A stretch of 64,000 bases of DNA, taken from NCBI RefSeq assembly GCF_037975245.1, contig NC_092575.1, positions 23,727,841-23,791,840 on the forward strand, in the 5' to 3' direction. The position numbers were made by a program, and so were the translations under genes. The stretch is from Apostichopus japonicus. Lineage: Eukaryota; Echinodermata; Holothuroidea; Aspidochirotida; Stichopodidae. Below the pieces are notes generated by a model that had not been told where the DNA came from, searched no databases, and saw nothing but the letters and a program-made list of their open reading frames with translations. Of the stretch, positions 1 to 64,000 are shown in pieces (positions within the stretch are counted from its first letter, which is position 1; each line of letters begins with the position of its first letter).

Positions 1-560
1 GGTGGAAAAGTAAGTGCAATTTTTTTTTTTAAATTTAGGCCATTGGATTCTTGTTGCCCGTTGCAATAATAGAGCAACATACAAAATTTGGGAAATATTT
101 TTTCTTATTTTCTGACTATACAACCTGCTAATTTTAACAAATATGATACTTGTGAATGCGGAATTTTATTGTTAACACAAATATCACATGTTTGTTAAGA
201 TGGAGATCAAAATGGTAGAAAAGTAAGTGCAAAATTTAATGAAAAATTTAGGCCATTGGATGCTTGTTGACTTTACAATATTAGACTAATAAGAGTAACA
301 CACAAAATGTGGAAAATATTTTTTCTCTTATTTTCAGAGCTTACAACCTGCTAATTTTTACAAAATTGTTACTAGTGAATGCGGAATTTTATTAAGAACA
401 CAAATATTACTTGTTTGTTAAGAGGGAGATCAAAATGGTAGAAAAGTAGGTGCAAAATTTTATGAAAAATTTAGGCTATTGGATGCTTGTTGCACTTTGT
501 ATATATTAGAGCAACACACACAGTTAGGAAAACATTTTTCTTATTTTCTGAGCTTACAAT
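1..560. repeat. Tandem repeat of about 215-225 bp, 2.5 copies
   Basis: The block starting near ATGGTAGAAAAGTAAGTGC recurs at about 1, 211 and 435, each followed by AAATTTAGGCCATTGGATGC-like sequence and ending in a TTTTCTTATTTTCTGAGC-like stretch. The copies are diverged and the array may extend left of the window. Each copy contains a donor-like GTAAGT or GTAGGT, but no exon could be supported. Confidence 0.75.
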
Positions 561-1330
561 ATGCTAATTTTTACAAATTTGGTATAAGGGAATGTGAAAA
601 ATTCTATATAATGCAATAAGTGCTATTTTTTGGGCAAAGATTTCTATAATGAATATCTGGGCCCAACATTCTATGAAAAGTGATGCAAACTTAACGTTGC
701 ATGACATACAGCTCAGACAAAAAAGTGAAGTTCCTTTATCATTAATTTTGGCTCTCAAATCTGCTAAAATATACACATTTGACAATACTCAATGCAAACT
801 ATTGTTAAGAACACAACAGGTTCAATTTTCCTTGAAATGAGGTAAAATTAAAACAAAAATTAAGGGTAATATTTTTATCTTATTTTAGGCCATAGTGATT
901 AGTTTAATGTATATATAGCAAATACTGCAGTGATGAGACCTTGATTTAATGACAGTATTTAAGTCTTGATAAAATGGTATGATACTAGCTTCCATCTGTT
1001 TTAGGATGTAGGGTGGTTTTTTTTGGTGAAAATTAGTCACAAATGCAGAGAAAGTAATGTATAACTGCAGTGTCTTCCTGGCAATTTTGTGACAATAGAC
1101 ATCAATTTGTGTAAGTGAAGATACACAATATCCTGCTCAATTGTCTTATTATGCAGTACATTCATTAACTTTAGTGAAGATCCCCATTCATTAGCTGTCA
1201 CCAAGCACACAGTGAAACATACATGCAATTGCTATGCACATGGATGCAATGTGATCAATGCTACCCATGCATAAGAAAACATTACCACATGTCAACCAGG
1301 GTAAGAACAATGGTCTTCTTGTAATAGGCC
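561..1330. other. No gene seen
   Basis: AT-rich sequence without a supported exon, RNA or repeat. Short open frames here show no recognisable domain or splice context. Confidence 0.5.
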
Positions 1331-1335
1331 TTTTT

Positions 1336-2846
1336 GGTTCCTTGCTTTAGCAAAAGGAACCCAGGTCAGGTTGGCGTGTGTGTGTGTATGTGTGTGCGTG
1401 TATGCGTTTGTTTTTCTATCTGACCGAGGACTTGAACAAAAGAATTCCGGTCTTCGGTTGTGATTTCTAAAGAATCACCACGTCCTCGGAAGAATACTAT
1501 TGTATGGGGTATTGTTAAGGTTAGGGTACGTGGATTTGAACAATGGAAAATACAATGGGGTCCTCGGTTGGAATGTAATACAAACATGTGTGTGTATTAT
1601 GTGTCTGTGTGTGCGTCTGTGACACTTGTATGGGTACACTGTAACTCAACAAGGGAAAGTTGGACTTAACTCAAACTTGGTATATAGATCCACAGTAGTG
1701 AGAAGGTGTGCCCTATTGATTGTGGTACCTTTGAAGGTCACCAAAGGTCAGTTAGAGGCCAAAAACCCAAAATATTGAAACTGCAATAATTCCCAGTGCC
1801 AATGTGTGACAAGGTTGATATTTTGGGACAAGTTGTGAACTGGTTAGGGGAACATTTTGAAACGAAACATTCATGTGATCCAAGGTCACCAAAGGTCAAT
1901 TAATGTTAAAAAACAAGTATTTTTGCGATAACTTGAGAACGAATTGTCCGTTAGGGTTGGTAGTTACTTCAATGTAATCCAATTGTCGACCCGCATCTGG
2001 GTGACCCTTGACCTCAATTTGACCTCTGGTGACCTCTAAGTGTTTTGGGGATTTTTACAGTTTCGATGCTAGATTTGGATATCAAAGGTACCTTCCGATC
2101 AAAAATGTCAATAGGTTGACACCCGGGTGAGCTTTGTGTGTGAAGTTATACAAGGTCCAAGTTAATTTTCAGACATTTAATGCAATTACTCCCAGTGCCA
2201 AGGTGTGACACGGTTGATTTTCTGGGACAAGTTGCAAATGGTATAGGAGTATATTTTCAAACTTAATGGTCATGTGATCCGAGGTCACCAAAGGTCAATT
2301 AATGTTAAAAAACTAGTATTTTGGGGGAGAAAATGGGCAAAGAAAAAATGTTTGCATTTTTAGTTTTGATGCTCTATTTAGGTCTCACCGATCAAAAATG
2401 TCAATGGATTGACCCCGGGTGACCTTTGTGAAGTTATACAAGTTCAAAGTTAATGTTTAGACATTTAATGCAATTATCTCCCAGTGCCAAGGTCTGACAC
2501 GATTGATATTTTGGGACAAGTTGTGAATGGGGTGGTGGAACATTTTCAAACTTAATGGTCATTGTGATCTGAGGTCACCAATGTTATCATATCTGTTGAC
2601 CCGCTTGTAGGTGACCTTATATTTCTTACATTTTCGACGCCATATTCAGATCTCAAAAGTGCCTTCCGATCAAAAATCCAATCACAATTTGTGATCACAA
2701 AAGTGTTGGCTATAGTGTTGGTTACTTTATGGGTACATGTAGGACCACAATTACTTGACTATTTGAGACCAATCTTGCTAAGATAATATTATGTGTATTG
2801 TCATATACCCCTACGCAAGGAACCACAGTGCCCTTGGGCTCTTGTT
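1336..2846 (+). repeat. Hairpin-ended GGTCA-rich interspersed repeat, copy 1
   Basis: Begins with a 26-nt hairpin at 1336-1361 (GGTTCC ... GGAACC arms), then a TG microsatellite, then internal 200-300-bp units containing GGTCACCAAAGGTCAATTAA-type motifs, and ends GCAAGGAACCACAGTGCCC then TTGGGCTCTTG near 2846. The first bases GGTTCCTTGC are inverted at the end as GCAAGGAACC. The same head and tail recur at 8044-8934. Confidence 0.8.
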
Positions 2847-3830
2847 ATCATCAGACCACCCTCAGTAAATTTTGTCTAACAGGATTAATTAACCTATGAA
2901 ACTTTGTTAACATAGTATTATAATAAGTGGTCTGCATATAGCTTCAATAATTAAATGTTTCACATGAATTCTTTTTCATCTAGCTGTATATAGCTCATAG
3001 TGCAGTAGCTGCACATACAAATTATGGTATACAGCAATCTTAGAACTTGACAGTGCATGGACTTTTGATAATTCAGGCATTGGAGCTGCAGCACATGTAG
3101 TTTAGCTGTGCAACTTACAAACATGTAACTTTACTTTCTCAGCCTACTGTATAGTGCTTCTAAGTTGGTTGTTTACTCATTGAGTACATGTCTATTGCAA
3201 GATTTTAGGATTAAATAAATTAATCTTCTGTAAGTAAAGTGTTGTGTAAATTACAACATCAATGATTGACATAGTAATTAATATGTAAACTCATGTTAAA
3301 CAACACTGTTAAGAATTAAGGTAAACGTGATAGGTAAGAACGGGGGTAGGAGAGGGTTAATTGTGTGTTTTAATGTTACTGATCACCTACATTGCCCAGA
3401 ATAGAAGACACTGTAAGTAGTTCTAAGTCCATGTTCACGCTCACAAAGAAACATGGGTCACAATGTAGTGTTTATTGGTTAAACCTAGAGAAAAATGTTT
3501 AGCCCAATAAACTATAATTTAAATTTGGTGACTCATGAATAAATCTACAAATACCTGCCCGATACAGCTTCATGTATAGAAGAATGTACTGTCTGAAATA
3601 TCAGTCCATCCATTGTCAGCTTTGAATACTTTTAATTTATTCGGATTTCAGAAATAAATATACAATATTGCAGTTAAAGGAACTCAGGTAAACCAAAGTC
3701 ACATTATCCACACCATCATATTAAAATAAATCCATCCCTTTGAATATGTGTTTATTTTCTACAGATCTATTTTGTTTTCTGCTACCAAATATATATTAAT
3801 TTTTTTTTTTTTTTTGTCTTTTTGTTATAG
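2847..3830. other. Upstream/intron sequence, no exon identified
   Basis: AT-rich, no supported coding exon. It ends with the poly-T tract and acceptor of the first visible exon. The missing first exon of the DED/ZU5 gene could lie here or left of the window. Confidence 0.45.
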
Positions 3831-4101
3831 AGTGACATCTTTACCTTTGATAACTTCCTGCTGCGCTCAGAGTCATTGATTGTGAAAGATGACTGTAAGA
3901 AGCTACTTGACTACTTTGAAGTTCCAGCTAAGGAATCAAAGGACATTATTAAGAGTGATGCACCCTTTTCTTCTCTTGTCCACCATCTCAGAGAGGCAGG
4001 GAAGGTCTCTGTTTATGACATCAGCCATTTAATGACAGCATGCTCTGACAAAGGACTGAGTAAATTGGTGGCAGTATTGACTGTCTACCAACAAGCTATA
4101 G
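3831..4101 (+). CDS. Exon 1 of visible set: first DED-like domain
   Basis: A T-rich tract ending TTATAG precedes 3831; donor GTAAGT follows 4101; the exon ends after the first base of a codon. The 90 residues have a DED pattern: amphipathic helices, then LVHHLREAGKVSVYDISHLM, matching the helix 4-5 region of DEDs where a leader helix is followed by a G-x-(I/V)-S turn. The translation stays open upstream to the acceptor, so this is an internal exon and the true start lies further left. Call rests on pattern recognition only. Confidence 0.75.
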
Positions 4102-7100
4102 GTAAGTTTATATCAGAGAGCTTAAGAAGTTGAATATGTTGTGAATCACAAAACATTCAAACTCTTGCCCACACAAAGAATAAAATGATTTGAGCTAATA
4201 TTGTATTGTTGTAAAGTACTATTTGGGGGCCTGGAGGGGATCTTGGGGGGGACAATCCACGCAAATGAAAGCGGAAATCCGTCCAAGTTGTTTAACTGCA
4301 ATCTAATCCACAAATTGACAGCATGCACGAACCTAGATGAACATGCAGCATACAAAAGGATACAATGAGCTGTAATGGAGCAGTAATGGAGCAGTAAAGG
4401 AGTAGCATTTAACAAGATGTATGAAACATGAATAAAACAATATACTGTATGGTTCCTTGCAATATACCCGGCTAACTATTGTCCACCAACACTCTCTAAT
4501 TAAATAGTTAAGAAGTAGCAACCATAGTGCATGAGAACCCCACCATTGTAACTCTTGAATTTCCTTTGAACTGATCTGACGGTCCACAGGAATTATGATA
4601 TACCCCAATTGACTAATAGGAAACATGATAAAATAATAACAAATAACAAATAACGCAGCAGATCAGAACTGCTTCAATCACATCCTAACAGTCACAAGTG
4701 AAGAATACAAGAACATAATACCCAACTTGATCATACCCCTTTAATATGAATGTCAAGTTATGATGAATACAAAGATGAATACCAAATTAATTAATAACTA
4801 TGTCTTTACTTTAATCATTATTCATCACCAGAATTATTTTTGAATACAAGCCGGTTATCCATTCATTTTACTGTACTTGCATTTGTTCACATGAAATTCT
4901 CTGTACACATTATTTTGTATCTGTACTGCATACTGCTTTAAGGTAATGCTTGAATGATGAGAACCAAAGAGCAACCCCATTAATAACAATTAAGCTTAAC
5001 AAGTTAATGGTTAAATGACATCCAAAATACAAATACAGCAGAATATGCCCTGACATGACTACTCTCAACTCACCAGACCACAACCAGGTAAAATTCTTTA
5101 ATGTAGGTGTATTATGATGAGACGCTACGTCTACAGACCCTCTGAACCATCAGGAATCTACTGTAAAGAAGTTATGATAATAACCAACAGTTGTACTAGC
5201 TATTAACACACTACCAACACAACCAGACACTAACCTGCAGCTATACATGTCAAAAGTAACAAGCTGTGTTGAAATCCTGACACAAATATTTACAGCAACA
5301 ATCAAGAAATAAAAAGAACAAACAAAATACAATTTAAGAAGTAATTAAAGAGTAGAGGTAACAGCTTATTTCATATAAATTCCTGGCACAAAGCTTATAT
5401 TCACTGCTTATCCTAGCACAAAACTGACAAAAGTGTTACAGAACATTTTGTTTCACTATGTTGCTTTAATGCTGGCATGCACTAACACTATTGTATTGAT
5501 TAAGAACAACAAAGTACTACAGTACTAACTTTCCACTGCACTGCCCAGAAACAAATACCAACATATATATCTAACTCAATATACAGAAATTATGATTAGA
5601 GTACAACAATGTAAGGTCTACAATATTGCTAACCTAACCTTAAAGGTACACACTTCCTTAACACTGTGGAGATCTACCTAACACTGAACACCCCATTTTG
5701 AATGCATCTAGCCACATATGAACATATAATTGACAATTACTGACTCTTTAACCTTTCTATAGAACTAAGAAGTAGCATAATTGATAAAGCAACAATATAC
5801 ACTCATAAACCCTAGAACTAAACTCTTCTCTCAATGAACTAATTATTGTTAACAATTAAATGAAAAATTTGATGGCTGTAGGCACTCTGAGCGATTGATT
5901 GGTAACAAGCTGTGCTGAACCTGACACAAATATTTACAATATAACAATCAAAATGCAATTAAAGAAGTCACTAAAGAATAGAAGTACTGTAACAGCTTAT
6001 TTCATATAAATTCCTAACACGAAGCACATATGCACTGTACCACCTAGCACAGAAGTGTTACAGAACATTCAGCCAGTTGGGACAATTTCCTAATGCTAAT
6101 ACCTCCCTAAACTGTACTCCAATATCATGCTTCAAAGCACTGGTACTGTAAAACAGTTCCTAACCTTGATCTGATAGAAACATGATATTCATATTACTCG
6201 TACTCACAATACGAGTGCTCTGAAGCGGGACATGAAACTACAGTATAGGAAAATTGTCCTAACTGGATGGAACACGTTGCTCCACTATGCTGCTTAAATG
6301 CAGGCATGGACCAACACTATTGTATTGATTAACAACAACAAAGATTCACATTGTAAGCTTTCCACTGTGCTGCCCAGAAACAAATACAGTACCAACATAT
6401 ACCTAACTCAGCATAGATCCATATCCAGAAATTATGAATTGAGAACAACCCTGTGTCTACAATACTGTTAACCTAATCTTAAAGGTACACACTTCCTTAA
6501 ACACTTTGAGATCTCCCTCACACTGAACACCACATTTTGAATGCATAGCCACATATGTACACATAATTGACAATAACTGACTCTTTAACCTTTCTATAGA
6601 ACTAAGAAGTAGCATAATTGATAAAGCCACACCATTAGTCAGCCATGCATTTATCATGGGTCATCTCAACCATGAACCTCCAATATATACTCATAAACCC
6701 CAGAACTAAACTCTCATAGTACTAATGTTAACCATTAAAGGAGAAATATGGTAACTGGAGGTACCTCCAGGAAAGTAGTTTTTGAAAACTTCTAGCAACT
6801 ATAGCGTGCTTTAATTTGGGTCTTGTACTGACTACCTTTACAGTAGGTGGCCAAAATAGTGTTAAAGGCATTGAAGACTCGCCCAAAACCACATGCCGCG
6901 CTCTGACAAATTTAACTTTCCGTTGCTTGCAAGTAAAGTTTTCTGCTTGTCGCTACAAAATGCAGACAGTAATGGAACGTGATACCTTGTTATCTTTTAT
7001 CTTGACCTGAGATGTCCATCGATCCTATGTACACTTTGTTGTGGGTATTTACCGTAGCTGCATGTATTGACTGTACACTAGTGTCTTATTACCGATGGTA

Positions 7101-10100
7101 GCAAGCTGTGCGTGTATTTTCCGGGATCGATGGTGGTGTCTAACACTTGTAACACCTCATTTGAAACTAGGTCAGATTACCGGCATGAGACGTTTCTTTG
7201 TGTGCAAGTCTTCAAACCCTTTAAGCTAATGAAATACAGAGTCAATAAACACACCAGTTATTCAACTTCTCCCACAAGGATGTAAATTAAAGAAATACTT
7301 TGAACTCAACTTCTTGTACTCTTCTCACTGAGAACCAAGACGTCTCCTATGCAGCACAAATTATGAAGTGATTAAACAAAGGAAATGGGAGCACCTGTTC
7401 CTCAACCTATTCACTTGCTCGCTAATACTGATTTTCTTAGAAACAATTAGGAAAGGTATAGAATAGATACATATGCATCGTCTGTGAAGTAACCAATCAA
7501 GGACATGCAGTCAACTCTGCATTACTTTACCTGGCTCAAAGATACCATGCTCTAAGGGGTGCAGCTTTGTACCAGGAGGGAACTGTCATGATGAGTCACA
7601 AACTGTTTATAAGACCTCTCTGAGAGAAGCTCTGTCTTTTATGGTGATCTATGGGAGGCCAATAGGGAACTTACTACGGCAGGCCAATTGTAAAATATGA
7701 AAAACTGCAAATTACCACAGTATTAACATAACTTAATTAACCTATGGTTGATAGAATAAGGACCCTCCATCAATATTCTTTGATACAAATAATGTGATAA
7801 ATGAGGTGGTAAGAAATTGAATAACAGCAATGGCATGTAAAGTACTACACAGCCAGGAAGGAGAATCCAATTTGAATGTTAAAATCATTATGATTCCACT
7901 GTGACATGTTTCATTCAATGTCAAGGTCTTGCATTATAATCAAGTCCTTTCATAATTCTGTAACTTATGGGATATATTCAGAAGTTTGTTTTGTGATATG
8001 TTCAGACAAGATTGGTAAAATGTTGGAATTTCCTTTCCTTTTTGGTTCCTTGCTTTGTCAAAAGGAACCTATGTAGTCAGGTGTGTGTGTGTGTGTGTGC
8101 ATGTGTGACACTTGCTTGGGTACGCTCTATCTCAATAAGGGAAAGTTGAATTGTAGCCAAACTTGAACTATAGATCCGCCGTATGGAGAAGGTGTGCTCT
8201 ATTGTTTTTGGTGCACACAAAGGTCAGTTTCTGTCCAATAAACCCAAAATAGTAAAACTGCAATAACTCCCAGTGCCAATGTTCGACAAGGTTGATATTT
8301 TGGGGAATATTTTCAAACTTAACGGTCATGTGATCCAAGGTCACCAAAGGTCAATTAATGATATAAAACTAGTATTTTGGGGGGAGGAAATGGGCAAAGA
8401 AAAAATGTTTGAATTTCTACAGTTTTGATGCTCTATTTAGGTCTCACAGATCAAAAATGTCAATGGGTTGACCCCCTGGTGACCTTTGTGTGTGAAGTTA
8501 TGTATACAAGTTCAAAGTTAATTTTTAGATATGCAATTAACTCCCAATGCCAAGGTGTGTCACGGTTGATATTTTGGGACAAGTTGTGAATGGGGTGGTG
8601 GAACATTTTCAAACTTAACGATCTGAGGTCACCAATGTTATCATATCTGTTGACCCGCTTGTACTGTACCTGTACAGTAGGTGACGTTACATTTCTTACA
8701 TTTTCGTCGCCATATTCAGATCTCAAAAGTGCCTTCTGATCAAAAATCCGATCACAATTTGTGATCACAAAAGTGTTGGCTACAGTGTTGGTTACTTTAC
8801 ATGGGTACATGTAGGACCACAATTACTTGGACTTATTAGACTATTTGAGCCCAATCTTGCTACAGTATGATAACATTATGTGTATTGTCATATACCCCTA
8901 TGCAAGGAACCACAGTGCCCTTGGGCTCTTGTTAAATTTTGTAATTTAGTATCCTTGATATATTTGAGGATCATTGAAAGAGTTCAACTTACTGTAGTTA
9001 AATTCCTCAGAAGCAGTGCCAAATTCAACACCAAGGAAAGTGAAAGATTAGCATGGCCACCTCAAATAACATTGTAAAGTTGAACCAAATAAGGGCTCAC
9101 TAAATTTGATGTAAATTTGTCAAAATATTTTCCTGGAAGTTTTTACCGCATCAATTTTTAAGACACATTGAACTGTATTCATTTACATCACTAAATCTCT
9201 TGGGTGGAAGACAATGTTTAACCATGTTTGCATCTTATATGTTTGTTTCAGATTCAAAGCTGACCAAGAAAGTACCAAAGGATCAACTAAAGGAATCTAA
9301 AGACAAAAGGCAGGAACTCTCTGACAAACTAACTGAATCAGAATATGAAAAACAACAGCTCACTGGAAGACTAAAGACAACAGAGGAGGAAAGAAACCAA
9401 CTGACTGTAAGACTAAAGACAACAGAGGAGGAAAGACAACAATTGAAAGATACATTGAAGGCAACAGAGGAAGAAAGACAACAGCTCACTGGAAGACTAA
9501 AGACAACAGAGGAGGAAAGAAACCAACTGACTGGAAGACTAAAGACAACAGAGGAGGAAAGAAATCAACTGACTGGAAGACTAAAGACAACAGAGGAGGA
9601 AAGACAACAATTGAAAGATACATTGAAGGTAACAGAGGAGGAAAAACAACAGCTCACTGGAAGACTAAAGACAACAGAGGAGGAAAGAAACCAACTGACT
9701 GGAAGACTAAAGACAACAGAGGAGGAAAGACAGCAATTGAGAGACACATTAAAGGCAACAGAGGAGGAAAGACAGCAATTGAAAGATACACTGAAGGCAA
9801 CAGAGGAAGAAAGACAACAGCTGAATGGAACACTAAAGACAACAGAGGAGGAGAGACAACAGCTGAATGGAAGACTAAAGACAACAGAGGAGGAAAGACA
9901 ACAGCTGACTGGAAGACTTAAGACAACAGAGGAGGAAAGACAACAATTGAAATATACATTGAAGGTAACAGAGGAAGAAAGACAACATCTAAATGGCAGT
10001 CTAAAGACAACAGAAGAGGAAAGACAACAATTGAAAGATACATTGAAGGTAACAGAGGAGGAAAAACAACAGCTCACTGGAAGACTAAAGACAACAGAGG

Positions 10101-13100
10101 AGGAAAGAAACCAACTGACTGGAAGACTAAAGACAACAGAGGAGGAAAGACAACAATTGAGAGACACATTCAAGGCAACAGAGGAGGAAAGACAACAATT
10201 GAAAGATACATTGAAGGCAACAGAGGAAGAAAGACAACAGCTGAATGGAAGACTAAAGACAACAGAGGAGGAGAGACAACAGCTGAATGGAAGACTAAAG
10301 ACAACAGAGGAGGAAAGACAACAGCTGACTGGAAGACTTAAGACAACAGAGGAGGAACGACAGCAATTGAAAGATACATTGAAGGCAACAGAGGAAGAAA
10401 GACAACAGCTGACTGGAAGACTAAAGACAACAGAGGAGGAAAGACAACAATTCACACATAGATTGAAGACACTGAAGGATGAGAAGGACGAATTACTTCA
10501 GCAGCAGAAAGAGGTTAGACTTCACATAGCATGTGATTATAGATAACTGATGACCAAGTTACCTGACTTGGGTCATGAGAAATTTAGTCACTTTGAACAA
10601 GACTACCCTTCTGCTTGATCCATTAGTGTAAAGTGAATTTTGAAGTTACCATTTGCAGAAATAATTATTGCAAAAAATATTTTCAGAACTAAGGGAATGG
10701 TTATTATATCTAACAGTAGATGTTAAATGATGAACATATTAAGAGCTATTTGTCTCAAGAATCTTATACATTCTTGATGTTTAGTTCATATGATGTACAG
10801 TTGCTGTCACTGTATTAATATATAGGTCAAAGTTCATTTGTGGTTCAGAGAGTCCAATCAGAACATGCACAGGTAAAAGTCTTTAATCCCTTTATCTCAA
10901 GAATAGAACTTTCAGAGAGTATTCATTTCATACTGGAATATGCTCTTTTAATGTGGAAGTTTGCTACTCAGCTGAAGTTAAACTGTATTGTTCTAATTGT
11001 TTAGTTACAAGTGACAGTTTACATTAACTAGCAAAACTAAACAATGGAATTTGTCATGTGCAATGGCAAAATATGTAGTACATTAAAGCATATTACATAA
11101 CAGTACAATATAAAATTAATTCAACTGATATTTATCATTGAACATCTGTCCTTCAATGTGATTGGCCTACATTCCTATTCTAGAACGGTAATTCCACCAT
11201 TCCTGGCAATTCCTTTTGAAGGCAATTTGGTTACAGACAGGCTTGGGGCGATTACATCTGAATGTAATCGATTACGATTACCATTACTTGAGAACGTATG
11301 ATTACGATTACGATTACAGCCTAAAGTTGAAGTAATCGATTACGATTACATTGTAGTGTAATCGTGATTACAATCACGATTACATTGTGGTTACTTACAC
11401 AATCCTCTGCATATCTGTTTAATATAAGTCTCTGTCGGGAAATAGGGCAATGAAATAGGGCAAAGGAAGGGCATTTACAGTATTACGGACAAAATTGTGG
11501 AAGTACTGTATATCTACAACTCCTACCAGGCATTACACATTTATGCCTTAACACGTTTAAGATGTGTAACCCATAAGTCCAGTAAAAATACAATTTAAAC
11601 AGACAAAGAGTAAACAGACATATACTAAAGTAAAACAAATGAAGATTTTCATGCAACACTATATTTTGTAAACTAATAATTTCTGCATAGCAGCAAAACT
11701 AAAAACTCTTTTACATTATAACCCAAAATAAAACTAAACAGCTTTGAATGGGGCATTCCACAGTACATGGGACATGGAAGGCCAAAGTAAAAGTAAATTA
11801 TTTTCATCAAAAAGTGCTCAACTCTGGTAAAGCAAATTCTGATCCACCAAATTCTAGAAGCAGGAACACTTCTTTGGTCACACTAGTAAAAGCCAATAGT
11901 AAGAATTAGTTTTAATCATTTCTACTAATTTTGCCCTTCTCATTCAAATTTCACTGTAATCATAAATGTAATACGATTACGATTACTTTGCCCTTGTAAT
12001 CGATTACGATTACGATTACTTTGTAATTTTCACAAAAGTAATCGATTACGATTACTTCAAAAAATGTAATCGATTGTAATCGATTACGATTACTGATTAC
12101 GATTACCCCAAGCCTGGTTACAGATCTCAGCACTAATTTATTGTAAACATGTGATTCCTCTGAGCCAGGTAGTAATTTTGCAATAGTCACACCCTCAAGT
12201 ACAGTAGGTGGTCAAAAGCTTATCAGTTCAGCCTGTCTGAAAATAAGTGTGAAGAATGTTGTCAACTTGAACAATGTTCTCCCTTCAGAGACAGGCTACT
12301 ACATAAATGTTTGATTCCTTGCCGAAGGCAGAAGGAACCTATTCGATGGTGATGGCGTGTGTGTGTCTGTGTGTGGGTGCGCTTGTTTGTATTCTGACTG
12401 AGGACTTGAACAAAAGAATTCCCGGTCCTCAGTTGTGATTTCTAAAAAATCACTGTGTCCTCGGAAGAATTCTATTGTAATGGGGTATTGTTTAGGTTAG
12501 GGTACATGGATTTGAATAACGGAAAAAACAATGCGGTCCTCGGTCTGAATGTAAAACACACCTGGTTGTGGGTTTATGTATGTGACGTCTTGGCTTGTAA
12601 ACACTATATCTCAAGAGCCTAACATTGCCTAAAATTGAAATTTGGTATGTAGGTAAGTAGATGGTTCATATTGTCTTTCATGGAGGTCAAAGGTCATTTA
12701 AGGTCAAGGTATGAAAACCTTTTAAACACAATTTCTCAAGAATTCAAAGTTGCTTGAACTTCAAACTTAGTATGTGGGTAGCCATTAGGTATTAGATGTT
12801 ATCTAACCTTTTTCATGGAGGTCAAAGGTCACCAGAGATCAAAGGTCACCAGAGATCAAAGGTCACCAGAGATCAAAGGCTAACAACCGTGTAAACACGA
12901 TATCCCAATATGAAAAAGTTGCTTGAACTTGGTATGTTGGCAGCCCTTGCTGAGCTCTATTGTTTTACATGTATGTCAAAGGTCAGTTGAGGTCAAGAGA
13001 GGTCAAAGTCTGAAAACCTTGTAAACCCGATATCTCAAGAAGTGAAAGTTGCTTGAACTTTATACTTTAGTATGCAGATAGCCCTTGGTGGTAAGATGTT

Positions 13101-16100
13101 CTCTGTTATTTTTCATGGAGGTCAAAGGTCATATTAGGTCTGAAAACTTTGTAAACATAATATATCTCAAGAAGTACAACTTGCTTGAACTTTAAACTTG
13201 CTATGTTGGTAGCCCTTGGTGAGCAGATGATGCCTATTGTTGGTTTCGATGAACATCGTAACCTTTGCAATCATGATGGCTATGTGTGTACGTATATGTG
13301 TGTGTGAATTTGTGACGCCCAGCTTGTTAACACGATAACTCAAGAAGGGAAACTTTGACCAAGTTCAAGAAGCTTATTTTTTTGTGTTGTTGTCAAAGGT
13401 CATTTGAAGTCACTAGGGGTCAAAATGTGGAAACCTTGTAAACACCATATCTCAAGTAAAGACACTTGGGCAGACATCATATTTAGTGTGTAGAGGTATA
13501 GTAACACACTGAGTTAAAGAAGCCTATTGTTTTCTGTTGAGGTCAAAGGTCATTTAGGGTCACTAAGGGTCAAATTGTCAACACCTTGTAAACACGATAT
13601 CTCAAGAAAGGATGCTTGGGAACATCTCACGTTTTACTGTGTAGATGTACCACATTGAGTACAGGAAGCATATTGTTTTTGGTGTTAGTCAAATTTCATT
13701 TGGGGTCACCAGGAGTCAAAATGTGGAAATCTTGTAAACACAATATTTCAAGAAAAGAAGCCGGGGCAGACCTTATATTGAATGTGTAGAAGTACCACAT
13801 TAAGTAAAGGAAGTATATTGTTTTCTGTGGAGGTCAAAGGTCATTTAGGGTCACCATCTTCAATTGTGAAAGCCCTAAACAATAGCCCAAGAAAGGAAGT
13901 TTGGGCAGACCTCACATTTCTTGTGTAGAAGTACCACATTAAGTACAGGCAGCCTTTTGTTTTTGGTGGAGGTCAAAGGTCATTTGGGGTCACAGGGGGT
14001 CAAAATGTGAAAACATTGTAAACACTATATTTCGAGAAGGGAAGCTTGGGCAGACCTAACTTAAATGTGTAGACGGACTACATTTAGTACAGTAAGCCTA
14101 TTGTTCATGTTGAATGTCAAAGGTCATTGGGGTCACCAGGGGTAAAATTGTGAAAACATAAACTCGATATCTTTAGAAGGGAAGCATGAGCAGACCTCAT
14201 ATTTAAAGTGTAGACGTACCTCATTGAGTGCAACGAGCGAATTGTTTTTGGTGGAGGTCAATGGTCTTTTAGGGTCACCAGAGTTCAAATTTTGAAAACC
14301 TTGTAAACACGATATCTCAAGAAGGGAAGGTCGGACCAATTTATATTTAGTGTGTACTGTAGACGTACTACATTGAGTACAGGAAGCCTTATGTATTTGG
14401 TGTAGGTCAAAGATCATTTGGGGACAACAGGTCAAATCGTGACAACCTTGTAAACATGATATTGCAAGAAAGGACAGATCTCATATTTGGTTTGTATATG
14501 TACCATATTAAATTTAAGGAGCCTATTATTGCTTTTGGTGGAGGTCAAAGGTTATTTGAGGTCAACAAATGCCAAACATTTACTTCAGTGCACTTCACTA
14601 CCCTCTTACTGTACCTGTCCTTTCCACACTAACACATCTTCCTAAACATAATATCGCAAGGGCAGCTTGGACAGATCTCATATTTGATATGTAATTGTAC
14701 CACATTGAGTACCAGAAGTCTTAATGTTGTAGGCGGAGGTCAATGGTTGTTTGAGGTCACCAGGGGTCAGCTTGTGAAACCATGTTTAACACAATATTTC
14801 ATTATTAAATCAGGACTGATGTCATATTAGTATGTTGATGTATCTATCAAATTTAGTACCAGAAGCTTGTTGTTGAGGTCAATGGTCATTTCATGGCAGC
14901 CTGTGTCATTTTGTTTGTCATATCACACTGCTTCTCACTGTATTACTAATATCAAGTATGTTGTACACCCTCACTATACATTACATCAGATTCAGAAAAT
15001 AGCTCATGTTACATCATCGAAACCACTATGCATTTTTGCATTCTGGTTTTTCATGGAGGTCAATGTAGTTTGAGAAATTTGAAAATGCAATCACTTCAAA
15101 AGTTGCGACTTCAAACTGGTATACATAGCCATTTGCTCTTTACATGTGTACAGTTTTCCTTGAGGTCAAAGTTCAATTACATGTTACAGTCAGAATGAGT
15201 CTGATTATGCAGAAGTGAAGGTTTTTTTTGAGCAGCAAACCTCTTTGCATAGGTATGAATTGCTCAGTTCTGCAAGACTTGCAATTTCTGCTCAGCAATT
15301 CAGATCGTTGTAAAATATTGCAACTAAAGTTTCTTCTCATATTGGCAAGGAACCACTAAGTCATTTGACTTTCTTGTTATTTGTGGCAAGAAACCACTGG
15401 GAGGTGCATCCTTCTTGTCTCATGTACTGTGTTGTTTACATGACAGGAACTGGAAGAGGCTAAATCAAGTCTGAAAGCTACAAAAGATGAACTTGTGAAG
15501 TCACAACTGGAATATGCCAAAGAATCCATGGCCTTACAAGAGGTCCTGAAGCAGACTAGGGAAGCCTTGAATCAGCAACAATTGGTAAGTATGATTATTA
15601 AAGTATAGTGTATCTGTAGTTAGTATACCACCAGTAGCAAGTTAAGTGTGGTTACAAAGTTAGCAAAATAATGTGACTAGACCATTAATGTGTTGAATTT
15701 ATTATAACATTATCCACTGTTGATGGTATTACTATGTGACAACATATGGTACATTTTACTACAAATAGTGTGAAGTGTATAATGAGTACATTCACCTAGA
15801 TGCTAAAATCAGTTGCTTTTATCAGCTAATTATATGCTCAATTGGTGTAACTTGACAGGTGACAGAAAGGAAAACAGAGGTTCTTTTAAAAGTTTCAGTA
15901 CACCAAATAAGATATCTTTCCTATTTTGTTTATTTTCAGGCTTCATCCGTTTCTGTTATGGAGGAAGAAACCCTACTTGAAGAACATGAAACTCCAGACA
16001 TATCACAGCAATCAACTTTGGCAGGTAGGATCTCAATAAAAAGATAATTACTGCTGCTGGTTGTAAATTTCCAGGCAGTTTAATGTTACCTTATATAAGT

Positions 16101-19100
16101 CTGTTTATCCTTAGAAAGTCCTACCTGGAGATCTTCACAGCTGTCAGTGGAGATGTACGGAGAGGGTAGAGGGGGTGGGGGGGGGGGGGGTTGGTGGGGT
16201 AGTGACTTGAGTCAATTTAAGTAGTGTAGAATGGAGTATCTAATGTCTATTATTTTAAGATATTAAAAGTCAAAAGAGCTCTGCAGAGATGTAAATACAT
16301 TAAGGAGTATCATGGAAACAGGTTAAATTTTTATGATTCCTTGAATCTTTGCGATGGTGATGACGTGTGTGTGTATGTGTAACTTACTCGTAAACGTCAG
16401 AAGGAAAACTGGGGTACATTTCACATTTGGTATGTAGGTTCCCCTTAGGTAGATCTGGTTTGGGATTGTTGTTGGCAGTGGTGAAAGGTCATGTGGGTCA
16501 TCACAGGTCAAATTATGTCAAACATTGTTTACACAATAATATCTCAAGAGGTGGAAGTTACAGGTAGTTCAAACTTGGTGTGTAGCTTGCTGTTGGTGAG
16601 CAAAGGATCTTTAGTGTTTTTTATGTGAATGTCAAAGGTCATAGGAGGCCAACTGATGGAAACATTGGGACAATCTATAAACATGATGTCTCACAGAAGG
16701 TATCCTGTTCAAATTTTATATATATGTGGATTGTGGATTTCCTGTAATTAGTTCAGCGAATCCTATTGTTTGTGGTGAAAGGTCATTTTGGGTCAGCAGA
16801 GGGCAAAATGTGATTATATCAAAAGTGCAATATCTCCATAACCAAAATATTATAGGAAGTCATATATGCATGGTATGATAGCCTTGTGTATTTTATAGTT
16901 TGTACACAATATGATACATAGGTCAGAGTTCATTTGAGTTCACTAGGAATGAAATGTGAACACTATGTAACTACAATATATCCAGATAGGAAACTGCAGT
17001 AGCTGGTAAATATGGCTATGGCTTCTTTATAATGAGTACTGAAAACTATTGTTATTGGTGGACGGTACAGGTTATTTGGGTTCAGCAAAGGTTACATTCT
17101 GGAAATTTGTAACATTTCATCATAAGATAGGCAGCTTCAGAATAGAGCAGAATATCATAGAGGTATATGACTTACCTATAATGTGTACAAGAGCCCAGTA
17201 ATTCTTTGTGAAGGTCAAAGGTCAAAAAAGTGTAAAAACCTTGAAAATACTATAGCTGGATAATTTTGTTTTCAAGAGAGACTTATACATTAATTCAAGT
17301 CAATGGCTAACAGAATTTAATTTATGAAAATCTTTCTTTATAATTAGGAATGTGGTCTGTAGCGTTTGGTTTCAGCATGGCTTTTTTGTGCAAGGACATG
17401 GTGTACATAAAAGCACATAATCCTCTGGTAGGCATGCGGTCACTATCTAATACAAACAAAATAACACATCTAGGTATCTGTTGTATATCTGATCCAAGTT
17501 TTAGCAATTTTAATTTAACTAAGTTCATTTAGGAGTAGAACATACACCCATTTAGGAGATGTGTAAAAAAAAACATATGAAGCATGGAGGGTCATGTGAT
17601 GTGCTCCATGGTAACAGTTATAATTTCTATCATATATAACCAAAAATAAGGACATGAACAAGAAATTGAATTCAACGGTACATTAGATCTTCATCTGGCT
17701 AGATATCTACTGAATACAGTGACTGTGTCAGGGGAAAGTAAGCTTGAGAGAACCGTGCTAAGCACGGCTCCTACAGGTTGAATCACACTGAATACAATTG
17801 GTGAAAGTTACATCTTAGATACTCTTTGACAATGGATTACAGAGGATGGGACAGGAAGTTACTCTGTCCACATATTTAACTTTCTCCTTAAACAGAGCTG
17901 GGTTAAGCTACTAAGAAATGACCACACTAGCGATGACATCATTGGGAATGACATCATACTGAAAGTTATTTGATTGGTAGAGATCTGACATCCCTCGCAC
18001 AGACAGATGTAGGGTTTCTGTTTTAGAGACTTACTGTAGAGGTCAAAGTGTTAGTGATCTACGAGGACTTAGAAGTTCGAAAAGTATATGATTATGTTGA
18101 TGGCTTGTAAATAGAAACTGTTAGTAACTTTCTGGGAAGTGTGATGTAAGAGGACTTCCTGTCTGTGCTTCTATAGTAGCTATTGCTGAGAGATTGTAAA
18201 GGTGAACACAGGGTAAGGGGAAGGGCAGGTAGAATGGTAAAATGCTCTCTATAGATCAAGCATTTTCTGACACAAAGAAAATGAATCTCAACATTGTCAT
18301 CAATTCATCATCCAAACTAGAGCAATTAATATCAAACATGCAGTAAACGCCTGTTAAAGGTGTGGTGTTTGGATACAAAACTCCTACAACTTTGAACTGA
18401 CACAGGGTTAAATTAACATACATGGTTAGGAGGAGCATGGCCTGCATGGTTGGTATGTTTATATAGTGTATAGTATGATGTCCAGATGTATACGTTGCTG
18501 GGGTCAACAAGCAAATAACAAAGCATATCAACACCACCAATGTCTTTTTTTGTGAAATATTATAGAAAATAAAAGCCTCACCTAATTCCTCGTTATGATG
18601 TTTCGACTTGTCGGTAATCAAGTGAGGTAGATCACACCAGGATCCTTAAATCTGGAGAGTATTTATAATTTTGAAATATTTTTTATGTTAAATATCATCA
18701 AAAGGCTGTTGCAATGTTTTAAAAAGGTGCCAGTAATGTTGCTATGGTAACACTGAGGCTTGTTGTGTAGATGGGCAGTTACATCAACAGTACTTTAAAA
18801 AGCAATTAAATTTATTCATATTCCACACAATTTATACAGTAGTTTATTCAGCTATAGAACTGATTTTAAAGAAAAGTATTTTGTTGTTATATATCAATGC
18901 AATACAAATCAATCTAATAATCAACTGATAGCTAGGAAAATGTGATCTCATCTATAGTCAGTTTATCAATTGTCTTCTTGTGCTGAGTGTAATCCTTAAC
19001 TCTATTTTATCCTTTTATTTTCATTTCAGCTGATTACGGCAGATTAATGGTCAATGTTGCCGATGATCTTACTCTTGACAGCACTCTGAAATTAGCAACT

Positions 19101-22100
19101 CTGTTTGGTCTACCACCGGCAGAAACTGATATGTTACGCAGGGTTTCTCTGATAGAGACACCAGGAATCACTCTGATTAACTTCATGAAGACACGAAACA
19201 TCATCAACTTGTACGATGTCACTAACCTACAAAAGGGTTTGGTTCATATTCAGCTAAACCGAACAAATGAAAACCTTTTAGCTCCATATCAGTCTAAAGT
19301 TGACTCCTTTCAGTTTGAAGAATACCAAGCACCAGAACTGCTTGCCTGGCCTGGTAAGAATGGATACAACGTTGTAATCAGAATACATAAAACAAAAAAT
19401 ATGCAGTACAGAAAAATCTCTAGAAATGTGTGTGAGTCTGGGGTTAATATTCTGCTTTCAGGCAATATGTTATTTTGAACTAGTAATTATAATGATGTTT
19501 GTATGGTTAAAGTAATTATAAGTGGATCTTTTGACCATTTATATGTTCCCATTTGGTTTGTTTCTTTATAGTAAAAAGATTGAAAATACAAAACTTTAGT
19601 TCCCAAAGATTAGCCAATATTTGTAGGATTCATTTGAGCCATCTGATCACTCTCAGAGAACGATGCTAGATTCTTTGATATTCCCGTAGTCTGCTGCCAC
19701 TCGTCAAATTCTCTATCAACATAAAGCTTGTGTTGCATATCTATTACATTTTGTATTATGATTCCTTCAATAATACCTCTTTCATAAATCAATTGCAGGG
19801 CTTTTGTATTGATGTAGAAATTTTAATTAATGTGGCTCAGTATGGCAATTTTTTTTTCCATGTCAAGGCTTCAGTTAATAGTGTTTGTGTTTCCATTAAT
19901 ATTCTATTTTTAGTTGATGAATCAACTCCATCACAAGGTGAAAGAGAGGAATATCATGACCATAGTAAGGAGACTTTGATGGAGAGAACCGAGAAAGAGG
20001 AACTACCAAAGCAAAGAAAAGATTTACAAATACTTGAAATGAGGCAACATTATTCATACATTGAACACAGGATAAAGTATGAAGGTGGAACTATTAGCAT
20101 CATGGGGGTACATCTGACTATTCCTGAAGACGCTGTATCCTTCGATCATGTAATTGCTGTTAAAGTGATCTATGATCCTGACATACACCTCCCTGGAAGT
20201 GCTCATAGGGGCAGAATGACACCGCTACTAAAACTAGAGCCAGAAGGACTCGTCCTCAACAAGCCAGCCCAGCTGACTATTCCTCACTCGGCTATTATCC
20301 CTGAGCCAGATCGACATGATGTTATGATCTTCACTGGTCTGAAAGATAAAGAAACTTCACAAGAAGGTAAAGATGGAGACCAATACACACTTTAAATGCA
20401 AATTGTTGAATGTACCAGGAGATGTACAATGAGTTATATGATGGAATCAGTACTGTAAAATATGTCTTAGTTAATAAGCTCTTGATATTAACTCTAATTA
20501 AGATTACCAAGTAATTTAGTTTGTATAATATTACTTACTATAGGTGAAATAACTTGGACCGAAGAGAAATCTGTTGATTGGAAACTAGACCCGGAGAAGA
20601 TCAGTCTTGATATTAACACCCTGAGCTACGTCTTTGTTACTTTAGTCAGCCAAGAAACAGAACAGAAGCATATATTCCGTATTGTTCCATTTATCGATGG
20701 GATACTTGATGCCAAAGATGATGTCTTAATAACTGTTTGTTTCTGTAAGGACAGTGATGAAGAATTCAAGGTGAGGATAATCTCCTGTTACCATGGTGAT
20801 ATATGTACCAGTTTGAGATCAGTTCTGTTTCATATTGTGAATTTTAAGTCGGTTACTGGCATTGTACTCTCTTTCATGATTTGTACAGTGACTATTATCG
20901 TGTTTCACTGACAAATTATGAAGTGATTTGTTAAGAGCACATTGCTTAGGTCAAAATTTCATTTTGTAACAAATTATGTGGTTCCTCAAAAACATCCACA
21001 AGACGCATAACAAGTACTTAGATGATTTGATACCCGCATGCAACATTAGTAATGTGAGCAAATTAAGGAAACTGAGATGATGTTACTTGCTAAAGCAGTA
21101 TTGACTTCTCTGTACATAATGAAGGCACAACAAGTTGCATAATTTAACATCTGCTTGGTTTTTGGTTTCAATGATAATTGTAACCTTTGCATTCATAATG
21201 GCATATGTGTGCACGTTTGTGACGCCCAGCTTGTAAACAGGATATCTCAAGAAGAAAAGCTTGGACAAACCTCATATTTAGTGTGTAAAAGCACCACATT
21301 GAGTACAATAACGTATTGTTTTTTTTTGAGGTCAAAGGTCATTGGGGTCATCAGAGGTCAAATTGTATAAACCTTGTTAACATGATATCTCAATTTTGGA
21401 AGCTTGGGCAGATCTCATACTTGGTATGAAGGTGTATAATATTGATTAAAAGAAGCATATTGATTTTGGTGGAAGTCAAAGTTCATTTGGGTGCAACAGG
21501 TCAAATTGTGAAGCCTTGTAAACATGATATGGTAAGGGAACATTGGACAGAACATATATTTGGTTTGTAGATGTACCATATGAAATTTAAGGAGCCTATA
21601 TTACTTTTGGTGGGCAGAGGTCAGTGCTTGTTTGAGTTTACCAGGGGTAAAATTGTGAAATCATGTTTTATGCAATATTGCAACAAGACATATATCATAT
21701 AAGTTGATGTATCTATCACATTTAGTACAAGAAGCCTGTTGAGGTCAAAGGTCATTTCAGGATAGCCTGTGTCATTGTGATTTATTGTTTGTCTCATCAC
21801 ACTGCTTTCACTGTATTACTCAGATCAATTATGTTTTTCACCCTCACTATACATTACGTCAGATTCATGAAGAAAACTGCTGTTACATCATCGAAACCAC
21901 AATGCATATATGCTTTCTGGTTCTCTTTTGAATTTACTTTGCCATGTTCTTATGTTTTAGTTGCTGTTAGAGGACCACCAGTCCAAACTCAGTTTAGGAA
22001 ACTATTCAACATTTCAAGTTACCCGGACATTGAATGATGGCAGAGATTCTGCTTCTTACATCGATCTGATGATGTCATCACCCGGTGATAGTTACCATCT

Positions 22101-25100
22101 GATGAAGGAAGAATCAACAAAGGTTTGTAATAAGCAATGCTTTTAAAGTTTGTCTTCTAACATTACAAGACTTGTAGTTAAGGATTGGTTTCCTGAAGTG
22201 AACCAAAATATTGAAGTGGTTAGAATTTCTGCCTTACAACTACTAGGGTACTGGTTAAAAAAAACCCACCAGGGACCAAAATCTATGCAAAACTTCTGCT
22301 GTGCAGTGTTGTTGAGCAGAATCTTGCGTAGGTTGTACTTCCAGTAAGTGAATCATTCAATAATTGATAATTTGGTCCGATATTCTTTCTCAAGGTTTCT
22401 CAAAAAGCTTCAGTCACCATGGCTGCACTTTGGTGATGATGAATGAATGGGGTTGTCTTTAATTGGATAACCTCCCTTTGTTTTTGAGGAAATGTTCAGA
22501 TGCTGTGGCAGTGTCAGTCATCAGATTGGGATGTTGATTAAGTGGCTGTTCTGTGAGCAGGAATGATAAAGAACACGTTCTGCCTGCTTAGTAATTCTCT
22601 GAACACTCATCAAAAGTTACGTGAATATTCATAGCTTGAATATATTACCAGAGGGTTCCTACTCCATGGAACAAAGTAAACCTATTAAAATGTTGTTATG
22701 GAATTACAATCTTCACCATCTGCCCATGAAATCTAAGGATTTGTACATGACTAGATGTATTGGTTCCTTACCAGCATTTCCTTATTCTTATATCTTATAT
22801 GTGGCACTGTTTCATTGAATACTTATCAAGCATTCTCATCCTCAGAACATGATCTTCTAATATCTTTTATCCATTAGCATGTAGACATTGATCACCTATG
22901 TGCTGCCAGTAGAGTCTCTCATCAGTTCAGACTTAAAAGAAACAATGATGGAGATACTACCATGGTTGATGTGAAGTTAAAAGTATCACAACATGAAAAG
23001 AACCAGACAGCCCTCATCCTCCAATCAAAGGTGAGTTATTTTTGCTGATTGTCTTCCAGCGGCATCTTCTCTCTTCTGATTTTTTCTTTGTTTATTCATG
23101 TCCTGCCGGGTGGAAGTCTTGCAGCTGTTTGCAAGCTGATCTAAAAATGAACTCTTTTGTGTCAATGAATAAAGTCATTGCTCTAACTTAATTATAGTTT
23201 ATTCCATGTCACCTTCTCTCATGGATCCTTATATTTGTAATATTGTGTACTATGCATATTTGCAATTCAATTAATCTTTTGTTAAATTGCTATTGTTTTG
23301 CCGACTCTTTCATGTTGCTTTGTAAATAATGAGTAACTCAAAAAGCAAAGAATTGCTGAAGAAGTGTACTTATCACCCGTGTGTTATTACATGCACATGT
23401 CAATAGTGATGGGAAACTGATTTGTAGGTATGTGGTACCAATTAATGAATAATGCATAAATAATAGCTATGTTGCTATCATCAGTCCTTAACTTTTGGAT
23501 TCCAAACATTTATTATGTGCTGTTCCATGTCTGTTTCAGCCCTATTTTTCTACATTAATGTTCCTACTTTAAACCTAGTCATTCACATGGTGTGCACTCT
23601 TGTGTGTTGAACATACTTACATTTACAGTTCCCATTACTCATATTTTTTTTGGTTTAATTCTTCAGGTGAACAACATTCTCTTATCTCCAAAAACCCAGG
23701 AAACTCTTTTTAGAGGACTGCACCCAGGTGAGTATTCAAGTGGAAGTGGAACAGATGCGTGAACTTTGAAAGTCCACCCTGGCCTGTATCTAAATGTAGT
23801 TGGCACAAAAAATGAATGATATTTATCCTATACATACACCAGGCAACTGTGTATTAGTGGAGATGAAAAAGTAAGCACACATAGAGAACATGGTGAGTGT
23901 CTACGTAGACCTGAAAAGGTAGAAGCATTCGGTTTTAGCAGTAGACTCACCTGAGTGTTACTTATATCAACTTAGTATTGGGAAACATTTTAATCACATA
24001 AAAACTTCTGATTGAAACAAAGTACATCTTGATGCTGAACCCGAAAGATTTCTTCTATGTCCCACTTGCAAACTTTCATTTTTAATTAGTGTGCTCAATT
24101 CCCTCAAAGCAACTATGGAATTGAAGCTGTATACAAGACTAGAATTGATCGAAAAGATAAGGGCTTAAAGCTGAAAAGTTGTACATAAGTTGTGGACAGT
24201 ATACTTAACCAATTTAAATGAGTGCATGCACAAGAGGTGTGACTTCCATACCAGCCTTCCACATGCAGGTTTGCATGCTTCTTGTGGGCCAGTAATGTAC
24301 TTGTGCATGTTAGGTGTGAACATTGCTCATTGTTCAAACTTGGCAGTCAATTAGCATAGGCACTCTCATGTTTATATGTGATATCTAGTCTTAGCTATAC
24401 TTTTTTAAATGTAAAGTGGATGTCCTCACTTTCAGATTTACCCAAATATGAACAGTTGAGAGGAGACATTGCAAAGCATCTAGAGAAACAACATTGTCTA
24501 AAGCTAGGCGTGTATTTTAAGCTCACGCCAGTAGAAAATGAAACAATTCAGACAGCAGCAGAATCTGGAAAGATGCTGATGAAAATATTGGATGAAAGAG
24601 AGCTCATCATGCCAGACAGAATGATCAGACTTTATGAAGGATTGAAAGCTATTGACTTTGATAAGGTGGCAAGACTGGTGCTGGAGTACATCGATGCATT
24701 ACAGGAGAAGAATGGAAAGGAAAACGAAGGAGAGAAAGATGATAAGAAAATGGTTTGTACTTTGTAAACACTGTTAAGAATTTGACACTTTACGCTTGTA
24801 GTTATCAAAACAAAAGTCACTTTGTATAAAATCAAGATCTTAGAATATTAGCAGGTCTAGTACAGAGTGTAATTTCTGATATGAAAAAGTATTATTTTTG
24901 TTGTCATGCAAGTCTGTCTAAAAAGTCATCGTTTACTAATTGTAACAGTTTCTTTCTTACTCAAAGTTACGTTTTTAGAGATCAAGTTGAGACTATTCAC
25001 TGAAGCTAAATTCAATGCAGTTATTAGTTTTCTATCTTCATAAAAGTATGATTAAAGAAAATATAATTTTATGAACAATTTGTAATATCTCATCATTATT

Positions 25101-25691
25101 TCCAGGCAAACATTCCAGAGAAACAGGAAGTCATTTCAGAAAGGGAACCAAAGTTGTCATTAAATTTCAAAATTTTGATTCAAGAGGGATACATGAGACT
25201 GGATGTCCAAAGAGCCTTGAAATTGTCTCATGGAAAACTGGACCTAGGAAGACGGCTGTTGCTGCTTGCTAAGGAAGAGCACGGTAAAGATACCCTCTAT
25301 ATTCAGCTACGCGGGTATTTCTTTTATAATACTTCCGGATTTAATCAATTTCACACTGTTGTCTCACAATTCTGGATATTGTTCGCATGAAACAGGATCG
25401 GTTTAATTCACTTTATGTAGAATAGTGTATTTAACATATTTGCATTTTCTTTTCTTTCAACCTTACAACCATCATCAACTCTTTAGATCAGCAAAAGCAG
25501 AACTTATCAGAACATCTTGATGTAGACCAATCTACCTTGCTGGCAAAAAATTCACTGATACTTTATCTCCCACGAAGATCACAGAATTGGAAAATGTCCT
25601 TACGGAACAAAGGAATGAAGAACGTGCAAAACTTGTCAGAGATTTTAGACTGAAAAATCCTGTAGTTCAAGCAACAGTGTTCCCAGAATAA
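3831..25691 (+). CDS. DED-coiled coil-DED-ZU5-UPA-DED-UBA-like scaffold protein, 13 visible exons
   Basis: Joined exons: 3831-4101, 9252-10513, 15447-15584, 15940-16024, 19030-19353, 19914-20366, 20544-20770, 21961-22122, 22878-23030, 23667-23727, 24436-24752, 25106-25283, 25487-25653. Every intron starts GT and ends AG, and all junction phases agree, giving about 1265 residues. Numbering from the first visible codon: DED 8-88, coiled coil about 100-557, DED 590-675, ZU5 749-836, UPA 870-1025, DED 1052-1135, UBA-like 1171-1207. ZU5-UPA is known from PIDD, UNC5 and ankyrins, where it is usually followed by one death domain; DEDs mediate homotypic assembly in apoptosis and innate immunity. No signal peptide or membrane segment is visible, so a cytosolic adaptor role is inferred. 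The initiating exon was not found; the first visible exon begins in phase 0 after a splice acceptor. Nothing suggests a catalytic activity. Confidence 0.82.
4102..5250 (+). other. Intron 1, proximal part
   Basis: Intronic sequence after donor GTAAGT; no gene or clear repeat recognised. Confidence 0.55.
5256..5868. repeat. Local tandem duplication, copy A
   Basis: Starts GTAACAAGCTGTG and shares extended near-identity with 5902-6748, including GCTTATTTCATATAAATTCC and ACACTCATAAACCC-type blocks. This copy lacks the MITE present in copy B, so it preserves the empty site. Confidence 0.8.
5902..6748. repeat. Local tandem duplication, copy B, MITE-bearing
   Basis: Homologous to 5256-5868 but longer by a 194-bp inverted-repeat insertion at 6073-6266 and a smaller insertion near 6630-6675. 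Confidence 0.8.
6073..6266 (+). mobile_element. 194-bp MITE, copy 1
   Basis: Terminal inverted repeats CCAGTTGGGACAATTTCCTA on the left and CCAGTTAGGACAATTTTCCT on the complement of the right. Flanking sequence continues into the duplicate block, whose other copy lacks the insertion. GAACATT on the left and GAACACGTT on the right may be a diverged target duplication. A second copy lies in reverse orientation at 58761-58964. No coding capacity. Confidence 0.85.
6749..8040 (+). other. Intron 1, middle part
   Basis: No supported gene. Open frames here have no domain match or splice support. Confidence 0.5.
8044..8934 (+). repeat. Hairpin-ended GGTCA-rich interspersed repeat, copy 2
   Basis: Same family as 1336-2846: hairpin at 8044-8069, TG microsatellite, GGTCACCAAAGGTCAATTAA motif, and an identical tail GCAAGGAACCACAGTGCCC ending near 8934. 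It is shorter because fewer internal units are present. Confidence 0.8.
9252..10513 (+). CDS. Exon 2: long repetitive coiled-coil exon
   Basis: The acceptor GTTTCAG precedes 9252; it enters in phase 1, matching the preceding donor, so the split codon becomes GAT. The donor is GTTAGA after 10513. The exon encodes about 421 residues dominated by 26 copies of a 14-residue unit, consensus TEEERQQLTGRLKT, with variants KDTLKA, NGRLKT and RNQL. Fourteen residues equal two heptads, with Leu at repeat positions 8 and 12, as expected for a long parallel coiled coil. The antisense strand is also open over most of this exon, an artefact of the 42-bp period; I do not regard it as a gene. Confidence 0.85.
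9380..10471 (+). repeat. 42-bp coding minisatellite with 420-bp higher-order repeat
   Basis: Twenty-six in-frame 42-bp units. Units 7-16 of the array match units 17-26 position by position, including the rare KDTLKV and EEEKQQL variants (9629 versus 10049), so a ten-unit block of 420 bp was duplicated. The period is a multiple of three, so gains or losses keep the coiled coil in frame and change only its length. Confidence 0.93.
10514..11229 (+). other. Intron 2, proximal part
   Basis: AT-rich intron after the coiled-coil exon; nothing recognised before the hAT-like element. Confidence 0.5.
11238..12116. mobile_element. 879-bp non-autonomous hAT-like element
   Basis: Terminal inverted repeat CAGGCTTGGGG at 11238 and its complement CCCCAAGCCTG ending at 12116. 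The flanks carry a perfect 8-bp target duplication GTTACAGA (11230-11237 and 12117-12124). TIRs starting CAG with an 8-bp duplication are typical of the hAT superfamily. Subterminal regions are packed with GATTAC/GTAATC motifs in both orientations. There is no transposase, so it would depend on an enzyme supplied elsewhere. Confidence 0.9.
12313..15382 (+). repeat. Large hairpin-ended repeat with tandem ~145-bp monomers
   Basis: Head hairpin near 12313-12339, TG microsatellite, then about 15 diverged monomers of roughly 145 bp between 12600 and 14900. Each monomer typically holds TTGTAAACACGATATCTCAAG, a GTACCACATTGAGTACA-like stretch and a GAGGTCAAAGGTCATTT-like block. A second internal hairpin head lies at 13242-13263, so at least two elements are nested or tandem. 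The tail (GGCAAGGAACCACTAAGTC) is near 15352. Confidence 0.78.
15447..15584 (+). CDS. Exon 3: end of coiled coil
   Basis: Acceptor TGACAG, donor GTAAGT, phase 0 at both ends, 46 codons. The residues (ELEEAKSSLKATKDELVKSQ and onward) are charged and Leu/Ala-spaced, continuing the coiled coil without the 14-residue repetition. Confidence 0.8.
15585..15939 (+). other. Intron 3
   Basis: 355-bp intron between coiled-coil and linker exons; no other feature seen. Confidence 0.7.
15940..16024 (+). CDS. Exon 4: acidic linker
   Basis: Acceptor TTTTCAG, donor GTAGGA, 85 nt, entering in phase 0 and leaving in phase 1. It encodes a Glu/Ser/Thr-rich linker, including VMEEETLLEEHETPDI, with no recognisable fold. 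It joins the coiled coil to the second DED. Confidence 0.72.
16164..16195 (+). repeat. G-rich tract in intron 4
   Basis: Contains a long uninterrupted G run flanked by GGTGGGG motifs; potential G-quadruplex on the sense strand. Confidence 0.8.
16336..17240 (+). repeat. Diverged array of the ~145-bp monomer
   Basis: TG-rich head, then repeated AATATCTCAAGAGG-like and GTCAAAGGTCAT blocks matching the 12.6-14.9 kb monomers. Exact AGGTCAAAGGTCA occurs at 17212-17224. Confidence 0.65.
17241..19029 (+). other. Intron 4, distal part
   Basis: No supported gene. A 121-codon antisense open frame at 18256-18621 lacks any recognisable domain and is ignored. A short inverted repeat CCGTGCTAAGCACGG lies at about 17754. 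Confidence 0.5.
19030..19353 (+). CDS. Exon 5: second DED-like domain
   Basis: Acceptor CATTTCAG, donor GTAAGA, phase 1 at both ends. The residues after ADYGRLMVNVADDLTLDSTL form a six-helix DED-like pattern, with LINFMKTRNIINLYDVTNLQ matching the helix 4-5 signature also seen in the first and third DEDs of this gene. The C-terminal residues (EYQAPELLAWP) are a linker. DED rather than death domain is chosen from the leader-helix plus turn pattern; a profile search would settle it. Confidence 0.75.
19354..19913 (+). other. Intron 5
   Basis: 560-bp AT-rich intron; no other feature recognised. An open frame running through the acceptor is intronic. Confidence 0.65.
19914..20366 (+). CDS. Exon 6: ZU5 domain
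   Basis: Acceptor ATTTTTAG, donor GTAAAG, phase 1 at both ends. After a charged linker of about 50 residues comes a ZU5 domain: GGTISIMGVHLTIPEDAV, then VKVIYDP, then RMTPLLKLEPEGLVLNKPAQ and LTIPHSA. These match the ZU5 consensus of a G-G beta start, IPxGA-like turn, (L/M)TP-x-(L/V)-x-x-x-P-G and KP-(A/V)-x-L-x-(L/I)-PH-x-A. This is the most confidently identified domain of the protein. Confidence 0.9.
20544..20770 (+). CDS. Exon 7: ZU5 end and start of UPA
   Basis: Acceptor TTACTATAG, donor GTGAGG, in phase 1, out phase 0. It encodes a Trp-containing linker, then VFVTLVSQETEQKHIFRIVP and LITVCFCKDSDEEFK, matching the first strands of UPA domains (short hydrophobic strand, VPF, then (V/I)xVxF). 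At the position where PIDD-type proteins have the His-Phe-Ser autocleavage motif, this protein has Asn-Thr-Leu-Ser, so autoproteolysis is not predicted. Confidence 0.8.
20771..21960 (+). other. Intron 7, holding a monomer-array fragment
   Basis: Contains the hairpin-headed repeat at 21164-21770 and otherwise nothing recognised. Confidence 0.6.
21164..21770 (+). repeat. Hairpin-headed repeat with ~145-bp monomers, intron 7 copy
   Basis: A 22-nt hairpin at 21164-21185 (arms GGTTTCAAT and ATTGTAACC) precedes a TG-containing tract and three to four monomers with GATATCTCAAG and GTCAAAGGTCATTGGGGTCA blocks. Exact AGGTCAAAGGTCA occurs at 21329-21341 and 21742-21754. Confidence 0.75.
21961..22122 (+). 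CDS. Exon 8: UPA domain middle
   Basis: Acceptor TATGTTTTAG, donor GTTTGT, phase 0 at both ends, 54 codons. The leading helix (LLLEDHQSKLSLGNYSTFQV) and strand-turn pattern fit the helix after the first UPA strands. Placement is supported by frame continuity with ZU5 upstream. Confidence 0.75.
22123..22877 (+). other. Intron 8
   Basis: No gene or repeat recognised; short open frames lack support. Confidence 0.6.
22878..23030 (+). CDS. Exon 9: UPA domain end
   Basis: Acceptor ATCCATTAG, donor GTGAGT, phase 0 at both ends, 51 codons. The alternating hydrophobic residues in HQFRLKRNNDGDTTMVDVKL and the strand ending TALILQSK resemble the closing beta strands of UPA. Confidence 0.75.
23031..23666 (+). 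other. Intron 9
   Basis: No other feature seen. Confidence 0.6.
23667..23727 (+). CDS. Exon 10: short linker exon
   Basis: Acceptor ATTCTTCAG, donor GTGAGT, 61 nt, in phase 0, out phase 1. It encodes VNNILLSPKTQETLFRGLHP, a short linker between UPA and the third DED. Both splice sites are strong and the phases fit the neighbours. Confidence 0.72.
23728..24435 (+). other. Intron 10
   Basis: No other feature seen. Confidence 0.6.
24436..24752 (+). CDS. Exon 11: third DED-like domain
   Basis: Acceptor CTTTCAG, donor GTTTGT, in phase 1, out phase 0. After KYEQLRGDIAKHLEKQHCLK the residues include MLMKILDERELIMPDRMIRL and a final helix ending LVLEYID, the clearest DED-like helix 4-5 pattern of the three. 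It stands where PIDD and UNC5 carry a death domain. A lysine/glutamate-rich tail (KENEGEKDDKKM) follows. Confidence 0.8.
24753..25105 (+). other. Intron 11
   Basis: Short AT-rich intron; nothing else seen. Confidence 0.65.
25106..25283 (+). CDS. Exon 12: UBA-like segment
   Basis: Acceptor TTTCCAG, donor GTAAAG, in phase 0, out phase 1. The segment LIQEGYMRLDVQRALKLSHG followed by KLDLGRRLLLLAKEEH resembles a UBA three-helix pattern: G-(F/Y)-x5-V-x-x-AL-x4-G-x-(L/V)-x3-x-x-LL. UBA domains bind ubiquitin or pack against partners. The match is suggestive; a profile search is needed. Confidence 0.75.
25487..25691 (+). CDS. Exon 13: last exon with probable one-base frameshift
   Basis: Acceptor ACTCTTTAG, entering in phase 1. 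The frame read from exon 12 ends with TGA at 25651-25653 after 55 residues, but its second half is atypical. From a run of six A at 25545-25550 another frame reads well-formed charged helix (TELENVLTEQRNEERAKLVR) and ends in tandem stops at 25689-25694. One more A in the run would join the two frames, so a lost base or assembly error is likely. Confidence 0.7.
25545..25550 (+). other. A6 homopolymer, likely indel site
   Basis: Run of six A within the last exon; the reading frame that looks conserved changes here. See the last exon entry. Confidence 0.6.
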
Positions 25692-25735
25692 TAACTTGAA
25701 CCATATTGTGGGTTATTGTAAGCAAATCATGATGA

Positions 25736-25737
<2 letters not shown>

Positions 25738-25790
<53 letters not shown>
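25738..25790. repeat. TA microsatellite just 3' of the DED/ZU5 gene
   Basis: About 25 TA units beginning 45 bp after the tandem stops, so probably within the 3' untranslated region. No canonical AATAAA was seen between the stop and the repeat. Confidence 0.9.
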
Positions 25791-25791
<1 letters not shown>

Positions 25792-25869
25792 GTGTATATA
25801 CTCTATTTGGCTATGTACCTTTTTGAGGCAAGTAACTCATGTTCGTAACCTATACAGTCATATACCATT

Positions 25870-26640
25870 GAGTGTGTACATGTCTGTCACCAGTTGTCAA
25901 ACAAGATACCAGTAGTCATTGGATGTCCATATACAGGCTTAGAGTAAAGGAAATATCATCGTTTGTAGCTAATACACTAGGAAACAAGTTTGTCTGTGTG
26001 TGTTTGCCTATTGCCCTACTTTGTCAACATAAATTCTCAACAACAGTATTAATATTGACACACCTGATACATGGAATGTATATCTTATATACAATGAATT
26101 CAAGGTTGCTATTGTTTTGGCTGTGGTCAAAGTTCATGTCAAGTCAGCAAATATCAAAATGTGAAAATCTTTAAGTTTCTGTATGTGAACAATTGTAAGA
26201 GTGACAGATTCAATACATGCAATGTTCATTGTTCTTGGTTGTTCTATGGAGGTCAAAGTCATTTGAGGTAACAGTTATGGAAATCTGGAGAATTCATAAA
26301 CATGGTGCAAAGTGCAATAGTTTGCAATCTACTAGATACCTTTGCAAATTCTTTGCCATTTAGGATGATGTTACAGTTTGTGTATCAACACTTTCATGTA
26401 AAGTTTGGCAATTCTCATGAAGATTGGCTAGTTATGAAAGGGTGAAGTTGGAGGGAAGTTGTGTGCTCTAATTTTGCTGGAAAATGTCAGTAGAGGTCAT
26501 TTGTAAAAAGTTTGTTAACATGATATTTCAAAAAAGGGTTACACCGATGGATCTCACTACTTGACATGTAGATGCAATAAGTTGCCCATTGATAAACATG
26601 TCAATAATTTGAATACTATCAGTCTACTACGGGTATTCAT
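25870..26640 (+). repeat. Decayed monomer array
   Basis: Scattered GTCAAAGTTCATGTCAAG, GGAGGTCAAAGTCATTTGAG and GATATTTCAAAAAAGGG motifs resemble degraded ~145-bp monomers of the 12.6-14.9 kb array. Confidence 0.5.
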
Positions 26641-27250
26641 CAAACTTTGACTCATCGAAACCTCAATGCATTTTTGCGTCCTAGTTGTTTTTCTTTTTAA
26701 ATATCTCAGTCTTGTTTGCATGGATGTAAGCATATTTCTTTAAAAAAAATCATTTTATAGAATTGCAAAATACAGAGAACATTAACAGTTAATTTGACAT
26801 TCCAAATTGATCACATTTCACAGTTGTAAAAGGATTATAAAAGCTGTTGGAGAACATTTGCTATTATGACATCACAGACCAGTTATTGTTATCTACTTTC
26901 TAAAAGTGGAAAAGTGTTTCGTATTAAACCAACCAAAATTACATTGCATCAACCACATTACCAGTTAGGAACAAAATATTTCCAACTATAAATGAATTTT
27001 CTATTGTGGATTCAATACTGAGATATATTTGATTTAATATAGCATATATTTTATTTAATACATATATATTCCCTTTAATGTGGGTATAAATTCGAATTAA
27101 TAATCAGATATATTTCCCCTTAATGTTCGTATATAAAAACATCCTGCGGTTAACTGTTAAATATTCGAGGATTTTTTAGATTTAATCCCGGCATAAATTC
27201 AATTTAATACCAGTATATATATTATAATGGGTTTGTCCCACTCGGCTTGC
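26641..27250. other. AT-rich intergenic sequence with short degenerate repeats
   Basis: Units resembling TTTAATATxxxTATATATT recur between 27000 and 27230; no gene seen. Confidence 0.5.
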
Positions 27251-27254
27251 CATA

Positions 27255-27335
27255 TAATAATAATAATAATAATAACAAACATTTATAATGCGCTTTACAT
27301 AACAAATATCTCAAAGTGCTTTACAAAGAATGCAA
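27255..27335. repeat. Dispersed repeat fragment with (TAA)n head
   Basis: TAATAATAATAA repeat followed by ATTTATAATGCGCTTTACAT and AAAGTGCTTTACAAAG. Blocks of this kind (GCGCTTTAC ... AAAGTGCTTTAC) are widespread in marine invertebrate genomes; the exact family was not determined. Confidence 0.5.
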
Positions 27336-28365
27336 AGAAAAACCAATACTAATTAAAGTACTTTGCAAAGAGGAAGATTTTGAGATGAGTCTTGAAAATT
27401 TGAAAATTATCAAGTGCACTAAGGACATCCAGCAAATGGGATAATAGGACATAATACTTTACAGGATATCCAGCAGATTGGACAATAGGACATAATTATG
27501 TTATTAAAGGCAGATTAGTCAACACTTTATTCTTAGCCATCAGATGTTAGGTGTAATTAACATGGTTGTTCAACCCCACAGGCTTAAATATCTATAAAAA
27601 TTGGCTGAAATATCCTCTGTCAGAAGTAACCAAGCCTAAAAGACGTGGAAATCAGATGTGGTGAAAAAATGGTTTTACAACATTCTTTAAGTGAACACTT
27701 TTGTCAAAAGAAAAAATGCAACCACTATACTGGGTGCCTGAGGGAGGGGTGGGGTGGTGGTGACTACTTTGACACAGATTGGGAGATAGATGTGTGTGCA
27801 TTATCTATGTGCTACTAAGTTGTCCCTTATAAGAGGGTGAATGTATGCAACTAAAATATCCATTTATTTCGCTGGTACATGATTTTTAATGATTTATCAC
27901 ATATTGCATACTTAACAGATCCTAAAATTGTGGTAAAATTAAAAATACACAATGGCCTCCTTCTGACTGTCTTACAGATAACTTGTCTCCATTTTGTTGC
28001 TGTTTGTTTTGTTTTTTTGCTCTCTGTTTTCTTTCTTTTCTTACCTTTGCTATTGATTGAAAACTAGAGTACGCTTTGTCAGAAACCTAGTTCTGATCAA
28101 GTTTGCTATATGGCCTAGCCCTAGTTAGAGTGACATTGTGAAGATGATCGAAGATGATCTGTGAGACCAAGTGCAGTATTATGCGTGTTATCCATGTTAT
28201 ATCATGAAGGAACACCGGGTTATTTCAAGCCTTTTTTCGATAAATGTTCAACAGATGTCAGTAGGGCCTGCTAGCTAGCATAATTTCATAACGTTAATTG
28301 TACTTGCAGTCATATATAGGCTATCTAACTGATAGTAGTGACTAATTTTAGTCTGAACTATTATA
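27336..28365. other. No gene seen
   Basis: Intergenic; two adjacent near-repeats of CATCCAGCAAATGGGATAAT / ATATCCAGCAGATTGGACAA with GGACATAAT near 27425-27495. Confidence 0.5.
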
Positions 28366-28530
28366 CAAATAATGAATGGTTTCCATTCGTGCAATAGTGC
28401 AAATATTTCATGAGTTGAAAGATGGAATGTTCCATTCAACTCGGCTGCGCCTCGTTGAATGGAACAAATTACATATTTCAACGAATGAAATATTTGCACT
28501 ATTGCACGAATGGAAACCATTCATTATTTG
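28366..28530. mobile_element. 165-bp snap-back (fold-back) MITE
   Basis: Two arms of about 75 bp are almost perfect inverted copies: CAAATAATGAATGGTTTCC at the left and its complement ending CATTATTTG at the right, with a loop TCGGCTGCGCCTC. It would form a long hairpin when single-stranded or transcribed. No coding capacity; the open frame across it is a by-product. Confidence 0.88.
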
Positions 28531-28754
28531 TTTTATACAACACCTTTAAAATTGTAGTATTAAGATGGGTAAAATGCACTCATGCAACAGATTGTTTTGA
28601 ACAGACAGGTTTCTCTGCTCTCTTACCATTGAAAAAAGTGCTACCAAAAAAGTATAACCCATGGTTCTATTTCATAGGGTGGAATAGAGCGGTTTTTGCA
28701 TGCAATCAACGAGCAATTGACCAATCAAATGACCAGAATACAATTAGGTATTGT

Positions 28755-28925
28755 CATAGGCGTACGGGAACATTTCAGTTTGGGGGGCAGAACTTTTTGT
28801 GCCCGAAAGTTCCCGAGACACTATCTAAGCGGAGCGCCACCATCGGTTGGCGCGTAGCGAACAAGAACATTTTTGGCACACAATTCCTCTCAGATTGCCG
28901 GAAACGGCACTTCTGAGGCCTTGCA
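28755..28925 (+). mobile_element. Fragment of GCGGAGCGCC-core hAT-like family
   Basis: Left end CATAGGCGTACGGGAAC followed by the family core at 28821-28920: AGCGGAGCGCCACCATCGG, TTGGCGCG, then GCCGGAAACGGC. No matching right end was found, so it is a fragment or diverged copy of the elements at 29326, 33418 and 55791. Confidence 0.6.
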
Positions 28926-29325
28926 AGTTGCATCTAAACATTCTTTATTCTATAATCTCACGTTTTATAAATTTACACTTCCCCAAAAATTTGGTAAATT
29001 AGAAGAAGAAAAAATGGTAAAATCACTTTGAAGGGGAAAAATGGGACAGTATATTTTTTAAGCTCCTATTTAGTTACCTTATTTATTATTTTAACACAGT
29101 ACTCAGCTACCTCCAGAAGAACATACATTGTTCAACGACACGTAGGCGGGATAATGTCGCTGTGTCGGGTGAGACTGCAATTTGTCTCACAAAAAAGTGT
29201 AAAATATAACAAAGAATACGATAAACCTGTACTTCTAGGCTTGTAGGCACACCCCCCCCCCCCTCCCCACCATCCATGAAAAAGAAAATGTTTCTTATAT
29301 ACACTCATGTTGGGGATGTCCAGGT
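28926..29325. other. No gene; C-rich tract
   Basis: AT-rich sequence with a long C run at about 29250-29266 before the next hAT-like element. Confidence 0.5.
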
Positions 29326-29954
29326 CAAGGGCGGCGGAAGCACTTTTAATCTGGGGGGGGGGGCACCGACATCAAAGGGCACTTTGCAGAAATTCGATTG
29401 GACTGATGCAGCCTTATATTTAGTACCCTTTATAACTCTTATTGTATTATCTTATTTGTGCATACACATCACTCCATCAACGCCCCCCCCCCCCCAAAGG
29501 AAAATATGCATACTAGCACTGCAATATCAAATGCGCAAATTGGGAAACAAGGAACAAGTTTTCTTTTGAGACAAAATGTGGTGAAATCATGCTAGTTGCT
29601 AATGTAGGAATCTTCCGAATTAGAGTTTTTTTCTTGTTAATATCTTAACAATTTTTTTCCATTCAAAATAGCTTTGAGTTTGACCCACAAAAATTCATTA
29701 AAAGTCACGGGCTTAGCCAGGATTTGCAAAGTTGTATGCACGACTATCTGAGCGGAGCGCCACTATCGGTTGGCGCGGAGCGTACTAGAAAATTTTTGGT
29801 TTTACAAACCCCTCAGATGGCCGGAAACGGCCCTTCCCGAGTGTTCATTCTGGTTCCCTAACCTCTTGCTAACTTGAGGCACCTCAATTTTTATGTAGAA
29901 AAAAAAGGCACAGTTTTAACCTGCCCCCTATGCCCCCCGGTTCCGCCGCCCTTG
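29326..29954 (+). mobile_element. 629-bp hAT-like element with exact 8-bp TSD
   Basis: TIRs CAAGGGCGGCGGAA (left) and TTCCGCCGCCCTTG (right); exact target duplication GTCCAGGT at 29318-29325 and 29955-29962. Core block at 29743-29841 carries GAGCGCCACTATCGGTTGG and GCCGGAAACGGC. No transposase frame, so non-autonomous. The perfect duplication indicates a single insertion event. Confidence 0.9.
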
Positions 29955-30132
29955 GTCCAGGTATACAATTGACTAGTTAGAAAAAAAAATGATCGTGCAA
30001 AACGCGTGGTAGCCCAGATGAACTGCGCTTACGGTGGTGTTACACGGAGATATTCGGGCATCATGATGCTAAATAAAGAAAATCATGGAATTGTCGGGCA
30101 AAAATTTGAAACGATTCGGGCAAGCTACTGCA

Positions 30133-30133
<1 letters not shown>

Positions 30134-30210
<77 letters not shown>
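30134..30210. repeat. TA microsatellite, left flank of Penelope-like element
   Basis: About 38 TA units directly abutting the inverted arm of the retroelement. Confidence 0.95.
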
Positions 30211-30213
<3 letters not shown>

Positions 30214-30454
30214 AGAGAAAACCAGAGAAATAAGATATGACTCATAATTGACAAATAAGGAGTAAGTTTTACAAAATATATTGGAATTTTCGGTCCCCCT
30301 GGGACCTTCGTCAGCAATACTTGGCAGTCGAATGAGAAGTACAAAATGTGACACAATGAAAGTATGACGCTAGATAAGAGTAAGTTGCAATGATGGAATT
30401 AAAACCAAATAAACCATGACTATACAGGAAGCGGATTAAGGAGCAAAGAACGGA

Positions 30455-32518
30455 TTACATATGCTTGTAGAACTGGTAGTTGTTAAGGGGTCCCAAGTCT
30501 TTGTTGAGGCCGGTGATGTGAGACTTAATACGAAAGATCCAATCGATTTCTTTACGTTTACGTTCAGTAGTTGATTTGAAGTTCGAGGCAATTAAAATAC
30601 ATTTTAGGTTTTTTAGAGAATGACCATGAAGATTGAAATGTTCGGACACTGGGAATCCTGCAAAATTATCACGAATAGATTTTTTGTGATTATTAAAACG
30701 TAAGCGGAATCGGGAGCCTGTTTCACCTACATAATTGCCCTCTTTGCAAAGTACACAATAGAAAATGTAAATAACATTAATAGAATCACAAGAGAGGGAA
30801 GGGGGTCTAAGACTAAAGTCAACATTGGGAATCTTGACCACGGTGCCTGGGGTAATATGGGGGCATATTTGGCATCTAGGTTTACCGCAAGGAAAATTGC
30901 CTGCGGAGGTGGAAACTGAGCGGGGGAGTCTGGAGGAAGTGAGAAGAAATTTAAGGTTGGGGGGTTGACGAAATGCTAGCATGGGGGGTACCTTAAACGA
31001 TTCTCCTACAGACTGATCGTCTTGAAATACAGCAAATTCCTGTTTGATGGAGCGAATGAAAGATTTGATGAGGGGGTTGTAACTGGTAACGAACGGAATG
31101 CGTGTGTTGGGACTTTTAGACTTGTATTTTAATAAGTCCTCACGGCTCAACTTGTCGGCCCTGGAAATACCCTGTCTAATTAAGTGAAGGGGGTATCCGA
31201 CGTTCAAGAAATAACCAGTTAATATGGATACCTGGTGTTTAAAATCACATGGGTTGGAGCAAATGCGTTTAAGTCTAAGGCATTGGCTGTAAACAATAGA
31301 ACTCTTGAGATTATGTGGGTGAAAACTATTAAAGTGTAAATACATATGAATATCAGTGGGCTTATAATAGACCGAAGTGGTTAAGGAATTGCCATCCAAC
31401 TTGACCAGAACATCTAGGAATGAAATTTGATGTTTGGAAACTTCGACAGAAAATTTAATGCTGTCATGAAAAGAATTAACATGATCAAAGAAAGACTTAA
31501 GAGATTCTTCACCATGTGGCCAGACAAAAAATATATCGTCAATATATCTATAATAATGTGATGGCTTAAGAGGAGAAGTGGATAGCATTTCCTGTTCTAA
31601 TTCGTGCATAAATATGTTGGCGTAACAAGGTGCCATCTTAGTGCCCATAGCGGTACCATTGATTTGTAGATAATATTTCCCGTTAAAAGAGAAATAATTA
31701 TTACTTAATATGAAACGTAAAATGGGACCAAGATCATCACCTAAAGTGGGGTTGGTGGCATGCTCACGAAGAAAATTTTGACAAGCGATAATTCCCTCAT
31801 CATGAGGGATATTAGTGTACAAAGAGGATACATCCATAGTAACGAGTAAGGAATTAATTGGTAACGCCTGAATAGTGTTAAGAATTCTCAAAAAATGCGT
31901 AGTGTCCTGTATATAAGAAGGAATATGGGTTAATAGAGGGTTGAGTACGGAGTCCATGTATCCTGAAAGATGCTCAGTTAGCGTACCAATTCCTGAAATA
32001 ATAGGTCGGCAAGGAGGGAATAGCTTGAGTTTCCTGGCTAGCTTACAAATGTCAGAACGGCGGATATTCTCAGGGTCAGAAGGGGTCACTCCGGGTAGTG
32101 CTTGTTGAGCCTCTGTTATTAATTTAGGTAGTTTGTGGACTTTAGGTAAAGTATAGAACGTACCCAACGACGGATCCTTAGGTGTAAGTTCTGCTATCTT
32201 GGTTGCTACGTGTTGTGGTACCGATTGACATAATTCGTCAATTTTGGGTTGGAAGAGTCTGGAAGGGTCTTCCGGTAATATCTTGTAAAAATCAGAGTTA
32301 CTAAGTTGCTTCTCTGCTTCAAAAATGTAGTCGGTAGTGTTAAGAATAGTGGTGGCACCTCCTTTATCCGCTTGTCGTATAACGACATCCGGGTTGTTCC
32401 GAAGTTTTTTAATAGCCATGGACTGAGTACGGTTGACGTTAGAGGAGAGTGGACGTTTGGCATTCTCTAAAATAAATTTGTCGAGGTAAGTTTTGGCTTT
32501 GCAGGCATATGCCCCCAT
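30455..32518 (-). CDS. Penelope-like reverse transcriptase with GIY-YIG endonuclease
   Basis: A 687-residue uninterrupted frame. N-terminal motif RNNPDVVIRQADKGG, RT fingers and palm (TMDVSSLYTNIPHDEG), catalytic YIDD at residue 325 (HYYRYIDDIFFVW), then FLDVLV and thumb motifs, a CGKPRCQICPH cysteine motif, and a C-terminal GIY-YIG nuclease from about residue 582 (INVIYIFYC ... NYVGETG). This is the standard order in Penelope-like elements, which copy RNA using a nicked target as primer. Family members usually have a longer N-terminus; here the frame begins at the inverted-arm breakpoint, so it looks 5'-truncated. The intact frame implies a recent insertion. Confidence 0.92.
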   Translation of the reverse strand: MGAYACKAKTYLDKFILENAKRPLSSNVNRTQSMAIKKLRNNPDVVIRQADKGGATTILNTTDYIFEAEKQLSNSDFYKILPEDPSRLFQPKIDELCQSVPQHVATKIAELTPKDPSLGTFYTLPKVHKLPKLITEAQQALPGVTPSDPENIRRSDICKLARKLKLFPPCRPIISGIGTLTEHLSGYMDSVLNPLLTHIPSYIQDTTHFLRILNTIQALPINSLLVTMDVSSLYTNIPHDEGIIACQNFLREHATNPTLGDDLGPILRFILSNNYFSFNGKYYLQINGTAMGTKMAPCYANIFMHELEQEMLSTSPLKPSHYYRYIDDIFFVWPHGEESLKSFFDHVNSFHDSIKFSVEVSKHQISFLDVLVKLDGNSLTTSVYYKPTDIHMYLHFNSFHPHNLKSSIVYSQCLRLKRICSNPCDFKHQVSILTGYFLNVGYPLHLIRQGISRADKLSREDLLKYKSKSPNTRIPFVTSYNPLIKSFIRSIKQEFAVFQDDQSVGESFKVPPMLAFRQPPNLKFLLTSSRLPRSVSTSAGNFPCGKPRCQICPHITPGTVVKIPNVDFSLRPPSLSCDSINVIYIFYCVLCKEGNYVGETGSRFRLRFNNHKKSIRDNFAGFPVSEHFNLHGHSLKNLKCILIASNFKSTTERKRKEIDWIFRIKSHITGLNKDLGPLNNYQFYKHM

Positions 32519-32533
32519 ATTACCCCAGGCACC

Positions 32534-32920
32534 GTGGTCAAGATTCCCAATGTTGACTTTAGTCTTAGACCCCCTTCCCTCTCTTGTGATTCTATTAATG
32601 TTATTTACATTTTCTATTGTGTACTTTGCAAAGAGGGCAATTATGTAGGTGAAACAGGCTCCCGATTCCGCTTACGTTTTAATAATCACAAAAAATCTAT
32701 TCGTGATAATTTTGCAGGATTCCCAGTGTCCGAACATTTCAATCTTCATGGTCATTCTCTAAAAAACCTAAAATGTATTTTAATTGCCTCGAACTTCAAA
32801 TCAACTACTGAACGTAAACGTAAAGAAATCGATTGGATCTTTCGTATTAAGTCTCACATCACCGGCCTCAACAAAGACTTGGGACCCCTTAACAACTACC
32901 AGTTCTACAAGCATATGTAA
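32534..32920 (+). pseudogene. Inverted partial copy of the GIY-YIG domain
   Basis: 128-codon frame with the same amino acid sequence as the C-terminus of the minus-strand element (YIFYC ... NYVGETG ... NNYQFYKHM), in opposite orientation. It lacks RT, so it is an arm of the element rather than a separate gene. Confidence 0.9.
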
Positions 32921-33198
32921 TCCGTTCTTTGCTCCTTAATCCGCTTCCTGTATAGTCATGGTTTATTTGGTTTTAATTCCATCATTGCAACTTACTCTTA
33001 TCTAGCGTCATACTTTCATTGTGTCACATTTTGTACTTCTCATTCGACTGCCAAGTATTGCTGACGAAGGTCCCAGGGGGACCGAAAATTCCAATATATT
33101 TTGTAAAACTTACTCCTTATTTGTCAATTATGAGTCATATCTTATTTCTCTGGTTTTCTCTAATAATATTTTCTTTTGGAGTAAACGTGGATTTTCGT

Positions 33199-33204
<6 letters not shown>

Positions 33205-33290
<86 letters not shown>
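33205..33290. repeat. TA microsatellite, right flank of Penelope-like element
   Basis: Two long TA runs interrupted by TATG, ending in ACACACAC. Confidence 0.95.
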
Positions 33291-33296
<6 letters not shown>

Positions 33297-33417
33297 TGCA
33301 ATGGCCTTACTGGCAAAGTGCAACAGCTAGGCCTTTAGAGCCATATGACTCAACCCAGGTCTTTATTATACTCTAGGTCCTATGTCGTGCGAAAATAAAT
33401 TTTGGGGGGCCCGTGAG

Positions 33418-33714
33418 CAGGTGATGACATTCTAAGCGGAGCGCCACCACAGGTTGGCGCGCAGCGTACAAGAAAATTTGTCATCTGTCGGACCCCTCAG
33501 ATTGCAGGAAACGGCACTTCCCTTGCCTTAAAGCAGTAAGCAACACCCCTAAAATTGATAAAAATTTCCGGCAATTTTTTATTTTGGGAAATATTCTCGA
33601 AGGAAGTGATCGCCATTTATTCCTCAGTTTACCAATTCCTCGTCTCCCAGAAGCGCCCAAAATTTAAGAAATCGAAACATTTTTGTGTTGGCTGATCCAT
33701 GATCGCCGCCCATG
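33418..33714 (+). mobile_element. 297-bp hAT-like element, nested
   Basis: Right TIR GATCGCCGCCCATG ends at 33714; the left begins CAGGTGATGAC, degraded relative to the family. The flanks are an exact 8-bp duplication CCCGTGAG (33410-33417 and 33715-33722). It carries the core at 33431-33521. It lies inside G/C-rich sequence resembling a further hAT-type end (AATGGGCACGACGCCACTG at about 34573-34591), suggesting nesting. Confidence 0.8.
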
Positions 33715-33722
33715 CCCGTGAG

Positions 33723-34592
33723 AAGTGGTGACTGGGTGAAGAAAAGCTACAGTATGCCGTTTGAAAACATGGGCAGAAAAAGCCAAAGTAGCGAAACCTA
33801 AGGTAAAACGTACGATAACGAAGTGATTATTTTCCAGGTTAATTGTGACTGTATTTGAAATGATTATTATTATTCTTTTTTTTTTTCGAAACTACCTATC
33901 CGAACATGAGGAAAATTTATCCTGGTGGACCTTTTAGCGAACTGATTGCATTACTTAAGAAGTTCACATGGAGTCCCATAATCTCTGTTCACTACATTTA
34001 TCTTAACTTTCCGAACTTTGTTACAGGCTTAGAAAACAATTAAAAATTTGCCATTTTTTTCATAGAAAATTGACTGACTTTGGCAAATGTAACGGGTTGC
34101 ACTTAGTCTGGGACTACGTAGATATAATATTGTTCAACGATGGCAGCGTTGATGGCACATTTGGTTCATTATTTATCAACCAGTAATTATTTAACTGTTT
34201 CGATTGACTGAATATCAACAATTAACAACCATTGACCAAGCAGTCAACAGAAGCCCCATTTCTCGTAGGCCCTACAAGAAATTCAGTTGCTGATACTGTT
34301 CTCATGCAACGTCGCTGGGTTAGGTTCCAAAATGAGTCAATGGCAGTCTGCTTGCACGCTTCCGAGCGGTCGGACAAGCATATTCAAAGGCAATGGCATT
34401 ACTAATCCCGATATGTTGTCTTTGAGGTGTGTGGAAAATCCGCAACGACCATCAAAGAGCAATTGACTATTTAGTCTACTTTTCGATTTCGAAAACACTT
34501 TTTTTTAAATTATGACAACATTTTATGACACCTTTGACAAAATTTGGGCGGGGGGCCTGTGCCCCCGGGCCCCAATGGGCACGACGCCACTG
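33723..34592. other. Probable body of an older hAT-like element
   Basis: Non-coding; ends with GGGCACGACGCCACTG, the complement of a CAGTGGCGTCGTGCCC-type hAT terminus. The left end was not found. Confidence 0.4.
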
Positions 34593-34823
34593 CTAAGTTG
34601 CTTTATCCTCCAAACTTTACAAAGTCCTCTAGATATGAAGTAGAATGACTACATGGCTCATCACTTATCTCTGGTTAGAGTTACCGAAGCCTTCATGTAC
34701 AAATGACACTTACTTATACCTTGCTACATCCTCCTAATTCCAATTGCCTCTAGTGTGGTATGACTGCGTGGCTCATAGCTTACCTCTGATTAGAGTTGCC
34801 GAGGCCTTCATGTACATATGGCT

Positions 34824-34898
34824 AGGGATGCACCGGATCCAAATTTTTGGATCCGGCCGGAACCGGATTTTGCCGGATAGTACATGAAATCCAGTCGG

Positions 34899-34939
<41 letters not shown>

Positions 34940-34940
34940 G
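34824..34940 (+). mobile_element. 5' fragment of hAT-like element plus TA repeat
   Basis: TAGGGATGCACCGGATCC followed by GGATCCGG/CCGGAACCGG subterminal repeats resembles the CAGGGATGCACCGA-type end of hAT elements. It is cut off by a TA microsatellite at 34902-34938. No right end found. Confidence 0.5.
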
Positions 34941-35189
34941 TTTTCAATTATATAATTGCCTTTGTCGCTTACCTCCATTTCATTAACATGAAGTCTGTTC
35001 AAAGTATCTCTTTCGCGATCCGGCTTTAGGAATCACAAATGATTTCGAGTTAGTTAGCATCATGTTTGATCCATATAGAATAGGGCAAATATGTCACCAA
35101 AACAGAGCTAGTATTGTTCGATACAGGTGACTAACGCCTACAGTGGAATTACGACCTTCTTTACCGGTTTCGAACCTCTGGACATACAA

Positions 35190-35243
35190 TCAGCGTCCAT
35201 AGCCTAGTGTTTAGGGTGTCCGCATATAAAGCAGGAGGCCAGG
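35190..35243 (+). repeat. tRNA-derived SINE head fragment
   Basis: CATAGCCTAGTGTTTAGGGT resembles a Pol III A box in a tRNA-like context, followed by GTCCGC and GGAGGCCAGGGT. The B box region is replaced by a TA microsatellite (35245-35350), so it is a broken SINE and not a functional tRNA. Confidence 0.5.
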
Positions 35244-35244
35244 G

Positions 35245-35295
35245 TATATATATATATATATATTATATATATTATATATATATATATATATATAA

Positions 35296-35350
<55 letters not shown>
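35245..35350. repeat. TA microsatellite
   Basis: Imperfect TA/TATATATTA array of about 105 bp. Confidence 0.95.
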
Positions 35351-35953
35351 TTATTTATGATGGCATTTTGTACAGTGTCTGTATCCATCTGCAAATGTGC
35401 TTTCCTATCTCAAAAATGATAAAGGATAAAAAAGTGTCGAATATGTTATACTTTGTGGCTTATATGCCAAAGTGTATAAATAAAAGAACACGCGAGTGTG
35501 TAAATGGAGGTGGTGGGGGGGGGGGTCGTAGACTTTGTGTCATTTTAGACCACTTTAGAATTGATCCGAAGAATGGTTTAGGAAGGTTGTTTACTGGTAA
35601 GAAGCTTGTTTTCCAAGTGTCAAAAACCTTAGGGCTCTCCTTTAAAACAATGTACAATGGTCATAATATGGCAAATTGAAGATGACATGAATGTTCCACA
35701 TGTCAGATATCTAGTGAGGGGGTGGGGTCTACCTAGTAAGAACTTCTACACTGGGGCTCTATAGAAATTGTTACTCTGACGATTTAGTGTGTAAGTCAAT
35801 GAGGCATTTCCTTGGACTATATGCTTTACCTTTATACGGTAGGTTTAGCGTACAATGTACTGCGCGCTAAAGAGAGCTGATGTGGCGTATATAGCTGTAA
35901 AAGTTATTATCGTTTCTGATTCATGTAGCCAATATGTGGTTACTGTGCTACAG

Positions 35954-36308
35954 CTAGTGTCAGTGTGTATTAAGGTGTGTTTGGGTGCGTGTGTGTGTGC
36001 GGTGGGGGGGGGGGTGGGGGGGGTTCTAAGTAAGGATAGCAGATATGCGCAAACAACACATATGGATATCCGCAATACTACATGTATGCACAAAACATAC
36101 ACATCTGGGTTACCATCTCCCCTCCTTCAACTCTACTTAGAAAAATCACAGCTGCTGTATTAAAGTATAGTTGCAGAAAGATGAAAAAAACCTTAATTGC
36201 GTGCAATCGTGCAGTAGACACTCTTTGATATTATAGAGCGTATTTTCAACCATCCCAGAAAGAAGCGACATTATATGCTCAATAATCTGTTTAAAAACGA
36301 CTAAATTA
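35954..36308 (+). repeat. Duplicated block, copy 1
   Basis: About 350 bp matching 39474-39823: TG/G-rich lead, then GGATAGCAGATATGCGCAAA, CATATGGATATCCGCAATA, GCGTGCAATCGTGCAGTAGA and TCTGTTTAAAAACGACTAAA in the same order. Interrupted at its end by the transposon at 36309. Confidence 0.88.
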
Positions 36309-36755
36309 CTAAATTATTATATTGGCTAAAGGCCCGGTCACACTACAGCGATATTTTATCGGAATACGGTCCGATTTTTCCGATTTTAGGCCGAAGAGTG
36401 AGGTTTGTGGTAGTGAATGTAATGAATGCAGTGGAATATTCGAATACCTACTCCAAATCTGAGGGGTTCTGGAACTGACTACATTCTGAAGTGACGTCAC
36501 ATCGAAAACCGATAAAAATCGGAAGAGAAATCGGATAGCTATCCGATAAAAGGAAAAGGAGTCAATATCAAAAGTTAGGAGAGGGCTATTCCACATCGGA
36601 ATGGCTCAACAGATAGCAAATCAGGTCCTTTATCACAGTGGCTAGAAGACCCGAACGAAAAACTGGCTGTTTCGATTCCTCCGGGAAAATCGGATAGTAT
36701 TCCGATAAAAAATCGGTATAGTGTGACCGGGCCTTTAGCCTAATATAATAATTTA
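36309..36755. mobile_element. 447-bp transposon with GGCCCGGTCACACTA terminal repeats
   Basis: Near-perfect inverted ends of about 38 bp: CTAAATTATTATATTGGCTA continuing AAGGCCCGGTCACACTA at the left, complement at the right (TAGTGTGACCGGGCC ... AATAATTTAG). Subterminal CCGATAAAA/TTTTATCGG motifs repeat in both orientations. No transposase. The site in the duplicate at 39823 lacks it. Superfamily not assigned because no clear target duplication was resolved. Confidence 0.85.
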
Positions 36756-36787
36756 GTGAAAAATTGAACACATTTAATAAATTTTAT

Positions 36788-36836
36788 GTAATGTATTACA
36801 TAAGTCCGATAATATTCCACAAGAAATAATAATGTT
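36788..36836. repeat. 45-bp dispersed repeat, copy 1
   Basis: AATGTATTACATAAGTCCGA continuing TAATATTCCACAAGAAATAA, nearly identical to 51437-51483; 48 of about 49 bases agree by eye. Confidence 0.8.
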
Positions 36837-37520
36837 AGGCATGAAACAAAAGAGGTGCACAGGACGACAAAAATATGTAAGACAACAAGCTTTACTTTAT
36901 TGAAGAAGTTCGTGTGTAGCAGGCTTTGTTCACTGTGGTTTTTAACGACATAAGACCAGGTATAGGCTATCTAATTGTGTATCAAGACTGATATATAGCT
37001 CGTCTTAAAATCCAACGAAAGTAAAGGAGCGAATTGAAGCTACAACATGAGGTCGAATGTTGTAGCCTGTATAGTATTTAATTTGTGTGTAAAATATTGA
37101 ACTTCGTGAATTGACAGGGCTTTACTTTTGAATAGTTGCGGACTTGCCTGCTGCATGCGTTTTAGTGGTACATGTACTCCATTCAATCGTCCCCTTTAAG
37201 GGAGGAAATGTTTACACAATCGATAACAATCAGTCAATTTCTCACCGTAGAGAACTTTCATTTTATGAAAATTAATTTACCTTGAACACGTATAATCTTG
37301 CTAGTTACAAAGCGTTACGTCACAGAAACATTTCCACAGCCTGAGAAGGGTAGGTGGAGGGGTAGGGGAGGTGGAGGGGTAGGAAGGGACTTGGGTAACT
37401 TCCTTTTTCAAAACTGTGAAAACACAGTAATCCGCGTTGGCGATCGTTGTTTTGTATTAGGTTATCAGGGAAAGTAATTCACTGTGATCTGAAATATTCG
37501 TAGAAATGTTAAAACCGTAC
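36837..37520. other. No gene seen
   Basis: Intergenic; GGTGGAGGGGTAGGG minisatellite-like G-rich tract near 37350-37390. Confidence 0.5.
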
Positions 37521-37524
37521 TTAG

Positions 37525-37850
37525 TTAACGATTTAATCGACAACGAACAGAATAACCAGATAATTGTTAGCATAACCGAGGGCAATACGAGTAACCGGTT
37601 TCTATGCTAGGATTAACAGTAAAACATTGAAGAAAAAACGACAACGATTAGCATAACCGATAGGTATAAACAAAATAACCTATCAGCAATCCGGGTAAAT
37701 GGTGACTGTGCTAGGATAAACCGAAACGATCAGAAGAACCGGATAACTATCAGAATAACCGATAACCGTCGGAATAACCGACATCCATGAGAACTTATTA
37801 CCGATGATAACGGTCTGAGAATAACCGACAAGCTATCCTTACTATCCGAC
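37525..37850. repeat. Degenerate AACCGATAAC-type repeat
   Basis: Irregular recurrence of GAATAACCGATAACCG, GCATAACCGA and AGGATTAAC-like words over 320 bp. It may be an ancient satellite or subterminal region of a transposon. Confidence 0.5.
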
Positions 37851-39473
37851 ATACCTCAATTCAAACGACATATAGTTTAATATCTACGTTGATAAGTCTT
37901 AATGACGTCGCATTGAGCAACTTTTGTTTGATTCTGCGCTATATAAGACTAATTATCATTATTATTATTATTCAATACTGTCTAAAATTAATTGCCTCCA
38001 CCGGTGATGTTCAATTTGAATTTCATTTTTACATTTATAAGTTTTCTCTTTGGCTTTCATTGATGCTGGAAACCAAATACATTTGTAATTAAGCACCGTT
38101 ATCCAAAACAAAATATTACTGAAACTTCGAGTTTCATATTTCTGAATTTGAAGCAGTAATCGACAAGGCTTTATTTGTGTGTGTCTGTCAAGTGGATCTA
38201 CTTGTATATAAAACTAATTTCCTCTTCTTAGAAACAAGATACTTAATTAGTTCCCGACCAATCTTTAGCTTTTATTGTAATGTAGATCTATGCATGAAAT
38301 ACATAAATGTTCATTTATTTCTTCTAATGTGACGATATTAAAGTTCGTGTAGCATCAAGTTTCACTAAACGAAACAAAAAAATATTATAAAAAGAACAAC
38401 GAAAAAACATAAGAGCGGATGACATTTTCGCTTTCACTTCGAATCCATAGAAAGAAAGTAAAATAACGTCAAAGGACAAAGTTGTATGCCTGTATAGCTT
38501 AGAAGCAAATGGTGTGGGTTGGATATAACACAGCTATAGGATACGTGGAGTTACTGATAGCTGGGGTACATATAGTTTGGGTAGGAAGGGTTCATATACA
38601 TGTATCGTGTCTTTAAAGGTACTTAGTCCTATGGTGAAGTTCGTATTGGTACATTGGTCAGAGTTGGATCTAGACGAGGCTGGGGGGGGGGGGTGTTGAT
38701 CCCGGGGATCATGTATGGCCAATGGTCAGATGTATGTAATGCACTTTCAGTGAATGTATATGTTATCTTCTAACATCTATTCTGCATATTTCGTTAGAAT
38801 AAAATCCACCTTATTTTTTTTAAACATCTGGAATCTTCTTTCGAGATAAATTTTATGATGACGTCAGTTTCACCGTTATGCCCTAAATGATAAATGCTGA
38901 TGAACTTATCGGTTTATAAATGTTATAATGATTGTCAAAGTTGTAATTAAATACTTATTGACAACAACAAGGACTTCCACTGGATGAAATCCAATAGCAT
39001 ATTTTCTTGACAGATTTTGTAACGAAATATAAATATGTTAATATTGAGATCACAAACGTCTAATGTTTTCATATGTCGCAGTTTATGAAGCTGACTTAAA
39101 AGGCTGTGTTAGACAATAAGAAAATACCCTGCATTCATTTTAATGGCTAAACCACCCAAAATTAATGATTACACTTTTAGCAACAAAAATGGTCCATAAA
39201 AATGCACTAATGTTAAATATCTTCTTTTATTATTCATTTTTTTTTTAACATATACATAGCACTGTAAGCTACTTACCACACTTGCAGAGTATATAGTGAA
39301 TAGTATGGCCAGGAAAAAAAAAACAGGAACATCCGGGACATTCAAAGTCATGTGATACATTGAATCGATACTGTCTTTACACTTTACAATCTCAGCAATT
39401 TCCTTCAGTTGATATGTTCAAGAAATAATCTATATTTCTTCAAGCAAACATTATCTTGAACAAAAAATGCGAC
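37851..39473. other. No gene seen
   Basis: AT-rich intergenic DNA with an ATT microsatellite (about 37950) and a G run at about 38682; no supported gene. Confidence 0.5.
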
Positions 39474-39823
39474 TGCTAGGGTCATGGTGTATTAAGGTGT
39501 GTTTGTGGTTGTGTGTGTGTTGGGGGGGGGGGGTATCTAAGGATAGCAGATATGCGCAAACAACACATATGGATATCCGCAATAAAACATGTATGCACAA
39601 CACATACAACCCTGGGTTACCATCTCCCCTCCTTAAACTCTACATAGAAAAATCCCAGCTGCTGTATTCAAGTATAATTGCATTAAGATGGAAAAAAAAA
39701 ACTTGATTGCGTGCAATCGTGCAGTAGACACTCATTGATATTATATAACGCGTATTTTCAACTATCCCAGAAAGAAACACGACATTATATCCTCAATAAT
39801 CTGTTTAAAAACGACTAAATTAC
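39474..39823 (+). repeat. Duplicated block, copy 2
   Basis: Homologous to 35954-36308 in the same orientation, 3.5 kb away; it continues past the breakpoint without the 447-bp element. Confidence 0.88.
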
Positions 39824-42050
39824 CGAAATAATTCCACGCTACAATCAGTTTCTGGTAATAATGCAACTAGAGATATTGTGATGATGGCGTTAATGTCTTA
39901 TTATATACATTGCCTTGCTTAGACGGAGAGAAACTTTTGTCAATGTAAGTATACATCAGTGGGTTTTGAATCACGCGACGTGCAGACAAGTCTCATATTG
40001 CTATAACATCTATATTTGATGATGCAGCTATACATTGATGGAGCCTGGCCAACGATAGAAGACACTACCATACATTATAGATTGCATTATCTTGATCAAT
40101 GAAACGGAAAATAAAGGAATAAAGGATCAAACAGATATACTATTCATAGCGATCACTTTGTTGCAGTGATACCAATGTATATATGTATATCTTATATGAC
40201 ACTGATTACGAAGCCGTGTGATTCAGTACAACTAAACAAGCGACTATACGTTGTGCAATACTCTTCGTATACGACGAATTGATAGCCGTGTCTGCTATAT
40301 ACGCCTAGAGGCTAGACGCTGTACACCTGGGGAACCTGTTGGGCTATAGTGAGGGGGGGGGGGGGTGAGGGGTGGATTGGCAGCATCCGGAGGGGGAATA
40401 ATAACATGTATCGAAGTGTTTGTGACATATGTAATAATTACACATGAAAAACTATAGTATCAGGTATCAGACCATTGTCAGGGGCGGGTGAAGGATATAA
40501 ATATAAGGGATGTGGCCTTGGTATTAATGAAACCGATTCCCGTTTAGGGGAGTCCCCAGAATTCTGATGTATATCTATGCATAATGAATTACGCCTATAA
40601 TAGGTTTACATTAAAATTTTTGCTTATAACTACTTTATTTCTTTTGTGTGGGTTGATAGAGGTGCATGTGGTGGGAGAGGGGAATGGAGAGAGGGGGGGG
40701 GGGGTTACATCATCACTCTAGAGTTTATTTAATTTATGTATAATTAATGGGTGTGCCAAATATTATAATTTAGAAGGCTCGATACAAACTGATATCAGTT
40801 ATATTTTAATTATATTTTATATTAACAACACATTGTCCGGTTCATTTCTTTATAACATTGTCTCCAAGGCCAAATTAAAGGGATATAGTGAAGTCGTATG
40901 ATTTAAGAAACATGCGATTAATAGAAAATATAAAATGCTGGATTTCGGAATATTATAAACAATGACTAATTACGTAACACAATTTAAGGTTGGTCGAAGA
41001 AAAGAGAAATAAACTTTAATATAATATAATCAGCAAAATAAAACATAAAATAAATAAATGAGATGACAATAAATGTATTTATCGTTATATCATAAACTCA
41101 TATGTAATTATGTAACTGACAACTCTGGCAAGTTATACATTGTATTATATTTACTGTACCCTGTTATGTTATACTTTACTTTCTTTCCAAATAGAGTTCT
41201 TTGCTTCAACAAACAATTGTTAAATCACCATTATTATTATAAACAAGAGCATCAATGATGCAGTATCTCAATACTGGAAGTTTTAATTTGGATTCCTAAT
41301 TTCAAATCTTTGCTCTGTCTCTACAATTATCAATATCAATCATGGTACAACAACTATATAACTTGCACTTTTGCTACTTTGCCACGAATAGTCTCTGCAG
41401 GTTACACTTTATCCTGCTAGTCTTGCCTTTAGCGCTCATTGCCTGTTAGTCGAAAGAACGACGTTGCAAGGTTTAGTAATGTCATAGAATATTTAAGAAC
41501 TTGTTTTTTATGTGGTATCCTTCATCTTAGGTCAGTCTCTGTTGGACTTTTTGGTCATATAGTTTGACGTCAATGACAACAGCCAAATTAGAAGAGGCGA
41601 ACAACTCGACCATATTCTTGATGCCTGCCTTGAGAGCTAGGCCTTTTGACCTACTGTATGTTACTGTAGACTGTAGTGGTGACTACCATCAAAACTGTGT
41701 CCACTTCTAGATATCAAAACAACCCACGTTTTTCCATCTCAATTTTTCTGACATGAAGATTTCATGGATTTATGACTTGGAAAAAATAATGTAAAAGAAG
41801 ATTACAAGTTTTTATATGCAAGTGATGGGTGGCCTCCTCTTCCCCTAATAGCCACCTCAGTTCCTCTCCATTTTGTTATTTTATTTTAATTCTTTGTACA
41901 TTTGATGTCAAACATTACAGGTTCAAAAGAAAGCTAAACATACTTCTTATAACCTTATACATCTTATATCCTTATAAATAAAACATAACCTTATACAATT
42001 TTTATAGTCTTATCAAAGTTGTGATGCTATGGCCGGCTCCTCTTTTATAC
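39824..42050. other. No gene seen
   Basis: AT-rich intergenic sequence; long G runs near 40350-40365 and 40695-40705. Confidence 0.5.
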
Positions 42051-42054
42051 GTAC

Positions 42055-42400
42055 CCATCAAACAAACTTACCCTGGTCCTTCCTAGGAAAAGCTGTCTGA
42101 ACACCAGTACAATGCTAATGTGGCTATCACTGAAAGCCTAATAGGCCTAGGAGGCCTAGGCCTATATATATATTTTTTAAATGCACTAGGCCTACAGTAA
42201 GTAGCCTTCAGAAATACAAGAATGTGTATACGTAATTATACAAAATACATGAAGGGCAATCAAACAAACTTATCATGGCCCTTGCTCTGAAAAGCTACCT
42301 GAACACCGGTACTATCCTTAAATGGATGTTACAAAAACGAAGGCCTAATATAAATTAAATGCACTACGAAGGATTCAGCAGTACAGAATGTAATTAGCAT
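42055..42400. repeat. Diverged tandem duplication of ~190 bp
   Basis: CAAACTTACCCTGGTCCTTC at 42063 recurs as CAAACTTATCATGGCCCTTG at about 42263, followed in both by AAAAGCT, CTGAACACC and an ATGCACTA block. Palindromic AGGCCTAGGAGGCCTAGGCC lies between. Confidence 0.65.
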
Positions 42401-44050
42401 GCAATACACTAACACCTCGCGTACCTAACTACAGAACAGAAAATTGTTCGCAAGGGTAGCCATTTTCGTATATCTAACATGTAGCTGTTATGAGTCATAG
42501 CCAATCTGCTACAAAACAGACTTGGGGGCGGGGCTTAATCATCAAAAACGGACCTTTTTACTAAAAGTAGGGGCGGCAGCTCAGTGTTGTTTTAAGAAAG
42601 AAAAATCATTTAAACATCAAATAAAGCAAATAAAAGCCATTAAATGTCATATACAGGTAGTAAAATTCTTATTAATACCTACCTGTAAACAACAAATGAA
42701 AGTTTAAAATTTTAATTAAATATAGAATACATAGGACCCTATCTTAGACGATACCACTGTTGAAAGACAGTTCTATTCTATTCTCTTTCATAAAACATAA
42801 GTTTTGGAGCGTGTGCAAAACAGGTCTGCCAAAGTGTGTTTTCAGTCCAAATTGGCCTGATTTGGACATAAATCGGTGAAAAAGTCACAGAATGAGATAC
42901 AATTCTGGAATAAAAAATAGTAACTTTTGTTGGTCTATATGGTATATTCTTGCTCTGGAAATTCCAGAGAAAAAAAACTTTGTTTGAAGACGCTGAAAAA
43001 TTTTTAAGAGAAGAGAAAGTCCCACTTACTGTTACAATATCTCTATACATGCAATGTATTGAGATAAAAATGTCAGGCCTAAATTAATCACAACATTGGC
43101 CTGGAATGATATGGTTATTTATACATCAACAAGACACTGCGGTCTCTTTAAAGCTTTTATATAATCTCAAAGAGATATTCCGGTGGCTGTAGTTAATTGC
43201 TTAACAGAATTGCTGGTAATATTTGGTATGTTTAGGTCAAAAAGCACATCCTCATAGCATTTCGTGTGACGTAGACACAATGTTTGCTTTTCCGAATTTG
43301 GTGATATTTCATGATGCATCAGAAAACAGGAGCGTAGAGTGACGTCATCATGACAATTAAGTAAACATGTGAGGGATAAGATATTGAGATATGACACTTT
43401 TAACTAACTCTGATGGGAAACACGTTCTCTTTAAGATATTTGTCACATTTCTTGCCACTGGAACATTCCTTTACGTTTTTTTTTGTACCTTACGACATCT
43501 GACTCCTTTCTATATATCTTAACTTAAATGACAATAGTCGACCCCTTCCCCTTCTCCCACCCTTGACCCCATTCCCCGCACCCTCGGCCTCCCTTTCCCT
43601 CACCCTCAACCCACATCCGATCCAGTCAAGTAAAACGAGTGCAAATATTTAGTGCGAGCAATTAAACGTAAATTTCTTCTTGTCAGTAAAAGAGTGTATA
43701 TAAATAATTGTTGGAGTACACAGCATGCCAATACCAAAATTATGCACCCATTCTTAAGGTTAGCAAGTTTCTTTTAAAGCTAATAGCATAGGCCTATATT
43801 TGTCCGGTGAATTTAAAGGCTAGTCCAGGCGATTAATTCTTTTAGACTGATAAATGAAGATCTACTTCAAGACTTCCGATTGAAACTTGCATCGGATTGC
43901 TACATATATATATAGCGTTCACAAGACATTACGAATTGGAATTCTCACATTTTGTACCACAAGTGAACTTGGAGCAAACAGGTGTGATGTCATACAAATG
44001 CTTTATTTATGCTCTGTATTGTTCTGACCAACTATAAAGGGTTTCTAAAT
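42401..44050. other. No gene seen
   Basis: Intergenic; pyrimidine-rich stretch at 43540-43620; open frames have no recognisable domain. Confidence 0.5.
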
Positions 44051-45055
44051 ATATCACTATATGGGGATGTGATGTTGACTATAAGGATGTCACTATATGG
44101 GGATGTGATGTTGACTTAATAAGGGTGTCACTATATGCGGATGTGATGTTGATTATAAGGATGTCACTATATGGGGATGTGATGTTGCCTATAAGGATGT
44201 CACTATATACGGATGTGATGTTGACTATAAGGATGACACAATATGGGGATGTGATGTTGACTATAAAGATGTCACTATATGGGGATTTGATGTTGACTAT
44301 AAGGATGTCACTATATGGGGATGTGATGTTGACTATAAGGATGTCATATGTGGGGATGTGATGTTGACTATAAGGATGTCACTATATGGGGATGTGATGT
44401 TGACTATAAGGATGTCACTATATGGGGATGTGATGTTGACTATAAGGATGTCATATGTGGGGATGTGATGTTGACTATAAGGATGTCACTATATGGGGAT
44501 GTAATGTTGACTATAAGGATGTCACTATATGTGGATGTAAAGTTGACTATAAGGATGTCACTATATGGGGATGTGATGTTGACTATAAGGATGTCACTAT
44601 ATGGGGATGTGATGTTGACTTAATAAGGGTGTCACTATATGGAGATGTGATGTTGACTGTAAGGATGACACAATATGGGGATGTGATGTTGACTATAAGG
44701 ATGTCACTATATGTGGATGTGATGTTGACTATAAGGATGTCCCGATATGGGGATGTTATGTTGACTATAAGGATGTCACTATATGGGGATGTGATGTTGA
44801 CTTAATAAGGATGTCACTATATACGGATGTGATGTTGACTATAAGGATGACACTATATGGGGATGTGAAGTTGACTATAAGGATGTCACAATATGGGGAT
44901 GTGATGTTGATTATAGGGATATCACTATATGGGGATGTGATGTTGATTATAAGGATATCACTATATGGGGATGTGATGTTGACTATAAGGATGTCCCGAT
45001 ATGGGGATGTTATGTTGACTATAAGGATGTCACTATATGGGGATGTGATGTTGAC
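44051..45055 (+). repeat. 36-bp minisatellite, about 28 copies
   Basis: Unit: GATGTCACTATATGGGGATG then TGATGTTGACTATAAG. Variants include ATATACGG, ATGTGG, CCCGATATGG and a TTAATAAGG insertion. The period is a multiple of three and lacks stops in several frames, so it yields long repetitive open frames on both strands (for example MSLYGDVMLTIR). No promoter, splice site or non-repeat coding flank is visible, so it is not annotated as a gene. Confidence 0.95.
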
Positions 45056-47580
45056 AACTATATTACTAACTGTACGTGTATTCATATGAAAGACGCACGC
45101 CTATTTTGACGTGGAGGGAAATTGGATGAAATTTTTAAAGAAATCAAAAATGGGTAAATAAAATTTGTCAGTGGGCATGACGTCACAACTAATAGCTCAA
45201 GTTTACAGTTGGTACAAAACGTGTGAAATTCAAATGTTGCTACCTTAAATACCCCGTAGGTAGGAAATGAATAATAAACTTCACCAGCGAGATGTTGATA
45301 GAAACCGTTAACTCTTTCATCAAATCAATGCTCACATGGAATATACTTGTAAAATATGGTTGCATCAGTGCGTAACAACTATTTGTGTTGATTTTAGAAT
45401 AAAAAAAAACAGTCTGTTGCTTTCTGATCTATACCATTGGTAGTTTTATTACATCAGAAGTAACCGATTAAAACTAAAATGTTGACGCACCCCCCCCCCC
45501 CCCCCCCCACCCCAACCATCTTCAAATGTCATACCTTATCTACCTGTGGCCAACCGTGATATATTACATAAATGTGATGCGTGCCTGAAATTTCCGCAAT
45601 AACGACAAATGATTCTTTACTTCTACTAATTTCTTTCCTTAAATTTGTAGAATTTATATATATTGATATTTCAGTATAACTTTCAATTACAACATTATAT
45701 CCTCTGTCACATCTCTTTCATAAATTTAAAATATAATTGCACTAACATGTTTGGAAAATTTCTTTACCCAAATGTCATTTTTGTCACGATTTATCCAATA
45801 TTAATCATAAATGAAAATAAACAAAGATTCTTCGGCGATGACCAGGATGAAAAGTAAAATAAAATTTAAAAATTGCACTTTAAAAATATGCACCGTACCT
45901 TCGAAATATAACATATAAACACTGGTCATTTCTCAAAATAATTATGAAAAGAGATAAAAATATTTCGCAAGGTTTTGCACATGTTATATACGTTTCTGGC
46001 CCTAATTTGGAAGAAGTCTTTGAATCCATTTTTGCCAAAACTTTATTTATTTTTTTGCAAGAAGAGGTTTTCTTAAGCATTTAACCCAAGTGAAATTTGA
46101 AGCAGGCCATTATATAAGAATTTCCACGTTCGCCAAAATCAGAAATACCCTGCCTGAAGCACAAACGATTGGTTTCTTAAAGTTCAATGACACTTTTCTC
46201 AAGTTTGCTTAACGATCTAAGCAAGCCTACTGATAATCAGACTGAGACCCCCCCCCAGCCCTCCCTTACCCTTCATTCCATCCCCTTCCTAAGTGAACCT
46301 TACTAGGTGAATAGCTCGTGAATTTGATTCAAGCCTCAGTATTTCGTTTACCGAATACATTTGTTTACACTCCATTATTAATAACAGTACAAAGTTGTAT
46401 GTGATTTTTTTTATTATTTTTTTTTTCGCTTGATGTCGCTAATTTTCTTTGTTGTTCGATATTATACTTGACCGATAGAACAATACTGTTGAGGAATGTT
46501 TGTATTCATATTTTAGCATTATAAAGGTATGATCAAAATTAACACCAAAATATTCTTTAATCTGTCACGTATTGGAGTTCCTCTACAATAACTTATTGAG
46601 AAGTTGTCTAAATACGGAAAATATTCAATATAAAGTTTCCCACGATAGTTGATGTTAAAATAAGCTTATTAAGTTCAACAAGCATGCTGTAGGGGCGTAG
46701 CAATATGCGGCTTAAGAGGTCCATTGACTAAGGGCCCCCAAAATGGCCGGAGGCTCCCAATGGTTGTTTCCGACAGTTTGACCCAAACGGATCACCACTG
46801 TCAAATATGACAAATTTTACATCGATGGTTTTATGTTAGTTTAAATGACGTTATAGTGAAGGGCTCAAGATGTCACTCTTATTTAGCAGTGGTCGTGGAA
46901 TGCCTTGCTAAGCCACTGTTGAAACCACAGACAAGACTGACCAAATAGACCACAGTTTAATCATTTGATTCGAGCATCCATTCGGTGAACATGCGACCAG
47001 AGGAATGGAATGGGTGTCGGAGGGGGATATACCAAACCCCTTCAACCGAATGTATGATAGGCCATATAGAAAGTTATATGCTTACGAGTAACACATTTTG
47101 TAAAAAAAAATGTAATTTACGCATTTTAAACTCGAATGTACCTTGCATATTATGTGCCTTCTGATTGGTTATATTGTTAGAGATAATACAAAACCGGATA
47201 CGAATGATAAAACACATGTCATACAATATATGATTATATGCATAATGCTCTTAGTGTATACACAATATTTCTTAGATAGTATTGCGCGTTTTTTAATAGT
47301 CCCTCACAAATCCGTCAGACTTTTTTGTGCGATGTTAAAAAAAAATCAAATAAAAATACAAAAACGATAAACACAGTTCGACAAAGACTTCCCCTTGTGT
47401 TATTACCTTTTCTCCATAAATGCTTAAAAAACTGAATAATTTCGCCAATAGTTAGCTCGTATAAACACTCTTTCAAAGTCACTCAAAATAATATTCCTTT
47501 TTTTCTACGATTTCGCACTCCCGTAAGAACATGACGTTATTTGCATATAACTCTCATTTTAACTTACACAAAATATGCAT
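45056..47580. other. No gene; C run and possible hAT remnant
   Basis: A C run lies at about 45489-45510. TAGGGGCGTAGCAATATG at 46691 and TTGCTAAGCCACTG near 46905 could be diverged hAT-type ends, without matching flanks. Confidence 0.45.
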
Positions 47581-47583
47581 AAC

Positions 47584-47589
47584 TTTATT
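47584..47589 (-). promoter_or_regulatory. Candidate polyadenylation signal of GPCR exon
   Basis: AATAAA on the minus strand about 150 bp beyond the GPCR stop codon. Confidence 0.4.
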
Positions 47590-47738
47590 ATTAGTATTGG
47601 GTCACATTAAAATGGAGGTTATGTTTCGGACCCATGTGTAACCCCATACAAGTGTTTTTGGTCTTTTTCTAACATATTTAGTACAATACTATAATATTTC
47701 ATTAAGGGTACGCCATGTTTAGCGCCCTCATTTACCAC

Positions 47739-48415
47739 CTACGATTGGCCGTCTAGAAGTCTATGTTGACAATGCGGCGGTAAAGATTTGCTTCTATCGA
47801 TCAGTCTTTTCATCGCGATCGGAGACGCCAAGGGCGGCGTTACCGTCGTCGCCGTCATCGTGGTATTGTGCCCGAGGCCATTTCTATTTTGCGCCGAATG
47901 TGACGGAACTTGGAATGATTCCTCCTCGAAGGTATGACTACTCGCCGTACATCCGACATCTTGCAATATATTACAGAGTGTAAAACGAAGAATGAGCTTC
48001 CTAAACGTTCTCCTGTATTTACTATTACTAAATGCGTATTAGCGTGTGATAAGGTAATTGCCGGTAAGAATAAATAATAAGGTGGCACTACCTTAACTAT
48101 GACGCTTATTGCATTCAAGAGGTGTAGTGGCAGCCAGCACAGCGCAAAGATTAATATCAAAACAGCTAAAATCTTGGCTGCTCTGGCCTCTTTGAACGTT
48201 AGTTCGGCTAGCCTTTTGTTAGTTTCGTTCTCACTACCGACGACCAGTTGTGAAATCGCTTTCACTTGTTTCTGAACCTCTTGGAAAATTTGATGGTAAA
48301 CAAAACTAATGATGATTAATGTTGGTAAAACTGTACCAAAAATTTTAAAATACACCATATAGTTCATATGACTTTCATAAATTCACACTTTACGACATCA
48401 GTTGGGTATACAACC
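47739..48415 (-). pseudogene. Adenosine-receptor-like GPCR, C-terminal exon with two lesions
   Basis: Encodes extracellular loop 2 through the C-tail of a rhodopsin-class GPCR. Visible: loop-2 TDVVKCEFMKVI with the conserved Cys and Phe, TM5 MNYMVYFKIFG, basic IC3, TM6 FALCWLPLHLLN and TM7 LSHAN. Trp, Leu, His and Asn of TM6 and His of TM7 match adenosine-receptor ligand residues. Lesion 1: a frame change at about 48366-48370 between KVI and MNYMVYF. Lesion 2: a deletion of about 22 bp at 48038/48039 removing NPxx between LSHAN and YAFSNSKYRR, after which the C-tail continues in another frame to TAG at 47739. A CCCAG acceptor lies just before 48415. Exons for TM1-TM4 were not found. Probably a pseudogene, unless the assembly is wrong. 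Confidence 0.82.
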
Positions 48416-50300
48416 CTGGGTCAATTAGGAGGCCCGTGAAATTATTAGATGAAGAATAGTGTTTTCCCATTGTCACAATATACAATAATTGAGGAGCAAG
48501 ACTATTGCAAAAGTTGGATGCTTGTAGTGGTGGTTGGGGGGGGGGGGGGACTCGTGGCATTAATGTCTCGGGTACGGACCTGGTTTTCGAAGGTTGTATG
48601 CATATCACAAGCTGATGCCAGATCTTTCATGGAGTAGTTACTCAGGTATAGCGTTGCTAATTTTTTCTTGAAACATCAGATTTAGCAGTTTCACTTGTGG
48701 AAAAAGGTGTATCTAATGAGTGGATGGCATTATATATACGGTACAGCATATAATGGTTTCTTAATTCGTGTAGGCCTTTGTACATTTTCGATCAACGACT
48801 AAATCTTAAGAGATCTGGGGAGTCGATACACCATCCTGGTCACATGGAGAGATGAAAGTTTACAAACGGATTTATAAGCATATTATGATACATTAGGAAC
48901 CATACAATCGCGATTTTCAAGTTTTCATAGTTGACAGATGCAAGTTGACTACAGTGGGTTGTGTGTGTGGTCGGGGGTCGGGGTGGGGGGGGGGTAAGAG
49001 TGTAGGTTTCTCACGTTTTCCCTCAGTGTGGAAATGTTTAGAATACAAGTGTAAACAGAGGCTACGTTTCCATAGCAATAACAACTTTTTTTAGGATATA
49101 TATATATATATTGCTGTATTGAGCGCCTACATGTTATAACGTTTCTATAGCTCAGATATATATTAGTATTCTCTTATAATATAATCCATCTATCAAGGTT
49201 TAGGGGTATGGCTATGGTTAAATAGGTCCATTGGACGGATGGAGGAGCACAGGGGTGCATTACTATGAGCCCTTTCTTGTTGTTAACTATACATGCTTAG
49301 GCCTTCAATTTGAAATATTAGGAATGGTGACAAACATTTCACTTCTACACAGGCACAATTATTAATTTATTAAATGTGTTCATGTTTTTCACTAAATAAT
49401 TATAATATCTAAGCCACTTTTTTTACAGTGAAAATAATAAAAGCTTTCAAAATCAGTATTGCACATTATCTGGATATAATTCAAACTCATTCTTCAGCTA
49501 TAAATGTCTCGCACTTAAGGCGAGAACGGAGATTTGGAAAGAAGTGTGGTACACGAGGAACAGCCGTAAACACGCGGATGATAAAGTATCCATTCTCCTT
49601 TCAGGCGGGGTCTCGTATACAATAAATACTATACACAAGACAGCGTACCTATCCAATGTATACACACTATCTTTGACAATACTAAACAAACTCTGCCACC
49701 ATCCATAATTTTGTATGATACATATCACACGGAGAAGAATCTCTACCCACCCATAGGCAAACTGCAGTGCCCCCTTCATTTGTGATACAATGTGTTACAA
49801 AACTTACAAAAGTTACAGTGCACGAGAATGGCGCCCTTGCTTGAAACTGCTGGTCCAACTCCAACTCGGAATCCGAGACAACGGGCCTGTGTGCAAGTTG
49901 CAAGAAATCCCAATCGGAAACATGTGCATAATGTTGAGAACATATTCTCTGAAGGTCTTTTTACATCAGAGTTATGTATTACCGTCTTCGAGTGCAACGG
50001 CGAGCTTCGAATCAAATCTCTGTTGTAAAACATAAGTTTGATTCGGATCGAACCCATTGATTAAATTCATTTTAGAATCAATGTTGTAAAGGTCGTTCAT
50101 TTAAATTCTTCCTTTTACCATATAACATTTTTTTGTTGTAAATTATACATTTAACTTGTAGATTAACATGTATTTAGTAATGTTAACATCGGATCTAAAG
50201 TGTACGTGCATAGCGAATTTCATATATCACATAAGGAATGACTACACCTGATTAGTCACGTGTAAACATAATATGTTTTCTCCTCTGATCCAGATCCAGT
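48416..50300. other. No gene seen
   Basis: Contains long G runs at about 48536-48550 and 48980-48993. Overlapping open frames at 49498-50057 on both strands have no domain match. GPCR N-terminal exons were looked for here and not found. Confidence 0.45.
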
Positions 50301-51087
50301 GCGCGTAATTTGTTTTTTTTTTCCTAGGAGGGTTGGGGGCAATTATCATATATAGGCGTATCCAAACCCTCGCGCAGGCGTGTTACTCATACACACGCGT
50401 TACTCATTGATCGCTGTAATACACGTGTGGGCACTATGTACGCTGTACAAAGCAGTAGATCTCCGCTGTACAGTTTTACACGTAATGCAGTTTGCTTTTT
50501 GGCCAAGGATTACCAAGTGAGAATTGAATAATATAAGTGATGGGACGCAGGCTAAAGAAATACAAATTAAAGCGCGATCAAATCGTCACTTCAATTGTTA
50601 ATTTTATGGAGGTGTTGTGGCTAATGTAGGTGACTAATAGTCTGCGTATCGGCTGGTGATGCAATATCTGATAGTAATATCTGATAGAACTGATAGTGAT
50701 AGTTCATAAAAGCAGGCTTAATTTTGTATGTAGGCCTACTATATTAGTATCATGTATAGAATTTTAAGTTTACCGTAACCTTAAAGTTTACCGTGAAGCT
50801 AGAAATGCATGTAATGTAGGCTAGCAGATTAACATTAACCAAACCATTAAACTAATGTCCGTCGCGCACATTGATGACAACATATGAAATCCGTACATTG
50901 TATCTAAAATCTGGGTGTCAGTCGAACAGGTCTCCATCGCTACATGAACGCATATGCAAAACTTGAATCGCGTCGCACACACTGTATGTACTACTACTAG
51001 CCACGAGTAACACGCATGCGCGAGGGTCTGGATACGCCTATATATGATAATTGCCCCTAACCCTCCTAGGAAAAAAAAATTACGCAT
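50301..51087. mobile_element. ~790-bp element with ~85-100-bp terminal inverted repeats
   Basis: The left arm (50301-50400) reads GCGCGTAATTTG, poly-T, CCTAGGAGGGTTGGGGGCAA, TTATCATATATAGGCGTATC, AACCCTCGCGCAGGCG. The right arm (51005-51087) is its near-perfect complement. Interior is AT-rich without a transposase. Long TIR, non-autonomous; the exact ends and target duplication were not resolved. Confidence 0.8.
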
Positions 51088-52500
51088 CCAGTGTGAACAC
51101 GCGGCGAAGAATATCTGATCTCATGAATGACATGGTTAATATTTCCCGTATCTGCAAACGCGTCCTAAAATTCCTTCTACGTTGAAACGTTTATCCACAT
51201 GGATTAACTTATTTTGTGTAAAATACCACATGACGTCACACTTCCGTACTTTCTAAGAACACATGATATAATTATCAAAAATAGCACACGCCACATTAAT
51301 ATATTTAAGTGCATGATGAAAACTAAATAGCCCCATCATTTTTTAAAGCCAGATTTTGTAGTTGAATACCATCGAGTGTATCCGATATCTACAATAGTGG
51401 ACCGTAAAGGGAAACATAAGATATAAAAACAAACATAATGTATTACATAAGTCCGATAATATTCCACGAGAAATAATAATATTATATATATATATATTAT
51501 TATATCTTATTTTCTAAAAGGCTGGAATGAAAATGGATCAAACTGTATTTTGACAAAAAACCTGGTCCTTGGAAACTACTTTTGGAAATTCATTAACCAC
51601 GTACGGAAGGGGTTTCTTATCAGAATGTAATTTTTCAAAGCATGATATTAAGATCTAAAACCTGTTTATATATGATGTTTGTAGTGCATGGTCTGATTTT
51701 AATTACCGCCATCCAAATGATAATATCTGTTCTAATCAATATATTTTTAACAATTCCTCTATTAAGATAGATAATAACATTATCTTCTCTGAAGTCCTGT
51801 ACAGAACAAGGTTGTTTAGTCAGGGATTTCTTCGACACAGATGGCAATATCATAAGCTATGCCTCTTTTATCGCAAAGTTCACGTTACTGGTACATATCC
51901 GTTCACATTTTATTACGGTATAATATAAGCCATCCCAGGGGCTTGGAGTGAAAACGTAACGTACAGGTATAGTCTGTGTACAACAGTCGTACTTCGTGTA
52001 CGTACGAACAATGTGTACTTGTGTCCTGCGTAAATAGTTTATGGCGCCTTATCGTTAATGCGAGGGTTTAAAATTGCAAATTCTCGTTATTTTACGACCA
52101 GAATATTCCAAAATGTCACCAGGGATGGCATTAACGTGTCTTCATTACAAATTCTGAGTGTCGCTGATATATATATATAGCCTACTTTTGCCGTATACTG
52201 CGCGGAAAATTAGGGTCGACATACACCGTATGCAAAAATACCGTTATATGAATATAACCCGGTGTTTGTCCACCCTCTATGGTTTAGGGTAAAAGCCCCT
52301 TACACAGAGAAAATGAATACACAAACCAATCTATTCAAGGTTCTTTTTCCAAACACGTGCTGATTACATACGTCAAGGTTAAATCAAATATTGAGACAGG
52401 AGATGGAAGATCCCCTGGTTGAGAAGTGATGTCGGATACAATTAATGCTTTAATTCAATGCTACACCGCAGTCGTGAGATCGACCCCCTCTAGTTTAATA
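51088..52500. other. No gene seen
   Basis: AT-rich intergenic DNA including the dispersed 45-bp repeat and a TA tract near 51484. Confidence 0.5.
51437..51483. repeat. 45-bp dispersed repeat, copy 2
   Basis: Near-identical to 36788-36836, same orientation. Confidence 0.8.
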
Positions 52501-54060
52501 TACCCCCTCCCCCCCCCCCTTTGTATGCACTTATACCCATATATTTTCTATTGATATACTATCGTGTAGAATTGATCAGTTTCGCTGACATCACTGGCTC
52601 CGGCGAAGTTCCGGTAACCGTCAAGATCTACCTCTCGTCAGCATCTCTTCACCATGTCTGGAGAAAAGGTTATCAAATAGTAATCAATCACGCGTCTAAA
52701 GCAATACTAGGCGGCCTTGTAACATGTATGATTTCATGTTAACTGACTAATATACCTACTAAAACACTAACCGATAAAATGACATCTACAATAACGTGAA
52801 ATGCTTACCTATTGTTACAAAGCACTTAAAATCTGAACGACTACTAAGATAAAAAAAAAAGATAACAAAACATCAACCTTGTCCCAATCAATTTAAATCC
52901 TCTATCACAATATCAAACACCATTTTTGTTTACAAATGAGACGACAATATTCTGAAACAACGCCCCCAGTTAGCATACGAAAATTGAAAGACCCATTGAC
53001 TGCCATACTAAATCATACAAGTAATGTGGTCTTTAAGTCCTGATAGCAGTTCTCACTAGCTAATCGCTACCCATCACTGGATAGCTGACAAGTTGGCTTT
53101 TCATGGCACCATCAATTTTCCGTATCATGACCATGTAGATTTTTTGCTAGCGAGCCGGAAGTTTTCGTCACTTGTAAACAAACCTCTTCACTCAGTATAG
53201 TAAACAATTTTCGTACGATGCTCCTTGGAGGCCTAAATGGAACTAAAATTGCCACAATTGACCCAATGTTTTGCACCACATGTACTTTCGTTCATGATAT
53301 TTAACATACAAGTCACAAAAAATAGATCCTGATTAATAACGTACCAAAAAAATGTTTTCCTACTGCATTTTTGGCACTTTTCCTGAAGGAGCACATGATA
53401 TAGACTCGAACAGGAGTATGCCACCATAATACAAAGCTCGGATCTACGTAAGCATGGACATAGGGCTAGGCCTAAAAAAATACTAGTTACCTACAGTACA
53501 GTAGGATGTCCCATATTACAACTATATCACCTTCATAGACCAAAACAGCCTATTTATCATAGTAAGCACTAAATTCCGGACATAATCTCCCGCACAGTAA
53601 ACATAACTCAACAACTGTCAACGTAAACAGCCGATCCAGACAAAAGCTCGTGAACTCACTGCCAAACTAAGACCGCTGTACACAATTATTTCGCATTGAG
53701 TTTGGTCATAGTAAAAAAATATAACTAGACGAACTGTTAAGTTTCATAAACGCTGCCTGGTCACAGCGAAACTGTATCCAAGCTGAAATAAATACGATGG
53801 AAAACGTCCAATGGAACCGCTGTACTACAAAGTACACCTTTTTGCACGCAAAATAAGGCTTCCGAGCGGCACGTTTAAGTCAATGCAAATATGTTCGTGT
53901 TTTGAGCTTTGAGTTTTAGGTTATACGGATGCCAATAAGATCACTTCCAATTGCCAATAGCCTCTTTATGGAAAGGGGCGTAACGCACATGTTATCTGAT
54001 AGGCTGGTATGTGGGAGATACGGTAGCTTATAAAACAATATGGTGACTGGTGACTCCAAC
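52501..54060. other. No gene seen
   Basis: C run near 52508-52518; no recognisable coding sequence. Confidence 0.5.
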
Positions 54061-54435
54061 TGACCATTGACCTCAATAAAATCTTGTACTGAACGTGTAC
54101 CAACTACATACTAAATATGAGATTCGTCCAACCTTCCCTTCTTGAGTTACCGTGTTAACAAGGTTTTCACAATTTAACCTCTAGTGACCCCAAATGACCT
54201 TAGACCTCTTGAACTTAATGCGGTACTCTTTCACACGAAATGTAAGATTGATCTAAGCTTTCCTTCTTGAGATACCGTGTTTACGAGTGTAAGATTGATC
54301 TAAGCTTTCCTTCTTGAGATACCGTGTTTACAAGTGAGGCGTCACACACACACACGCACACACACATATGCACACACAAATATACACACACTCTCAGCCT
54401 GCATCAATGGATAGGTTACGATTTTCATCGAAACC
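54061..54435 (-). repeat. Hairpin-headed monomer repeat, reverse orientation
   Basis: Read on the minus strand: hairpin head at 54435-54414 (arms GGTTTCGAT and ATCGTAACC), TG microsatellite, GACGCC, then monomers with AAACACGGTATCTCAAGAAG, the last including GGTCATTTGGGGTCACTAG. It abuts the LINE relic at about 54440. Confidence 0.8.
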
Positions 54436-54439
54436 AAAA

Positions 54440-55500
54440 GTTGGTTCGAAGTTGTAGAAAGAACGCGTTTGAAGCATAAAATCCCAATCAAGCCAGTCAA
54501 GAGCTTTCTCATAATCTAACAATAGGAGGGCACCTGGGGTAGAGTGGTTGTCGCAGTAATCAATGAGGCCTAAGATAAGACGTCGGATATTCTCACCTAT
54601 AATTCTCCTAAACCAAATTTGTACTGGACTAATCAAGCCTTGGAGAGAACCACTTTGAATCGGTTGGCTAAACATTTTGCAACTATTTTATAATCCACGT
54701 TGAGTTGTAAAATAGGGCGCCAAGTTTGTCAGAAAACGCTGGTCTTTTGAGGGTTACGGTATAAGAGTAATACATGCTCTTCCCTGTTCATCGGAAATGT
54801 AGACTTTACGAAATACATGGTTGAAAGAATTAGTTACTAATACTGCAATTTCATTTCAAAACTGCTTGTAATATTCCGTTCGGAGTCCGTCTGAACCAGG
54901 TGATTTGTTCAAGGGCATGGAATTCAAGTAACGTGTGCATTCATCGAAAGTAATGGGTCCTTCGCAACTAGAACTCTCTTCCTCAGAGAGTTTTGTGATT
55001 TAAATTAGGATTACAATAAATGTTATACGGGTTAAAAATTGTACTCTGAGTGTAAAGGTCTTTATAAACCTTGGTAACATCATTCCTTTTCCTCTGTTAC
55101 TGCCTGAATGCAAGGACAGGTTTACGAGTGAATGGTCTGAACCAACAATGAACGACTTGCCGAATAAGTAGTGGAATTCCTGAGATGGCTAGAGATAAGA
55201 AAAATGTCTAATCTGCAATGAAAGGAATCATCGATGTTAGAATGCCACGTCAAATGTTTACTTCTAGGGTTACGGTCTCTCCAAATATCAATTATATCTA
55301 GTTTCTGCATCACATGTAACATTTTTGAGCGAGATCGAAAGTTGGTGTGGAGAAATCCACCTATTTTATCAAAATCTAAATTCCACACAGAGTTAAAATC
55401 ACCTCCACATATTACAGAGTTCCATTCGTGGCTATCGATTTGACTCTCAATTGACGAGAAGACGTCATCTCTGTCGAGGTTGTGACCATATGCATTAGCT
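54440..55500 (-). pseudogene. Decayed L1/Tx1-like LINE: endonuclease plus RT fragments
   Basis: Minus strand, 5' part first. Apurinic endonuclease region at about 55495-55160: YGHNLDRDDVF, VICGGDFNSVWNL (GDFN at 55392-55403), IIDIWRDRNPRSKHLTW and RLDIFLIS. RT region at about 54990-54443: PITFDECTRYLNSMPLNKSP with SPGSDG, EQGRACITLIP, LISPVQ, and GENIRRLILGLIDYCDNHST then ALLLLDYEKA. Stops and frame shifts interrupt it and the middle is deleted. Motif order and wording match L1/Tx1-type non-LTR elements; it is inactive. Confidence 0.85.
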
Positions 55501-55790
55501 CATTCCAAATCTATATTATACTTATTAACATTTCAAATTATAAAAGTCCTCAGTAGCAACTGCGTGGTCATAAAATGTCACACATGTAAGGAATTATTAC
55601 ACACATCTGTTTTAAGGTGATTAACATGTACTCACCTTTACCAGTTTTATCTAATAATAACAATAAGAATCGAGTGGAAAAGACAAACGGATAAAACCGA
55701 GACCAAGCAGGAAATCAGCCACAATGACGCATAACCTATCATAATTGGTACTACAGGTAAACTTAACGTAACTAGTTATATTGTTATGGA

Positions 55791-56627
55791 CATGGGCGGC
55801 GATCCGTACTTCCGAGTGGGGGGGATATGACCTTGTTGACTATCTAAGCGTAGCGCCACCATAGGTTGGCGCGAAGCGTACAAGAAAATTTTGGGATTTA
55901 CAAACCCTCTAGATGGCCGGAAACGGCACTTCCCGAGGTTTCCAAGCGGCATATACCCAACTTTAAAATAAGGATATCATGTCCGAAATATCTCATAATC
56001 AGGATCCAAAATACTTTTTTTTTAATTTCGGGTGTTATTTTGGGAAAATTGCCCCTGTCAATCTTGTTTCAGGCGCTACGTTAGAATGTTCGAGAGCTCT
56101 TTTATATTATTCGATGAAGAAAATGGCCTCATGCAGGCTATTATAGGCCTGCACATGCAATACACAATTACACATAGTTACATTCCTAGGTACCGATTGC
56201 TAGGGCATCCAGGTGAAACGTGTATTAAGCATTACCCTGGTAACATGAGATTCTCAGCTGGGAACATGTACGTGTGTAGGCCTACTATAGGGCCTATATG
56301 AATACTATGAGGGTGCATATATGTACTATATCAATACCGTGGGCGCAATAATACATTTTGTTGTTATAGGGCCAATGAAGCCTACAGTCAACTATTCTTG
56401 TTTTATAAAGACGCTTAATTTAAAAAGATCGCACTGCGTTTATGGTAGGCGAGAAATGAAGCTAAAAAAGAGCCGTACATTCACGATGATGCATAAATGT
56501 AGGCATGAAAATATTCTTATCCTTGGCATTTGGTGGGGGGGGGGGGATATGGTGTATTACATCCCCTCCACCCATTTTCATGGGGGGATATATCCCCCTT
56601 CCCCCCCCCCTAGGATCGCCGCCCATG
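55791..56627 (+). mobile_element. 837-bp hAT-like element with exact 8-bp TSD
   Basis: TIRs CATGGGCGGCGATCC (left) and GGATCGCCGCCCATG (right), flanked by the exact duplication GTTATGGA (55783-55790 and 56628-56635). The core at 55841-55940 carries GCGCCACCATAGGTTGGCGC and GCCGGAAACGGC. A G run and a C run lie near the right end. No transposase; short open frames inside are not genes. Confidence 0.92.
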
Positions 56628-58030
56628 GTTATGGAGTGAGTTGATGAAAGGTTTCCATCTTCACCGGTATAGGTCAGATTTAACGTGACATGTTATCACA
56701 TTTTCTCTCAAGAAATGAAATGTTTGTCCATATATGACATTTCACAATTCATGAGAGGGGAGACTTTAGTGATTTTTATTAGATAAGTGTAGGCAAGCAC
56801 GTAGCTGTATCTGACATGAACTCTTTAACATTAGCTGTATATAGAGAAGTGTATTGTTACTAAACTTGATACATTTCATCATTTCCAACAATATTTCGAA
56901 TCATATATGAGTTTAATGGTGATTGGTTACATCTTCAAAACAAGCACAGTGTTTACGTATAGAGCGTTGTAAAAACATATTTTTTAAAATGCAAACATGT
57001 GCGTATAGTTATCCAAATATTACATTCAATCTTGACAACTACAGTCAACCAAATTTCTATCATACAAATTTACCTGCCAGCAGAGCGGACAAGTTTGCGA
57101 TTAATTTTTTTTAAATTGCTTTTTTGATACGAACTAATTAAGAAGGCAAGGTAAGAGGATTCTGAATAATTAAAATTTTAGTTATGCCCAGATTTATTAA
57201 TTTCTTTGCAGCATGTAAAATCGAGGGAGTTTTTGTTGTTGTCAATATCAATGAATGAGTCACAATACAAAGCTACATATAATGATCAGCGTTTTCACAA
57301 GAACTAATATGAGGATTTCGCAAGATATTTTACAAATAAGTACCTTTACTTCTTCTTCTACATGAAATAAAATCACAGCAACAAAGACACTACAAACTGA
57401 TAACGTACATGGGCGTAGAACCCGTTGGAGACATGTCTCCACCACTTTTTGCGCTGCAAGGGATGTAACACGAAATATCCCCATTATCACACTTTTCAGG
57501 CTTCTAATGAAAAAGATAACCATCACGAAAATTGTTAGAAGAAAGAGGTTAGTCGGAATATTCGGTACTGGCAATATCGAGAGCCCCTTAATTTGGCAGT
57601 CACTAGAATGAATCGAACTGATTTGACCATTTAAAGCTCAGTATGTTGAAACTCTAACAATACGAGCTAACGTGTCCCTATAACGTTATTAACATATTCC
57701 GGAAATCCAGATATTGATAAGAGTGACGAATGTTTTGTAGTATAACGTCTTTCTGAATTCCAAGTGCATCCGCCCTGTCCCCACCTTAGAAAAGCTATCT
57801 ACGCCCATGGTAACAACACCTCCAGAGAACAAACACAAAGCAACAAAATAACCAATCCCCTGCACGCAGCTTACACCAATTAAATCAGCAAATCTGGTAA
57901 ACCCACCCTAAGAAGCTTTCTACAGCGGTTGAAAGCAAAGTGCTTCTCACAAGACTCGCCCACGGAACCAAAACGTCGCGGCTGAAGAGCACTACGAACT
58001 GAAAACTAGCACCACAGACTACATAATCAC
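56628..58030. other. No gene seen
   Basis: AT-rich intergenic. A hydrophobic minus-strand frame at 57260-57574 has no GPCR or transporter signature. Confidence 0.45.
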
Positions 58031-58656
58031 AGCAACAAAACATATTAGAACCTATCCCCACAGATGACAAAATCACAGCTACAAAACATCTTAGAACCTA
58101 TCCCCACAGATGACAGAATCTCAGCTAAAAAACATCTTAGAACCTATCCCACAGATGACAGAATAACAGCTACAAAACATCTTTGAACCTATCCCACAGC
58201 TACAAAACATCTTAGAACCTATCCCCACAGATGACAGAATCTCAGCTACAAAACATCTTAGAACCTATCCCCACAGATGGCATAATCTCAGCTACAAAAC
58301 ATCTTAGAACCTATCCCCACAGATGACAGAATATCAGCTACAAAACATCTTAGAACTTATCCCCACAGAAGACAGAATCTCAGCTACAAAACATCTTAGA
58401 ACCTATCCCCACAGTTGACAGAATCTCAGCTACAAAACATCTTAGAACCTATCCCCACAACTACAAAACATCTTAGAACCTATCCCACAGATGGCATAAT
58501 CTCAGCTACAAAACATCTTAGAACCTATCGCCACAGATGGCAGAATCGCAGCTACAAAACATATAGAACCTATCCCCACAGATGGCATAATCACACGCTT
58601 GAAAACATCTTAGAACCTATCACCACAGATGACGGAATCACAGCTACAAAACATCT
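58031..58656 (+). repeat. 46-bp minisatellite, about 14 copies
   Basis: Unit: AGCTACAAAACATCTTAGAA then CCTATCCCCACAGATGACAG AATCTC. Several units are shortened (for example near 58190 and 58455). The period is not a multiple of three and no coding is inferred. Confidence 0.93.
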
Positions 58657-58760
58657 GGACATCCCCCACCCACCAACGCTGCCCCAGCCGATTGGAAGAT
58701 TGGAAGTTCACATGATTAGCATAATATAGTTGCATGAGAAAACCAGGCTTGTTACTACAC

Positions 58761-58964
58761 CCCGTTGGGACAATTGTTTTCTATACCGTATAGTGTCATG
58801 TTCCGCGTCAGAGCACTCGTATTGTCAGTACGAGCAGTATTAATATCATGTTTATATTAGGTCAAGGTTAGGAACCATTTGTACTGGCAATACCAGTGCT
58901 TTGAGAGCATGATATTGGAGTACAGTTTAGAGAGGTATTAGCATTAGGAAATTTTCTTAACTGG
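58761..58964 (-). mobile_element. ~204-bp MITE, copy 2
   Basis: Reverse-orientation relative of 6073-6266: on the minus strand it starts CCAGTTAAGAAAATTTCCTA and continues with ATGCTAATACCTC and TGTACTCCAATATCATGC, as in copy 1. The ends are slightly diverged. Confidence 0.85.
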
Positions 58965-61010
58965 CTGGTGACAATAATAAATGTTGGATATCGAACAATG
59001 ACTCCGCAGCTGCCACATTGAGTATCGAAGGTTTATTTTGTACCCTTCAAACATGGAAGAGAGCTAAAGTTCAATCAGTATATCTATTCATATGTTGTCA
59101 ATATGTGTACTCTATTACGTGTGTTTGTACATTATGTGTTATACGGTAGTCCCACTGCTGGTTTCATTAGTGTATAATAAACATAGAATATCATAGGCAA
59201 CGCATACCTAACATATTGATGCCTATCTATACCATGAGTACTCTGGAACGTTCTTTCAAGTTTTTGTGAAGTGCGATACTATTAATCTGGGTTTAAAGGC
59301 TACAGATAGGTCTATCACACGATTGAAAAAGAAAGTGTAAAGTTTAATGAACGCATTGGAAGCTACAAAGGTACTGTATCATTACAACCAGACAAGGAAG
59401 TACAACCGACAAGGAAGTATCAGGAACTTTAGCAAGCGCCATCTTGTACCGGAAGGTAAGTTGAAAAGTTGTAGGTATACAGTAAATTGAACAACTTTAA
59501 ATAAATTAAAAAACTTATAAACACGGATCCTTTTCATTATATTCTTTACACTAGACATGATTCATTCAGGGGAATGATATATATGTGATATGGGGCATCT
59601 ACTGCTGGTTTTGTTAGTGTATAGGTTACATAGAATATCACACGCGGCCAAAATTGCGATGCATACCTAACATGCATACCTAACATATTGATGCCTATCC
59701 AATGTTTCTGGATCTAAATGTGAAATACCTGATGGTTCGTCATCACTAAGCCCACAATCATGATCATCTTAATGCTTTGTGCATATTTTTCTAAGAAAAC
59801 GATGAAAACTGCAGCGCGTCAGGGGACTAACATCATTGGACCCCATTAGAGGGACCCTACGGCCGCATGGTTATGTGCCCAGTGCCCCTCGTCCCAATCC
59901 CTCGCTCACACTGTCGCCCCTGGCACCAGCTTGAACTACCCTAAGCATACGCTCATCAAATATTGCTCTCATTTTGTTCTGTCCGCCCCGCCCTCTCAAA
60001 TCCAAATGTCTGACAACGAAAACCTCTAGCTTCCCTCCAGCGAACTATACTAAAACTGTAGATAGCTATCATAACTTTTCGTCAATTATTTCGGCCTATC
60101 TTTGAACGGAAATGTAGGCTGTGATAACAGCAGTGTAGCAAGTTCACCTTAAACTGTAAGTTTATAGATAGACGAGCAGTCGGGTACTTTTGTATTGTTC
60201 TTCACTTTTTGGTGCCATGACAGCATTCACAAACAAAGCACGACATCAAAATTTACACTGTATGAGCATGTCAGAATAAGTCTAACCTATGGGGACTAGT
60301 CCTCCGACATAAACACTTACAGCATATATATATAGTCCAAAGTGCTAGATAACGTCAGTGTTGGCTAAGAACATTCGGAATTAAGTATTAAAGCAGTAGA
60401 ATACATATACTTAAGGTTTATCTTAAAACCCGGTATACTCTGCACAGGGCTTACCATGTTAATTTTATTTATTGTGTCCCAATAGGAATGGAAGTTAAGG
60501 CTTGACTCATTGAAGAACGAAGTTCATACAGGAAGCTCGGCATCTTTCGCCTGCATGTGCACTGACACATACAATGAACCAATTTTTGAACATATTTTCT
60601 CCACTGTATTCACTCCCGTCTGAATTCCCCAACCTTACTCCCTTCCCAACTTATCCAAGAGACCCAATATACTCTGATGTGAAACACTTCATCTCCTTAT
60701 ATTGTCAGGTTGCTATTTTGAATAATAACGAAAAACCATTTAGAACTTTCCAATATTCCGTTATCAGATAAGACTATATAGGACCGTTGACCACACAAGT
60801 CGGCCGTAAATATATATGAAAGGCGTTTGAACATCATTCGTGCATTACTGACTTATGTTGGACGTCTTAGACGACAAATAATAGTGACCCACTTGCTCAA
60901 TGGAAGATAGATTGAGGAAGAGGGATGGATATATCTCAGGCTATGTGATTATCTCGATAATCTGTAGACTTTACATACAGATCATCTGTATTGATGTACT
61001 CCAACCCTAC
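58965..61010. other. No gene seen
   Basis: Intergenic. A near-repeat GCATACCTAACATATTGATG occurs at about 59202 and 59678, with GTAGTCCCACTGCTGGTTT and GGGCATCTACTGCTGGTTTT at about 59148 and 59594 indicating a diverged duplication. Confidence 0.5.
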
Positions 61011-61083
61011 CGATCCCTCTCCTCCTCTCCCCTCCTCTCCCTTCTCTCCCTCTCCATCCCTCCTCCCCCCTCCTCTCCCCCTT
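61008..61083. repeat. Polypyrimidine tract
   Basis: CT/CCT-rich strand-asymmetric stretch of about 75 bp. Confidence 0.9.
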
Positions 61084-63963
61084 TTTGAAGTTCGATGTTT
61101 TAATTAAGTAAGTCATAAAATTCACGATAACACTCAAATAGATTCAGTATAACAAAAAGGAAAAATCTCACCGAACTGCTTTAAGTTCAATATTGACTTA
61201 AAAATCACGCGATATTGTTTATATTTAAGAGATCAAGGGTAAGTGGGCGTAATTTATTATTTTATTCCTTTGCTAGACACCAGCTCAAATCAAGCCTGCC
61301 GTTCTCTCTTACTATAGCAGTTATCCATCCATTACCTCTTTTGTGCTCCATTCTTGAGCGTTTATTATCTTATATTCAGTTGAGAATTTGCTTCATCCTC
61401 TGATCAAAGTCACAGCATTTCGTTTAAATTTTTTAATTATCTCAAAGGGCTCTCTGTTTGAAATTTGTGTTATCACTGCACGCTTCGTTGACCTGCGACC
61501 AGTGACTCAGCATAAAAACGGATCGAATTATATCAAGAACAAGTATATATTCAAGACCTTCCGAAGAATATTAGCTGTTCCTCACCTACACCTGTCTAAC
61601 ACAGACGTATTTCATTGTAAGAAAAGATAAACATTTATGAATTTCTATCAACAGCACTGCAGTGTAGGGAAATAAGGCTAAATTAAACAACAGGCCTGTA
61701 CGGGACATTTTGAATCAAAAATTAAATTTCTTTGAAGAATATTTCCACCTTTGACCATCGTATATGTGAATTTATAATTTTCTCGAAATTTCAACTGTTT
61801 TCTCACGATTTCGTCGTCTTTTTCGCAATCCAGAATAAATTAAATATAACTGTAACGTAATTCCAGATTGATCGTACACAGTGTGTTTTTACAATCGGGG
61901 ATGACCAGAAACAGAATTTCATCCATCATATTAACTCAAGGGTGCTTGTTAAACATCAAATGAGGCCGCAGCATTCACCCCCCAAAAAAGGATCCTCTTT
62001 CCATTCTGTTTATTTCTGTATTTATTGAGATATTCCTCGATAAGAATTTTTTTGGGAAAGTCATATTTGTATCTTAAAATTTTTTTAATTTTTTTTTCGC
62101 AGACAAGGACTCCCGCTGCAGTAATATAATTCTCGTAGAACTAATGTAGCACATGTGAAAATGGCCACCACGAAAACCTCGTAAGTGTCATTATTTCTTT
62201 TACAAAATATCCAAATATGTATATTCTTGGCAATTATACATGACAGATATATGAAAAAAGTATTGATTATTTGTTTACTTAACAATCACCTAAAAATATA
62301 CAAGCAATGTTGTATAATGAAAATCTTTCGTAAAAAGAAGTCTTGCATGAATGAACTGTTCGTTCCCGAGATAACTCCTGAAATGGGTGGGGGTGGATCA
62401 GTGTCGAGGAGATGGGGTGGGGCGACATCACGGTCTCGTTGCATTGAGGAGGTAAAGAACGAAGCCATCTCAAGTCACGGATAAAATGGATCCTCTCTGC
62501 ATTCTGTGCCTCAAATTTCATTATTTTAATATGACTACGAAACAGAACCTTACGATTGATTACTTTAATTTATCATCAAAAGGGCACTTAATGATTAAAC
62601 TTTTCTTAAATGTCTCAACAAAAGGAATTTGTTTAAAACCACAAAATGACAAAGTAAGGTACCGGTACTTGTCCAAGATGTGCTTTTCTAATCTATGAAA
62701 CGGGCCACTTCTTAACGTTAACGTTTATGTTACAAAACAGGAGGAACGTATCCCCTCGGATGCACAGCATCGGGTCAATCGCCCCTGGATATAATACAAA
62801 TTTTATAAGGATAAAAGAACATGTTTGAGTGGAGTTATTAGAAGTTTAAAACAGTGAACTAACATTAAGAATTAGCATTGCAGTATGAGGCACCGGCGTC
62901 ATCGATCTCTGTACCCTTAAGTGAGCATTCCAGGGTTTAAGCATATTCTGTTGGTAAATATCTTTGACACATGTGTAGCTATAGAGACTATAATATGTCT
63001 TAGAACTCAGAACTAAACTTCTGTCTGAAACCCGTGAAAACTTTACACCAAGTTGATTTTCTTTAATAGCGCCATCATTTTTCATTAGCGGAGCCCTTGT
63101 TAAAGTTAACTTTCTTGAATAGCTCCACCATTTACAACTTGTGGGCGTCTAATTGTCTCACATATTTTGGCGCTATAACACAAATGAATATGAATGTAAT
63201 GAATGTGGTCAACACGCAGCACAAGTTGCATTAGAAAATTACATAAGTACATATATATGATAGCGATGAATATTGAAGATAAATAAATCGTATTCAAGCA
63301 AACTAACTAAAGCATATGCAATTTCATAAATTTGACTGAAACTGCAAGCTTTTAACAATAATTAGGCCTATTGTCGGTGTTGTTATTTTGTTAAAGGAAT
63401 ATTTTCATATCGGTACACTCAGTAATTGCTTTGCATTGTTTTTCTTCATTCTGAGATTCATTTCGACTTTAATAGGATACTTTAATATGAATATTTGGTT
63501 CGGTCAATTTTTGCAATTTTCAACACTTTTTACTCCGCTTGCCAAATATACATCCATGTGGCGCCACGTACTTCCTTCACGCTCATGCGCGAGAGTGTTC
63601 GTCTAAACTATTGTAAGTCATTGTACTATAGGCCAGTATCCTTATCAATAACATTAGGCATTGAACGTCACGTTTTCGAAGATTACTATGTCGGTTAATT
63701 GCTCTGGACAACTGCCATTGTGTTTCACGACTTTATATTTCCATTGTATTAATTATCAATAGATTTTTAAAGATTCAGTACCCTTCATAAGGCCTAGCGA
63801 CTTCGAAGTCTGAGCGCTGTTCATCAACATTCCGTCGATCAAATATCACTCTAAATTCTTCGTTACCACGGATACAAGCTTCCAACCCTGACCTTATTTT
63901 TCACTGTTTGCCTTCCACACACAGAGTACGTATAACGATACCAAGATTCACTGTACAAGATGG
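61084..63963. other. No supported gene
   Basis: AT-rich. Two start-like sites share ATGGC(C/T)ACCACG: 62161 (followed by seven codons and GTAAGT) and 63960 at the window edge. Either could be a first exon but neither is supported. Confidence 0.4.
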
Positions 63964-64000
63964 CTACCACGTGTGGTACATGGACGTGCTCGATACTGGC

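Follow-up and report, generated by a model that had tools for sequence, protein, structure and literature searches.

A ZU5 gene with DED-like domains from an expanded gene family of the sea cucumber Apostichopus japonicus

ZU5-UPA is a known lock on Death domains and CARDs: it packs on the death domain in UNC5B, and the FIIND packs on the CARD in CARD8 and NLRP1. UNC5B and UNC5C-like have the order ZU5-UPA-Death, and UPA is present in PIDD1 as well. Combinations of ZU5-UPA with Death, CARD and TRADD-N are described in the available portions of several papers (PMC3210808, PMC8195603, PMC9573974, PMC2575513). In CARD8 and NLRP1, whose context is mammalian innate immunity, the FIIND is a ZU5-UPA that precedes a CARD; the cleavage site is SF/S in these two proteins and HF/S in PIDD, and UNC5B has Leu at that place (available text of PMC3210808). 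PIDD1 is made up of LRR, two ZU5, Peptidase_S68 and Death (PMC9573974, in the portion available), and TRADD-N proteins occur fused to UPA-ZU5/FIIND (PMC8195603, likewise). An initial sequence-only reading of the gene described here held that ZU5-UPA is followed by one death domain, as in PIDD, UNC5 and ankyrins, a statement that omits the FIIND-CARD proteins NLRP1 and CARD8. Full-text literature searches, judged from titles and abstract starts, returned no described ZU5-DED family. One dog FIIND sequence is labelled 'ded' in the available part of PMC3210808, so the FIIND/DED label is not wholly without precedent.

The window analysed here is a stretch of 64,000 nucleotides (contig C15, 23727841-23791840), and the genome searched was the assembly of 671,581,487 bases in 35 contigs. 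The window contains a real animal gene whose model is incomplete at both ends. Its features, and the start of the next family copy, are as follows in window coordinates.

3831..4101, plus strand: exon 1, DED-like domain 1; entered in phase 0 and left in phase 1, no ATG near its start
9252..10513, plus strand: exon 2, coiled coil, read as a repeat of ~26 units of 14 aa (two heptads)
15447..15584, plus strand: exon 3, final part of the coiled coil; found between exons 1 and 5 in 46/48 paralogous pairs
15940..16024, plus strand: exon 4, acidic linker
19030..19353, plus strand: exon 5, DED-like domain 2
19914..20366, plus strand: exon 6, ZU5 domain (Pfam PF00791)
20544..20770, plus strand: exon 7, ZU5 end and start of the UPA region; Leu-Ser where an alignment by eye puts the FIIND cleavage loop
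21961..22122, plus strand: exon 8, UPA region as judged from position; the second module of locus L009 has parallel exon phases
22878..23030, plus strand: exon 9, UPA region by position
23667..23727, plus strand: exon 10, UPA region/linker
24436..24752, plus strand: exon 11, DED-like domain 3; 54 close copies, DED profile 91.6% versus Death 2.2%
25106..25283, plus strand: exon 12, UBA-like domain; matches the Cbl UBA by profile, with further exons after it in relatives
25471..25691, plus strand: remnant of a terminal DED-like domain 4, core missing and frame changed (tblastn against full copies)
63932..64000, plus strand: first bases of the 5' exon of the next family copy (match at C15:23791772)

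Thirteen exons in consistent phase had been proposed. This holds for exons 1-12 (3831-25283), which have AG/GT borders throughout and keep the frame at 11/11 junctions. It fails at junction 12 and in exon 13, which when read in phase runs into a stop at 25653; the end at 25691 belongs to another frame. The long coiled-coil repeat noted earlier is real, with a unit of 42 nt (14 aa) present in ~26 copies at 9347-10450. The introns, which include some of 5.2, 4.9 and 3.0 kb, are at 12700-14900 and 16400-17200 full of diverged repeats with ggtcaaaggtcat-like words. A separate short-repeat array at 44038-45109 is open in several frames on both strands.

The ZU5 call for exon 6 is clear (PF00791, 35.6 bits where the cut-off is 21, E 1.1e-8), and ZU5 was matched in 6/6 modules when the window and five relatives were taken together. 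A profile built from these six modules found ZO-1 (4.3e-8), UNC5B (3g5b; 4.8e-8) and ankyrin-2 (0.009) in the PDB with only the ZU5 part aligned, the 3g5b alignment spanning chain residues 13-90 only. UPA was not matched by Pfam or by profile in the window exons or in the six-module set, and the UPA region is therefore a putative one, assigned from position, exon phase and size. Of the ZU5-UPA pair previously proposed, the first half is confirmed and the second stays putative. At the place of the FIIND cleavage loop in the first module, alignment by eye gave Leu-Ser in 10/10 readable copies of 12 examined (the window, its duplicate L029 and 8/10 further loci), and Pro-Cys in the second module; the Phe-Ser autocleavage motif of CARD8, NLRP1 and PIDD was absent from the copies read. 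Pfam scans of the family domains found no CARD. For exon 12, a profile of 10 copies had the Cbl UBA as its best PDB match (E 0.0021), with Cbl or Cbl-b in 6 of the top 7, and Pfam gave only UBA_DHX29 (0.16) in 1/10 copies. This is modest support for a UBA-like assignment.

For DED, Pfam gave no match in the exons of the window itself, and of the 45 genome-wide matches to PF01335 none falls at a family exon; in the family domains DED stays below the cut-off, with best per-member E values of 6.5e-4, 0.0056 and 0.012. On the exon-5 alignment of 11 members, Pfam Death reached a best E of 7.3e-5 (3/11) and DED 6.5e-4 (5/11). We compared the domains by hhalign with profiles of 12 DEDs and 14 Death domains from the same genome. 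Exons 5, 11, the terminal domain and exon 1 scored 97.0, 91.6, 95.4 and 81.0% against the DED profile versus 5.7, 2.2, 59.0 and 8.6% against the Death profile, the terminal domain thus resembling Death too (59%). Column shuffles of the DED profile reached the observed score in 0/60 cases per query, exon 1 being represented there by a single sequence. Exon 1 is homologous to the exon-5 domain (95.0%); on its own it scored 7.6% with the DED profile, 26.8% with the terminal domain and 4.1% with exon 11, and in this last comparison 1/60 shuffles reached the score. Its assignment as a DED is the weakest, resting on an alignment of 7 copies with shuffles run on a single sequence.

Structure prediction gave a six-helix model for exon 5 (pLDDT 91.2, pTM 0.81) that matches the DEDs of FADD, caspase-8 and cFLIP; its top 16 structure matches were 15 DEDs and one ankyrin G Death domain. 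A single-sequence AlphaFold model of exon 11 (pLDDT 53) was set aside, and exon 5 alone modelled well. In phmmer searches of single exons against the PDB, exon 11 returned nothing and exons 1 and 5 one weak unrelated match each, and the exon-11 profile found no PDB chain. A profile of the terminal DED hit 4 unrelated chains, the best of them a designed repeat protein matched through a short motif, and these were rejected. DEDs carry an RxDL motif in helix 6; by eye, no exon held a clear case. Taken together, profile comparison and the exon-5 model support a predicted DED over a Death identity for these domains. The earlier DED calls are upheld on that footing, short of the Pfam cut-off and least securely for exon 1.

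At its 5' end the gene probably continues beyond the window. Exon 1 is unlikely to be the start because it has no nearby ATG, there is an in-frame stop directly upstream, and a conserved exon lies farther upstream. Comparison with three paralogues revealed this open exon of 285 aa at 585-1439 bases before the window, with a phase-0 donor that fits exon 1. The donor is GTAAGT, phase 0, in 4/4 copies; the copies are 80-87% identical, and their sequences diverge beyond it. The exon has 115 matches in the genome, of which 54 were used for the window's family and 52 for a family on contig C12, leaving out 9 others (5 of them fragments). A same-strand 5' exon lies upstream of 50/52 exon-1 copies, and one exon-1 copy has an opposite-strand one within 25 kb. 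By eye it resembles a beta-propeller; Pfam matches are weak (best Glu_cyclase_2, E 0.0023, in 1/2 copies) and PDB matches unconvincing. A pattern scan of the window and loci L081-L084 found neither RING nor B-box.

The gene is one of ~54 paralogues with a common exon order. Exon 11 has 72 genome matches, 54 of them close (57-100% identical) and located on C15, C19, C23, C16 and C11; exon 5 has 102 (57 close, 73-100%), exon 1 has 60 (~50 close), and exons 3 and 4 together have 69. Weak matches were dropped before copies were counted (18/72 for exon 11, 45/102 for exon 5, 8/60 for exon 1), as were 19/69 for exons 3 and 4, these last being exon-4 pieces. Exon 5 lies upstream of 51/54 exon-11 copies and exon 1 upstream of 48/57 exon-5 copies, with exon 3 between them in 46/48. 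The order of exons 1, 3, 5 and 11 is thereby repeated in ~50 paralogues on both strands, each copy being confined to a single strand. Pairwise dN/dS had medians of 0.25 in exon 12 (8 copies), 0.39 in the terminal DED (6), 0.40 in the second ZU5 (8) and 0.59 in exon 11 (10). L012, which has a stop, was left out of the exon-11 alignment, L018 also out of the exon-11 dN/dS set, and L012, L015, L018 and L027 out of the terminal-DED set. Between the window and L029, dN was 0.015 and dS 0.045 over exons 5 and 7-11, and the exon-6 tail gave 0.018 and 0. The two introns tested in this pair differ by 0.4 and 1.3%, which is below the divergence of its exons 5 and 11, so that exchange between copies has probably blurred these figures. 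The region C15 23.66-23.89 Mb, to which both belong, contains a duplication of ~132 kb, each half of which has two family copies, a truncated one and a fuller one.

The fuller copies reveal what lies beyond exon 12. Among the ZU5 matches listed, at least 46/54 copies have a second ZU5 exon beginning 1.3-2.9 kb downstream of exon 11; the ZU5 and Death lists each hold the best 150 scored of 204 candidates, so absence of a second ZU5 (8/54) is shown only for the window and L029. We fetched 20 loci, 12 of which belong to the window's family. In 8/12 (L009, L010, L013, L016, L017, L018, L020 and L027), four more exons lead to a terminal DED-like exon, and the stretch from the second ZU5 onward reads ZU5-UPA region-DED. 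A stop follows the terminal exon in 7/8; in L027 the 12 bases shown contain none. The second module carries stops or frame changes in L012 and L015, and L011 and L022 had no terminal DED in the stretch fetched. The exon phases of the second module, read from the borders in L009, repeat those of the first, which suggests that fuller members hold two ZU5-UPA-DED units. Linkage across copies shows the predicted order in fuller members to be 285-aa 5' exon-DED-coiled coil-DED-ZU5-UPA region-DED-UBA-like-ZU5-UPA region-DED, the place of the coiled-coil repeat exon being read from the window copy.

The window copy has lost this second half. The gap from exon 12 to the terminal exon is ~200 bases, versus ~7 kb in L009. 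The terminal exon, a full terminal DED in relatives, here lacks ~79 nt of its core; the remnant pieces at 25471-25545 and 25563-25688 (tblastn against full copies) account for 25 + 42 residues of the 99-residue domain, and the acceptor of relatives, still present in L029, is unmatched. L029, the copy from the ~132-kb duplication, carries the same truncation, and the truncation is therefore older than the duplication. The UBA-like piece was earlier taken for the C-terminal end; since the second half was lost from the window copy, and further exons come after the UBA-like exon in relatives, it is not a true end. The architecture first drawn thus keeps most of its domain calls and turns out to be that of a truncated member of a larger design.

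A second ZU5 expansion lies on contig C12, mostly at 19.4-34.2 Mb, with at least 69 matches. Among the matches listed, a Pfam Death domain occurs within 20 kb downstream of 55/69 C12 ZU5 exons and of 0/47 in the window's family. The 5' exons of the two families are related (33-46% identical), and at least 41/52 of those on C12 have a same-strand ZU5 within 40 kb downstream, compared with 0 in the opposite-strand control, again among the matches listed. The two families thus have a related 5' exon and ZU5 in common and differ in the Pfam Death domain downstream on C12. We read this as one ancestral ZU5 death-fold family that would have split into Death and DED branches, each expanded in clusters. 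Pfam DED matches are themselves clustered at 10.2-11.1 Mb of contig C16, which holds 24/45 of the genome-wide matches, 20 of them over the cut-off.

How does this family compare with the described systems? CARD8 and NLRP1 join a module of the ZU5-UPA type to a death-fold domain (available text of PMC3210808), as the family is predicted to do. Unlike them, the window's family has a putative DED in place of the CARD, two modules in fuller members, a UBA-like domain and a coiled coil, and Leu-Ser or Pro-Cys (by eye) at the place of Phe-Ser. PIDD1 and the fuller members both have two ZU5 domains and a death-fold domain, whereas each ZU5 of the family has its own following region and DED-like domain, with no HFS motif and no LRR seen. 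UNC5B is close in its ZU5 (3g5b, E 4.8e-8) and has Leu at the P1 place, as does the family (PMC3210808, same portion); it and UNC5C-like differ in carrying Death, not DED, and no membrane part was seen in the family. Compared with FADD, caspase-8, cFLIP and PEA-15, the family's DED-like domains carry ZU5 modules and are too divergent for the Pfam cut-off. The TRADD-N fusions likewise combine ZU5 modules with adaptor domains in immune-type genes, but there the adaptor is TRADD-N and in the family it would be DED, and repeated modules are not described in the available portion of PMC8195603.

Linkage in many copies shows the window gene to belong, in 3'-truncated form, to a family of ~54 genes. 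On balance, and with no great confidence, we favour the view that the ZU5-UPA-DED units of this family work through a lock mechanism. Pre-assembly of the protein would be the task of the coiled coil and the two leading DEDs, and each ZU5-UPA unit would pack on the DED behind it and hold it closed. An opening signal might arrive through the 5' domain, or through ubiquitin chains on the UBA-like domain, and the freed DEDs would then nucleate a DED filament to which a DED-bearing adaptor or caspase would be recruited. Since Leu stands in place of the Phe of Phe-Ser, the unit should open by a conformational change, like that of UNC5, and not by autoproteolysis. The window copy, which has a single ZU5-UPA-DED unit and whose last DED is broken, could serve as a short form or a decoy, or could be decaying. 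Release of a DED assembly from a ZU5-UPA lock is what we infer by analogy with the described proteins; caspase recruitment and ubiquitin linkage of the window gene are likewise presumed, and the ~fifty family genes may be immune or cell-death switches.

The missing second module, the ~79 nt lost from the last exon, the changed frame and the unmatched acceptor could also mean that the window copy is a decaying pseudogene, in which a deletion took the second ZU5-UPA and the terminal DED was broken; two more family loci, L012 and L015, are broken in the second module. Yet all of exons 1-12 have open frames and undamaged splice sites, the truncated form has been duplicated (~132 kb) with the compared exons open in both copies, and dN is below dS over exons 5 and 7-11. 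We regard decay as a substantial possibility that falls short of an even chance. It is quite improbable that the model joins two or more adjoining genes that are co-inherited (5' exon-DED-coiled coil and DED-ZU5-UPA-DED), as introns of 5.2, 4.9 and 3.0 kb and an in-frame Met at residue 6 of exon 5, a possible start, might suggest, for phases match at 11/11 junctions, exon 1 lacks a nearby ATG and the order is kept in ~50 copies. Nor do we think it at all likely, if slightly less remote, that the protein is a junctional or cytoskeletal scaffold of the ZO-1, ankyrin or UNC5 type that takes no part in cell death or immunity: the nearest solved ZU5 relatives are indeed ZO-1, UNC5B and ankyrins, but four DED-like domains and an expansion beside a ZU5-Death expansion would better fit death or immune genes.

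If the favoured reading of a truncated copy from a family of ZU5-UPA-DED locks is true, a duplicated lock facing DEDs, in a large family whose tested parts are under constraint, would make ZU5-UPA a general device. The ~fifty variants, truncated ones included, are a natural set for testing how such a lock opens without autoproteolysis, and the sister Death-domain expansion in the same genome is a ready comparison. A bolder proposal, which we consider unlikely though worth stating, is that the ~fifty genes encode cytosolic switches, each with the conserved N-terminal exon and twin ZU5-UPA-DED modules, which would be to invertebrates what the NLRP1/CARD8 inflammasome is to mammals. Conformational opening, not autoproteolysis, would let them seed DED filaments, and truncated copies such as the window's would be dominant regulators.

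Two further Pfam domain matches lie in the remainder of the window. A long open frame at 30455-32671 on the minus strand encodes a reverse transcriptase (Pfam RVT_1, E 4.9e-14) in an element that we take to resemble the Penelope type, and a fragment at 32471-32920 on the plus strand is an inverted repeat of the end of this frame. At 47855-48382, the minus strand encodes part of a seven-helix receptor of the rhodopsin type (7tm_1, E 3.3e-12).
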